Shown here piece after piece: positions 1 through 64,000 of a stretch of DNA of 64,000 nucleotides. The notes beneath the pieces were generated by a model. That model had not been told where the DNA came from. It was given only the letters and a program-made list of their open reading frames with translations, and made no database searches. The DNA is from Elmis aenea (lineage: Eukaryota; Arthropoda; Insecta; Coleoptera; Elmidae). The translations under genes were made by a program, and so were the position numbers. The stretch covers positions 31,049,467 to 31,113,466 of the forward strand of contig OX393584.1 in NCBI GenBank assembly GCA_947652605.1. The letters run 5' to 3'. The stretch's first letter is position 1, and each line of letters begins with the position of its first letter.

Positions 1-1026
1 AAAAATCGATTTTCTTAAAATTAACGCAAATAGCTTCAAACTTCTTATACACGTTATTTATGAACAAATTAAGGATTATTAGGCCCTAAATACGATTTTT
101 AATTTTTTGAGGAAAATGGGAAAAGTGCAAAGGCTATAGTCTTTATACTTTTTTTCGACAAAAAAATCGATTTTCTTAAAATTTACGCAAGTAGCTTCAA
201 ACTTCTTATACACGTTATTTATGAACAAATTAAGGATTATTAGGCCCTAAATACGATTTTTAATTTTTTGAGGAAAATGGGAAAAGTGCAAAGGCTTATA
301 GTCTTTATACTTTTTTTCGACAAAAAAATCGATTTTCTTAAAATTTACGCAAATAGCTTCAAACTTCTTATACACGTTATTTATGAACAAATTAAGGATT
401 ATTAGGCCCTAAATACCATTTTTAATTTTTTGAGGAAAATGGGAAAAGTGCAAAGGCTATAGTCTTTATACTTTTTTTCGACAAAAAAATCGATTTTCTT
501 AAAATTAACGCAAATAGCTTCAAACTTCTTATACACGTTATTTATGAACAAATTAAGGATTATTAGGCCCTAAATACGATTTTTAATTCTTTGAGGAAAA
601 TGGGAAAAGTGCAAAGGCTATATAGTCTTTATACTTTGTTTCGACAAAAAAATCGATTTTCTTAAAATTAACGCAAATAGCTTCAGACTTCTTATGCACG
701 TTATTTATGAACAAATTAAAGAATATTAGGCCCTAAATACCATTTTTAATTTTTTGAGGAAAATGGGAAAAATGTAAAGGCTATAGTCTGTCCTTTTTTT
801 CGACAAAAAAATCGATTTTCTTAAAATTAACGCAAATAGCTTCAAACTTCTTATACACGTTATTTTTGAACAAATAAAGGATTATTAGGCCCTAAATACC
901 ATTTTTAATTTATTGAGGAAAATGGGAAAAGTGCAAAGGCTATAGTCTTTGTCCTTTTTTTCTACAAAAAAAATGATTTTCTTAAAATTAACGCAAATAG
1001 CTTCAGACTTCTAATACACGTTATTT
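1..1026 (-). repeat. ~161-bp satellite array, left block
   Basis: About 6.3 tandem monomers of 161-163 bp. Each carries the landmarks AAAATCGATTTTCTTAAAAT, CACGTTATTTATGAACAAAT, ATTAGGCCCTAAATAC and GTGCAAAGGCTATAGTCTTT. The landmark AAAAATCGATT recurs at 1, 162 and 324. Orientation is opposite to the arrays at 8176 and 55102, so it is given as minus. The array enters from beyond the left edge. Monomers differ by scattered substitutions and small indels. No coding capacity is visible. Confidence 0.96.
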
Positions 1027-1293
1027 GTAGACGTCCTATACCTAGATCTCGCAAACGACAAGAGATCGTTAAAAACCGTTTGTGTCACGTGACAGTTTAG
1101 CCGACTGCGACAAAAAAGTTCCATTAGGCCACCAGTCTAAAACGTGCAGGGACGGATTCAGAGGGGGTCCCAAATCCACATTTTTCGACGATTTTTCCCA
1201 TCTGACGAAGAGCACGTGTTACTTTCGGAGTCTTTTATGACGGGTAAACTTGACCAACCATGGGACCCTCCCGACTGCACAACCGGGTTTCGG
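1027..1293. mobile_element. unrelated segment interrupting the satellite, hAT-like end
   Basis: This 267-bp stretch replaces about 95 bp of a monomer: the satellite stops at CACGTTATTT and resumes at TCGACAAAAAAATCG. It is richer in GC than its surroundings. The stretch CAGGGACGGATTCAGAGG at 1148 resembles hAT-type terminal repeats, and GAGGGGGTCCC near 1161 has a rough inverted counterpart, GGGACCCTCCC, near 1261. Because satellite sequence is missing, this is not a simple clean insertion. A small frame open through it runs into the satellite and is not credible as a gene. Confidence 0.4.
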
Positions 1294-1597
1294 TCGACAA
1301 AAAAATCGATTTTCTTAAAATTAACGCAAATAGCTTCAAACTTCTTATGCACGTTATTTATGAACAAATTAAGGATTATTAGGCCCTAAATACGATTTTT
1401 AATTTTTGAGGAAAATGGGAAAAGTGCAAAGGCTATAATAGTCTTTATACTTTTTTTCGACAAAAAAATCGATTTTCTTAAAATTAACGCAAGTAGCTTC
1501 AAACTTCTTATGCACGTTATTTATGAACAAATTAAGGATTATTAGGCCCTAAATACGATTTTTAATTTTTTGAGGAAAATGGGAAAAGTGCAAAGGC
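1294..1597 (-). repeat. ~161-bp satellite array, right block
   Basis: About 1.9 further monomers of the same satellite and orientation. The array ends abruptly after GTGCAAAGGC; the following AATGATATAAGG is unique. Read in the opposite direction this edge begins GCCTTTGCAC, the same monomer phase at which the array starting near 59801 begins. Confidence 0.95.
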
Positions 1598-1789
1598 AAT
1601 GATATAAGGGTTGTTATGCTTTACTTTTGTAGTTTTTTTTTTTAAATAAGCAAAAATCATTTTACATGTTCACTGCCTAGACAACTCTTAAATGTCACAT
1701 CGAAAAAAAAAGAACATCAACACGGGATAACTCCCATCTATTAGGCAGTATCATTAAAACGAGAAAAAAATAACCTTTTTAATAAGACC

Positions 1790-2146
1790 ATAGCCAACTA
1801 TGACTTCCATTTAAAAAAATGCAAGTTTGTGCTATAACTCGGAAATCGAAAGTGCTATGAAAATTCCGTTAACATATTTAAAATCTACGTAAAAACATCT
1901 ATAACAGCCAATTTTTATTTTGGTTCTAACTCATATGGTTACGGAATTATTCAAGTTTGAAAAAATCGACTTTTTTCAGTTATTTCAAAATATTTCAAAA
2001 AGTTGATGACGTAGGTCAAATTTGAAAATGGCATCAGATTTCCCTTTAAATTCTGCACAAATTTGCTAATTTAAACGTTTTTGTATCTCTAATATTAACG
2101 GAGTTACCCATACAACAGGTTAGAGAAATGGGCACCCTGTATAGGT
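1790..2146 (+). repeat. interspersed repeat ending in GGGCACCCTGTATA
   Basis: A non-coding AT-rich stretch with the phrases GTGCTATAACTCGGAAATCG, TTGTATCTCTAATATTAACG and a terminal GGGCACCCTGTATA. The same architecture (a CTATAAC phrase, a 'TATCTCC/TCTAATA' phrase, then a CAC.CTGTATA end) occurs at 14570-14762 and, inverted, at 50640-50830. Such CCTGTATA-ended interspersed repeats are common in insect genomes. The superfamily cannot be assigned from one window. Confidence 0.45.
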
Positions 2147-3156
2147 ACTGATTTTTGTGGAGGAGTGTGTTCTGTTTCTCGAATAAGTAAATTTTTATAA
2201 TAAGTATTCAGATGTCTTGGTTAATACAAAAAATGTAATTTATGAAAATGAGTCACGTGGTAATATATGATTCCGTATATTAAAAAGTCCATCATTTTGT
2301 CGGTTTTGTGTGTCCTTTCAAGAATACGTAAGTACGTACATTAATTTACATCCGCCTTTCGCGTCTTTGCAGCTCGTTAAGTTGAGTCCACAAAAACGTT
2401 ACATAGTAACTTAACCAAAACTATATTCGATACATTAAATGTGTTATGTCATTGTTGTATCATAATCGTACAAGTGCAGTTATGGTGGTCATTTATTTGT
2501 ATCACCCACTCCCATCGTTTCATAGTGATCCTAGTTCACACGATCGTCTACATCTCATACCATTATTTCTAATGGCAATCAAGTGGTTACGAAATCTATT
2601 CTGGTCTAGTGCGATAATAAATTAGCCGTGTATTAATTTTTGCCAGTCTTAGCAGCACGGCGTCCCGCCCAAGTACTTTGCAGGGATCCGATCTGGGTCA
2701 TCACGACATTAGAGCGACTTCCATCCGCGATGCATATTCACAAACGATACTTCACTCAAAGCAACCCAATACAACGATTCATTTAAGACTTCAAATTAAA
2801 ATCACAAATTTATTGATAATTGTTTTAACAATTATCAATAAATAAAGATTGCAATGGGAAATAATTACGTCCGCAATAAAAATCAACAGTTACCAGCTAA
2901 AGTAAGTGTAGTATTGTGTTTGCATTAACATTTTAAAAAAATTAGAAAACCTTACAGTTTTAATAAATTCCTGACAGTTTTCAAAATTTACCTAACTAGA
3001 CTCTAGAGCTAGACTTCCGAAGCGTAGTTTATGACACTTTAGAGCAGAGTTTAAGCAGCTAAACTTGCTTTAAAGGCGACAAGAATTCATGTAGTGTCGG
3101 ATATTGTTTAATTGCTAAATTATTTGAGGTTCTTATATCTGTGAAGACGAAAACTT
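2147..3156. other. AT-rich DNA, no gene recognised
   Basis: No credible coding frame or known element. It contains the hairpin at 2808-2843 and a small GC-richer patch at about 2640-2730, whose reverse complement includes AAGTACTTGGGCGGGA, faintly like the 3' half of 5S rRNA. That is too weak to call. Confidence 0.5.
2808..2843. repeat. perfect 17-bp inverted repeat (hairpin)
   Basis: The arms ATTTATTGATAATTGTT and AACAATTATCAATAAAT are exact reverse complements separated by TT. The function is unknown. It could be the core of a small fold-back element or chance in AT-rich DNA, although 17 perfect pairs make chance less attractive. Confidence 0.7.
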
Positions 3157-3460
3157 AATATACGGGGTGTTTCTTAAATATTGCGAAAACATTTGGGAGG
3201 TGATTCCTTATCGAAAGTCAAGGGGGGATTTTTATATAAAAAATTTTCCTTAGACGTCTCCTTTTGGAGTTACACCCCTCTAAAGGGGAGCGATAAAATT
3301 GGGTTTTTATTTTATTTCTAAAATTTGGATAAATGTATGAGAATGTTATTAGGTAGATGTTTTATACTCATTAAAAGGTTTCCCATAGTAATATTTTCAA
3401 TAATCTCCCACCTTCACAGGGGACTGAAAAGTGCGACTCCTGTTGGCTTTTTAATCAGAA
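3157..3460 (+). repeat. transposon-end-like interspersed repeat
   Basis: It starts with ATACGGGGTGTTTCTTAAAT, which resembles the TACAGGGTGT-type ends common on insect interspersed repeats. It is followed by the GC-richer phrases TTTTGGAGTTACACCCCTCT and CTTCACAGGGGACTGAAAAG. No transposase frame is visible. The right limit is approximate. Confidence 0.35.
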
Positions 3461-4140
3461 CTTTTTGATTGGTTAAATTTTGCAATGAAGCAATTTTTTT
3501 TTGAATGCTTGATTTACTTAGAAACTTTTTCATTCTTTAGTTTTTCCTGAAAAACCTACAGTTTCTGAGTAACGTAAGTAAACATGCACCATTAAATATT
3601 CCAATATAAAACGATTCATTTTGGTGGTTAGTTGGTTACCATGGTTGGTTTATGTTCATATTGGGTAGAACTTTGTTATTTAAGTATCTATCAAATTACG
3701 TTAAAATGCTTTTTCTTTGATGAAATACGTCAGATAGTCAACTTTTTTCTTAAATTACATAATGCACCTTAGTAATTTTTGTATTTAACAAAGAATTTTT
3801 AGTAAAAATGAAAACAAAACAATGTAATGTATTAATAAAAATATATGATGTATAAAATGTTAAAAGGGTCCACCATGTGCTTTCAAACACAGTTAGTTGT
3901 CCTATGTATGTAACTATGTAACACCTTTAATACACACCCATAGAAACTATATGTTCATTTTTAATTAAATGCTTACGAAATATTGATTTTTCGTTGAAAA
4001 ATAATAACCCATTAACTTAAGTTATAAACTGTCAATTACTATAGCGCTCGTGTTAAGTCAGATTTATTTTGCAAAATAAAATAAATCATTTTATACTCGT
4101 GTTTCTCAACTTTTTTTTAATGAAGTTTATGTATTTTTAC
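3461..4140. other. AT-rich DNA, nothing recognised
   Basis: No frame, repeat or RNA gene could be supported here. Confidence 0.5.
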
Positions 4141-4400
4141 AGTTAGAAAGCTTTAAATATTTAGGAGTGATCATAGAGAAAAATGGAGGAATGGACAAGG
4201 AAATAAGCGAAAGGACAGGAAATGTGGGAAGAATATTTAATAGTTTAAGATAATCATTTTTTGAAAACAGAGAAGCCCCAAGACGAACAAAAGTGGAAGT
4301 GGTCAAAAAGAGAGACATAAAAAAGCTAGCATAAGACAGAAAAACATGAAGAAAAGTCAGCACAACACAACTCATCAGTCCAACAAATAAATAAATAAAT
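4141..4400 (+). pseudogene. LINE reverse-transcriptase C-terminal fragment, internally deleted
   Basis: The plus strand reads SFKYLGVIIEKNGGMDKEI and continues to GRIFNSLR before a stop. FKYLG followed by a short acidic and basic stretch is the conserved block just after the reverse-transcriptase palm in insect non-LTR retrotransposons. After a frame change comes ENREAPRRTKVEVVKK, then a jump to RDIKKLA and DRKT, which belong at the very C-terminus, so several hundred bases are missing. It ends in an AATA microsatellite-like tail near 4388-4400, typical of a LINE 3' end. The last ~65 bp closely match 13313-13375, so both are pieces of one family. It is a dead fragment with stops and an internal deletion. 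Confidence 0.8.
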
Positions 4401-4449
4401 GTTTATGTTTTTAATGCACGGTCCAATTTAGAATTATAATCTATAAGAA

Positions 4450-4625
4450 TAAAAAATAGTATACAACTTTCGCCAGTCTGATATACATTAATGTAGAAAA
4501 GTAATTTTAACTTCTTTTTATAAATGATTTTCTGTGGTTATAAAAATATGTAGTTTATTGGGATTTCTTTTAAAATAACAAAGTTTAAGGGTGTGCGACA
4601 GTCAGACTGAAATACAACTAATAAT
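4450..4625 (+). repeat. interspersed repeat, copy A
   Basis: It contains TTTCGCCAGTCTGATATACA, then AAAATAACAAAGTTTAAGGG and GTGCGACAGTCAGACTGAA. A diverged relative with the same order of phrases lies at 22910-23108 (ATCGCCAGTTTGATAAATTT, AAATAACAAAGTTATAT, GCGACAGACAAACTGAATCA). Both lie just downstream of LINE fragments. It could be a MITE-like element. Confidence 0.5.
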
Positions 4626-5779
4626 AGAATTTATTTTGAGAACAAATTTTGATCATAAAGGATTGTGTAGTTACTGCGTTATGGGTTGGTCACAATTGTT
4701 CAGGAGCAGCAGCAGTCCAGTAAAACGTGATGGCATTTAACCAGGCACAAAGTAAGTGTAAACCTACGCTGAAGTAGATCATGCGGTTCGTTGTTCCTAC
4801 ACTAAAACAGTTTAAATCACCGTGTAGATAATTTTAAATCAACAATTAAATTAACTCTTGCCAGGATATAGCAGTAATCGCTTAAAAAAAACTTTGATTG
4901 AATGTTAATTACTATTTTGTAAGCTAACTGTTGTTGACGTATCTCATAATGATGAAATCAGCTCAATTAAATTTAAAACTTATCCTTATTTCCCATTATT
5001 ATATGTCATATTAATGGAATTCCTATAACAACCGCTGACCACGTTGTAACCACAGCTAGCTGATTATTTTAATAATGAATTTATATAAGTAATTTCAGTA
5101 TGTATGTATGCATATATAATTATTTGTTCGATAAATGTAGTTCCCAGACGCCACATGTTTATTATATTCTAATGAATTCTGGAACGTGTTTTTCCTTGAA
5201 TTCGACGACAATCACGAACAAATATGAACAAATAAGGATGTGTAAACACCTGAAATATTTCCAAGGTGTCAGTTGTATAATATTGTAGAACGGATTTAGC
5301 CTGTGAATCATTTTTAATGTTTACTGTTTTATTACGTTTCTTGACAAGAAATAAATCTACTAAAGTGCCAACTTTTACTATTAAATGCAATCATAAAAAG
5401 ATTAGCATAAGTAACTGCGAATTGATCTACAACGGAGACACAACCAGCAAAATGTCAAATTACCATTTTAAATTAATAGCCACAGCTACAAGACACAATT
5501 TTTGTAAATTTTTGTCCACAAGTTTATGAGAATGTTAATACTTGTGCTAAATAGTGCCACTAAAATTAACACGTAATCGTGTTCCACTTGCTTGGCAGCA
5601 TTAGAATATTTGATCATTTTCGCGTACCTATAAAAACATGGTTTTTCCGCAGTTGGTTTATTTCCAATAAGCATGAAAATTAAGAACAATAAAGGTAAAA
5701 TCGAGCTGTTCGTTTTACATTTTGGACAACATCTCGGAAACAAACTCAGATCATTTCTATTTTCACTGTTATTATTTCA
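4626..5779. other. AT-rich DNA, nothing recognised
   Basis: Short open frames occur on both strands but have no recognisable motifs, overlap each other, and show no codon bias. No repeat structure stands out. Confidence 0.5.
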
Positions 5780-6460
5780 TTATTTCCACTGAGGTGGTCC
5801 CCTTTCCGGTTCCTGTACTGCGACCTGTTGGTCTATTGTACCCTCTGGTGATAGCCCTTTAAAGAATTTCTGTGTTTTTGAAAAACTCCAGGATTTTCTT
5901 TAGGGGTGTTTTTCTTAACTCTTCTTGGTTGGCTTTTTTCCCTAGAAGTCTACGACTATAGCGTGTGAATCCTTCACACAGGCATATTACGTGAAGAGTA
6001 GTTTCTCCTTTCTTCACCACATCCTTTACATATATCGGTCTCTGAGCCCCAGAATGTAGAAGTGTTTAGCCCACAGTGTCCTGTGACGAGTCGTCCTGTG
6101 GTTGCTCTGATGTCTACTCTGCTCATCCTGAGCATTTCTTCTGTCTTTTCTTTGGAGACCATTGACAGGATAGTGTCAGAATGGGCTTGTCCTGCAATTT
6201 TTTTTCCAATGAGCATTTCGCCCTTGCGTTAATATGTCATTAAGACACCGCTTGGCTGTTCCATAGGATGTACCAACTGCGGGTTCTGGTCCGAAGAAAG
6301 GTGTCTCGCCGCCCATTTTGGCAAGGCGTTCTGTCTTCTCGTTCCCTGCTATGTTAGTGTGCCCTGGGAACCATACCAGTTTAACATTATTCCTGCTTCC
6401 TAGCACGTTGAGTGCCCGTATGCAGTTCAGAACAAATCCTGAGTTTACTTTCGACTGTTA
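5780..6460 (-). pseudogene. LINE ORF2 C-terminus with RNase H domain, frameshifted
   Basis: Reading the minus strand gives NSGFVLNCIRALNVLGSRNN, then KLVWFPGHTNIAGNEKTERL, the C-terminal part of an RNase H domain (the usual form is W.PGH..I.GNE.AD.LA). Here the usual AD is TE, so a catalytic acidic position is altered. Downstream, after one frameshift near 6210, comes SRVDIRATTGRLVTGHCGLN, then a zinc-knuckle-like ICKGCGEE. A second frameshift near 6000 leads to LHVICLCEGFTRYSRRLLGK, and a third to a C-terminal GPPQWK and stop at 5780. This order (RNase H, R..TG.L.GHCGLN, C..CG.EE..H....C) is known from RNase-H-bearing non-LTR elements of insects. No reverse transcriptase remains upstream, so the fragment is 5'-truncated. 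Confidence 0.88.
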
Positions 6461-6879
6461 GATTTAGATTTGTTTTATAAATTTGATTCACTATTGTTAA
6501 AAATTGTTTTTTGTAACCACGTTTTATTAACCGAAATATTTGCCCCGATAAAGCTATTTTAATGAAAACCATTGTATATCTGTACGTATTTTAAAAAGTT
6601 TGCTGATTCTATTAATCACAAAATTTGTCAACTGATAGCATACAAATCGAACATCACCCATAAGAAATAAGAACGTTGACTATGAAATCACGAAAACTAA
6701 GCAGGCTGGGTTACTTCTTGTAATGCTAGGCGAGTAACGCTTTTGTTTAACGTTGGAATACAAAATTATAGATTTTTAATGTTGATAATAAGAAAGTTGT
6801 GAAGAAAAGAACAAAGCCACTTTGTTCAATTTTTTTTAGGATAAATCAGGAACTGGACACTATTAGCACGATCTCAGTT

Positions 6880-7300
6880 GAGATTCTTATCGAGCACGTA
6901 CAAACACACTTTGGAAGCAACCGAGATGAGATTTCCGAGAAAAATAGAAAATGAACCAAATTGGACAAAATTAGAAACACAACACACAGAGAAAATTTAA
7001 AAGTGAAACCATTAAGAAATAAAATAGAACATGTAAAACGTATGGACCACAGAAAATTAACAAGAAAAGTGTTTGAAGCGAGAAGTACCAAAGAGAAAAC
7101 GAGAGGCAGGCCAAAGAAAACGTGGAAGGAAGGAGTAAAACAAGCACCGGACAGGAGAGGAATAAAGTGGGAGGATGTAGGGAATAAGATTCAAGACAGA
7201 AGAGAATGGAGGAAGATATGGAAGGGTCCAACAAGTGAAAAGTGAAAACTCAACTCCACCCAATGCCTTGCACCCGTGAGGGTAGATAGGCGACATGGAC
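6880..7300 (+). pseudogene. LINE reverse-transcriptase C-terminal fragment
   Basis: A 95-codon open stretch (6961-7245) reads MDKIRNTTHRENLKVKPLRN, then HVKRMDHRKLTRKVFEA, TRGRPKKTWKEGVKQA and DRREWRKIWKGPT. HVKRM, GRPKKTW and the final DR.EWRK are the usual last motifs of ORF2 in insect endonuclease/reverse-transcriptase LINEs. Upstream from about 6890 the same protein continues in another frame (EATEMRFPRKIENE), so a frameshift near 6960 breaks it. After the stop there is a 3' UTR-like stretch (ATGCCTTGCACCCGTGAGGG) ending near 7310 in TAAATGAGTAAG. It is 5'-truncated and not functional. Confidence 0.88.
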
Positions 7301-8175
7301 TAAGTAAATGAGTAAGAATGGAATAGGAAAGTACATAAAAACCTAAAAAGTGTGTGAAAATCGATGGGGCATTTGAATCGATCAAATAATGGTTTGTTTT
7401 GGATTATTAAACTATTGCTGGTAAACTGCAAAAACAATTATTTCCTCTTGCAATCGCACCGTTAATCAAAATTTATTAATAAACGATTCGCTTTAGCTGA
7501 AAATCGTTTCATTGCAGAAATTCTCATCTGATCTAGGCGAATAATTATGGCTGCGTGATTTAATGTCGTCATTAAAAATAAATTTATAGTTATATTTAAA
7601 GTCCCATACATATTTGGTAGTTTTATGGATTGATTAATTAAGTGTAAGGTTTCAAAATTTGCAGCCTGGCTGTGGAGGCATGGGCGATCGGGCAACGAGC
7701 AGCGTGTGAACTGGTGAAAGTGTGAGATGACAGTGCCTCTACGGACGTACACATATGTCTACATAATCACGGCTATTACCGGAGGCAGCTACGTAAATTG
7801 CAATCGCTTCAACGATTTTCAGCTATTTTAAACAAGCCCTTGCAGCGGAATTCACAGCACGTAAAATATTAATTAGCACAACCGTTTACTATGCTATACA
7901 ATACAAGGTTCGAGATCACTGTCATTTTAGTTGTTACAGAAATATTAATGTAATTAATAATGGAATAGGTCACGAGTGTGCCCTGCAATCTTTCACTTAG
8001 CACGGAAAACTATTAATAACTGTCGTGCAGCGATCTAAAACTATACATAAAAATTACTGGTTTGTGAAATTTCTAAAATTACAGTTTTGTAGTTCTTTAA
8101 ACCCAACATTGAAAAGTTTAAACAGTTTAGATTTCACGAAAAATTTTGAAATGTTTGTGTGGAAATCATATTTTA
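7301..8175. other. AT-rich DNA, nothing recognised
   Basis: Unique-looking DNA up to the satellite edge. The short frame at 7462-7752 (minus) has no motif I recognise. No direct duplication links the flanks of the following array. Confidence 0.5.
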
Positions 8176-10787
8176 TTTTAAGCCATTTGCTTAAGTTTTA
8201 AGAAAATCAATTTTTTTGTCGAAAAAAGTACAAAGACTATAGCCTTTGTACTTTTCCATTTTCACGAAAAATTAAAAGTCATTTTTTAAGTCTAATAATC
8301 CTTCATTTTGCCATAAATAACGTGTATAAGAAGTTTTAAGCCATTTGCTTTAGTTTAAAGAAAATCGATTTTTTTGTCGAAAAAAGTGCAAAGACTATAG
8401 CCTTTGTACTTTTCCATTTTTCACGAAAAATTAAAAGTCATTTTTTAAGTCTAATTATACCTCATTTTGCCATAAATAACGTGTATAAGAAGTTTTAAGC
8501 CATTTGCTTTAGTTTAAAGAAAATCGATTTTTTTGTCGAAAAAAGTGCAAAGACTATAGCCTTTGTACTTTTCCATTTTCACGAAAAATTAAAAGTCATT
8601 TTTTAAGTCTAATAATCCTTCATTTTGCCATAAATAACGTGTATAAGAAGTTTTAAGCTATTTGCTTTAGTTTTAAGAAAATCGATTTTTTTGTCGAAAA
8701 AAGTGCAAAGACTATAGCCTTTGTACTTTTCCATTTTTCACGAAAAATTAAAAGTCATTTTTTAAGTCTAATTATACTTCATTTTGCCATAAATAACGTG
8801 TATAAGAAGTTTTAAGCCATTTGCTTTAGTTTAAAGAAAATCGATTTTTTTGTCGAAAAAAGTGCAAAGACTATAGCCTTTGTACTTTTCCATTTTCACG
8901 AAAAATTAAAAGTCATTTTTTAAGTCTAATAATCCTTCATTTTGCCATAAATAACGTGTATAAGAAGTTTTAAGCCATTTGCTTTAGTTTAAAGAAAATC
9001 GATTTTTTTGTCGAAAAAAGTGCAAAGACTATAGCCTTTGTACTTTTCCATTTTTCACGAAAAATTAAAAGTCATTTTTTAAGTCTAATTATACTTCATT
9101 TTGCCATAAATAACGTGTATAAGAAGTTTTAAGCCATTTGCTTTAGTTTAAAGAAAATCGATTTTTTTGTCGAAAAAAGTGCAAAGACTATAGCCTTTGT
9201 ACTTTTCCATTTTCACGAAAAATTAAAAGTCATTTTTTAAGTCTAATAATCCTTCATTTTGCCATAAATAACGTGTATAAGAAGTTTTAAGCTATTTGCT
9301 TTAGTTTTAAGAAAATCGATTTTTTTGTCGAAAAAAGTGCAAAGACTATAGCCTTTGTACTTTTCCATTTTTCACGAAAAATTAAAAGTCATTTTTTAAG
9401 TCTAATTATACTTCATTTTGCCATAAATAACGTGTATAAGAAGTTTTAAGCCATTTGCTTTAGTTTAAAGAAAATCGATTTTTTTGTCGAAAAAAGTGCA
9501 AAGACTATAGCCTTTGTACTTTTCCATTTTCACGAAAAATTAAAAGTCATTTTTTAAGTCTAATAATCCTTCATTTTGCCATAAATAACGTGTATAAGAA
9601 GTTTTAAGCCATTTGCTTTAGTTTAAAGAAAATCGATTTTTTTGTCGAAAAAAGTGCAAAGACTATAGCCTTTGTACTTTTCCATTTTTCACGAAAAATT
9701 AAAAGTCATTTTTTAAGTCTAATTATACTTCATTTTGCCATAAATAACGTGTATAAGAAGTTTTAAGCCATTTGCTTTAGTTTAAAGAAAATCGATTTTT
9801 TTGTCGAAAAAAGTGCAAAGACTATAGCCTTTGTACTTTTCCATTTTCACGAAAAATTAAAAGTCATTTTTTAAGTCTAATAATCCTTCATTTTGCCATA
9901 AATAACGTGTATAAGAAGTTTTAAGCTATTTGCTTTAGTTTTAAGAAAATCGATTTTTTTGTCGAAAAAAGTGCAAAGACTATAGCCTTTGTACTTTTCC
10001 ATTTTTCACGAAAAATTAAAAGTCATTTTTCAAGTCTAATAATCCTTCATTTTGCCATAAATAACGTGTATAAGAAGTTTTAAGCCATTTGCTTTAGTTT
10101 AAAGAAAATCGATTTTTTTGTCGAAAAAAGTGCAAAGACTATAGCCTTTGTACTTTTCCATTTTCACGAAAAATTAAAAGTCATTTTTTAAGTCTAATAA
10201 TCCTTCATTTTGCCATAAATAACGTGTATAAGAAGTTTTAAGCCATTTGCTTTAGTTTAAAGAAAATCGATTTTTTTGTCGAAAAAAGTGCAAAGACTAT
10301 ATAGCCTTTGTACTTTTCCATTTTCACGAAAAATTAAAAGTCATTTTTTAAGTCTAATAATCCTTCATTTTGCCATAAATAACGTGTATAAGAAGTTTTA
10401 AGCCATTTGCTTTAGTTTTAAGAAAATCGATTTTTTTGTCGAAAAAAGTGCAAAGACTATAGCCTTTGTACTTTTCCATTTTTCACGAAAAATTAAAAGT
10501 CATTTTTTAAGTCTAATTATACTTCATTTTGCCATAAATAACGTGTATAAGAAGTTTTAAGCCATTTGCTTTAGTTTAAAGAAAATCGATTTTTTTGTCG
10601 AAAAAAGTGCAAAGACTATAGCCTTTGTACTTTTCCATTTTTCACGAAAAATTAAGTCATTTTTTAAGTCTAATAATCCTTCATTTTGCCATAAATAACG
10701 TGTATAAGAAGTTTTAAGCCATTTGCTTAAGTTTAAAGAAAATCGATTTTTTTGTCGAAAAAAGTGCAAAGACTTTTCCATTTTCAT
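8176..10787 (+). repeat. ~159-bp satellite array with four-monomer higher-order period
   Basis: About 16.5 tandem monomers of 158-160 bp. Landmarks are AAGAAGTTTTAAGCCATTTG, AAAATCGATTTTTTTGTCG, GTGCAAAGACTATAGCC and CATAAATAACGTGTATAAG. It is a diverged subfamily of the satellite at 1-1597 and 55102-64000 (CTTTAGTTTAAAG versus GTTAATTTTAAG; GTCATTTTTTAAGTCTAAT versus CGTATTTAGGGCCTAAT). Monomers alternate between CATTTTCAC/ATAATCC and CATTTTTCAC/ATTATAC types, and every fourth carries AAGCTATTTGCTTTAGTTTTAAG (about 8655, 9290, 9925), giving a higher-order period of ~635 bp. The left edge is at TTTTAAGCC. The right edge falls mid-monomer after an internal deletion. Confidence 0.96.
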
Positions 10788-13174
10788 AACCTACAGCTTT
10801 TCGTTGTCATGAACCATTAGTGCTTACTGTGAGAAAATAGTATACAAATATGTATTAGGACTAAATAGTGTTTGACACTTTTACGATACCATATTTTAAA
10901 CAATACATTTGAAAATAAATTTACCGTTAATATCTTAGGAAAGTTTTAAAATGTTAGTTCATCGCGCATTATTTCTAAATCCATAAAATATTCGTAAGAA
11001 AGTCCTAGAAAGTATGAAGCAAATAAACGTCGCAATAATTGTGAGATGATTTATTGTTGCAACGGTAAAATATACCAATTCCCTTTTAGATTTGTTCTAA
11101 GGTGTCGGCAAGTTGCTTTTTCTAATTGAATTATGTAAGTCAGTGAGCATTATGTGGATTACCGAAAAGTTTCAAATATTTGGGTCAGCATGTGACATTT
11201 ATAGTTTGCATAAATTAGAATTCTTTTCGAACGACGATTATATAAATTTACTAGGTACTAAACTCCGATACTTTAAATCGTCTAATTAGCAGAGTGTCAT
11301 AGCGGCGACACAGATGATGTAATGTTGTTTGTTTATTTATAAACTGCGCGATGTCATTGGGATCTGATTTGCAATAGTTGCTTTTTGACGACCCAAGGTT
11401 GGGAACCCCCCACAGCCATTCTCTTTCTACAGAAATCTGTCACTTGTCTGCGATTCTCATTTAATTTTTTTTTTATTAACGGATTTGCCATTGAATTTTG
11501 ACAAACCGACGTTAAATTGCGCACGAGTATATCAATTCTCAAGATGTATAAAAAGCATTGTTAAGTGATTGCGTAACAACTTGATAGTTTTTATCGTGTG
11601 TACGTATAATTTAGTTATGATTTACTTATTATTATAAACGAACCTAATACATACGGCCATTAATCATGTTTACGATACAAGGTTCAAACAAATTTAATTT
11701 AAATTGAAATACCAAAGATAAATAACGTTTTTCTAAATGTCATAACTACTTTAAAATTTATAAACGTACGTAAAAGCAATAAAAGACGAACTAAAATGAA
11801 ATTTTAATTTATTTAGTGTCAGTACGAAATTCGTTCTCGAGACAATACCAAACTAGTTCGAGAAAACCGAACGTTATTTACAAGATGATTGCATATTTTG
11901 TATAGTTTCGTTGTAATGATCGTGTTGAAACACTTAAACTGAGTACATTATGGTTTTATACTTTTTGATTTAGTGGTGTAGCCAAGATTATGAAGCTCCA
12001 GTGGAAAATTAAAAATCCTTCATAATATAAATAGAATAAATGCTACCCAAGGAACATGAACTGTTGCATCACATTTAAATAAAGTACAGCCCTTGCTACT
12101 CATATCTGAATATACCACACACACAAATTGAAAGACGAGTGTCCTTTGTCAAGTTATTGTTTGAAAGGTTAGGACAAACATCAGTTTCTTGCTTTTCGTA
12201 CTTAAGTTTTGTGAAAAATTTTAAGATTGTTTCTTCATGTTATTTTCAAATAAAAGCGCTGTTCAAAAAACGTATTTGGCAAGTTTATCACTTCGTAAAT
12301 TAGACTATCACTATTTAAAAAACAAACACGCACACCTAAATAAAGTCATTTAATGAAATTTTCTCTCAGGAATCTGCCAGTGATTAATATTTATTTTCAG
12401 TTTTTTAATTAAATATATTATTTAGTACCTACTCTTATAATATTGTAAAGTTTTTCTAATTTTGCAAATAACTATTTCTGTTTTCTTAGAACGAGATTTC
12501 TTGAGTCAATAAACTGATTGTACATTACCAAAATTTACGAAGACTTTGGCAACAGTAACATAATTTATTTAAGCCGTTGATTTATAAAGTACACATTATG
12601 AGATAATACATATTCCTCGTAAAAATGTAAACTAGATTGAATTTTTTTACCTGAATAGTTGTTTTTATAACAGGATTTTAAGAATGTTAAACAGAAAGTC
12701 TTGTCAAATGACGTAATTTTATTGCTTTTATTTCTCTCAATTCGATATTTCAGTTAAGGTGTTACAAAACTCAGTTTTAAGCAGAGACCAAGAACAGAAC
12801 GAAAACATTGAACGAAATTAACCGACATTTTTGTAAGATCGAAAACGGATAAATAATTTCCATTGGCCGTTTTATCACTATTTCAATTTTATTTGTTAAA
12901 CACAAACGCGAATTTACCTTCTGTGCTGGGGAGTCTCCACGAGGCAGTAAAAAATCTCACTTGAAATAAGTGAGCTTCACTTTTCTCCATATATTTACTT
13001 GAATATGTATTAACAACTTTATTGTTTATACTTGCAATTTTTTAAGACGAACTATGCTGATTTACATACGAAGTATTTATAATCTGAATACTCTGGATCG
13101 AATAATAGGGTTACCAACACAGTCATTTTGACCTTTAATGAACGTTCTTTGAAAAGTCTTCGGCTCTGAATGTA
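10788..13174. other. AT-rich DNA, faint hAT-like ends only
   Basis: No credible gene. Two short stretches resemble hAT-type ends: minus strand at about 11385-11410 (GGTTCCCAACCTTGGGTCG in reverse complement) and plus strand at about 11972 (AGTGGTGTAGCCAAGATTAT, like CAGTGGCGTAGCCA). Neither has a visible partner end or transposase. Confidence 0.4.
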
Positions 13175-13390
13175 GAAAGAGGGTGGTGACTAAAAAACAA
13201 AAAAGGTTAACCAGAAAGGGCCACAGGAAAAAACAAATAGGTAGACCAAAGAAAAACCTGGCAAGACAAAGTTAAAGAAGCAGCAACGGATAGAAACATC
13301 AAATAGAAAGATAAAAAGCTAGCATAAAACAAAAAAACGTGAAAAAGTCAGCACAACACAACTCAACAATCCTACACCTAACAGTAAAAG
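13175..13390 (+). pseudogene. LINE ORF2 3'-terminal fragment
   Basis: The plus strand reads RKGHRKKQIGRPKKN in one frame, then TWQDKVKEAATDRNIK, then a stop and KDKKLA in another. GRPKK.W.D.VKEA..R.I.W is the C-terminal signature of insect LINE ORF2. Several in-frame stops and one shift break it. The final ~65 bp (AAAAAGCTAGCATAAAACAA, then GTCAGCACAACACAACTCAA) match the end of the fragment at 4141-4400. Confidence 0.78.
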
Positions 13391-14052
13391 AATTCATGGC
13401 TAAATAATAAAAAATATTTGATTAACTTTTTCCCAGTCTTCTAAAACTTCACAATATTAATTAAACAATTATAACAAAAATGTAATACATACAACAGTTC
13501 AGTTTCTTGTACTTATTTCAGATGAACTGAATGCTTCTGATATACGTTATATAAGTTGCTCAATAACTTAGTGAGCAACTTATTTTGAATTTAAAAAGTG
13601 AGCATCTGTAATACCACAACGAGCCTTTTACAATATTAATCAGAAGGTGACTTCATATATGAGAGATTTTACAATGATTAATAATGAATGTGTGAAATAC
13701 ATTAGAGCTGCTTTTTTATTCCAAAATATCCATTAATAAAGCATAATTAAGTGGGCGCAGCTACTTACTGTCACTGCAACACAAGTCGAAATTATATGCC
13801 GTAATCTGTGAAAAAAGAGTGATTTGTATCTTACGAACCATTAATTAATTTCATTCGCATTATTTTAAACTTTTCACTGGATAACTCAAGCACAATCCTA
13901 GAAGAATTATTTGTGATTTATTTACGAGGATGGGCTGAAACGTCCGTGGAATGAAAATGAAAAAAGGGGGAAAAAAGCACATCGAACTATTCCAAAGCCA
14001 ACTTGACGGCCCATAAGAAAAAAACGAAGTTAGGGGTAATATGTCAAAAATG
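13391..14052. other. AT-rich DNA, nothing recognised
   Basis: Only short spurious frames. This is the left flank of the duplicated 61-bp target at 14053. Confidence 0.5.
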
Positions 14053-14113
14053 AAGAGTGATAAAAACATCTAAAACAACAGTTACATTCTACATTAAAAA
14101 GTATCTTAAGAAG
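14053..14113 (+). repeat. 61-bp direct repeat, left copy (target-site duplication)
   Basis: It begins AAGAGTGATAAAAACATCTA and ends ATCTTAAGAAG. The copy at 14464-14524 matches 60 of 61 positions (G versus T at 14101). It directly abuts the satellite insertion. The terminal AAGAAG is also the sequence preceding TTTTAAGC in the satellite monomer, so there is microhomology at the junction. Confidence 0.9.
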
Positions 14114-14463
14114 TTTTAAGCTATTTGCTTTAGTTTAAAGAAAATCGATTTTTTTGTCGAAAAAAGTGCAAAGACTTTTGTACTTTTTCCATTTTTCACG
14201 AAAAATTAAAAGTCATTTTTCAAGCCTAATAATCCTTCATTTTGCCATAAATAACGTGTATAAGACGTCTTAAGCCATCTGCTTTAGTTTAAAGAAAATC
14301 GATTTTTTTGTCGAAAAAAGTGCAAAGACTTTTGTACTTTTTCCATTTTTCACGAAAAATTAAAAGTCATTTTTCAAGTCTAATAATCCTTCATTTTGCC
14401 ATAAATAACGTGTATAAGAAGTTTTAAGCCATTTGCTTTAGTTTAAAGAAAATCGATTTTTTT
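14114..14463 (+). mobile_element. 350-bp satellite insertion (2.2 monomers)
   Basis: Two full monomers and part of a third of the 8176-type subfamily, complete from TTTTAAGCTATTTGC and truncated after AAAATCGATTTTTT. It sits between two copies of a 61-bp sequence that looks single-copy elsewhere in the window, so the satellite appears to have been inserted with duplication of the target. One end at a fixed monomer phase and the other mid-monomer fits LINE-like target-primed insertion with 5' truncation. Templated repair of a staggered break by satellite DNA is an alternative. The internal monomers lack the CTATAGC part of the dyad seen elsewhere (CAAAGACTTTTGTAC). Confidence 0.85.
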
Positions 14464-14524
14464 AAGAGTGATAAAAACATCTAAAACAACAGTTACATTC
14501 TACATTAAAAATTATCTTAAGAAG
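14464..14524 (+). repeat. 61-bp direct repeat, right copy
   Basis: The second copy of the sequence at 14053-14113, with one mismatch, followed by unique DNA (GTACTAATAAAATTG). Confidence 0.9.
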
Positions 14525-14569
14525 GTACTAATAAAATTGTTCTAATGATTAAGACAAAAAAGTTATGAG

Positions 14570-14762
14570 AGAAAAAAGAAATTCGATATTTTCATATATT
14601 TTGCTATAACATCTGAAGTACGAGGAATTTTGTACTTTTAAAAATTGATTGTGGCTCCTCTCCTACTAAGGAATAATTCATTCTAATTTAAACAAACCTG
14701 TATCTCCTATAATACGCGAGATCCCCATGCTGAAAATGTAATCTGGGACACTCTGTATAAAG
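14570..14762 (+). repeat. interspersed repeat ending in GGGACACTCTGTATA
   Basis: It has the phrases GAAATTCGATATTTTCATAT, GCTATAACATCTGAAGTACG, AATTTTGTACTTTT, AAACAAACCTGTATCTCC and a terminal GGGACACTCTGTATA. The reverse complement of 50640-50830 carries the same phrases in order, so these are two dispersed, opposite-facing copies. No open frame; probably a MITE-like or UTR-derived repeat. Confidence 0.6.
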
Positions 14763-15041
14763 ATTGCCAGACTAATAATACTCTCTTAAATAGTTTTTCT
14801 TGCAGGTTGTAGTAAGTTATTTTACTTTAAATCTCGTACCTTTAAACGTAATTGAAGTATTTGTTATTTATTAAAATTAATAATAGTACCAAAAACAAGC
14901 TGGATTTTGAATAATTTAATTTGACTAAAAACAACAAACAACTAAAATTATTAGTACTAACATTAAAAAGATTTAACAATGAACACGGCTAGCTTTAAAT
15001 TTTAATGCTAAGTATTCGAAGATTTGTATCAATTTCTTATT

Positions 15042-15440
15042 TAGGAAGAATATGACAGAATCTACACCACGGTTGCAATATCAACTATGTTGTATGGTAG
15101 CCAGACATGGCTCCTAACAACTAAACACGAGAAGAGACTAACGGCAGCTGAAATTAATTTTTTAAGAAAAATATCAGGAAAATTTAAAAAATGAAGACAT
15201 ACAGAAAAACCTAAAGCAAAAACCAGTAATCCAAAGTACAGAAGAAAAATAGCCAAAATGGTATAGACACGTAGAGAGGATGCCGCCGGAAGCATTGACA
15301 AAAAGAGTAACGGAATCAAAGAGGCATGGGAAGAGGCGGACAGGAAGACTAACAACCAATATGGAAAAAAGAATTAAACAACTAGCCCACGAACGAGGGA
15401 GAACAGGCAAAGAGACGAGGGCGATGATTTTATACCAATA
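15042..15440 (+). pseudogene. LINE reverse-transcriptase C-terminal fragment
   Basis: The plus strand reads RIYTTVAISTMLYGSQTWLL, then TKHEKRLTAAEINFLRKISG, which is the conserved LYGSETW...ER.L.AAE..FLR.I.G block of insect LINE ORF2. After a frameshift it continues as NEDIQKNLKQKPVIQSTEEK, then WYRHVERMPPEALTKRVTE and GRLTTNMEKRIKQLA. The HVERM motif marks the C-terminal domain. It has at least one frameshift near 15190 and a stop near 15255. No reverse-transcriptase palm remains. The minus-strand open frames here are shadows of this fragment. Confidence 0.85.
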
Positions 15441-16299
15441 ACAGATCTTAAAAATTTCGACTCGTGGAATCACACAAGAAGTTGCTTGACGCGTATACCA
15501 CAAAAATAAATTCTATTCCCTATCGTATACAGGTAATGTTTTATTTTGTATCGTGCATTAATTAGAACGTTACAATTCATCTCGTAAACATACATTAATA
15601 ATTTACAACTGATAGTAAATTCTAAATAGTCACAATGAACTTGTTTGTTGAAACGGGAACTAACATGTAAAAGCAATAAAGCGCTTTAGGCGATGCGGTT
15701 ATGGGCGTACTAGTAAAACGCATACTGTATGATGACATGCTGCAGATTGCAGATTGCCGCCGGATTTTTGCGGTGTCCACGGTAAGCATATTACATTTCC
15801 TGGTTCACTGTCAACCGGCTGTAATAGCAATTTGTTGCGGACGTTAATAATCCTAAAAAAAATAATAATCTCTGTACCTGATGAGTATTGGCAAACATGA
15901 TATATCGATGACTTTGGTCGCAACTATGTATGTTTGCAGTTGATTGTGATGTCCAAGTATATATAAACTTGATAATTATATTTGAACAATTTGATAACTT
16001 GATATGCGCAAGTTATATCATATTTCATATCATTGTTTACTAGATCATGTTCATAAGCGTATCCTTTTATCTTCCTTCTCTTTTCTCTCTTTTTGAGGTG
16101 TCCTGTTAATCGTTTTACTCTTTTAACTCCCTTTTGATATGTCTTCTATGTCCTGTTCTCTTTTTCTTTTCAAATCCTCCGACGTATACTCGTCGCTCTC
16201 GAGATTTTTTGTTTCTTTCATTTTTCTCATTGTTTCTTAAATCATGTTTGTAAGCATATAAATTTTTTTCAGATTTTCTTTTGTTTTTTAATGTAAAAA
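15441..16299. other. AT-rich DNA, nothing recognised
   Basis: A strongly pyrimidine-rich stretch lies at about 16060-16290 (CTTCCTTCTCTTTTCTCTCT). It could be the antisense of a decayed LINE end, but no motif confirms this. No gene is supported. Confidence 0.4.
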
Positions 16300-16380
16300 T
16301 ATACAGGGTAATTCATTTGAAATTAAAAAGTTAAGGTAATTTCCGGACAAACCGGAAATTAAACAATTACTAAAATACAC
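16300..16380 (+). repeat. TATACAGGGTAATTCA-ended repeat fragment with hairpin
   Basis: It starts ATATACAGGGTAATTCATTT, a variant of the TACAGGGTGATTCA end seen reversed near 23090-23108 (CTGAATCACCCGATATACA). It contains the perfect hairpin AATTTCCGG-ACAAA-CCGGAAATT at about 16338-16360. Probably the end of a non-autonomous DNA element. Confidence 0.45.
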
Positions 16381-19300
16381 TGTATTAGGTATGTATTTTA
16401 TTTTCGGTTAACATCACTCTGAATTTTTTAAAGGTAGAAAGAAGCATCAATTCAAAATATATTTGGAGTCTACTAAAAGTAAGTCAAACTCAGTTTATAA
16501 AAATGTTTTACAGTTGATTTTTTGATGATTACCACTGGTTTGTTAAGCTTGGCGATTCTTGAATACTTTTACAATAAAAAAATAAAGCATGTGAAAGAGG
16601 TTGTGTTTTTTTAAAGTTCTTATCACAATTATTATAGCGCACTAATTGTTAGCCACATACATAATTGCTGTTGACAATGTACATAAATTTGATATATGAC
16701 GCACAATACCCGTTTAGAGAGAAAAGTATAATGCATTACATCAGATTAAGACTGAGCTGCAGCAATTACTATTTGCAAAAACCTCAAAATCGTATTGTGT
16801 TTCTGAGAATAAATCACGCTAACGTAAGATGAAACGATCTAAATTTTTAAGTAATATCAAGCAGGCATAATAACAAAGCGAGATCAGATATTTCCTTGTT
16901 TCGAATAGCGGTTCATTGTTGGCTCGATATTTATTCTCGTAGGAGGACTTGGTATTTCTTCTTGTCACCTGTGGCTACCAGTTACCTATTCTTTTAGGTT
17001 ACACAATAAGGCATACAATACTCAAAGGCGACAGCGCACATTTATTTTTTCTTTGTTCGAATTTTCTAGTTTTTTATCTTGTCACATCGTACTTTTTATA
17101 TCGCGTTTGCGAGAGCGGTTGGAATATTTAGATAATCACATTTGTTTTCTAAGTGTGCTAGACATTGAAGTTACAAAGCACCTACATTAATTTATAGGTA
17201 GAATTACACAGTTCAAATGTGAATCGTTTGCGACTCACGGTTCTGATGTACGCTCTTACGGTCAACTATGCGACAAGCTTCCCAGGGCAATGGTGAATGT
17301 TCGAATGTTAACATTATTTATGACGGATTTGAAAGTGTCCTTAACTTTTTAATCTACTTAATACCATGTAGTGTACAGAGAACTAATATTTTTCATTACA
17401 TCTTGTTCACTTTACGATCAAATCAATTTCCTTGTTTGATTAATATCGATTGGCAGTATCTTCGGGCTTTGTTTTATATTTTGGAACATGTAGTGACCAA
17501 ACCTTATAAAATAAAAAACTTGCCGATCTGTCTAGTTCTACGAAACACAATTACAAAGAAATTAAATTTATGAGGAATTCGTTCAAATCGAAAGTTTTTA
17601 ACATAGTATTAGTGAATGGCTTTTTGGTCTCTCGTGAGTTCAGTATATGTTGAATGTAGTTAAACAATAAATTCAAACACGAAAAATGACTAAATAAAAT
17701 CACAGTTTCTCTTGCTATTTGTCGACATAGTTGACAATTTTAAATTTAGTTTAGAAAGTGTTCTAGGTGGTAAATCACAAAGCCGTCCCAAGATGGTTAA
17801 CAGGTACATGTGATGGTCGCTGAACTAAAACAATGACCAAAAAATAAAAATTGGTCAAAATACTCAGGTCTTAAAAACTTTCAAAATAATAAACTTGTAT
17901 TTAAAATTGCTTTATCTTTCTATAAATGTAAAAATATACAGCCTGTTCTATTTAACATAACACAGTTGCGACCATTGTCAGCGAAACCGGAAATGATGTA
18001 AAAGTGTGCATATATTTAGATCTAATCGAACTTTATGCGCAGTTTACATGTTTGATATTAGGTTTGTTTAAATAACAAACAAAAAAAAGTAAGTGAGCCT
18101 GATTCAGTTTAACTGGCGCACCCCTAAACTTTGTTATTTTAAAAGGAAACGCCACAGTTAAACTGAACCACTCGATATACACACACAATATAAATAAAAA
18201 TAGTGCATCGAAACATATTCTTCCGTCTTCTTCTTGTTTTTCTATCGCCTTTTATTAAAATGCACTAAAAAGACAAGACGAATTTTCCTAAAACCTTGTC
18301 GCGAGAAGTTCAGAGGTATTTAATTCAACAGAAATAGGATTATTTTTATGTCGAATTAAACATATATGCATGCAAAATTTCAAGTCAAACAATTACGTGG
18401 AAGTGGATCAAACTGAGCAGCAAGATTTGACCTTTTGAAATTTTTCAAGGGGCTCGAAAATCCTAGCCACGTCACCAATAATCTTTTTATATAAATATCT
18501 GGTGTTTTGTTTTGTTTGTTCTTCGTTTACGTTTCATTAACCTGTTTAGTTAGTAAATCTATATTTATAACACAAAAGTGTGAAGACCAGGGGATTGCGG
18601 TAACTCTTAAATTAAACTAAAAACTATAGGTACAGTAATTTTGGTTCGTTAAAGATATATTTGATGCGATTGTATACAATAAAATGTAGTTATTGAAAGT
18701 ATGATTATAATTATCATTGTTATCAAGTTTTTGCATATTATTTAATTGTTTTATTATTATCACAAACTGTGTTTTTTAAGTGCTAAAACGTTAAAACAGT
18801 TAGGTATGTTACTTAGTTTTTCGATAGTCATACGGAATGCAGAGATTTAGAAAATGTAGAAGCATTTTTTATTGGCGTTACAGTATACATAAACTTAGAT
18901 AAGCATCAAGATATAAAAAGTGTGGAAGCCAAGCTAAAGGGAAAAAAACTGTTGGTAAAAGAAATTGTTTAACAATAAATTAAGGTAGTGGTTGTACTTA
19001 AAAATTGTTTCGCTGCAATAATAAGTTTTGGATCTCTTGAGCAAGTTAGCACGCTGTCAATTGCTCTGAAAATTTCTTTTTTTTTTTACTGTAGTGTAAA
19101 CCAAATGTAACCATTAAAAACGTGTGTAGGTAAATGAATTTATAGAGCAATGAATTAGAGCTGTGTTTAATTAAAAAAATTAATAAGCATGTAGCACATA
19201 AACATGCCAGTTCAAAATTAAAATACGGCCAAACGAATGAAACTGCCGCGCTACGAGACGTATACGCAACAGTAAAATATTCCCACAAACTAAAAGTATT

Positions 19301-19887
19301 CCAGTAGTATCGTTTCAAAAGGTATTGCATAAAAACTTGTCACTTCTGATATCGGTACATCCGGGTTTACAAATTATTCGTAGGTATATTAATATCAATT
19401 AAATAGGAATGAACGTTTTAAATGCTAAAGTTAGTGGGATCCTGTTTATCGAATACTTAAAATTGTGTAAATACCTAAAGAGACATATTTTACTGACCGG
19501 CTGTTTCAAAGTCGCTGTGCTCACAAATTTGCATCATAAAGTTCATTTCTACGACACCGTTAAACATATAAAGGTCGATTTTTTTAGATTTAATCAAATT
19601 GTTTAGCTTTTAGTCGGCGTAAAAACTAGTTCCTCCACATAATTGATTTAACTCTGTCATTTGACAAATTGGTACATTAAAGCGTTAGATGTTTTAAAAC
19701 ACGTTTTGGTTATTAATTTAACCAACAAACATCTTACTTTAAATTGTAGTTAAAGTTGAACTACTACTGTTTATTTTCATCAGGTATAACCTAATCAGGA
19801 AGCTGTTTCTATTGTGTAAAAATTAAAGGAATATGTAAACAAACGCTGTACATGTACTTATACATTTTTGGTTTGGTTGGAGTAAAT
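16381..19887. other. AT-rich DNA with two small repeat fragments
   Basis: No gene is supported. The frame at 17268-17573 (plus, 101 codons) has no recognisable motif and is within chance length for this composition. Fragments at 17935-18000 (AAATATACAGCCTGTTCTAT, with GAAACCGGAAATG) and 18110-18185 (CCCCTAAACTTTGTTATTTT, with TTAAACTGAACCACTCGATA) belong to the same broad class as the repeats at 4450, 16300 and 22910. Confidence 0.4.
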
Positions 19888-20362
19888 ACTAACAAGGGAG
19901 GGTCACGACATGTTGTCGCTAGAATCTGATTAAGGCTGTATTTATTGCACCAAGGGCACCAAAACCAAATGGTTTTCATAGTTATACGTGTCACTGGCCA
20001 TTTCCTTCGGAAAAATAGGGTAAAAACTGAAAAATTGGTATAAAAAGGTCATTTTTGCGATCGCGTTGACCATGAAATCGTCAGAGACAAAATCGAAATT
20101 GTCCTATTTATTACCGCGCGCGCATCCTTTGCCAGTAAAATGGTGCAGTTTTTGAAAAAATCTTGAAGGGTTCCGACGGTTTCATGGCCAGCGCGATCGC
20201 AAATATGACCTTTTTATACCAATTTTTTAGTTTTCTCCCTATTTTTCCGAAGGAAATGGCCAATGGTACTCTGCAAAATATTTAGTTTTGATGTTTTTGA
20301 TGCAATAAACACACCCTTGATCAGATTCTAGGGACAACATATCGTGACCTTCCCTGATAAGT
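19888..20362. mobile_element. 475-bp fold-back (MITE-like) element
   Basis: Two ~195-bp arms (19888-20086 and 20168-20362) are imperfect reverse complements around an ~80-bp centre. Shared phrases, reading inward from each end, are GGTCACGA.ATGTTGTC, CTAGAATCTGAT, TTTATTGCA, GGCCATTTCCTTCGGAAAAA, TTGGTATAAAAAGGTCAT and GCGATCGCG. The centre holds CCGCGCGCGC, unusual in this AT-rich region. There is no coding frame. The arrangement is that of a palindromic non-autonomous DNA transposon. I could not identify a family or a clear target duplication. Confidence 0.8.
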
Positions 20363-20440
20363 ACACATGTAATACATGGTGTAAATATAATAACAAAAAA
20401 CAAACAAATCAAGAATTAAACAAGTTCTCGACTTACGTCA

Positions 20441-20723
20441 AAATCGGTCGTATAAGACTACCTAAAATTGAGGAAATTATCTATTTCTAGTTAACAGAAT
20501 GTATTTCTTATGTTGAATTTATATTTTTTGTATATTTTAAAACTTTACGTTACACAAAAGCCAAATTTATTTTTTAAAAAGAGTCTAGAATCCTCTCACA
20601 TAAGAATTTTTTATAACTAAACATTTATTAAATAAAAAAACAAGCTCCTTGTTTTCTCCTGGCGTATAAGATGACCCCCAATGTATTCTGTAGTTAATAA
20701 AGGTCGTCCTATACGCCGGTTTA
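20441..20723. mobile_element. ~283-bp MITE-like element with CGGCGTATAAGACGACC-type ends
   Basis: The left end AAATCGGTCGTATAAGACTA and the reverse complement of the right end, AAACCGGCGTATAGGACGAC, align with few differences. An additional direct copy, GGCGTATAAGATGACCCCC, lies at 20661-20679 near the right end. No coding frame. It may be a deleted DNA transposon; the family is not recognised. Confidence 0.5.
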
Positions 20724-21343
20724 AACGGTATCTTAGTAAGCACTATGACATTGTTTATGAATTTTTATTAGCTGCGTATATAATTAATGTTTTTTGATCA
20801 ATTGCATGTATGCTTATTTAAGAAGCGACTATTTTGAAATAATATTATTATTAAAAAAGTACTACAAACTAATCTGTATCTTTAATCTGTCCTCATTTAA
20901 CGCAGCTTAATTTAAAATGATATTCAATGAAATCTCGAACATAATCGATTCAATATATTTTTTAAAAATTACAAATCACGAAGATTTTAAATATTATAAT
21001 AAGCAATAAATCCATCACAGAAATATTGTTGAGGTCAGTAAATTAATTATTCTTAATTAGATGGTGTTGATCTTAACGATAGTGTAAGCTCAAAAACTAA
21101 TTTATTAATTTTGTACAATAGTAGATGAATTGATACCTGCCTAATTATTTGCGAAATTTACAACGTCACATTGGCTATTTTGAAACAAATAAAGTTTTAA
21201 AATTTCGCAACGATGGCGTTGTAATAGGAGTCTATAAAAGCATAAATTTTTATTAAATATTCAATTGTTGCAAAATTTTATGATGAATAGTTAGTTCTCC
21301 GTAAATATTAAGTTGAAAAAACATATTTAAATATCCAAAAAGA
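20724..21343. other. AT-rich DNA, nothing recognised
   Basis: No gene or repeat is supported. It precedes the 5'-truncated edge of the LINE at 21344. Confidence 0.5.
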
Positions 21344-22846
21344 AGGAAAAATAGGAACAGAGGAACGCAATCAAACAGTTGAACCTAAAAAAGAGGAAAT
21401 AATGGAAATTATTAAAAGTCAAAAAAATAATAAATGTCCCGGAAACGACGAAGAGCCTGCAGAGAACTTGAAATATGGGGGAGAGGAGTTGTACAACCAG
21501 ATATATCTCTCAGTACGGAAAATTTGGCAAGAAAAACAAATGCCAAAAAGTGGGGAAAATGCTACTCTAATCCCCATATTAAAAAATGGAGATGAGACGA
21601 CATATACTAACTATAGAGGCATATATGTATATCTATTAGATGTAGCGCATATGAAATAGTAGCGACTCTGATTAAAAAAAGACTAGAAGCAATAGTTGAG
21701 CCGCAATTAGGAGAATATCAGGCAGGTTTTAGAAAAGGGAGAGGAACGATAGATCAGATTTTTACTATGAAGGAACCGCTAATGACTTGCTATGAATACA
21801 ACATTCCTGCAGTGGTGCTCTTTATCGACTTCAAAAAGGCTTACGATTCAATAAAAAGAAAAAAAATTATGAGAACTACGAGAGAGTTTCAGGTACCTCC
21901 AAAGCTAGCAGAATTAATAAATATGACTCCAAAAATTTAAGGATGAAAGGCCAAACATCAGAAGACTTCATAGTGAGAATTGTATTACGCCACGGGATCC
22001 CTTTGCAACCTTACTATTAAACATAACACTAGAAAAGATAACAAGAAGCAGCAGTCTGAACCGGGGAGGAGATATAATGTACAAGAGCCATCAAATAGTG
22101 GGATATGCAGACGACATCGCCATTATAGCCAGAAATATAAAGGAATTAGAACACGCGACAAACAGATTGGTGGAGGAGGCTTTTAAGACGGGGTTGCAAT
22201 TAAAGCAGAATAAATGTAAAGTTACATATGTCTATTGGAGAAAGTCAGCAGAATGCAATCCTAGAAATAACTACGACATTGGGAAAAATGAGGCTGGAAG
22301 AATTTGTCTATCTGGGTGCCAGAATAACGAAACTCTTCGAGGAAGAAAAAGAAATAGAAGCGAGATAACAAAAGCAAATAAATCTGCCGGAGCCTTGAAC
22401 CAACTAATTAAGAGCAAAACAGCTATCTAGAGATGCTAAATTCCGCCTTTACAAAACAGTATTGCGACCAACAGCACCATATACCTACGAAACTTGAATA
22501 CTAAATAAGAAATCACAGGAAAGATTGCAGAGATGGGAAAGGAAAATACTTTTGGGAGGAAGAAAAACAGAGATTTTATGAGATATATAAGGGACCAGCA
22601 ATCGACTTGGTAAAAAAAGCGAAAAGATTACAGTGGCTGGGTCATATCGAAAGAATGGCAGATGGACGAACACCAAAAACGATTGCCTGGAAAACACCAA
22701 AAACAAGAAGAAGAAAGGTCGACCGAAAAGACGGTGGAGAGAAGCAATGCTATCTATCAGACTTAAAAGAAAAAGGTATAAGAGATTGGAAAACCAAAGC
22801 CAAAAATAGAAAAGAGTGGAAGAAAACCACGGAGCTGTGGGCCTAA
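21344..22846 (+). pseudogene. LINE ORF2 reverse-transcriptase region, multiply frameshifted
   Basis: This is the longest retrotransposon coding relic in the window. It reads EGKIGTEERNQTVEP into EIIKSQKNNKCPGNDEEPAE and LPILK-type motif IPILKNGDETTYTNYRGI. After a frameshift near 21640 it runs AYEIVATLIKKRLEAIVEPQ, LGEYQAGFRKGRGTIDQIFT, and motif A as LFIDFKKAYDSI at about 21828-21863. After further shifts come RHGIPLQP and motif C as GYADDIAII near 22101-22127. The C-terminal part has LYKTVLRPTAPY (22443 on), then KRLQWLGHIERMADGRTPKT and a stop at 22844. These motifs are those of insect endonuclease/reverse-transcriptase non-LTR elements. Both catalytic aspartate motifs survive, but at least four frameshifts and some deletions make it dead. 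ORF1 and the endonuclease are absent, so it is 5'-truncated. Confidence 0.92.
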
Positions 22847-22909
22847 ACGGCCTATAAAAAAGCTCTCTTTATATATAAATGGATTTAAAATTAAATTCTT
22901 TATCAGAAT

Positions 22910-23108
22910 AAATAAAAAAAGGATACTCTGTAATTTAAAAAAATATTGACTATCGCCAGTTTGATAAATTTCACTATAGAAAAAATATGTTAACGTCATA
23001 GTGAAGAGAATTTCCACGATATTCAAAAAAAAAGTTCATAGGAGTGTTTCGATTTGAAATAACAAAGTTATATCGTTGCGACAGACAAACTGAATCACCC
23101 GATATACA
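22910..23108 (+). repeat. interspersed repeat, copy B (GAATCACCCGATATACA end)
   Basis: It contains CTATCGCCAGTTTGATAAAT, AAATAACAAAGTTATATCG and a terminal CTGAATCACCCGATATACA. A diverged relative lies at 4450-4625. The end resembles the reverse of the TACAGGGTGATTCA ends found on non-autonomous DNA elements. Confidence 0.5.
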
Positions 23109-23472
23109 TTTAAATATATTTAATTGTTATTTGACTTTTTGTAAATAAAACAGTCAATTTTGCAGTTTACAGACTCTTAATAAATTGTAATAATATACAT
23201 CGAATGTACGCAAGATGTGTACTTTAATACATTGATATAAAAGTTGGGGATGCGAAGCTTTCACTTGGTCGTGACTAATAGTCGATAGAATGATGGCGTC
23301 CTGCTGGGATTGCGCGATGTAACCCAAGTGTCAACTGTCACTATATTAGTATAGTCAATACTTTTTCTGAATGCATTTTTAAGTCCAATCACTTTTTGCT
23401 TTCTCCAAGTTACTTTTATAACATGTTACTCATGTTAGATATTTTGGTTAGGTTGCAACAATGTTTGAATTA
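23109..23472. other. AT-rich DNA, nothing recognised
   Basis: No frame or repeat is supported. Confidence 0.5.
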
Positions 23473-23757
23473 TTAGGCTGTTGCGAAAATAATGGCGCAT
23501 TTTGCACTTCAATTTTAAACTGGTATAAGTCAGCTGATGTTAAACTTCTTTAATTAAAAATTATTAGCTCAGTTGGTTCAATTTTTTGTTTTTAATTGTG
23601 TGAACAGGCTTTGTCGTGGAGCAAGACTGGAACCTTTTGTTTTATGAAAACGGGTTCATTTTCAATAAATTTTTGGAGCATCTCTTCTAGTGCTCGGCAG
23701 TATTTCTCAGTGTTGATATCTTCACCTGGATTCAAAATGTTGAAGTACAAAACCACA
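23473..23757 (-). pseudogene. mariner-like transposase 3' fragment with terminal repeat
   Basis: The minus strand reads VVLYFNILNPGEDINTEKYC, followed by EEMLQKFIENEPVF and VPVLLHDKACSHN and a stop at 23592. Mariner/Tc1-family transposases have L.PG.TIN...Y..QL......, then LLHDNARPH, where the D is the second catalytic aspartate. Here LLHDKACSH keeps that D but alters the neighbouring residues. Beyond the stop, GTTGCGAAAATAATGGCGC at about 23480 could be part of the inverted terminal repeat, next to a TA. The N-terminal half, including the first catalytic aspartate, is missing, and the sequence between the fragment and the putative terminus is shorter than normal. Inactive. Confidence 0.75.
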
Positions 23758-24506
23758 TATGTAAGTAATAGAAGCCGTAGTGAAATATCTAAGGATTTTA
23801 ATTTAATAGTTTGTATATATCTATAAGTAAATGTGCAATAGCTGCATTTTATTTTCACTCAGCCACAAGCCACAATAAAAATTAATTTAATTAGTTTTGC
23901 CAAAGGCTAAGACTGTAAATTAATACGCTAAAAGTAAAATTATATCTGTTTGAATAGTTAATTACATTTTATTGTGTATTTTATTACAATATTACATGTT
24001 TTTTCTTAAAAAACAATTTAAATTAATGTTTTAAACAGATGTAAATGTGATACAGATGAAGAACAGTGCTGTATAATCATGTGCGTACGTTTATAAATAT
24101 CATACACTTATATTAATAAGAAAGTGTGTCATTTCGAGCTTAGGTGGACTTTGATAGATTATCTGAAGCAAAATTACAGATTATTAGCGTTATTGTTACA
24201 TTAATAATAGCGACTACGTCAGAAAATAAATACATTACTCTAAATTAAAAACATTTTTTAGTGCAACTGAAGATTCGAAAAACAATTTAGCCATTAGTTT
24301 GGTAACAAACGATGAAATGATTAAAATTATGGTTAAATTCAAAACAAATAGTAAACAAGTTACTGCAAGCAATATTTATAGATATAATCAGAATAATTTT
24401 ATACATTCCATTAGCCCTATATTATATGGTGGCTATACCCCCAGTGAGGCTGAGCCGTTTTAAAGCTTTCTAGATCATTTATTTTGGGAGGATCAATCCC
24501 AGTGTA
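23758..24506. other. AT-rich DNA, nothing recognised
   Basis: No gene or repeat is supported. Confidence 0.5.
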
Positions 24507-24757
24507 TTAGCATATACTAAGAACAACTTTTCTCCATCCTGTCTTATCTTTTGCTTTTTCTTTCCTATTTTTTACCCCTGCCCTGCTTAGATCGTCTATC
24601 ACTTCCTGCATCCATTTTGACCTAGGTCTGCCACGTCTCCTCTTTACTCCGGTATCCCATTTTAACAGTGAATTGATGTGGGTGTCCTCATCTGCTCTAA
24701 AAACATGTCCCAACCATCTCGCCCTGTGCTGTCTTATTTTTGTTATTATGTCTCCTC
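24507..24757 (-). pseudogene. LINE ORF2 C-terminal fragment
   Basis: The minus strand reads GDIITKIRQHRARWLGHVFR, then ADEDTHINSLLKWDTGVK, RRRGRPRSKWMQEVIDDL and DKTGWRKVVLSIC with a stop at 24507. R..WLGH..R, GRP...W...V..DL and W..V mark the final domain of insect LINE ORF2. The frame is open for about 80 codons but lacks everything upstream. It abuts, head to head, a plus-strand LINE fragment at 24763. Confidence 0.85.
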
Positions 24758-24762
24758 CGGAA

Positions 24763-24926
24763 ATCTAGAATTCGAGGAAGTGGAAACATATAAATATTTG
24801 AGAGTTATGATATCCAGAATGGGGTAAAGAAAATGTGAAATTAAAGAAAAATTACAAACGCCAATAAAGCTTTCAGCATAATATTACCGACAATAATTGC
24901 AAATATTAAAACAAAATAATTGAGCG
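24763..24926 (+). pseudogene. LINE reverse-transcriptase fragment
   Basis: The plus strand reads NLEFEEVETYKYLRVMISRM; then, after a shift, NCEIKEKITNANKAFSIILP and IIANIKTK. FEEV..YKYLGV.I...G....EI..RI..A..AF is the thumb-proximal block of insect LINE ORF2. It belongs to a copy in the opposite direction to 24507-24757, so two truncated elements are juxtaposed. Confidence 0.75.
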
Positions 24927-24929
24927 AAA

Positions 24930-25080
24930 AACAATTGACCTATAAGTTTTTGGTTTTGCAGCGATGTTTCCCACATCCGATAACATTGTTTCAAATTCAT
25001 AATTTTGTTTTTTTATGAGTAATGTTGGCGCCCCTAGGCAACTGCCTAGGGTCACCCGGCTTACGGTCAAACCGGCCCTG
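24930..25080 (-). mobile_element. hAT-like terminal fragment (CAGGGCCGG end)
   Basis: Read on the minus strand from 25080 it begins CAGGGCCGGTTTGACCGTAA, then GGGTGACCCTAGGCAGTTGC. CAGGGCCGG-type ends are widespread on hAT elements. It contains a perfect 8-bp hairpin CCTAGGCA-AC-TGCCTAGG at 25033-25050. No transposase or second end is visible. The inner limit is approximate. Confidence 0.5.
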
Positions 25081-26166
25081 ATTGTAAGAGTTAGATTTTG
25101 CCAAGTCGGTCATTATTTGCCGCATTTACGCTAATAGAGTATCAAACAGTGTGGGATACTAGTGGCAAGGTAAATATTCAACTTTCTCATGAAAAATTTA
25201 TTTAATATCGTGTAACTGAGTTCAGACTGTTAGATTCTGAAAGTTGGTCCATCGGCGCAATGAGCAAAAAATATTAAATTATAATGTTTGTTTTCTCAAA
25301 ATACCATCACAAACCTGTGTTTTTCGATTAGTTATGGACTATAGGTTTGAAACCTGTCACGGACTGAGAGGAGGTCATCATAGTTTATACGAGAGCGTAC
25401 GTGGCCGGCGGTAAAACGTGCGCAGTGATACACAATTTTGTTTTAATAAATTATTATTATAATAGAACACACTCAGAGGAAGGCTTATTGTTGATGCCCG
25501 TGGAATTGTAAGCTCAAACTTTATATATTTACATTCATGATTGCAATACGCTGAAAGACATTTCTTTGTTAGGTTAATTTCTATCCTGTAGGGATCTTAT
25601 CCATTTCTTAATGTCTGAATCGTTCCGTATTTTTGTTTATATCGTACTATGAGAATGTCTCGGGGCTGATGGGCACTGGCATAGATGTAGCGTGATTCTG
25701 CATAAACGGTACTACATCTTATTTCTTTATGTTGATGGCTATCGGCTATTTCATATTAGCCTTGAATAGTGACATCGCAAGAATTTGTCGCTAATGGCTA
25801 AGATGTATCTTTTTATAGCGTGGAATCCAGAAAACTGTTAGAGAATTTATCTTAAAAAATATTATCTGCCATGGTATTTATCGCCATCAGCTGGTACATT
25901 TACATGAATGTTTTGTTACGTAATAAAGTTTTTATAGCCCTATTAAATAAACTTCGTTTTAATATACAAGGTGATCAAGACCGTGTACAATGCATGGGAT
26001 CTCTGTGAAAGATGCAGATTAGCTCAATTTTCTCAAATAATGTTTTTGCGGGCTTCGCAAAAGCCCGATACTTTTGAAATCTGCGGTTCGGAGAAAACAA
26101 CGCGCAGAAAAAAGCGCACTGTCATAAATGCTCGGATGAAAAATTCGCACGTGTAAACAGGCGTAC
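25081..26166. other. AT-rich DNA, nothing recognised
   Basis: A locally GC-richer patch lies at about 25360-25430 (GAGAGCGTACGTGGCCGGCG). No reading frame or element is supported. Confidence 0.5.
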
Positions 26167-26470
26167 ATTGAAAATACAGCTAAATATTTAGGCATAAGCC
26201 TGGACATTAAATTAAAGTGGAAAGAACATATAAAAAAAACGCGAAGAGCTAGGCATTAATTACAGAAAACTATTTTTTGCTAATGAATAGAAAATCCAAA
26301 CGTTTAATTGAAAATAAACTTTTAATATACAAACAAATACTAAAGCCAGGATGGATCTACGGCATAATACTTTGGGGTTGTGCTGGTAAAACTAACATTA
26401 AAATACAGCGATTCCGAAATAAGGTGCAATAAGAAATATAGCAAAAAAAAAAAACAAATTCTATATTGGT
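26167..26470 (+). pseudogene. Jockey-like LINE reverse-transcriptase C-terminal fragment
   Basis: The plus strand reads IENTAKYLGISLDIKLKWKE, then after a frameshift near 26250 NYRKLFFLMNRKSKRL, IENKLLIYKQILKPGWIYGI and ILWGCAGKTNIKIQRFRNKV. AKYLG..LD..L.WK.HI...., then N.K..LYK..LKP.W.YGI.LWG.A..SN......QN... is the pattern of Jockey-clade ORF2 after the palm. Several shifts and stops are present, so it is inactive. It belongs to a different clade from the LINEs at 6880, 15042 and 21344. Confidence 0.82.
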
Positions 26471-27169
26471 GTCACACTTAAATCTTTCTTTCAAAAAGAT
26501 TTTAACACGGTGAAGGATGAAAATGTTTTTGCCTTATAAAAAAACAATCTGCTCTCACAAAATGCCGATTCGTTTTGATTCCGATACGTCATGTAACTCA
26601 AAATGTCCCATTGCTGAACTAAATACATTTTTTTTAATAATTTAAAAGTGAACTTGTACGTTTCAACTTAATGTTGCCCGGATTTAGGTTTCCAACGTCT
26701 CATAAGTAAAAGTACCGTTTCAAAATAAATAAAAAGTACATCAACATTGATTTAAAAGCTGCGATGAATTCATGCTAATCCAATGTTTATGGAATTTAAA
26801 TAGATGGGCACATGATGTCTTTTGATCATGTTTACGATGTCCACTTAATGATACATAAAAACGATTTCTTTTCAGAAACACCGACATCGAATATAAAGTT
26901 GCTGTCACCAGATTAGTTTTTCGATGTCGTTGGCCACTGGTTAGTTTGTCCCCGGGCTACAGATAAACCAGAATACGATAAAACGCACTCCGAAGAGAGT
27001 GAAATCATAAATTTGCCTAAAGTTATATAAACGTGCGCGATTAAACTTACCGCTATTCAGCATACTAGTACCTACGGGAAAGTCGTTTAAATTATAGAAA
27101 TCGGTAAAGAATAACATGAAGATTATATGTATTAATAATCGTGGATTCGCATGTATACCTACATACACA
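26471..27169. other. AT-rich DNA, nothing recognised
   Basis: The decaying 3' side of the Jockey-like fragment may extend to about 26540. Otherwise there is nothing to support. Confidence 0.4.
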
Positions 27170-27312
27170 TCTGGAATTCACTAGTAATGGTGAACCTTTG
27201 TCCACTGACCTACTTGGACATTTTAGCGCCCACATAGATGCACCCCCGACATACATTTTAGGCGTTGACGCCGTTAGGCCAAAGGCGATAAGAAAAGAAG
27301 AAGAAGAATATA
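27170..27312 (+). mobile_element. probable LINE 3'-UTR fragment with GAA-rich tail
   Basis: It contains GGCGTTGACGCCGTTAGGCC, then AAAGGCGATAAGAAAAGAAG running into an AAGAAGAAGAA tail at 27290-27310. A GC-richer conserved block ending in a short purine microsatellite is typical of insect LINE 3' ends. There is no coding sequence here. Confidence 0.45.
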
Positions 27313-27349
27313 GGGCCGGAAAAAGGGTCTTTGGCTGAAAATTGTGTAC

Positions 27350-27407
27350 TGAAAAACTGAAACAAGAGGCCTGTGACAAAAAAAAAAGCATCCTGCCTAC
27401 GCCACTG
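27350..27407 (-). mobile_element. hAT-like terminal fragment (CAGTGGCGTAG end)
   Basis: Read on the minus strand from 27407 it begins CAGTGGCGTAGGCAGGATGC, followed by a T run. CAGTGGCGTAG is a recurrent terminal sequence of hAT-type elements in many animals. No partner end is identified. Confidence 0.5.
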
Positions 27408-28108
27408 AGCAAACGTGCTTTAGTTCATAAATCTTATATAGCTTATCACTGATAACAAAAAATATGTAAAAGCTTAACAGGTTCTCACTTTCCCCAAATG
27501 CCATTAAAAAATTAATAAACATACATACAAAGATCTTAGGCAGCGGTAGTTAAAATAATTTAATGCAGATATAACACAAATAAGTTATCATTTAAGGTTT
27601 ATTAACTCTAAATTAATGGCATTTTGCTAATGCAATGTCACACTAATTTAATTCGTTTTAATCTTGAATATAAAACTATTAATTAGCATTAAATTTGTGT
27701 CACATGTAATCAAGTCAGCATAAGTTGCGGCGAACGATAACAAATTTGTTTACGAGTTATCAAATACCTTGTAAAATTAATATCATCTCCAATAAAGATA
27801 TGTAAGTGAAAGAAAAGTTTTTGTAGATACATTTTTAGATTAGCGAATCGATACTTGAACGGTAACCGTAACGGGAAAACACCATGGTTCGCAAAGAGAA
27901 TGAAAAAATGCGAGCTGGCATTTACGATGTGTCCGGGTCTGCTATAAATTTGCAAATTTGAATTCCTTACGGGTATCGATAATGGCTAATTTAGATTATC
28001 AAAATTCTGAACATATCCTTGAAAAATAGTTTATTAATGTTGAATTTAGTTTTAGAGACACCTACTTTAAGAACAATTGATAGGTACTAATAAGAAACAC
28101 CATAAATC
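27408..28108. other. AT-rich DNA, nothing recognised
   Basis: The frame at 27710-27955 (minus, 82 codons) has no recognisable motif. Nothing else is supported. Confidence 0.5.
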
Positions 28109-28150
28109 AGTGGTCTCCAACCAGTGCACAGTGGTCCCGCGTCCATGCTA
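28109..28150 (+). mobile_element. hAT-like end, left partner candidate
   Basis: It begins CAGTGGTCTCCAACCAGTGC. The stretch ACCAGTGCACAGTGGTCC (28123-28140) has an inverted counterpart at about 29155-29172 (GGAACCACTGTGCAGTGGT) with two mismatches. The two may be ends of one ~1.05-kb non-autonomous element, but I could not find a matching target duplication. Confidence 0.35.
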
Positions 28151-28297
28151 ACGTGCGTCAAAAATAAAAATAAATTAAGGACCTAATTCTGATGGTTTAA
28201 ATTAAAAGGGTTTTAGGTCAAATTTATATTTAAAGTGTAGTTTTAAAAAAATCTACTTTGCAGCATATATATAAACAAAAAAAATGTCATGTTAGTA

Positions 28298-28540
28298 TCT
28301 ACTAATAATAATAAAAAAATTATTTACAATTACTAACTTTATAATATTGACAGTAACATCTAAATAATAAATAATAGTTAGATAAAAAAGTCAACTAATG
28401 ATACGGCGAGAAACCAAAAAACTTACATTGACTGAAAAATAGAAAACATTATTTATCCATTATTTATTATGTAGAGTAGATGTTATTGTCAATATTATAA
28501 AGTTAGTAATTTTAAATAAACTTTTGATTATTAATAAACA
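28298..28540. repeat. ~60-bp-arm inverted repeat (hairpin)
   Basis: The left arm (about 28318-28377) and right arm (about 28458-28520) are near-perfect reverse complements through TTACTAACTTTATAATATTG and AACATCTA...AATAAATAAT. The homology fades outwards to about 28298 and 28540. It lies inside the interval bounded by the two hAT-like ends at 28109 and 29155. It is AT-rich and non-coding. Confidence 0.75.
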
Positions 28541-29150
28541 TGCATCTATAAATTAAATTATATAATTAATTAACTTAGAGTTTCTTTAGACAAATTTGAT
28601 TTTTTTTCCACAATAATAATATGAGCCTTTAACGAAACAGAAAGTAGAATAACTCGAAAAGGTGGAAAAATATGAGCAAGACGGCAATGAAAACTAATAC
28701 TTTAAGGTTTAAGGTATAATATTTTTTTTAAATATTCAAGGGCACGCGAGGGCACACCAACTAAAACTTTAATTTAAAAATAATGGTGCAATAGAAAATG
28801 ACAAATAAATGCAATTTCTTAGGACACCAATAACTACTAAAATGCAAAACATAATTATTTATTAAATACATTAAATTACTATACACAACTCGGCCTTCAA
28901 CCTGCATTACAAAGAAACAAGCAAAATCAGCCGTTTTCTTGGAAAAAATTCACAAACACTGATCTTTTTCGAGCGCTATTGATAAGGCGGTCAATGAGTT
29001 CGATGCATTAACATTCGACGATAAAAAAGTAATGAAATGTACTTGTGAGATAAATTTAATTATAAGTATGGTAATGTTTGGCTTTAGTTTTGTTCGGTAG
29101 GGAAGAAAAAAAACAAAAATACGAACATAAATTTTTTGATTTTTGTCATA
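28541..29150. other. AT-rich DNA, nothing recognised
   Basis: No gene is supported. This would be the interior of the putative hAT-like element. Confidence 0.4.
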
Positions 29151-29178
29151 GGAAGGAACCACTGTGCAGTGGTGCGAT
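29151..29178 (-). mobile_element. hAT-like end, right partner candidate
   Basis: GGAAGGAACCACTGTGCAGT, the inverted counterpart of 28123-28140. Confidence 0.35.
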
Positions 29179-29320
29179 TAAAAAAATAACAACCGGTTCG
29201 CTGTACTAACAACTATTTCACGTTTGAAAAAGAAAACGTTACGTCAAAGTTGAAGTTTTTGTGAGTAATTCAAACACCGCCCTATAAAGTTAGTCATCGC
29301 ACACTGCTGGTCAAGCACAG

Positions 29321-29765
29321 GGCGTCTTTAGCTAAAATTGACAAAAACTGATTCGACTATGTTAGCTAAACAGGCCCAGGTAGTTTTACAAGCATGACTT
29401 TAATAATTTTCTAGTTATTGTATCTTATACGTGGTGTTGTCTTACGGTATTAATGATATTAACCATTTATGCGGTTTATATTGCAAAAGAGGTACCGACG
29501 CTTCGGCGTCTTTTGTTAAAATTAACAAAAACTGGTTCGACTATGTTTGCTAAACATGCCCAAGTAATTTTAGAACTATTACTTTAATAATTTTCTAGTT
29601 ATTGCATTGTATATGGTTTTTTTTTTGTCTTACGGTACCTATTAATGTTATCAACCATATATGCGGTATATATGTATTGCAAAAGAGGTACCGATGCTTG
29701 GGCGCCTTTTCTAAAATTGAAAATAAAGGCTTTGACTATGTAAGTTAAACATGTCCAGGTAATCC
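29321..29765 (+). repeat. diverged tandem repeat, ~2.3 copies of ~190 bp
   Basis: Copies start at about 29321, 29505 and 29701 (periods 184 and 196). Shared phrases are TAAAATT.A.AAAAACTG.TTC, GACTATGTT.GCTAAACA.GC, TTTAATAATTTTCTAGTTAT and TTGCAAAAGAGGTACCGA.GC. The third copy is partial. At 29497-29510, GACGC-TTCG-GCGTC spans the junction of copies 1 and 2 and would form a C(UUCG)G-capped hairpin if transcribed. Confidence 0.85.
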
Positions 29766-29830
29766 CACTGCTGTTTCCAACCTGTCGATCGCGACGTTCT
29801 TAATGGTCGATCTGGAGGATTTTATATCTG
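29766..29830 (+). mobile_element. hAT-like end fragment
   Basis: CTGCTGTTTCCAACCTGTCG followed by ATCGCGAC and TGGTCGATCTGGAGG. This resembles TTTCCAACCTGTCGATCGCG-type hAT ends and directly abuts the third tandem copy. No partner is seen. Confidence 0.35.
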
Positions 29831-30102
29831 ATCTACAGTATAGCTAACAAGTTTCACCAAAATTAGACCTTTACATGAAATCTATTAATATATTATGCAA
29901 ACTTTATGATATTCCCAAAGAAAATTTTGACTGCGCAGATACCATAGTTCATTAAATAAGAACTTAACGTAAATTTTATGTAATAATTTGGAACTACTTC
30001 ACTTTTTAATATTTTTTCTAATTTTTGAGGTGTATTTATTACGATTTAGTTTTACTTTACAATGTTTCAAATATTGTAGGTACTAATAATTTTCGAAAGT
30101 AA

Positions 30103-30386
30103 TCATTTTATGCCAACGCAAATGTCGCAATAGGATGCACCAAAATCCGATTCGAGATATTGAGATAGAAGTTCTTCGTGCTTCGTCATGCCATGTCTCT
30201 TAGTTAGAATTGTTCCACGAGTTGACAGATGACATTGCGGTCCTTATTGATATACAAATCGAGCAAATATCTGATTGTCATAACCGAGACCTTCTTATCG
30301 GACATCTCGTCTTGGCACTGTGACAATTTAAAATGCAAATACCAACCAAGATCCCTATCTCCGTGGGTATCGTAATGCAGAGACGT
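30103..30386 (-). pseudogene. unidentified protein-coding fragment, one frameshift
   Basis: I do not recognise this protein, but the minus strand reads like real coding sequence. From an upstream stop at 30387 it runs SLHYDTHGDRDLGWYLHFKL, then SQCQDEMSDKKVSVMTIRYL and LDLYINKDRNVICQLVEQF, where a stop appears near 30207. Restoring the frame one base away gives LTKRHGMTKHEELLSQYLES and DFGASYCDICVGIK with a stop at 30103. The two halves join naturally if one C was lost. Composition is charged, helical and low in the F/I/Y/N runs seen in chance frames here, and GC content is locally raised. It could be a terminal exon of a host gene, a processed pseudogene or a piece of an unfamiliar transposon. 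No splice site is proven. Confidence 0.45.
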
Positions 30387-32493
30387 TTACACGTGAACTA
30401 TTTTACTTTTTATCTACTTAACTGTTCTCTTTGTCTTTGTTACTTTGTCTCAACGGTCGCATGACCGACATGTATTTTCATTATGCAAACTAATGGATTA
30501 CGCTGTGGGCATGTGGTGTTAAAAAACACAAACTTGATTGTTTTAATGTGTGTCATCTCCATTAAATCGCTAAGTGCGATAATCAGGTGTCTCGTGATTT
30601 ACAAAACACAGACACAAAAATTAGCAAAGATGAACGTGTTAGGTTCTAATCTAACAAAACATTTGCCTGGTTACTTGCAGAATTGTTTAGTAAACGCCAA
30701 TATTCAGTAGCCGTCGGTGATGTTTTTTTTCCTAAACATTTTTCTGTTTTATAAAAAGGCGTTTTTTTGGTAAAATTAGTTTTATAAAAGCGCCTATATC
30801 ACAAAGTGTTTTTTTATAAACGAATTTTAAAAAGAGAGCTAAAACTTCGCTATTCTTATAAAAAAAATGTGTTAAATTAAGCTGTCAGAAAACAATTAAG
30901 TGATGAAATTATGTGAATGTAGTAAGTTCAATTAAAGATAATGATTACATTCAGTTATTCCTTTTGTTTTTGAAAAAACGTGGGCTCTATCTATGGCCGT
31001 GGTGCCAACTTCATTTGGCCCTCCCTTACGTTAGGAGCATCTAAAATTCGGATCCGGAGGATTATTTTGCTCTAGGAACACTCAGTTTAAGATGCATATT
31101 GTTAAGTTGCATAAAATTTATATAAAAGTATAGGAAACCAGACTACGGCGATATTTTTTAGGTTTTCTCAAAGGAAGCGGAAATGCTAACCAGATTAAAA
31201 ATGTCAGGGAAGAATATTACGCAGTTTTTGATTTTGAACAACTTTTATATTACTCCTAACACTTTTGTCGTAAAATAATCAAATGTCTCAGTGTGTATTT
31301 GTGTAATATTAAGAAAGAAGTTAACAAATTAGCAGTTTCCCTTACCGGCAAAATACTCCACATGTTTATTTTTTGTCTGTTTAATAAGTATTGGATAATA
31401 TCAATCATTGGTACATAGTTATTCGTACTTCATTTTTTTTGCTTTGTCTTAAAAAAATTAAAAGGTCATTTCTGTTTTCTTAAGGTGACTCGTTACCGAA
31501 ACGATTAAAAAGAGCATGTTCTTTAGTAAACCCTAAAGCCGTCTACAAAGATTTATAACACACTGTGCCAGTAGGAACTACTCTCTGGTTAAAATACAAT
31601 GGAATATAAAAACGTATAAAAACATATCTAACGTTTACAGCATTAAAAGACATGAATATATTTTTCTGGGTCCTATAAAAGTTCAACTATTACTTGGTAC
31701 CTAGTTGATACTGGAAATAAATAAAACAAATAATGTTAAATTGTCTATGTATACATTGGTTGTCAAATGTTGGAATAGGAAACTTTTTGCTAATTAAATG
31801 CACAAAGAAACACACTCATATGTACACAGGTTACATATTTAGGTATATACTTTTATTAAAAGTTTCAATAAAACTTTTCGATTTAATAATCTAGATTAAT
31901 GTAATCCTAATTTGCATTTAAATTTACGGCCACAACGTGGCCGTTGACTAATTTAGTATCTTAAAAAGCCCCTTATTCAAAAATATGGCATGTTTCGCAG
32001 CTGAAGATTAAAGACCTTTCTCTTAAGATATCCTGCATAAGGACTGTATTTCGAAGGGCTCGTTGCCCATTAAGGATGGAGCACCTATTTATCTTTTTAT
32101 GCGCAATTACTGGATTCATAAATGACTAATTACTTTCGCCACAACTGTGTTGCACAAAAAAAACTTTCCAAACCCTTAAAAGCGATTTATGGTAGGGCTT
32201 TGAATGCAAATTTGCATCTTAGACACTTTTAACTTGTAGTGCCCGCTTCCAAACAAAGTAAAAAGTAGATGAAACCTTAATTATGGATGTACATTAAAGT
32301 CATCAAAAATTCTCAATGAAACTTTTAAACAATACGAAAAACGATTATAGCTTCAGATTAGGTAAACAACTTAATAAATTTGAAAGCGTTGAAGTAGATT
32401 TTTGAACAAGTTTATTTTAACCATTGTCGCCTGAGAGTTATTTTGCTCCATACCCCATTTTGCGGCAAATTGACTTATCAATATCAAGATTAT
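30387..32493. other. AT-rich DNA, nothing recognised
   Basis: A GC-richer patch at 30980-31080 (GGCCGTGGTGCCAACTTCAT) is unexplained. The frame at 30483-30710 (plus) shows no motif. No repeat is supported until the satellite begins. Confidence 0.5.
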
Positions 32494-33276
32494 GTTTAAC
32501 CTTGAAAGAATAAAACCCACCCTCTAGTCAAACTAATTCCTTTTTTACAATTTTGACAATGCGAATCGTAAGCAACGCATTTGTTCTCCAAACGCTGTAA
32601 ATAAAAAGTTTGTGTTATGTAAGGAATGGTCAATAAACGGTTCATTTTGAATGAAAATAAACTCATCCCTCTAGTCAAACTAATTTTTTTTTTACAATTT
32701 TGACAATGCGAATCGTAAGCAACGCATTTGTTCTCCAAACGCTGTAAATAAAAAGTTTGTGTTATGTAAGGTTTGGTCAATAAACGTTTAACCTTGAAAG
32801 AATAAAACCCACCCTCTAGTCAAACTAATTCCTTTTTTACATTTTTGACAATGGGAATCGTAATCAACGCATTTGTTCTCCAAACGATGTAAATAAAAAG
32901 TTTGTGTTATGTAAGGTATGGTTAATAAACGATTAAATTTGAAAGAAAATAAACTCATCCCTCTAGTCAAACAAATTTTTTTTTCTACAATTTTGACAAT
33001 GCGAATCGTAAGCAACGCATTTGTTCTCCAAACGCTGTAAATAAAAAGTTTGTGTTATGTAAGGAATGGTCAATAAACGTTTAACCTTGAAAGAATAAAA
33101 CCCACCCTCTAGTCAAACTAATTCCTTTTTTACAATTTTGACAATGAGAATCGTAAGCAACGCATTTGTTCTCCAAACGCTGTAAATAAAAAGTTTGTGT
33201 TATGTAAGGTATGGTCAATAAACGGTTCACTTTGAAAGAAAATAAACTCATCCCTCTAGTCAAACAAATTTTTTTT
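32494..33276 (+). repeat. 147-bp satellite, block 1 (~5.3 monomers)
   Basis: Monomers of 145-148 bp with landmarks CCCTCTAGTCAAACTAATT, ACAATTTTGACAATGCGAAT, CGTAAGCAACGCATTTGTTC and AAAAGTTTGTGTTATGTAAG. Two types alternate: A (AAAACCCACCCTCTAG, then ATTCCTTTTTTAC) and B (AAACTCATCCCTCTAG, then a T run). The real unit is therefore a ~294-bp dimer. It is unrelated to the ~160-bp satellite. This block ends in the T run of a B monomer, where the 1,501-bp segment is inserted. Confidence 0.97.
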
Positions 33277-33769
33277 GGCGACTATTTAAATGAGCAATAG
33301 ATAAAATAAAACGTGCATTAATTGTGAGCATTTAGTAAAATAATTGTGCATTTAGTAAAATATTTGTGCATTAAAAAAATTATTAGATCATTACAAAAAA
33401 CTAATGTGCCATAAATAAATATGTTTGTAAATATATAAAAACATTTAAGCAATATTTTAAAAAAAAATGGCATTAGAATAAATGCTTGCGCATTTATAAA
33501 TGTGGATGTTCCTTTAATAATATATTTGTACACTTAAATAAATAAATGTACAATACATTCGTACCTCTACAAAAATATATAAACATCTCAAAAAATATTT
33601 GATCATTTGAAAAATTACATTCCCAATAGTTTAATTAAATCACCATTTAAATATTGAATGCGCGCATTAATTAAATTATTTGAACCACCAGAAAAATATT
33701 TTGTAACCTAAAACGAATAATATGTGCACTAACTTTGAGATGCAATGTTAGCAACCACCGTAGATGTAG

Positions 33770-33983
33770 ATTATTATACTACCAATAGAAGATGAAAAAT
33801 GGAGAGATGGCCGATGTACTTGCCCAAAATTTAAAAAAAAATACATATGTAAACATTTACTAGGAGTTGCAATTAGGTTTAAATATCTTTTATGCTCCTC
33901 TAGAAGCAAAGAATTTGGCAATAGGAACAAAACGAAAACGGGGGCGGCCATCAAAAGCAAGAAAAGCTATGATCGTTCAATAA
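33770..33983 (+). pseudogene. SWIM zinc-finger transposase C-terminus relic, copy 1
   Basis: After a stop at 33767 the plus strand reads IIILPIEDEKWRDGR, then CTCPKFKKKYICKHLLGVAI and RFKYL. CxC (33815-33823) and CxH (33848-33856) form the SWIM zinc-binding motif found C-terminally in MULE-type transposases. A frameshift near 33890 moves to a second frame, PLEAKNLAIGTKRKRGRPSK followed by ARKAMIVQ and a stop at 33981-33983. An AT-hook-like KRKRGRP tail after SWIM is usual in insect MULE proteins. The catalytic DDE domain is absent. The family name is inferred from these motifs alone. Confidence 0.75.
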
Positions 33984-33988
33984 AATAA

Positions 33989-34266
33989 GGCAACTATTTA
34001 AACGGGCATTATTTAAATATACATGAGCCTTAAGAACGAATACTTTAAGCAATAGAACTATAAATATTTAGGTATATTTAGCTTATAGGCTAGGGGAGAT
34101 TTTTTTTACAGCAAACATTGAATTTATCGACAAAATGTTTTATCATTTGCTTAAAAGATATATTTCTTTCATGCTAAATATTTATTATTATTTTAAATAT
34201 TTCTAATGCACAAAGTATTCGTTATAATGCACATGTATATTTAAATAATGCCCGCTTAAATTGTAC
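33989..34266. repeat. internal inverted repeat resembling MULE ends, copy 1
   Basis: It begins GGCAACTATTTAAACGGGCA. The left side runs GGGCATTATTTAAATATACA and ACGAATACTTTAAGCAATAG, while the reverse complement of the right side runs GGGCATTATTTAAATATACA and ACGAATACTTTGTGCATTAG. It starts six bases after the transposase stop and closely resembles the outer left end GGCGACTATTTAAAT, so it may be a nested short element or a duplicated terminal repeat. Equivalent stretches occur in the other three copies. Confidence 0.7.
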
Positions 34267-34777
34267 CCTGATGTTTGTTTGTTATGAAATATTGTTTAAT
34301 TCCTTTAATAAAATAAATTGCAAAATATTAAACGAGTTTGTTTGTCTTTAAAAATGGTTTAGATGGAGTAAAGTTAAATAAAATATGTTGTAAAATACTT
34401 CAAATTCGATCCACATAGGGTGTAAAGTCTAATGACAAAATTTTATCATTTGCTTGAAAGATATATTGATTTCATGCTAAATATTTATTTATTCTATTGC
34501 TCAAAGTATTCGTTTTAGGGCACATGTATATTTAAATAATGCACATTATAGTGTTTTTTATTTAAAATAAAATATTTATTTAATGCGCACTTTTTAATAC
34601 TTTATTGCACAGAAAAATCGTTTTAGGACACACTACAAATAAAATATTGCTCAAAATAACATTTTTTTATGTAAAATAGATATATTATTTAATGCTAAAT
34701 AATTATTGTTCTATTGCTCAAAGTATTTCTTTTAGGGCACATGTATATTTAACTAATGCACGCTTAAAACGCACCCA

Positions 34778-36837
34778 TTTTTTTTTTACAATTTTGACAA
34801 TGCGAATCGTAAGCAACGCATTTGTTCTCCAAACGCTGTAAATAAAAAGTTTGTGTTATGTAAGGTATGGTCAATAAACGTTTCACTTTGAATAACAATA
34901 AACTCATCCCTCTAGTCAAACTAATTTTTTTTTCTACAATTTTGACAATGCGAATCGTAAGCAACGCATTTGTTCTCCAAACGCTGTAAATAAAAAGTTT
35001 GTGTTATGTAAGGAATGGTCAATAAACGTTTAACCTTGAAAGAATAAAACCCACCCTCTAGTCAAACTAATTCCTTTTTTACAATTTTGACAATGGGAAT
35101 CGTAAGCAACGCATTTGTTATCCAAACGCTGCAAATAAAAAGTTTGTGTTATGTAAGGTATGGTCAATAAACGATTTACTTTGGAAGAATATAAACTCAT
35201 CCCTCTAGTCAAACAAATTTTTTTTTTTACAATTTTGACAATGCGAATCTTAAGCAACGCATTTGTTCTCCAAACGCTGTAAATAAAAAGTTTGTGTTAT
35301 GTAAGGAATGGTCAATAAACGTTTAACCTTGAAAGAATAAAACCCACCCTCTAGTCAAACTGATTCCTTTTTTACAATTTTAACAATGCGAATCGTAAGC
35401 AACGCATCTGTTCTCCAAACGCTGTAAATAAAAAGTTTGTGTTATGTAAGGTATGGTCAATAAACGATTTACTTTGGAAGAATATAAACTCATCCCTCTA
35501 GTCAAACTAATTTTTTTTTTTACCATTTTGACAATGCGAATCTTAAGCAACGCATTTGTTCTCCAAACGCTGTAAATAAAAAGTTTGTGTTATGTAAGGA
35601 ATGGTCAATAAACGTTTAACCTTGAAAGAATCAAACCCACCCTCTAGTCAAACTAATTCCTTTTTTACGATTTTGACAATGCGAATCGTAAGCAACGCAT
35701 TTGTTCTCCAAACGCTGTAAATAAAAAGTTTGTGTTATGTAAGGTATGGTCAATAAACGATTTACTTTGAAAAAATATAAACTCATCCCTCTAGTCAAAC
35801 TAATTTTTTTTTTTACAATTTTGACAATGCGATTCGTAAGCAACGCATTTGTTCTCCAGACGCTGTAAATAAAAAGTTTGTGTTATGTAAGGAATGGTCA
35901 ATAAACGTTTATCCTTGAAAGAATCAAACCCACCCTCTAGTCAAACTAATTCCTTTTTTACAATTTTGACAATGCGAATCGTAAGCAACGCATTTGTTCT
36001 CCAAACGCTGCAAATAAAAAGTTTGTGTTATGTAAGGTATGGTCAATAAACGATTTACTTTGGAAGAATATAAACTCATCCCTCTAGTCAAACTAATTTT
36101 TTTTTTTACAATTTTGACAATGCGAATCTTAAGCAACGCATTTGTTCTCCAAACGCTGTAAATAAAAAGTTTGTGTTATGTAAGGTATGGTCAATAAACG
36201 ATTTACTTTGAAAAAATATAAACTCATCCCTCTAGTCAAACTAATTTTTTTTTTTACAATTTTGACAATGCGATTCGTAAGCAACGCATTTGTTCTCCAG
36301 ACGCTGTAAATAAAAAGTTTGTGTTATGTAAGGAATGGTCAATAAACGTTTATCCTTGAAAGAATCAAACCCACCCTCTAGTCAAACTAATTCCTTTTTT
36401 ACAATTTTGACAATGCGAATCGTAAGCAACGCATTTGTTCTCCAAACGCTGTAAATAAAAAGTTTGTGTTATGTAAGGAATGGTCAATAAACGGTTCATT
36501 TTGAATGAAAATAAACTCATCCCTCTAGTCAAACTAATTTTTTTTTTACAATTTTGACAATGCGAATCGTAAGCAACGCATTTGTTATCCAAACGCTGTA
36601 AATAAAAAGTTTGTGTTATGTAAGGAATGGTCAATAAACGTTTAACCTTGAAAGAATAAAATCCACCCTCTAGTCAAACTAATTCCTTTTTTACAATTTT
36701 GACAATGAGAATCGTAAGCAACGCATTTGTTCTCCAAACGCTGTAAATAAAAAGTTTGTGTTATGTAAGGTATGGTCAATAAACGGTTCACTTTGAAAGA
36801 AAATAAACTCATCCCTCTAGTCAAACAAATTTTTTTT
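34778..36837 (+). repeat. 147-bp satellite, block 2 (14 monomers)
   Basis: 2,060 bp, almost exactly 14 monomers (seven dimers). It has local duplications, for example the CAGACGCTGTAAAT variant near 35857 and again near 36299. The A monomer before the next insert carries the diagnostic variant ACAATGAGAATCGTAAG. Confidence 0.96.
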
Positions 36838-38338
36838 GGCGACTATTTAAATGAGCAATAGATAAAATAAAACGTGCATTAATTGTGAGCATTTAGTAAA
36901 ATAATTGTGCATTTAGTAAAATATTTGTGCATTAAAAAAATTATTAGATCAATACAAAAAACTAATGTGCCATAAATAAATATGTTTGTAAATATATAAA
37001 AACATTTAAGCAATATTTTAAAAAAAAATGGCATTAGAATAAATGCTTGCGCATTTATAAATGTGGATGTTCCTTTAATAATATATTTGTACACTTAAAT
37101 AAATAAATGTACAATACATTCGTACCTCTACAAAAATATATAAACATCTCAAAAAATATTTGATCATTTGAAAAATTACATTCCCAATAGTTTAATTAAA
37201 TCACCATTTAAATATTGAATGCGCGCATTAATTAAATTATTTGAACCACCAGAAAAATATTTTGTAACCTAAAACGAATAATATGTGCTCTAACTTTGAG
37301 ATGCAATGTTAGCAACCACCGTAGATGTAGATTATTATACTACCAATAGAAGATGAAAAATGGAGAGATGGCCGATGTACTTGCCCAAAATTTAAAAAAA
37401 AATACATATGTAAACATTTACTAGGAGTTGCAATTAGGTTTAAATATCTTTTATGCTCCTCTAGAAGCAAAGAATTTGGCAATAGGAACAAAACGAAAAC
37501 GGGGGCGGCCATCAAAAGCAAGAAAAGCTATGATCGTTCAATAAAATAAGGCAACTATTTAAACGGGCATTATTTAAATATACATGAGCCTTAAGAACGA
37601 ATACTTTAAGCAATAGAACTATAAATATTTAGGTATATTTAGCTTATAGGCTAGGGGAGATTTTTTTTACAGCAAACATTGAATTTATCGACAAAATGTT
37701 TTATCATTTGCTTAAAAGATATATTTCTTTCATGCTAAATATTTATTATTATTTTAAATATTTCTAATGCACAAAGTATTCGTTATAATGCACATGTATA
37801 TTTAAATAATGCCCGCTTAAATTGTACCCTGATGTTTGTTTGTTATGAAATATTGTTTAATTCCTTTAATAAAATAAATTGCAAAATATTAAACGAGTTT
37901 GTTTGTCTTTAAAAATGGTTTAGATGGAGTAAAGTTAAATAAAATATGTTGTAAAATACTTCAAATTCGATCCACATAGGGTGTAAAGTCTAATGACAAA
38001 ATTTTATCATTTGCTTGAAAGATATATTGATTTCATGCTAAATATTTATTTATTCTATTGCTCAAAGTATTCGTTTTAGGGCACATGTATATTTAAATAA
38101 TGCACATCATAGTGTTTTTTATTTAAAATAAAATATTTATTTAATGCGCACTTTTTAATACTTTATTGCACAGAAAAATCGTTTTAGGACACACTACAAA
38201 TAAAATATTGCTCAAAATAACATTTTTTTATGTAAAATAGATATATTATTTAATGCTAAATAATTATTGTTCTATTGCTCAAAGTATTTCTTTTAGGGCA
38301 CATGTATATTTAACTAATGCACGCTTAAATCGCACCCA
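36838..38338 (+). mobile_element. MULE-like element, copy 2 (1,501 bp)
   Basis: Same ends, length and satellite site as copy 1, 3,561 bp downstream. Only a handful of substitutions are seen (for example AGATCAATAC for AGATCATTAC, and TGTGCTCTAAC for TGTGCACTAAC). The near identity shows segmental amplification, not a second insertion. Confidence 0.82.
37331..37544 (+). pseudogene. SWIM transposase relic, copy 2
   Basis: Identical in layout to copy 1, with the CxC at 37376-37384 and the same frameshift before the KRKRGRP tail. The shared break shows the protein was already dead before amplification. Confidence 0.75.
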
Positions 38339-39810
38339 TTTATTTTTTTACAATTTTGACAATGCGAATCGTAAGCAACGCATTTGTTCTCCAAACGCTG
38401 TAAATAAAAAGTTTGTGTTATGTAAGGAATGGTCAATAAAAGTTTAACCTTGAAAGAATAAAACCCACCCTCTAGTCAAACTAATTCCTTTTTTACAATT
38501 TTGACAATGGGAATCGTAAGCAACGCATTTGTTATCCAAACGCTGCAAATAAAAAGTTTGTGTTATGTAAGGTATGGTCAATAAACGATTTACTTTGGAA
38601 GAATATAAACTCATCCCTCTAGTCAAACTAATTTTTTTTTTTACAATTTTGACAATGCGAATCTTAAGCAACGCATTTGTTCTCCAAACGCTGTAAATAA
38701 AAAGTTTGTGTTATGTAAGGAATGGTCAATAAACGTTTAACCTTGAAAGAATCAAACCCACCCTCTAGTCAAACTAATTCCTTTTTTACAATTTTGACAA
38801 TGCGAATCGTAAGCAACGCATTTGTTCTCCAAACGCTGTAAATAAAAAGTTTGTGTTATGTAAGGAATGGTCAATAAACGGTTCATTTTGAATGAAAATA
38901 AACTCATCCCTCTAGTCAAACTAATTTTTTTTTTTACAATTTTGACAATGCGATTCGTAAGCAACGCATTTGTTCTCCAGACGCTGTAAATAAAAAGTTT
39001 GTGTTATGTAAGGAATGGTCAATAAACGTTTATCCTTGAAAGAATCAAACCCACCCTCTAGTCAAACTAATTCCTTTTTTACAATTTTGACAATGCGAAT
39101 CGTAAGCAACGCATTTGTTCTCCAAACGCTGTAAATAAAAAGTTTGTGTTATGTAAGGAATGGTCAATAAACGGTTCATTTTGAATGAAAATAAACTCAT
39201 CCCTCTAGTCAAACTAATTTTTTTTTTACAATTTTGACAATGCGAATCGTAAGCAACGCATTTGTTCTCCAAACGCTGTAAATAAAAAGTTTGTGTTATG
39301 TAAGGTTTGGTCAATAAACGTTTAACCTTGAAAGAATAAAACCCACCCTCTAGTCAAACTAATTCCTTTTTTACATTTTTGACAATGGGAATCGTAATCA
39401 ACGCATTTGTTCTCCAAACGATGTAAATAAAAAGTTTGTGTTATGTAAGGTATGGTTAATAAACGATTAAATTTGAAAGAAAATAAACTCATCCCTCTAG
39501 TCAAACTAATTTTTTTTTCTACAATTTTGACAATGCGAATCGTAAGCAACGCATTTGTTCTCCAAACGCTGTAAATAAAAAGTTTGTGTTATGTAAGGAA
39601 TGGTCAATAAACGTTTAACCTTGAAAGAATAAAACCCACCCTCTAGTCAAACTAATTCCTTTTTTACAATTTTGACAATGAGAATCGTAAGCAACGCATT
39701 TGTTCTCCAAACGCTGTAAATAAAAAGTTTGTGTTATGTAAGGTATGGTCAATAAACGGTTCACTTTGAAAGAAAATAAACTCATCCCTCTAGTCAAACA
39801 AATTTTTTTT
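38339..39810 (+). repeat. 147-bp satellite, block 3 (10 monomers)
   Basis: 1,472 bp, ten monomers or five dimers. It is four monomers shorter than block 2 and has the same first and last variants. Confidence 0.96.
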
Positions 39811-41311
39811 GGCGACTATTTAAATGAGCAATAGATAAAATAAAACGTGCATTAATTGTGAGCATTTAGTAAAATAATTGTGCATTTAGTAAAATATTTG
39901 TGCATTAAAAAAATTATTAGATCATTACAAAAAACTAATGTGCCATAAATAAATATGTTTGTAAATATATAAAAACATTTAAGCAATATTTTAAAAAAAA
40001 ATGGCATTAGAATAAATGCTTGCGCATTTATAAATGTGGATGTTCCTTTAATAATATATTTGTACACTTAAATAAATAAATGTACAATACATTCGTACCT
40101 CTACAAAAATATATAAACATCTCAAAAAATATTTGATCATTTGAAAAATTACATTCCCAATAGTTTAATTAAATCACCATTTAAATATTGAATGCGCGCA
40201 TTAATTAAATTATTTGAACCACCAGAAAAATATTTTGTAACCTAAAACGAATAATATGTGCACTAACTTTGAGATGCAATGTTAGCAACCACCGTAGATG
40301 TAGATTATTATACTACCAATAGAAGATGAAAAATGGAGAGATGGCCGATGTACTTGCCCAAAATTTAAAAAAAAATACATATGTAAACATTTACTAGGAG
40401 TTGCAATTAGGTTTAAATATCTTTTATGCTCCTCTAGAAGCAAAGAATTTGGCAATAGGAACAAAACGAAAACGGGGGCGGCCATCAAAAGCAAGAAAAG
40501 CTATGATCGTTCAATAAAATAAGGCAACTATTTAAACGGGCATTATTTAAATATACATGAGCCTTAAGAACGAATACTTTAAGCAATAGAACTATAAATA
40601 TTTAGGTATATTTAGCTTATAGGCTAGGGGAGATTTTTTTTACAGCAAACATTGAATTTATCGACAAAATGTTTTATCATTTGCTTAAAAGATATATTTC
40701 TTTCATGCTAAATATTTATTATTATTTTAAATATTTCTAATGCACAAAGTATTCGTTATAATGCACATGTATATTTAAATAATGCCCGCTTAAATTGTAC
40801 CCTGATGTTTGTTTGTTATGAAATATTGTTTAATTCCTTTAATAAAATAAATTGCAAAATATTAAACGAGTTTGTTTGTCTTTAAAAATGGTTTAGATGG
40901 AGTAAAGTTAAATAAAATATGTTGTAAAATACTTCAAATTCGATCCACATAGGGTGTAAAGTCTAATGACAAAATTTTATCATTTGCTTGAAAGATATAT
41001 TGATTTCATGCTAAATATTTATTTATTCTATTGCTCAAAGTATTCGTTTTAGGGCACATGTATATTTAAATAATGCACATTATAGTGTTTTTTATTTAAA
41101 ATAAAATATTTATTTAATGCGCACTTTTTAATACTTTATTGCACAGAAAAATCGTTTTAGGACACACTACAAATAAAATATTGCTCAAAATAACATTTTT
41201 TTATGTAAAATAGATATATTATTTAATGCTAAATAATTATTGTTCTATTGCTCAAAGTATTTCTTTTAGGGCACATGTATATTTAACTAATGCACGCTTA
41301 AATCGCACCCA
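39811..41311 (+). mobile_element. MULE-like element, copy 3 (1,501 bp)
   Basis: 2,973 bp after copy 2, with the same ends and target T run. At the sites checked it carries AGATCATTAC as in copies 1 and 4. Confidence 0.82.
40304..40517 (+). pseudogene. SWIM transposase relic, copy 3
   Basis: Same motifs and same frameshift as copies 1 and 2. Confidence 0.75.
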
Positions 41312-43077
41312 TTTTTTTTTTTACAATTTTGACAATGCGAATCGTAAGCAACGCATTTGTTCTCCAAACGCTGTAAATAAAAAGTTTGTGTTATGTAAGG
41401 AATGGTCAATAAACGTTTAACCTTGAAAGAATAAAACCCACCCTCTAGTCAAACTAATTCCTTTTTTACAATTTTGACAATGGGAATCGTAAGCAACGCA
41501 TTTGTTATCCAAACGCTGCAAATAAAAAGTTTGTGTTATGTAAGGTATGGTCAATAAACGATTTACTTTGGAAGAATATAAACTCATCCCTCTAGTCAAA
41601 CTAATTTTTTTTTTTACAATTTTGACAATGCGAATCTTAAGCAACGCATTTGTTCTCCAAACGCTGTAAATAAAAAGTTTGTGTTATGTAAGGAATGGTC
41701 AATAAACGTTTAACCTTGAAAGAATAAAACCCACCCTCTAGTCAAACTGATTCCTTTTTTACAATTTTAACAATGCGAATCGTAAGCAACGCATCTGTTC
41801 TCCAAACGCTGTAAATAAAAAGTTTGTGTTATGTAAGGTATGGTCAATAAACGATTTACTTTGGAAGAATATAAACTCATCCCTCTAGTCAAACAAATTT
41901 TTTTTTTTACAATTTTGACAATGCGAATCTTAAGCAAAGCATTTGTTCTCCAAACGCTGTAAATAAAAAGTTTGTGTTATGTAAGGAATGGTCAATAAAC
42001 GTTTAACCTTGAAAGAATCAAACCCACCCTCTAGTCAAACTAATTCCTTTTTTACAATTTTGACAATGCGAATCGTAAGCAACGCATTTGTTCTCCAAAC
42101 GCTGTAAATAAAAAGTTTGTGTTATGTAAGGAATGGTCAATAAACGGTTCATTTTGAATGAAAATAAACTCATCCCTCTAGTCAAACTAATTTTTTTTTT
42201 TACAATTTTGACAATGCGATTCGTAAGCAACGCATTTGTTCTCCAGATGCTGTAAATAAAAAGTTTGTGTTATGTAAGGAATGGTCAATAAACGTTTATC
42301 CTTGAAAGAATCAAACCCACCCTCTAGTCAAACTTATTCCTTTTTTACAATTTTGACAATGCGAATCGTAAGCAACGCATTTGTTCTCCAAACGCTCTAA
42401 ATAAAAAGTTTGTGTTATGTAAGGAATGGTCAATAAACGGTTCATTTTGAATGAAAATAAACTCATCCCTCTAGTCAAACTAATTTTTTTTTTTACAATT
42501 TTGACAATGCGAATCGTAAGCAACGCATTTGTTCTCCAAACGCTGTAAATAAAAAGTTTGTGTTATGTAAGGTTTGGTCAATAAAAGTTTAACCTTGAAA
42601 GAATAAAACCCACCCTCTAGTCAAACTAATTCCTTTTTTACATTTTTGACAATGGGAATCGTAATCAACGCATTTGTTCTCCAAACGATGTAAATAAAAA
42701 GTTTGTGTTATGTAAGGTATGGTTAATAAACGATTAAATTTGAAAGAAAATAAACTCATCCCTCTAGTCAAACAAATTTTTTTTTCTACAATTTTGACAA
42801 TGCGAATCGTAAGCAACGCATTTGTTCTCCAAACGCTGTAAATAAAAAGTTTGTGTTATGTAAGGAATGGTCAATAAACGTTTAACCTTGAAAGAATAAA
42901 ACCCACCCTCTAGTCAAACTAATTCCTTTTTTACAATTTTGACAATGAGAATCGTAAGCAACGCATTTGTTCTCCAAACGCTGTAAATAAAAAGTTTGTG
43001 TTATGTAAGGTATGGTCAATAAACGGTTCACTTTGAAAGAAAATAAACTCATCCCTCTAGTCAAACAAATTTTTTTT
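41312..43077 (+). repeat. 147-bp satellite, block 4 (12 monomers)
   Basis: 1,766 bp, twelve monomers or six dimers. It again ends with the ACAATGAGAATCG variant before the insert. Confidence 0.96.
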
Positions 43078-44578
43078 GGCGACTATTTAAATGAGCAATA
43101 GATAAAATAAAACGTGCATTAATTGTGAGCATTTAGTAAAATAATTGTGCATTTAGTAAAATATTTGTGCATTAAAAAAATTATTAGATCATTACAAAAA
43201 ACTAATGTGCCATAAATAAATATGTTTGTAAATATATAAAAACATTTAAGCAATATTTTTAAAAAAAATGGCATTAGAATAAATGCTTGCGCATTTATAA
43301 ATGTGGATGTTCCTTTAATAATATATTTGTACACTTAAATAAATAAATGTACAATACATTCGTACCTCTACAAAAATATATAAACATCTCAAAAAATATT
43401 TGATCATTTGAAAAATTACATTCCCAATAGTTTAATTAAATCACCATTTAAATATTGAATGCGCGCATTAATTAAATTATTTGAACCACCAGAAAAATAT
43501 TTTGTAACCTAAAACGAATAATATGTGCACTAACTTTGAGATGCAATGTTAGCAACCACCGTAGATGTAGATTATTATACTACCAATAGAAGATGAAAAA
43601 TGGAGAGATGGCCGATGTACTTGCCCAAAATTTAAAAAAAAATACATATGTAAACATTTACTAGGAGTTGCAATTAGGTTTAAATATCTTTTATGCTCCT
43701 CTAGAAGCAAAGAATTTGGCAATAGGAACAAAACGAAAACGGGGGCGGCCATCAAAAGCAAGAAAAGCTATGATCGTTCAATAAAATAAGGCAACTATTT
43801 AAACGGGCATTATTTAAATATACATGAGCCTTAAGAACGAATACTTTAAGCAATAGAACTATAAATATTTAGGTATATTTAGCTTATAGGCTAGGGGAGA
43901 TTTTTTTTACAGCAAACATTGAATTTATCGACAAAATGTTTTATCATTTGCTTAAAAGATATATTTCTTTCATGCTAAATATTTATTATTATTTTAAATA
44001 TTTCTAATGCACAAAGTATTCGTTATAATGCACATGTATATTTAAATAATGCCCGCTTAAATTGTACCCTGATGTTTGTTTGTTATGAAATATTGTTTAA
44101 TTCCTTTAATAAAATAAATTGCAAAATATTAAACGAGTTTGTTTGTCTTTAAAAATGGTTTAGATGGAGTAAAGTTAAATAAAATATGTTGTAAAATACT
44201 TCAAATTCGATCCACATAGGGTGTAAAGTCTAATGACAAAATTTTATCATTTGCTTGAAAGATATATTGATTTCATGCTAAATATTTATTTATTCTATTG
44301 CTCAAAGTATTCGTTTTAGGGCACATGTATATTTAAATAATGCACATTATAGTGTTTTTTATTTAAAGTAAAATATTTATTTAATGCGCACTTTTTAATA
44401 CTTTATTGCACAGAAAAATCGTTTTAGGACACACTACAAATAAAATATTGCTCAAAATAACATTTTTTTATGTAAAATAGATATATTATTTAATGCTAAA
44501 TAATTATTGTTCTATTGCTCAAAGTATTTCTTTTAGGGCACATGTATATTTAACTAATGCACGCTTAAATCGCACCCA
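43078..44578 (+). mobile_element. MULE-like element, copy 4 (1,501 bp)
   Basis: 3,267 bp after copy 3, with the same ends and length. Small private changes include TTTAAAGTAAAAT near 44365 and ATTTTTAAAAAAAATGG near 43255. Confidence 0.82.
43571..43784 (+). pseudogene. SWIM transposase relic, copy 4
   Basis: Same motifs and same frameshift as the other copies. Confidence 0.75.
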
Positions 44579-47032
44579 TTTTTTTTTTTACAATTTTGAC
44601 AATGCGAATCGTAAGCAACGCATTTGTTCTCCAAACGCTGTAAATAAAAAGTTTGTGTTATGTAAGGAATGGTCAATAAACGTTTAACCTTGAAAGAATA
44701 AAACCCACCCTCTAGTCAAACTAATTCCTTTTTTACAATTTTGACAATGGGAATCGTAAGCAACGCATTTGTTATCCAAACGCTGCAAATAAAAAGTTTG
44801 TGTTATGTAAGGTATGGTCAATAAACGATTTACTTTGGAAGAATATAAACTCATCCCTCTAGTCAAACTAATTTTTTTTTTTACAATTTTGACAATGCGA
44901 ATCTTAAGCAACGCATTTGTTCTCCAAACGCTGTAAATAAAAAGTTTGTGTTATGTAAGGAATGGTCAATAAACGTTTAACCTTGAAAGAATAAAACCCA
45001 CCCTCTAGTCAAACTGATTCCTTTTTTACAATTTTAACAATGCGAATCGTAAGCAACGCATCTGTTCTCCAAACGCTGTAAATAAAAAGTTTGTGTTATG
45101 TAAGGTATGGTCAATAAACGATTTACTTTGGAAGAATATAAACTCATCCCTCTAGTCAAACTAATTTTTTTTTTTACAATTTTGACAATGCGAATCTTAA
45201 GCAACGCATTTGTTCTCCAAACGCTGTAAATAAAAAGTTTGTGTTATGTAAGGAATGGTCAATAAACGTTTAACCTTGAAAGAATCAAACCCACCCTCTA
45301 GTCAAACTAATTCCTTTTTTACAATTTTGACAATGCGAATCGTAAGCAACGCATTTGTTCTCCAAACGCTGTAAATAAAAAGTTTGTGTTATGTAAGGAA
45401 TGGTCAATAAACGGTTCATTTTGAATGAAAATAAACTCATCCCTCTAGTCAAACTAATTTTTTTTTTTTTTATTTTGACAATGCGAATCGTAAGCAACGC
45501 ATTTGTTCTCCAAACGCTGTAAATAAAAAGTTTGTGTTATGTAAGGAATGGTCAATAAACGTTTAACCTTGAAAGAATAAAACCCACCCTCTAGTCAAAC
45601 TGATTCCTTTTTTACAATTTTAACAATGCGAATCGTAAGCAACGCATCTGTTCTCCAAACGCTGTAAATAAAAAGTTTGTGTTATGTAAGGTATGGTCAA
45701 TAAACGATTTACTTTGGAAGAATATAAACTCATCCCTCTAGTCAAACTAATTTTTTTTTTTACAATTTTGACAATGCGAATCTTAAGCTACGCATTTGTT
45801 CTCCAAACGCTGTAAATAAAAAGTTTGTGTTATGTAAGGAATGGTCAATAAACGTTTAACCTTGAAAGAATAAAACCCACCCTCTAGTCAAACTGATTTC
45901 TTTTTTACAATTTTAACAATGCGAATCGTAAGCAACGCATCTGTTCTCCAAACGCTGTAAATAAAAAGTTTGTGTTATGTAAGGTATGGTCAATAAACGA
46001 TTTACTTTGGAAGAATATAAACTCATCCCTCTAGTCAAACTAATTTTTTTTTTTACAATTTTGACAATGCGAATCTTAAGCAACGCATTTGTTCTCCAAA
46101 CGCTGTAAATAAAAAGTTTGTGTTATGTAAGGAATGGTCAATAAACGTTTAACCTTGAAAGAATAAAACCCACCCTCTAGTCAAACTGATTCCTTTTTTA
46201 CAATTTTAACAATGCGAATCGTAAGCAACGCATCTGTTCTCCAAACGCTGTAAATAAAAAGTTTGTGTTATGTAAGGTATGGTCAATAAACGATTTACTT
46301 TGGAAGAATATAAACTCATCCCTCTAGTCAAACTAATTTTTTTTTTTACAATTTTGACAATGCGAATCTTAAGCAACGCATTTGTTCTCCAAACGCTGTA
46401 AATAAAAAGTTTGTGTTATGTAAGGAATGGTCAATAAACGTTTAACCTTGAAAGAATAAAACCCACCCTCTAGTCAAACTGATTCCTTTTTTACAATTTT
46501 AACAATGCGAATCGTAAGCAACGCATCTGTTCTCCAAACGCTGTAAATAAAAAGTTTGTGTTATGTAAGGTATGGTCAATAAACGATTTACTTTGGAAGA
46601 ATATAAACTCATCCCTCTAGTCAAACAAATTTTTTTTTTACAATTTTGACAATGCGAATCTTAAGCAACGCATTTGTTCTCCAAACGCTGTAAATAAAAA
46701 GTTTGTGTTATGTAAGGAATGGTCAATAAACGTTTAACCTTGAAAGAATCAAACCCACCCTCTAGTCAAACTAATTCCCATTTTTGCAATTTTGACAATG
46801 CGAATCGTAAGCAAGGCATTTGTTCTCCAAACGCTGTAAATAAAAAGTTTGTGTTATGTAAGGTATGGTCAATAAACGATTTACTTTGGAAGAATATAAA
46901 CTCATCCCTCTAGTCAAACAAATTTTTTTTTTTTACAATTTTGACAATGCGAATCTTAAGCAACGCATTTGTTTTCCAAACGCTGTAAATAGAAAGTTTG
47001 TGTTATGTAAGGAATGGTCAATAAACGTTTAA
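44579..47032 (+). repeat. 147-bp satellite, block 5 (~16.7 monomers)
   Basis: 2,454 bp. The right half is homogenised into one dimer type repeated about five times between 44990 and 46700: the A monomer with CAAACTGATTCC, TTTTAACAATGCG and CGCATCTGTTC, then the B monomer with TTTGGAAGAATATAAAC and GCGAATCTTAAGC. The array stops after AATAAACGTTTAA; AACGTTCCCTTTCC is unique. Confidence 0.96.
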
Positions 47033-49384
47033 AACGTTCCCTTTCCTTCAACATTACTAAAATTTGAATTCGTTACCTAATAACGAAGTTCTGAATGCCA
47101 ACTTTGTTCAATATCAAAAAATCTATTGACGAATTGCGCTTTTATTTGTTCCTTGTCCATACATTACATGTTTAACCTGTTAGTTGTTCCTTATTCAAAA
47201 TATAACTATAACTGCACCTATAAATATAAATAAAGAAATAGTTAAGAATCAACTTTAAAACAGTATTTGCGTTATTTGTTTTGGTTTACAGAATGTGTTT
47301 GCTTTACGTAAAGCGATTTTTTTTTCTGTAAATGTAAATATAGCTGCTACAATTTAAGCGCCCATGCAGTTTTAATAACATTATTTATTGTGCATTATGG
47401 CACATAGCCACCGATGGAAGAGCTGGTAACAATAATAGTGCCCTAATAAAAATTTTGAAAACAACAAAATACCTTCACATCCGATATTACTTTCCGGTCA
47501 GATTTATGTGTTCCTCAAAACAGAAACAGCGTAATGAGTACCGCTCTTTTCAATTATATTTTAAACTAATGTGATACCATTCACATCATTGAGCAAACAT
47601 TTTCAGAAAGAAATGAACTTGTACAAGAAGTGGATGCCATGTACTATAAAATTGACAAGCAACTGCGTTTATAGTTTATAACCCAAATTTATTAGTTAGA
47701 ATTATTCTTGCTACTCCAAAAACTAAAACGCCATTGCAAATTGTGCAGATGTTAAAAGAAATGTTTTTATTAAGTGTTTTTTGTGTGAGTGGTTTTCTAA
47801 ACCATTCAAAAACATCTCCAACGACTGTTTTTACAGCCATTGTATTCGGTGTCATCGGCGGGGTTGTTTTAATTTACTAATCCCGGTTAGTCGACCCTCT
47901 CCCGGTGAATTTTTTAAATTAATTACGGGAACAAATTACTATAAGACGAGTTTTTAATGACAAAAATTAAGAAAGCTTTCGCAATTGTCGCAGATGCGGA
48001 TGTATAAATTGATAATCCTCAAGATCTATGGATGTTATTTAGTAACTAACGACGTAATTAGACGATGCATTTTAAAGTCATGGTGCGTGCTGTGACATAG
48101 CCTTTGCGGCTGTTATAATTCCAACACTAATTGGACCATTTTATAACTGCACCGCGGATTTATGCTTTATTAATTGTACTATTTTTATACGCGTCTTAGT
48201 TGCTTTATTGTCATCTGCGCCCTTAACGCATTTATGTGTCAGACTGTAACACCGATAAATAGCCGGTCAGTAGTTTTGTTAATTAATAATAAGTATTTTA
48301 TAAAATTAATGGTCAGTTCATATTAATTTTTTGGTCAGTATATAATATAATAAAGCAAATGTAGTATGTTAAAACGTCGTACATTTTCTTATGTAAATCT
48401 GTACAAATTTGCTCTTTAGCTCTAACTCATACGAAAACACAGTTACTTATTTAAGGCGATAGATTTTATACAAATATGATTCAAAATAACCTATGATATA
48501 AAAATATTTTACGCAACATGATTTTTTACATCGAATCTTTGTAACTTAAACTTTCCAGCCCTACTATAATAAAAATATTTATTTATAGTGTTCATGATTT
48601 CTAAATACTTTATTTTTTATTACTAATAATAATGAAGTAAATTACAAAATATTGATTTTTCTGTAATCGTTTACAATATTGTCGAACGGTATATTTTTAG
48701 GAATGTGAGTACTACTTAAAATTGTTAGGGTGGCAGTGTAAGAGGGAAGATTTAAATTAATTTGAAGTTCAAAGGATCGTTTGGCATGTTTGCTTTGTGA
48801 CTTTATGCTTCATTTGCTGATTATTTCCAATGACCAGCTTCGTCTGGCTTAGTGTCTTTTCCAAACGCCGTAGTTCTTTTCCAAATTAGTAAGGGTAATT
48901 TATTTCTCCAGTTTTATTGTGTCCCTGAAACGCTCCCGCCGTAATTATAGTGATTACATACTACAATTTTATCGAAGAATGATTGTCAGTAAGAGAATTA
49001 TTAAATTGAAATGAATCATAATAATTACCACATGAATGCCGATAATCTTATTTTCTTGTATTGTTCATTGTAACGATAATCGCCGCATAATAATCTCTAA
49101 TTATTTAACGCGAATTATTATACCGTTCTTTTATTTAGATACTAAACAATCTTGAATATGTATATTTCAATAAAATTATATTGATATTCATTTTATGAAA
49201 AGTTTTCCATTAACGTCTTATACACGAGTTTCAAAATACTTTCCCGCAAGTGCATTTTTATAACCATAAGAAATTGAAAAACGTGTACTAAATCAAATTT
49301 GTTGTTTTTTTTTATATCTATAGATCACATAATCTCCTTTGATAATAAGTGTTTTTTAAATAAAATTATTTGGTATGATAGAGT
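47033..49384. other. AT-rich DNA, nothing recognised
   Basis: No credible coding frame, RNA gene or repeat. A small CG-richer patch lies at about 47850-47910 (ATCCCGGTTAGTCGACCCTC). Confidence 0.5.
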
Positions 49385-49479
49385 CGTGGCCTAAAAAAAA
49401 ATACAAAATAGCAGGCAAAGCTCTCCGGTTAATTTGCTTCCCATCGCCACCTGCTGTACCCCCGAATTCTACGCCTCTG
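49385..49479 (-). mobile_element. hAT-like terminal fragment (CAGAGGCGTAG end)
   Basis: Read on the minus strand from 49479 it begins CAGAGGCGTAGAATTCGGGG, then GTACAGCAGGTGGCGATGGG. The start resembles CAGTGGCGTAG-type hAT ends. The inner limit is approximate and no partner is seen. Confidence 0.4.
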
Positions 49480-50639
49480 AGTGTAAGTATAAAAAAATAA
49501 AGTAAGATTTTATGCTCATTAAGAATATTTACAACCTCTACTAAACATTTTGCAAGTGAATATCTGTTATCGAAACAAATACGATCAAAATTTAAAAAAA
49601 GTAGATTTAGAGCGGCCCTCTGATAGGTATGTGAAATTTTGCCTTAATTGATTCCTGCTGTTTTAGAGATTATTAAAGCTGCTTTGTCAAAAGGACGGTG
49701 TTTAAGAGATGCAGGTTACACCGTTTTCCGATACATCACTGGACTTTAAAATGTGTTTTTATTCTATTTTTATTATATTTGAATTAAATCTGCTTTAAGC
49801 TTGCCCTTAAGCGTTATTTTATAAATTACGGACGAATTTTATCTACGCAAAAGTTTTAATTTACGGGTTGTTCAGCACTGTTCATGTTTCTGTAAATGCG
49901 CATCCGGGATAAGCGGGCTTCATGAGCTAAGCTTTCCAATCTTAATTCTCACATTAACAGTGCATATCAGCAGAGAAAATCTCTAATGCGGTAGAATGTG
50001 GCATGGCAAGAAAAATCGAATGCAATGTGTTAAGAGTACTTGAATGTAAACCATCGGGTGATGTGTGCAATTCCGAACACAGCATTAATGTCCATTATTT
50101 GAGAACTACTGATGCAGATATACTCTCAGCCAAGGCAAAAACGACGACACGAGATCACGATCCGTCATCTTAGTTCGGACTCGACGCTTCCTGGTAGGAA
50201 TGCGGACAGCGACAGCTCCGGAGTATCACTACGCTCCCGCTGGGTGTCTGTCACTGCGATGGCATGTCAGAAATTAGTCTCATGATGCTTCTTTTTTTCT
50301 TAAAGTGACAATGAATTGTTACTCAAATAAGACACACTTCTTTCTCGAAAAACTTGTTTTATACTTGCATTTTGATTAGCTATTATTTTCATAACGCACT
50401 TAAATCCATGCAAAATATAAGCAAAAGTCTCTACGTTAATTGACAAAAAAATAAATTCGCAGATTCTCGGCTGACAAGGTTTAACGAACAGTTTTTATGT
50501 GTCTGGTCCTATGATAATTAAATAAAACGGGCAAATTGTTTAAACAAAAATCATAACAGGCTCTGAAAAAGTAAAAATTAAAGCTAATAATTTGCTCTTT
50601 AGCAAACAAGCCATAATTTTAAACATGTCTGCTTATAGA
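49480..50639. other. AT-rich DNA with one GC-rich patch
   Basis: At 50140-50270 composition shifts strongly (GTTCGGACTCGACGCTTCCT, CTACGCTCCCGCTGGGTGTC). No frame, tRNA fold or known repeat was found in it. It could be an old exon, a transposon piece or a regulatory island. Confidence 0.4.
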
Positions 50640-50830
50640 GAGTGTTCCAAATAGCATTTCTAGCTTGAGGATCTCGTTTATTATTGGAGATGCAGGTTTG
50701 CTTAAGTTAGATGAATTATTCTTAAGTGTGAGACTAGCTACATCTATTTTTTAAAGTACAAAATTCGTTGCACTTCAGAAGTTATAGCAGAAATATGAAA
50801 ATGTTGAATTTCTTTTTTTTCTCATTTTCT
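50640..50830 (-). repeat. interspersed repeat, inverted copy of 14570-14762
   Basis: In reverse complement it shows AAATTCAACATTTTCATATT, GCTATAACTTCTGAAGTGCA, AATTTTGTACTTTAAAAAA, AAGCAAACCTGCATCTCC and a GGAACACTC end. It is the same phrase order as 14570-14762 in the opposite direction. Confidence 0.6.
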
Positions 50831-53800
50831 CTCATTTTCTCTCTTTTTTGTCTTAATCAAAAGATCAATTTTATATGTATTTTCCGAGGCACTTTTTTAT
50901 GTAAAATGTAACTAGCATTTTACTCTTTTTTTATCACTTTCTATTTTTGAGATATTACGCTTAATTTTATTTTTTCTAATGGGTCGCCAAGTTGGCTTGG
51001 AATCGTTAAAAATAATTGCATTTCGGTACGTGGTAGATGTTTAGATCTAGTTTATAATCACTTTACAAAAACTTTAGTTTAGATTCTTACTAGTCTCCGA
51101 GATCCCCGTGTTTTTCATATTAAAACATAGGTACAATCTGAAACACCAAAATTAATTTTAAATATCTTCTGTTTTTATTCTTACAGTGTATTTTATTAAA
51201 TAAATAATGAGTTACCAGCATTTGCTCTTAATAACGAATTTAGTTTTTATTTTTAAGTAATTAGCATAAGTACCTATATCATAATCAGCTGATGCTGTAT
51301 AATAATATCTAATCACTAATTTACACTTCAAAACTTTATAATAGTTTCAGTTTATCATACGCCACAATTCTACTAAATATTTAATTTTTTGTGTCAGACA
51401 CAGATAACATTTAGTATATTTCAACGATGTATTTTATTCCACCGTATTAAAATTATTAGCGTTATTCTATCTACAAAGTTTGAAAATATAAATTATTTCG
51501 AATAGGAATATGGTAATCTCATAAATTTAATTTTAAATGGAATTGGTCATATTAATTATAATATCGGAGTTTATATGAAAATTTAATTGGGCTGGTTATT
51601 TAATAACAACTTCGAAATAAATTATTACACAAAAAATTATTTTTAATTAAGTTTTAACTGTGCGATATCCCCGTTAGTTTTAGATCGATCTACCTATGTT
51701 GTATATCGATGAGCACGATTTAGTGTAATACAATTTAATGAATTTCTTGTTTTCAAAATTGAACTGTAGCGTGAAAGAATTAATTGCAATTTATTTAGTT
51801 ATACCGGGTTTGATTCTCGCACTCCTATAATTTTGTTATTTTCAGAGGAAGCTCCCATAAACATAATATTTTTGTAAAACGTCGAAAATTTCCTATAAAA
51901 CGACTTCAAAAAAATTTTCAACGATGAAATATGCCAGACCTGCTAAAACGAAACCTGCTAATTACAATTATTTAACTATCCAACGAGCGAGCAGATCAAC
52001 CGACGTCAAATATGGGGCCCGGATGCGAGAAGTAAAATTGCGTCTTCGATCTAAATTATATCTTTTACGTTATTAAACAGGATGTCGCGGAGATTATCAT
52101 CACCTCGGTTATATCATTTGTCTTTTTCTTATACATAGTTATAGTTTGCTTGAGGCTTGAGGTTGTTACAAACACCAATACCACAGAATACACGAAAAGA
52201 ACGTATGTCGTGAGTTAACTTTAAACGTTGAGATTAGATCGAGTCCAATACAATTATCAAGTGTTCGCAAATAAGCGTCATTTGATGCCACATTAAATAC
52301 TACAAAATGTTTATCACTGCAATAAGCTATACGTTACCGTGTTCTTAATGATAGTTACTTTTTTTTGAAAATCATTTCTAGCGTTTCTTTTATCGATTGC
52401 GTTGCAATTCCTAAAAGTGCTTCGAAAATTGCTTCAAACATAAAGCAGCTAATATTTGTCATTTTCCACTCGATTTGGCGGCACGCGACCCTTGCGACAT
52501 TGAAAATGTCACCCTCGCGAAGGGGATACTTCAAAATAACCGCCCCATCCCTTTGCTTGTCTTGTGGGATTAAACCGACAACTGTAATTAAATATTAAAT
52601 AGATTTGGAAATTGTGTATACTTGTGTAATTGGCATGTAAAATAGCTGGATCAGTGACAGGGTTGGGCAAGAACGAGTATATTAAATGTATGGCAGTACA
52701 GAACACGAGTACAACTCTAGTAGATGATTGATTACATCTTTACTAAAGTACTCGGTTCGCACACAGCTAATGATTTGTTTCTGCTTACACCGTGTTCCAT
52801 ATGTAATTTAAATATACTCTCGTTTACTTCATGTTATTAATTGATTTCAAATCATTTATTTATTTATTTAAATAAGCAATTATTGCATGCTATTATATCA
52901 TTAAAACGATAAGAAGACTAATGAGCTATGTTGTCTTGTGACAGCGTTAAGGAAAATATAATTACGGCACAAATAATTCATTACGCGTGCTAATTAGTTG
53001 CCAAATTTTAAATTACGAAGTCCAAACATTTATAATGAGTTGTCAAAAATATCGCTAAGAAAAGTTCGTTATTTCAATATCATGCTTTGCACATTTTGCA
53101 TGCATGCTTTAGTTCTTTTTTCCTCGTAATGTAAGTATTTAACAAACAACAGCACGGGTTGACTAATGTGCACCATAAAAAGGTCACCATACCGAAATGA
53201 ATTCATGTTATGGAACACCATTAATTAAAACTGTATAATTAGCACATTAAACTATAAATATCTAATTAATTTCTAACTATTAATTTTGACTTCGATTATA
53301 TATACATCAGAGCATCAAAGCCAACCTATAATACTTTAAATCCAACTGTCTAGATGTTTTTTTTTTCAAATTAATGACATAGAACAAGTCAATAAAATTG
53401 CAAATATAATCTTTTTTACTGCTCACAGGACTCACAGGAGCCTGGACATCATCCTACAATTTGTTTTTTTTTAACGCGCTAATTGAACGTAGAAGGGCAA
53501 ACGTCTACAAAAAAAAAAATCCTTCTATGTGTGGACACTTTGTTGCCATTAGTCGCGATCACACACGCTTTGCCGGTTCTCTGTGTTTAATATTAATAAA
53601 AGAGTTTACCCAATCACTGTGGCTGTAAAATGGCCAAACGATAAAATAATCCAACTAATAGAAATGTACAGTGATGCACAATGTCTGTGGAACCCACAAG
53701 ATTCAAAACACAACATTCCATTATAAAACACAAAGAACTCACGTACAAATTTCAGAGAATAATTTTGAAAAAGACTTCATAAATTATTTAAAAATATCCG

Positions 53801-53984
53801 TAGCACCCGCTTAACATTGAACTAAACATAAAAAGATCCACTAAACCAACTTCCAACTTCTATATGAGTGCGGGCAATTTTTGTTTTTTCAAAGTTTTAG
53901 CGGACCACTATAGAATATTGTTCTGAAAGATGAAACAAAACGTATATGTATCGTGTTAAGGTTTAAGTTGAATGATTTTTTGTC
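50831..53984. other. AT-rich DNA, nothing firmly recognised
   Basis: A phrase at about 51095-51115 (GTCTCCGAGATCCCCGTGTT) recalls the interspersed repeat at 14570. At 52488-52523 CCCTTGCGACATT and AATGTCACCCTCGCGAAGGG form an imperfect hairpin. The frame at 52365-52598 shows no motif. No gene is supported. Confidence 0.4.
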
Positions 53985-54055
53985 GGGTGTTGGGGACCAC
54001 AAAAGCTCTTTCGCGAGCTGAACATGGCCCGCGGGCCGCCAGTTGGACAGCCCTG
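53985..54055 (-). mobile_element. hAT-like terminal fragment (CAGGGCTGTCCAACTGG end)
   Basis: Read on the minus strand from 54055 it begins CAGGGCTGTCCAACTGGCGG, then CCCGCGGGCCATGTTC. This GC-rich terminal pattern is well known from hAT elements in animals. A 145-codon open frame on the minus strand (53963-54397) passes through this end but contains no transposase motif, and I treat it as chance. Confidence 0.6.
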
Positions 54056-55066
54056 CACTAAACCATAATAATTGTAATTAAGTTGCTGAAAATACGTTTC
54101 TGTGTGTGGACACTGTTTCCTTTCTTTTTCGACATGTTTAAATACTTTGTAACCTGTGTCGAACTGTTTCTTTTGTTTGTACATTTTGTATCTTGTTTCT
54201 GCGACATGAAACAGAAACAGTCGACAAAGTCGCAATGACATGTTTCCATTTGTTGCCTCTGTGTGTTCGTAGTTTAATAATAAGCGAGATTTTATTGGTG
54301 GCCCTGGAATTTCAATCAGTACGTTCACAATTGGAACCGATATAGTTAATATTATTCGTTTAATTTCAACCGAAAGTAAAAAAATAAATAATTCCATGTT
54401 CTAATGTTTAAATCCTTTATTCGTGAGTATACAATAAATAGTATTAGTCCGTTGGTTAATTCGTTATGTGAACATTAAAATAATTTTATTTACATAATAC
54501 ACTTCCGTCGTATATGCAACAATTTCAGATGACTTATTGCCATGTTTCTTAGGATTGTGTTTAACTATAGCTCATTAACTTTTTCACATTATGCAATTGT
54601 TATTAATATTGATCATAGTGTAATATTGAGACGGTACATATTTGAAAAGTGTTTGATAGCGTATTCGTGGATTTTTTTAAAGTAGAACATGTTTCGTCTC
54701 TAATAAATAAGGCAATTCTGTATAATTAGAGATCAGTGAAATATAAAGCAGGTAGTTATTAGTGATTGAAATATAGATTGATAAATTACGAGTGTTTCTT
54801 AGGACTTTCATACAGAACAAATTACACCACCCACGATTAGTGCAACGTAATTGCAGTCCTGGACACAACTGAACTCTGCTTATAAACGTTAAGCGAGATA
54901 TTTAAGTGATTGCATTTTAAATACAGTGTATAGACAAGGAAATGCTCTACGTATCCCCGTAATAGCATGACGATGTTAACTTCATAGACTTTAAGGAGAC
55001 ACTTCCACTCTTAATTATATATAGAGTATTATATAATAACAAATAATTTATAATTTTGATGAATAA
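54056..55066. other. AT-rich DNA, nothing recognised
   Basis: Left flank of the LINE-satellite composite. No gene or repeat is supported. Confidence 0.5.
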
Positions 55067-55101
55067 AATGTTTATGCATCAGACATTTAAAAAAATTAAT
55101 G
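55067..55101 (+). repeat. 35-bp direct repeat, left copy (target-site duplication)
   Basis: It ends in TATGCATCAGACATTTAAAA followed by AAATTAATG. It matches 59742-59776 at 34 of 35 positions (mismatch at 55072), the last 29 being perfect. The satellite begins immediately after it with AAGAAGTTTGAAGC. Confidence 0.9.
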
Positions 55102-58100
55102 AAGAAGTTTGAAGCTATTTGCGTTAATTTTAAGAAAATCGATTTTTTTGTCCAAAAAAAGTACAAAGACTATAGCCTTTGCACTTTTCCCATTTTCCTC
55201 GAAAAATTAAAAATCGTATTTAGGGCCTAATGATCCTTAATTTGTTCATAAATAACGTGTATAAGAAGTTTGAAGCTATTTGCGTTAATTATAAGAAAAT
55301 CGATTTTTTTGTCGAAAAAAAGTACAAAGACTATAGCCTTTGCATTTTTCCCATTTTCCTCGAAAAATTAAAAATCGTATTTAGGGCCTAATGATCCTTA
55401 ATTTGTTCATAAATAACGTGTATAAGAAGTTTAAAGCTATTTGCGTTAATTATAAGAAAATCGATTTTTTTGTCGAAAAAAAGTACAAAGACTATAAGCC
55501 TTTGCATTTTTCCCATTTTCCTCGAAAAATTAAAAATCGTATTTAGGGCCTAATGATCCTTAATTTGTTCATAAATAACGTGTATAAGAAGTTTAAAGCT
55601 ATTTGCGTTAATTATAAGAAAATCGATTTTTTTGTCGAAAAAAAGTACAAAGACTATAGCCTTTGCACTTTTCCCATTTTCCTCGAAAAATTAAAAATCG
55701 TATTTAGAGCCTAATAATCCTTAATTTGCTCATAACTAACGTGTACAAGAAGTTTGAAGCCATTTGCTGTAGTTTTAAGAAAATCGATTTTTTTGTCGAA
55801 AAAAAGTACAAAGACTATATACCCTTTGCACTTTTCCCATTTTCCTCGAAAAATTAAAAATCGTATTTAGGGCCTAATGATCCTTAATTTGTTCATAAAT
55901 AACGTGTATAAGAAGTTTAAAGCTATTTGCGTTAATTATAAGAAAATCGATTTTTTTGTCGAAAAAAAGTACAAAGACTATAGCCTTTGCATTTTTCCCA
56001 TTTTCCTCGAAAAATTAAAAATCGTATTTAGGGCCTAATGATCCTTAATTTGTTCATAAATAACGTGTATAAGAAGTTTAAAGCTATTTGCGTTAATTAT
56101 AAGAAAATCGATTTTTTTGTCGAAAAAAAGTACAAAGACTATAGCCTTTGCATTTTTCCCATTTTCCTCGAAAAATTAAAAATCGTATTTAGGGCCTAAT
56201 GATCCTTAATTTGTTCATAAATAACGTGTATAAGAAGTTTAAAGCTATTTGCGTTAATTTTAAGAAAATCGATTTTTTTGTCGAAAAAAAGTACAAAGAC
56301 TATTATAGCCTTTGCATTTTTCCCATTTTCCTCGAAAAATTAAAAATCGTATTTAGGGCCTAATGATCCTTAATTTGTCCATAAATAACGTGTATAAGAA
56401 GTTTAAAGCTATTTGCGTTAATTATAAGAAAATCGATTTTTTTGTCGAAAAAAAGTACAAAGACTATATACCCTTTGCACTTTTCCCATTTTCTTCGAAA
56501 AATTAAAAATCGTATTTAGGGCCTAATGATCCTTAATTTGTTCATAAACAACGTGCATAAGAAGTTTAAAGCTATTTGCGTTAATTATAAGAAAATCGAT
56601 TTTTTTGTCGAAAAAAAGTACAAAGACTATAGCCTTTGCACTTTTCCCATTTTCCTCGAAAAATTAAAAATCGTATTTAGGGCCTAATGATCCTTAATTT
56701 CTTCATAAACAACGTGTATAAGAAGTTTAAAGCTATTTGCGTTAATTATAAGAAAATCGATTTTTTTGTCGAAAAAAAGTACAAAGACTATAGCCTTTGC
56801 ACTTTTCCCATTTTCCTCGAAAAATTAAAAATCGTATTTAGGGCCTAATGATCCTTAATTTCTTCATAAACAACGTGTATAAGAAGTTTAAAGCTATTTG
56901 CGTTAATTATAAGAAAATCGATTTTTTTGTCGAAAAAAAGTACAAAGACTATAGCCTTTGCACTTTTCCCATTTTCCTCGAAAAATTAAAAATCGTATTT
57001 AGGGCCTAATGATCCTTAATTTGTTCATAAATAACGTGTATAAGAAGTTTAAAGCTATTTGCGTTAATTATAAGAAAATCGATTTTTTTGTCAAAAAAAA
57101 GTACAAAGACTATAGCCTTTGCATTTTTCCCATTTTCCTCGAAAAATTAAAAATCGTATTTAGGGCCTAATGATCCTTAATTTGTCCATAAATAACGTGT
57201 ATAAGAAGTTTAAAGCTATTTGCGTTAATTATAAGAAAATCGATTTTTTTGTCGAAAAAAAGTACAAAGACTATATACCCTTTGCACATTTCCCATTTTC
57301 TTCGAAAAATTAAAAATCGTATTTAGGGCCTAATGATCCTTAATTTGTTCATAAACAACGTGTATAAGAAGTTTAAAGCTATTTGCGTTAATTATAAGAA
57401 AATCGATTTTTTTGTCGAAAAAAAGTACAAAGACTATAGCCTTTGCACTTTTCCCATTTTCCTCGAAAAATTAAAAATCGTATTTAGGGTCTAATGATCC
57501 TTAATTTCTTCATAAACAACGTGTATAAGAAGTTTAAAGCTATTTGCGTTAATTATAAGAAAATCGATTTTTTTGTCGAAAAAAAGTACAAAGACTTATA
57601 GCCTTTGCACTTTTCCCATTTTCCTCGAAAAATTAAAAATCGTATTTAGGGCCTAATGATCCTTAATTTGTTCATAAATAACGTGTATAAGAAGTTTAAA
57701 GCTATTTGCGTTAATTATAAGAAAATCGAATTTTTTGACGAAAAAAAGTACAAAGACTATACCCTTTGCACTTTTCCCATTTTCCTCGAAAAATTAAAAA
57801 TCGTATTTAGGGCCTAATAATCCTTAATTTGTTCATAAACAACGTGTATAAGAAGTTTAAAGCTATTTGCGTTAATTATAAGAAAATCGATTTTTTTGTC
57901 GAAAAAAAGTACAAAGACTATAGCGTTTGCACTTTTCCCATTTTCCTCGAAAAATTAAAAATCGTATTTGGGGCCTAATGATCCTTAATTTGTTCATAAA
58001 TAACGTGTATAAGAAGTTTAAAGCTATTTGCGTTAATTATAAGAAAATCGTTTTTTTTGTCCAAAAAAAGTACAAAGACTATAGCCTTTGCAATTTTTCC

Positions 58101-58141
58101 ATTTTCCTCGAAAAATTAAAAATCGTATTTAGGGCCTAATG
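55102..58141 (+). repeat. ~160-bp satellite array, about 19 monomers, 3' part of a LINE composite
   Basis: Tandem monomers with landmarks AAGAAGTTTAAAGCTATTTG, AAAATCGATTTTTTTGTCG, GTACAAAGACTATAGCC and CGTATTTAGGGCCTAATGAT. It is closest to the arrays at 1-1597 and 59801-64000. A five-monomer period of ~806 bp is visible (TATATACCCTTTGCAC at 56466 and 57272; TTGTCCATAAATAACG at 56378 and 57184). The right edge, within GGGCCTAATGA, joins directly to the LINE endonuclease reading frame. Confidence 0.96.
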
Positions 58142-58856
58142 AAGTTCAATACACTGCGCTTTGTGATCCGAAATGCAGGATTCATAAACTTCAGCAGAGT
58201 ATTTAACATCGCTAGTTACTAGAATATTATCTACACATGTGCTACTATTATGAGTTACACGTGTAGGTTCTTTAATGGTATATGTCATATTAAAGCAGTT
58301 TAACAGGTGCACAAGTCTGTCAACACTATTCGTATTTGTTTTTGGCAGGAAATTTATGTTAAAATCCCCCGCAATAATTAATGTTTTTTGCTCACTATAA
58401 GCTACGTCCAATAAAAGATTCATTTTTTTAAAGAAAACATCAGAACTGTGTCCAGGCGGCCTGTAAACAACAACAATTAGCAGCGAAACATTTTTAACTT
58501 TAAATTCGGCTGCAGCACACTCAAAGACATAACACTCAGACAGCGAATTGATGTCCTCTCTTATTTTCCGCAAAAGGTTTGATCGGGAATATAAAGCCAC
58601 ACCACCATGTGATTTTCGCTCAGGTCTGCAGTATGATGTTACTAAATTAAAACCACTTGGGCACATGCATTCCAAACTTCCGACAGTTTGCCAGTGCTCG
58701 GTAATACACAAGAAGTCAAACTGAAAATCACTCTAAAAAACTTCCAGCTGTTCAATGCAATTTGACAGACATTGAACGTTCTGATGAAAAATTCGTACAA
58801 TGTTTATGTTATCTACCGCACTGATATTTGTCAAGTTATTTTTAAGCAAATTTTGT
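58142..58856 (-). pseudogene. LINE ORF2 endonuclease domain, truncated at satellite junction
   Basis: An apurinic-like endonuclease domain of a non-LTR retrotransposon. In order: INIVRIFHQNVQCLSN (catalytic N region), FDFLCITEHW (catalytic E), LLIVVVYRPPG, TLIIAGDFNINFLP (D and N), VDNILVTSD and CISDHKAQCIEL (the SDH with catalytic H). All core motifs are present. One in-frame TAG at 58733-58735 falls between LEVF and SDFQF, so this copy is not intact. Its frame overlaps the end of ORF1 by a few bases and has no upstream ATG. Immediately after CIELH the next codon is a stop supplied by satellite sequence (CATTAGGCCC). No reverse transcriptase follows. The clade is most like CR1/L2, judged from ORF1. 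Confidence 0.9.
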
Positions 58857-58862
58857 GATTTA

Positions 58863-59636
58863 TTACAACCGGGCTGTCGATTCCCGAAAAAAATTAGATT
58901 TTATAAAGAAACGGCGTACACCAACACCCATAGGCCAAAAGTCGGGCTTCAGTAGGGTCGCAGCCAAATTCTTATCTATTTCTACCTTAAAAGAGGCGTA
59001 TGACGGACTTCTCGCCTGTAACTGTTCGCATTTGATAGTAGCGTCCGGTAGCGAATGTTTAATAAATTGCTCCAGATCAGCAATAGTTGTTTTTTTTTCC
59101 AGACGACATACATGTACGTACGCTTTTTGAGCAGGCTCAGGAGCTGCTCTAAGACTACATGACGTATTTGTACTTGACGTACCAACAATTATGGGATTCC
59201 TTGTTTTCGCACTCGTCACACGAGAATTAGTTGTTGCATTGCTATTGGAGTCCAAATTTGCATGTAACACTTGACCGCTATTTATGGTCAACTTTTTGCT
59301 AGTCTCGTTATCACTCACTAACGTCGTCACTTTGTCGATCTTCGCTGACCTTTTACTTTCGTCTGTTTGTTTTACCAATTTAAACTCGTCAATGATATTA
59401 CTTTGTTGTTGTATAATCTTAGTTTGTTTTTGAATAATGTCTTTACAATGTTTTATTTCACATTTCAGTTCATCTAGAGCGACTTTTAGGTGTTCCGACA
59501 GAAAAGAACTAAATTGTTTCATAAATTCATCAGATCGAAGAACGTCTTTTACACAGTTTTTTAAATCTTCACAAACATTTTGATGAGGCTGATTCGTATC
59601 CAGATCAATGTTTTGTTTATCTTTTCTTGGCGCCAT
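58863..59636 (-). CDS. CR1-like LINE ORF1 protein (257 aa)
   Basis: An uninterrupted 257-codon frame starting MAPRKDKQNIDLD and ending FFRESTARL. Residues about 20-100 are charged and helical, with a Q/I/K-rich stretch (KDIIQKQTKIIQQQSNIIDE) that could form a coiled coil. Residues about 100-165 are S/T/N-rich and probably disordered. The C-terminal ~85 residues hold YVHVCRLEKKTTIADLEQFI and LLKPDFWPMGVGVRRFF, the conserved 'DFWP.GV.VRRF' block of insect CR1-type ORF1 proteins. It probably encodes an RNA-binding chaperone that coats the element's RNA. It lies just upstream of the endonuclease frame. That ORF1 is intact while the endonuclease has one stop and the RT is gone suggests a fairly young copy or a half-LINE that keeps ORF1. 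Confidence 0.88.
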   Translation of the reverse strand: MAPRKDKQNIDLDTNQPHQNVCEDLKNCVKDVLRSDEFMKQFSSFLSEHLKVALDELKCEIKHCKDIIQKQTKIIQQQSNIIDEFKLVKQTDESKRSAKIDKVTTLVSDNETSKKLTINSGQVLHANLDSNSNATTNSRVTSAKTRNPIIVGTSSTNTSCSLRAAPEPAQKAYVHVCRLEKKTTIADLEQFIKHSLPDATIKCEQLQARSPSYASFKVEIDKNLAATLLKPDFWPMGVGVRRFFIKSNFFRESTARL

Positions 59637-59741
59637 AGCTCACAGCTCAAAAATTTAACACTTTAAAAGAAAGACAACACTTTTAAACTAATACAGGAGC
59701 GCACTGGGAACACATCCGTCACGCTCGAAAGTCACACACAT
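59637..59741 (-). promoter_or_regulatory. short 5' leader of the LINE, candidate internal promoter
   Basis: About 105 bp between the direct repeat and the ORF1 ATG, clearly GC-richer than its surroundings (ACTTTCGAGCGTGACGGATG, CAGTGCGCTCCTGT). LINEs carry an internal promoter in this position. Here it is inferred from location only. Because the direct repeat abuts it, the 5' end looks complete or nearly so. Confidence 0.45.
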
Positions 59742-59776
59742 AATGTGTATGCATCAGACATTTAAAAAAATTAATG
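59742..59776 (+). repeat. 35-bp direct repeat, right copy
   Basis: Matches 55067-55101 at 34 of 35 positions. It is followed by TTAAATATACACAACAATTC and then the next satellite array. Confidence 0.9.
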
Positions 59777-59800
59777 TTAAATATACACAACAATTCTATT

Positions 59801-62800
59801 TAGCCTTTGCACTTTTCCCATTTTCCTCGAAAAATTAAAAATCGTATTTAGGGCCTAATGATCCTTAATTTGTTCATAAATAACGTGTATAAGAAGTTTG
59901 AAGCTATTTGCGTTAATTTTAAGAAAATCGATTGTTTTGTCGAAAAAAAGTACGAAGACTATACCTTTGCACTTTTCCCATTTTCCTCGAAAAATTGAAA
60001 ATCGTATATAGGGACTAATAATCCTTAATTTGTTCATACATAACGTGTATAAGAAGTTTGAAGCTATTTGCGTTAATTTTAAGAAAATCGATTTTTTTGT
60101 CGAAAAAAAGTACAAAGACACCTTTCCACTTTTCCCATTTTCCTCTAAAAATTGAAAATCGTATATAGGGCCTAATAATCCTTAATTTGTTCATAAATAA
60201 CGTGTATAAGAAGTTTGAAGCTATTTGCGTTAATTTTAAGAAAGTACAAAGACTATAGCCTTTGCACTTTTCCCATTTTCCTCGAAAAATTAAAAATCAT
60301 ATTTAGGGCCTAATAATCCTTAAATTGTTCATAAATAACGTGTATAAGAAGTTTAAAGCTATTTGCGTTAATTATAAGCAAATCGATTTTTTTGTCGAAA
60401 AAAAGTACAAAGACTATAGCCTTTGCACTTTTCCCATTTTCCTCGAAAAAATAAAAATCGTGTTTAGGGCCTAATAATCCTTAATTTGTTCATACATAAC
60501 GTGTATAAGAAGTTTGAAGCTATTTGCGTTAATTTTAAGAAAATCGATTTTTTTGTCGAAAAAAAGTACAAAGACTATAGCCTTTGCACTTTTCCCATTT
60601 TCCTCGAAAAATTAAAAATCGTATTTAGGGCCTAATAATCCTTAATTTGTTCATACATAACGTGTAAAAGAAGTTTGAAGCTATTTGCGTTAATTTAAAA
60701 AAAATCGATTTTTTTGTCGAAAAAAAGTACAAAGACTATAGCCTTTGCACTTTTCCCATTTTCCTCGAAAAATTAAAAATCGTATTTAGGGCCTAATGAT
60801 ACATAATTTGTTCATAAATAACGTGTATAAGAAGTTTGAAGCTATTTGCGTTAATTTTAAGAAAATCGATTTTTTTGTCGAAAAAAAGTACAAAGACTAT
60901 AGCGTTTGCACTTTTCCCATTTTCCTCGAAAAATTAAACATCGTATTTAGGGCCTAATAATTCTTAATTTGTTCATAAATAACGTGTATAAGAAGTTTAA
61001 AGCTATTTGCGTTAATTATAAGAAAATCGATTTTTTTGTCGAAAAAAAGCACTTTTCCCATTTTCCTCGAAAAATTAAAAATCGTATTTAGGGCCTAATA
61101 ATCCTTAATTTGTTCATACATAACGTGTATAAGAAGTTTGAAGCTATTTGCGTTAATTTTAAGAAAATCGATTTTTTTGTCGAAAAAAAGTACAAAGACT
61201 ATAGCCTTTGCACTTTTCCCATTTTCCTCGAAAAAATAAAAATCGTGTTTAGGGCCTAATAATCCTTAATTTGTTCATACATAACGTGTATAAGAAGTTT
61301 GAAGCTATTTGCGTTAATTTTAAGAAAATCGATTTTTTTGTCGAAAAAAAGTACAAAGACTATAGCCTTTGCACTTTTCCCATTTTCCTCGAAAAATTAA
61401 AAATCGTATTTAGGGCCTAATAATCCTTAATTTGTTCATACATAACGTGTAAAAGAAGTTTGAAGCTATTTGCGTTAATTTAAAAAAAATCGATTTTTTT
61501 GTCGAAAAAAAGTACAAAGACTATAGCCTTTGCACTTTTCCCATTTTCCTCGAAAAATTAAAAATCGTATTTAGGGCCTAATGATACATAATTTGTTCAT
61601 AAATAACGTGTATAAGAAGTTTGAAGCTATTTGCGTTAATTTTAAGAAAATCGATTTTTTTGTCGAAAAAAAGTACAAAGACTATAGCGTTTGCACTTTT
61701 CCCATTTTCCTCGAAAAATTAAACATCGTATTTAGGGCCTAATAATTCTTAATTTGTTCATAAATAACGTGTATAAGAAGTTTAAAGCTATTTGCGTTAA
61801 TTATAAGAAAATCGATTTTTTTGTCGAAAAAAAGCACTTTTCCCATTTTCCTCGAAAAATTAAAAATCGTATTTAGGGCCTAATAATCCTTAATTTGTTC
61901 ATACATAACGTGTATAAGAAGTTTGAAGCTATTTGCGTTAATTTTAAGAAAATCGATTTTTTTGTCGAAAAAAAGTACAAAGACTATAGCCTTTGCACTT
62001 TTCCCATTTTCCTCGAAAAAATAAAAATCGTGTTTAGGGCCTAATAATCCTTAATTTGTTCATACATAACGTGTATAAGAAGTTTGAAGCTATTTGCGTT
62101 AATTTTAAGAAAATCGATTTTTTTGTCGAAAAAAAGTACAAAGACTATAGCCTTTGCACTTTTCCCATTTTCCTCGAAAAATTAAAAATCGTATTTAGGG
62201 CCTAATAATCCTTAATTTGTTCATACATAACGTGTAAAAGAAGTTTGAAGCTATTTGCGTTAATTTAAAAAAAATCGATTTTTTTGTCGAAAAAAAGTAC
62301 AAAGACTATAGCCTTTGCACTTTTCCCATTTTCCTCGAAAAATTAAAAATCGTATTTAGGGCCTAATGATACATAATTTGTTCATAAATAACGTGTATAA
62401 GAAGTTTGAAGCTATTTGCGTTAATTTTAAGAAAATCGATTTTTTTGTCGAAAAAAAGTACAAAGACTATAGCGTTTGCACTTTTCCCATTTTCCTCGAA
62501 AAATTAAACATCGTATTTAGGGCCTAATAATTCTTAATTTGTTCATAAATAACGTGTATAAGAAGTTTAAAGCTATTTGCGTTAATTATAAGAAAATCGA
62601 TTTTTTTGTCGAAAAAAAGCACTTTTCCCATTTTCCTCGAAAAATTAAAAATCGTATTTAGGGCCTAATAATCCTTAATTTGTTCATACATAACGTGTAT
62701 AAGAAGTTTGAAGCTATTTGCGTTAATTTTAAGAAAATCGATTTTTTTGTCGAAAAAAAGTACAAAGACTATAGCCAGCCTTTGCACTTTTCCCATTTTC

Positions 62801-64000
62801 CTCGAAAAATTAAAAATCGTATTTAGGGCCTAATAATCCTTAATTTGTTCATACATAACGTGTATAAGAAGTTTGAAGCTATTTGCGTTAATTTAAAAAA
62901 AATCGATTTTTTTGTCGAAAAAAAGTACAAAGACTATAGCCTTTGCACTTTTCCCATTTTCCTCGAAAAATTAAAAATCGTATTTAGGGCCTAATGATAC
63001 TTAATTTGTTCATAAATAACGTGTATAAGAAGTTTGAAGCTATTTGCGTTAATTTTAAGAAAATCGATTTTTTTGTCGAAAAAAAGTACAAAGACTATAG
63101 CGTTTGCACTTTTCCCATTTTCCTCGAAAAATTAAACATCGTATTTAGGGCCTAATAATTCTTAATTTGTTCATAAATAACGTGTATAAGAAGTTTAAAG
63201 CTATTTGCGTTAATTATAAGAAAATCGATTTTTTTGTCGAAAAAAAGTACAAAGACTTTGCACTTTTCCCATTTTCCTCGAAAAATTAAAAATCGTATTT
63301 AGGGCCTAATATTCCTTAATTTATTCATACATAACGTGTATAAGAAGTTTGAAGCTATTTGCGTTAATTTTAAGAAAATCGATTTTTTTGTCCAAAAAAA
63401 GTACAAAGACTATATATATATACTATAGCGTTTGCACTTTTCCCATTTTCCTCGAAAAATTAAAAATCGTATTTAGGGCCTAATGATCCTTAATTTGTTC
63501 ATAAATAACGTGTATAAGAAGTTTTAAGCTATTTGCGTTAATTATAAGAAAATCGATTTTTTTGTCGAAAAAAAGTACAAAGACTATTATAGCCTTTGCA
63601 CTTTTCCCATTTTCCTCGAAAAATTAAAAATCGTATTTAGGGCCTAATGATCCTTAATTTGTTCATAAATAACGTGTATAAGAAGTTTAAAGCTATTTGC
63701 GTTAATTTTAAGAAAATCGATTTTTTTGTCGAAAAAAAGTACAAAGTATAGCCTTTGCACTTTTCCCATTTTCCTCGAAAAATTAAAAATCGTATTTAGG
63801 GCCTAATGACCCTTAATTTGTTCATAAATAACGTGTATAAGAAGTTTTAAGCTATTTGCGTTAATTATAAGAAAATCGATTTTTTTGTCGAAAAAAAGTA
63901 CAAAGACTTAGCCTTTGCACTTTTCCCATTTTCCTCGAAAAATTAAAAATTGTATTTAGGGCCTAATGATCCTTAATTTGTTCATACATAACGTGTATAA
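59801..64000 (+). repeat. ~160-bp satellite array running off the window, five-monomer period
   Basis: About 26 monomers in the same orientation as 55102-58141. The array begins at (TA)GCCTTTGCAC, the same phase as the edge of the array at 1597. Between about 60260 and 62750 a five-monomer block of ~782-787 bp is repeated three times. Markers are the shortened monomer GTCGAAAAAAAGCACTTTTC (61040, 61825, 62610), CGTGTAAAAGAAGTTTG (60660, 61447, 62229) and TCGTGTTTAGGGCC (60457, 61244, 62030). The array has no visible right end. Confidence 0.96.

Follow-up and report, generated by a model that had tools for sequence, protein, structure and literature searches.

A satellite block and a LINE 5' part within one 35-bp target-site-like duplication: a possible product of target-primed synthesis with a template switch

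Introduction

It is not settled how satellites come to new sites. The carriers that have been proposed include extrachromosomal circles and break repair. Transposons such as Helentrons have been proposed as well (PMC12628747, PMC7492417), the relations between satellites and transposons have been reviewed (PMC12628747), and the borders of satellite arrays have been treated (PMC5139131). The question is raised by a locus in a 64-kb window (C9:31049467-31113466; the window is the whole stretch of DNA that was analyzed) where the 5' part of a LINE and a block of satellite monomers lie side by side between two copies of a 35-bp repeat. Did both parts arrive in one insertion, and if so, by what kind of synthesis?

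Results

Along the plus strand, the order of parts is flank, 35-bp repeat, satellite, antisense LINE, 35-bp repeat, and, beyond 24 bp of flank, another large array of this satellite. The left copy of the repeat, on the satellite side (55067-55101, plus strand), and the right copy, on the side of the LINE 5' end (59742-59776, plus strand), are identical at 34 of 35 positions. Between them lie the satellite block A55 (55102-58142, plus strand), made of 18 full monomers of 161 to 164 bp and one of 132 bp, and the 5' part of an APE-type LINE (58143-59741, minus strand) comprising a short leader, ORF1, and the endonuclease. Beyond the right repeat, 24 bp of non-satellite flank (59777-59800, plus strand) lead into the adjacent array R59 (59801-64000, plus strand), which runs past the window to about C9:31115134. 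The sequence-only reading of this DNA had described LINE ORF1 and endonuclease on the minus strand running into about 19 monomers, with a 34/35 direct repeat at both outer edges, and both descriptions were borne out, the junction falling at 58142.

The repeat stands well apart from background. Random pairs of zones in the window (n = 200) gave a best 35-base match of 24/35, versus 34/35 for the repeat, and a search of the 516-Mb assembly for the 35-mer, tolerating up to 3 mismatches, found these two places and no other (control, 0). This rules out a dispersed repeat, a possibility that had been raised beforehand. Taken as a unit, LINE plus satellite has a duplication score of 32.5; A55 carries the duplication only when it is joined with the LINE in this way and has none alone. 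Two unrelated sequences are therefore joined directly within one pair of target-site-like duplications, as in LINE template-switch chimeras. The target is non-satellite DNA (the 35-bp repeat and the 24-bp flank), so the composite, whose junction is known from one place, is not a LINE inserted into a satellite array.

The LINE part retains an open frame of 258 codons that holds ORF1 (58863-59639, minus strand; first ATG at 59636) and the endonuclease part of ORF2 (58136-58732, minus strand; Pfam Exo_endo_phos, E = 1e-10), which is truncated close to the domain end and has a stop codon just upstream in its frame. It has neither the reverse transcriptase nor the (TTA)n tail of an ordinary copy of the family, and the primer side of the composite is occupied by satellite, with no LINE-type 3' tail or poly(A). 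A protein search with the endonuclease piece gave 10 relatives, with 44% identity for the one ranked first; relatives of ORF1 and solved structures for the endonuclease fragment were looked for and none were found. Three other copies (L031, L032, and L043) have the same 5' border as the one in the window, (A)TGTGTGTGA...TTCGAGCG; L038, L041, and L039, which are older, cease to match 9, 12, and 32 bases inside it. With this border common to those three copies and a (TTA)n run closing ordinary ones, it is most likely that the true 5' end of the LINE is present in the window and its true 3' end absent. The 5' border would correspond to the transcript start of the element.

The whole genome was searched, with 39 of 75 candidates scored; the matches considered here are among those listed of 243. 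Among them, the base at the junction is covered at six other places (possibly five, as L034 and L036 have common flanks and may be alleles), and all six continue into reverse transcriptase with the same sequence, TTCAGTATATACTACC..., and none into satellite. L035, a relative on C5, encodes endonuclease and reverse transcriptase (RVT_1) in an ORF2 frame of 989 codons, and its ORF1 gives a weak zinc-binding match that stays below the cut-off (24.2 versus 27.4 bits). A (TTA)n run closes five of the six copies compared; the match of the sixth, L033, stops before the 3' end, and this copy was for that reason omitted from the tail and duplication counts. Since all six places read into reverse transcriptase and five copies end in (TTA)n, the satellite is not the natural 3' tail of the LINE, and the earlier idea of a LINE with a satellite tail, carried as a ready-made chimeric RNA, has not been supported so far. 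The search for further ORF1-endonuclease-satellite junctions, which that idea had called for, yielded none among the matches listed, nor any within about 363 kb of sequence examined (best other match, 22/27).

Ordinary copies also differ from the composite in their edges. In the five with both ends in view (L031 and L034 to L037), the best duplication scores were 4.5 to 5.5 against control maxima of 5.5 to 8.0 from six random positions per copy, so that none of the five had a target-site duplication above the null in a scan from -60 to +40 bp; of these five, L031 is internally deleted, L037 is 5'-truncated, and the possible allelism of L034 and L036 may reduce the number to four. In L035 the tail end was taken to lie ahead of the (TTA)n run and in L037 within it, and the scan covers both placements. 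A long duplication at L031 was rejected as diverged, off the LINE edge, and probably a local repeat.

There has also been an exchange within the LINE lineage. In the ORF1 region, the copy in our stretch agrees with L031 at 98.6 to 99.4% of aligned bases in windowed comparison (97.2% over the whole BLAST match) and has no BLAST match with L033 to L036; from the ORF1/ORF2 border on, it is 99.1 to 99.3% identical to L033 to L036. Some relatives, 4.6 kb long, share this ORF2 and carry a different ORF1. One ORF2 is thus combined with either of two ORF1 modules (37% identity over 99 residues), and given this sharp exchange, the lineage would seem prone to forming chimeras.

At the satellite/LINE junction itself (58137-58144, plus strand), 3 bp are common to both parents; the junction lies at 58142 and the overlap reads TCA in the LINE sense. 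The 8-mer TAATGAAG spans this junction and also the border between the left repeat and the satellite (55097-55104). At least 8 bp were found in common by chance in 5.6% of 20,000 random joins, a figure that satellite edges lying in phase have, in our view, inflated.

A55 begins at monomer position 1 (AAGAAGTTT) and stops at position 132. When four of its 18 full monomers, along with one R59 control, were used as BLAST queries against 13 sets of monomers, R59 was the best match for all four (97.5 to 98.8%) with a margin of 9 to 18 bits over the other sets; as the largest set, R59 had more chances than the others of giving a best match, and the sets are arrays among the matches listed in the whole-genome search, nearly all on one contig. 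For the question of origin, a comparison by monomer cutting was left aside because most other loci yielded no monomers under the cutting rule. An origin of A55 from the array next door is likely, though not proven. Identical neighbors within the block (monomers 6 and 7, and 10 and 11) and a block spacing of 807 bp point to its later growth from inside.

Transcribed, putatively mobile satellites with hammerhead ribozymes have been described (PMC8490949). No Rfam RNA was found in the window at the gathering cut-off, and a loose threshold gave eight weak matches, none of them a hammerhead and all far below the cut-offs (best E = 0.0098), so a hammerhead or other Rfam RNA was dismissed. The satellite had no matches in viral and prokaryote contigs. 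A common flank of the arrays at 1600 and 59801 was likewise dismissed, as 30 of 300 and 35 of 300 shuffles scored as high under two scorings.

A second satellite insert, of 2.2 monomers of a related family and without LINE (14107-14463, plus strand), is also bounded by a long direct repeat. The left copy (14053-14113, plus strand) and the right copy (14464-14524, plus strand) are equal at 60 of 61 positions, and 7 bp (TAAGAAG) common to repeat and monomer put the duplication at 54 to 61 bp. The insert starts where A55 starts, at AAGAAGTTT, within 7 ambiguous bases, an agreement that may stem from this same TAAGAAG in target and monomer. A paralog of its flanks (50633-51007, minus strand; 76 to 79% identical) holds the repeat once and no satellite and aligns straight through them, with a score of 405 for the joined flanks versus 331 for the filled site. 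The flanks are part of a dispersed repeat, and the first 40 bases of the 61-bp repeat occur, with up to 3 mismatches, at the two places in the window and once on C2. Judged by this empty-site anatomy, insertion of the satellite at 14107-14463 duplicated its target. In a set of 17 satellite stretches for which both edges were available (A55 alone included), no other had such a duplication on its own, so this is not the usual way in which arrays arise; several of the 17 are parts of arrays split by spacers, the stretches at L057 and L058 were left out, and the random control for this comparison was unusable, because in several rows it landed within arrays (maxima up to 89). For the array at 8176-10774, a flanking duplication was rejected.

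Short exact repeats of 9 to 11 bp near array edges in L051, L052, L054, L055, and L057 were taken as chance.

Discussion

We propose, with a probability of roughly 0.4, that the composite arose in one insertion in which target-primed synthesis started on satellite, switched to LINE RNA, and continued to the LINE 5' end, and that the array grew later. The target end, ...TTAATG-3', would have been extended on satellite sequence from monomer position 1, the template presumably being RNA, most likely transcribed from the array that lies 24 bp away. At the 3-bp overlap, the reverse transcriptase would have moved onto LINE RNA where the endonuclease region ends, and then run off the 5' end of that RNA. 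Fill-in of the 35-nt stagger would have left the 35-bp duplication, and unequal exchange would afterwards have enlarged the satellite block. The site before insertion would have consisted of the left flank to 55066, a single 35-mer, and then TTAAATATACACAAC.

A single event is favored because the 34/35 repeat is confined to these two places in 516 Mb, because the LINE starts as L031, L032, and L043 do, as it would after run-off at an RNA 5' end, and because order and strand fit first-strand synthesis. The second insert, with its agreeing start, long duplication, and empty-site paralog, argues in the same direction, as do the best match of all four tested A55 monomers to R59 and the ORF1 exchange in the LINE lineage. 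Other observations speak against it. There is one composite only, and 16 of the 17 satellite stretches have no duplication on their own; the matches of L038, L041, and L039 stop short of the 5' border; and the finding that none of five ordinary copies had a duplication above the null suggests that the LINE machinery may not make 35-bp duplications. The 8-bp repeat spanning both edges of the satellite block could also be explained by a separate satellite insertion.

That last point carries the main rival, which we regard as unlikely: a 3'-truncated LINE would have inserted with the 35-bp duplication, and satellite would then have invaded its 3' border through microhomology-led repair guided by TAATGAAG at both edges. 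At least 8 bp are shared in 5.6% of random joins, and the satellite does insert on its own elsewhere (14107-14463). The invading satellite, however, would have had to strike the border of repeat and LINE almost exactly, to a few bases in some 1,600, and it is the satellite-only insert that has a long duplication, while the tested LINE copies have none of their own. The missing LINE duplications speak for repair of a staggered break, as do the possible local origin of the satellite and the short overlaps at the junctions (3 bp here and 7 bp at the second insert); an end would have been extended by DNA synthesis on the neighboring array and joined to a captured fragment of LINE cDNA, with the 35-nt overhangs filled. 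This scheme needs two independent captures and leaves the LINE polarity and 5' end to fit reverse transcription by chance, and we consider it improbable.

Transcription of a LINE copy on into a satellite array could have given a pre-made chimeric RNA that was retrotransposed as one unit, which would produce the same anatomy as a template switch, including an intact LINE 5' end. At all six other places that cover the junction base among the matches listed, however, the LINE leads into reverse transcriptase, those matches hold no other junction, and A55 matches the array next door best (R59 being the largest set), making this origin quite improbable. Of the earlier proposal that one retrotransposed unit was inserted, the duplication-bounded structure, the LINE end found in three other copies, and a polarity that fits target-primed reverse transcription have found support; the chimeric RNA has so far not. 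It is very improbable that a full-length LINE inserted with the 35-bp duplication and later had its 3' half replaced by satellite through gene conversion or deletion with filler: the 4.6-kb relatives with the same ORF2 (and another ORF1) show that longer forms exist, but the replacement must have ended exactly at the duplication border. Least probable of all is an assembly join; arrays are hard to assemble, but a false join is not expected to create at both outer edges a 34/35 duplication that is otherwise absent from the assembly.

The composite has parallels in known systems. The WEIRD, Mg-SINE, and MGL chimeric retrogenes of Magnaporthe have been ascribed to RNA template switching by a LINE reverse transcriptase (PMC2104539), and like the composite they fuse unrelated sequences within one pair of direct repeats, of 14 bp in the tripartite case. 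Their 3' part is usually a LINE 3' fragment, whereas here the LINE is the 5' part and satellite the primer-side part; the portion of that paper at hand reports no micro-homology at switch sites, in contrast to the 3 bp seen here. SVA and LAVA composite retrotransposons are likewise retroposed units with tandem repeats but form families with defined 5' and 3' modules (PMC4432496), whereas our junction comes from one place and has no other copy among the matches listed, with 39 of 75 candidates scored. In Cuscuta, a LINE and the satellite CUS-TR24 are closely associated at one locus, but there the LINE goes into the satellite (PMC8091179); here the satellite lies inside the duplication and the target is non-satellite DNA beside an array. 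The dispersed satellite arrays of bivalves resemble ours as short arrays at new sites, for which monomer breakpoints and palindromes have been considered (PMC5139131), but they have been attributed to Helentrons (PMC7492417) or to other insertion or recombination events, unlike the origin proposed here, and the accessible part of the bivalve work (PMC5139131) notes no duplications like the 35- to 61-bp ones around our arrays. Among the papers listed, judged by titles and the beginnings of abstracts, none had a LINE chimera with a satellite array on its primer side.

It is rather doubtful, but worth stating, that satellite transcripts serve more generally in this genome as templates for LINE-type target-primed synthesis, with a fixed monomer start, unusually long duplications of 35 to 61 bp, and LINE RNA sometimes picked up, so that arrays would be seeded by retroposition and then extended by unequal exchange. 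The seeding of satellites to new loci, as earlier envisaged, gains an independent case in the insert at 14107-14463 with its 54- to 61-bp duplication and empty-site paralog. LINE template-switch chimeras with direct repeats are already known, and the evidence is suggestive that the composite is a further variant of them. Satellite on the primer side and a LINE 5' end, together inside a duplication unique in the assembly, would by their anatomy be direct evidence for reverse transcription as a means of seeding arrays, and a fixed start, a long duplication, and empty sites are marks that can be counted genome-wide.

Array edges and spacers in the satellite

Of the 19 array edges on the position-1 side (position 1 being the monomer start in the composite), 7 fall at monomer positions 69-74, close to the tip of a predicted hairpin. 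Two lie in the window, at 59801, where the array adjoining the composite starts, and at 1600; the others are at loci elsewhere in the assembly (L048:293, L052:1016, L055:1034, L057:828, and L059:1044, as locus:position). The count of 19 leaves out edges at the repeated spacers in L053, L055, L057, and L058. The probability of this clustering is 5e-4 by a binomial estimate multiplied by 161 window choices, the positions having been chosen after the edges were seen.

A non-satellite spacer of ~265 bp (1027-1293) lies within a satellite array of the window. A spacer with the same edges occurs three times in L053, at nearly identical monomer positions, and was therefore amplified together with its array. 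The 178-bp spacer at L055:1638-1815, which recurs along its array, is bordered by satellite position 33 on one side and 29 on the other, with TTAAG/TTAAA flanks; it resembles a transposon insertion that has multiplied along with the satellite.

A satellite array has also inserted into a dispersed repeat at 14053-14524, with a duplication of 54-61 bp; the empty site is seen in a paralog at 50633-51007. A distinct array, of a 145-bp satellite (32494-47032), has GTTTAA at both edges; within it, a unit of 1,441 bp is present in four copies that are 99.8-100% identical.

Copies of the LINE

Comparison of the window copy with L031 to L036, copies of the LINE elsewhere, distinguishes two LINE types whose ORF1 modules are sharply exchanged at 58814/58815; ORF2 is common to both types at ~99%. 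L031, in which ORF1 and the endonuclease are fused to the LINE's own 3' end without the reverse transcriptase, is a deletion form. A piece of another reverse transcriptase lies at 21927-22430 on the plus strand (RVT_1, E = 2e-8). The same LINE has near-identical flanks in L034 (contig C163) and L036 (contig C1), one of which carries a 1.5-kb insertion, and C163 seems to represent an alternative haplotype for C1:66.95 Mb.
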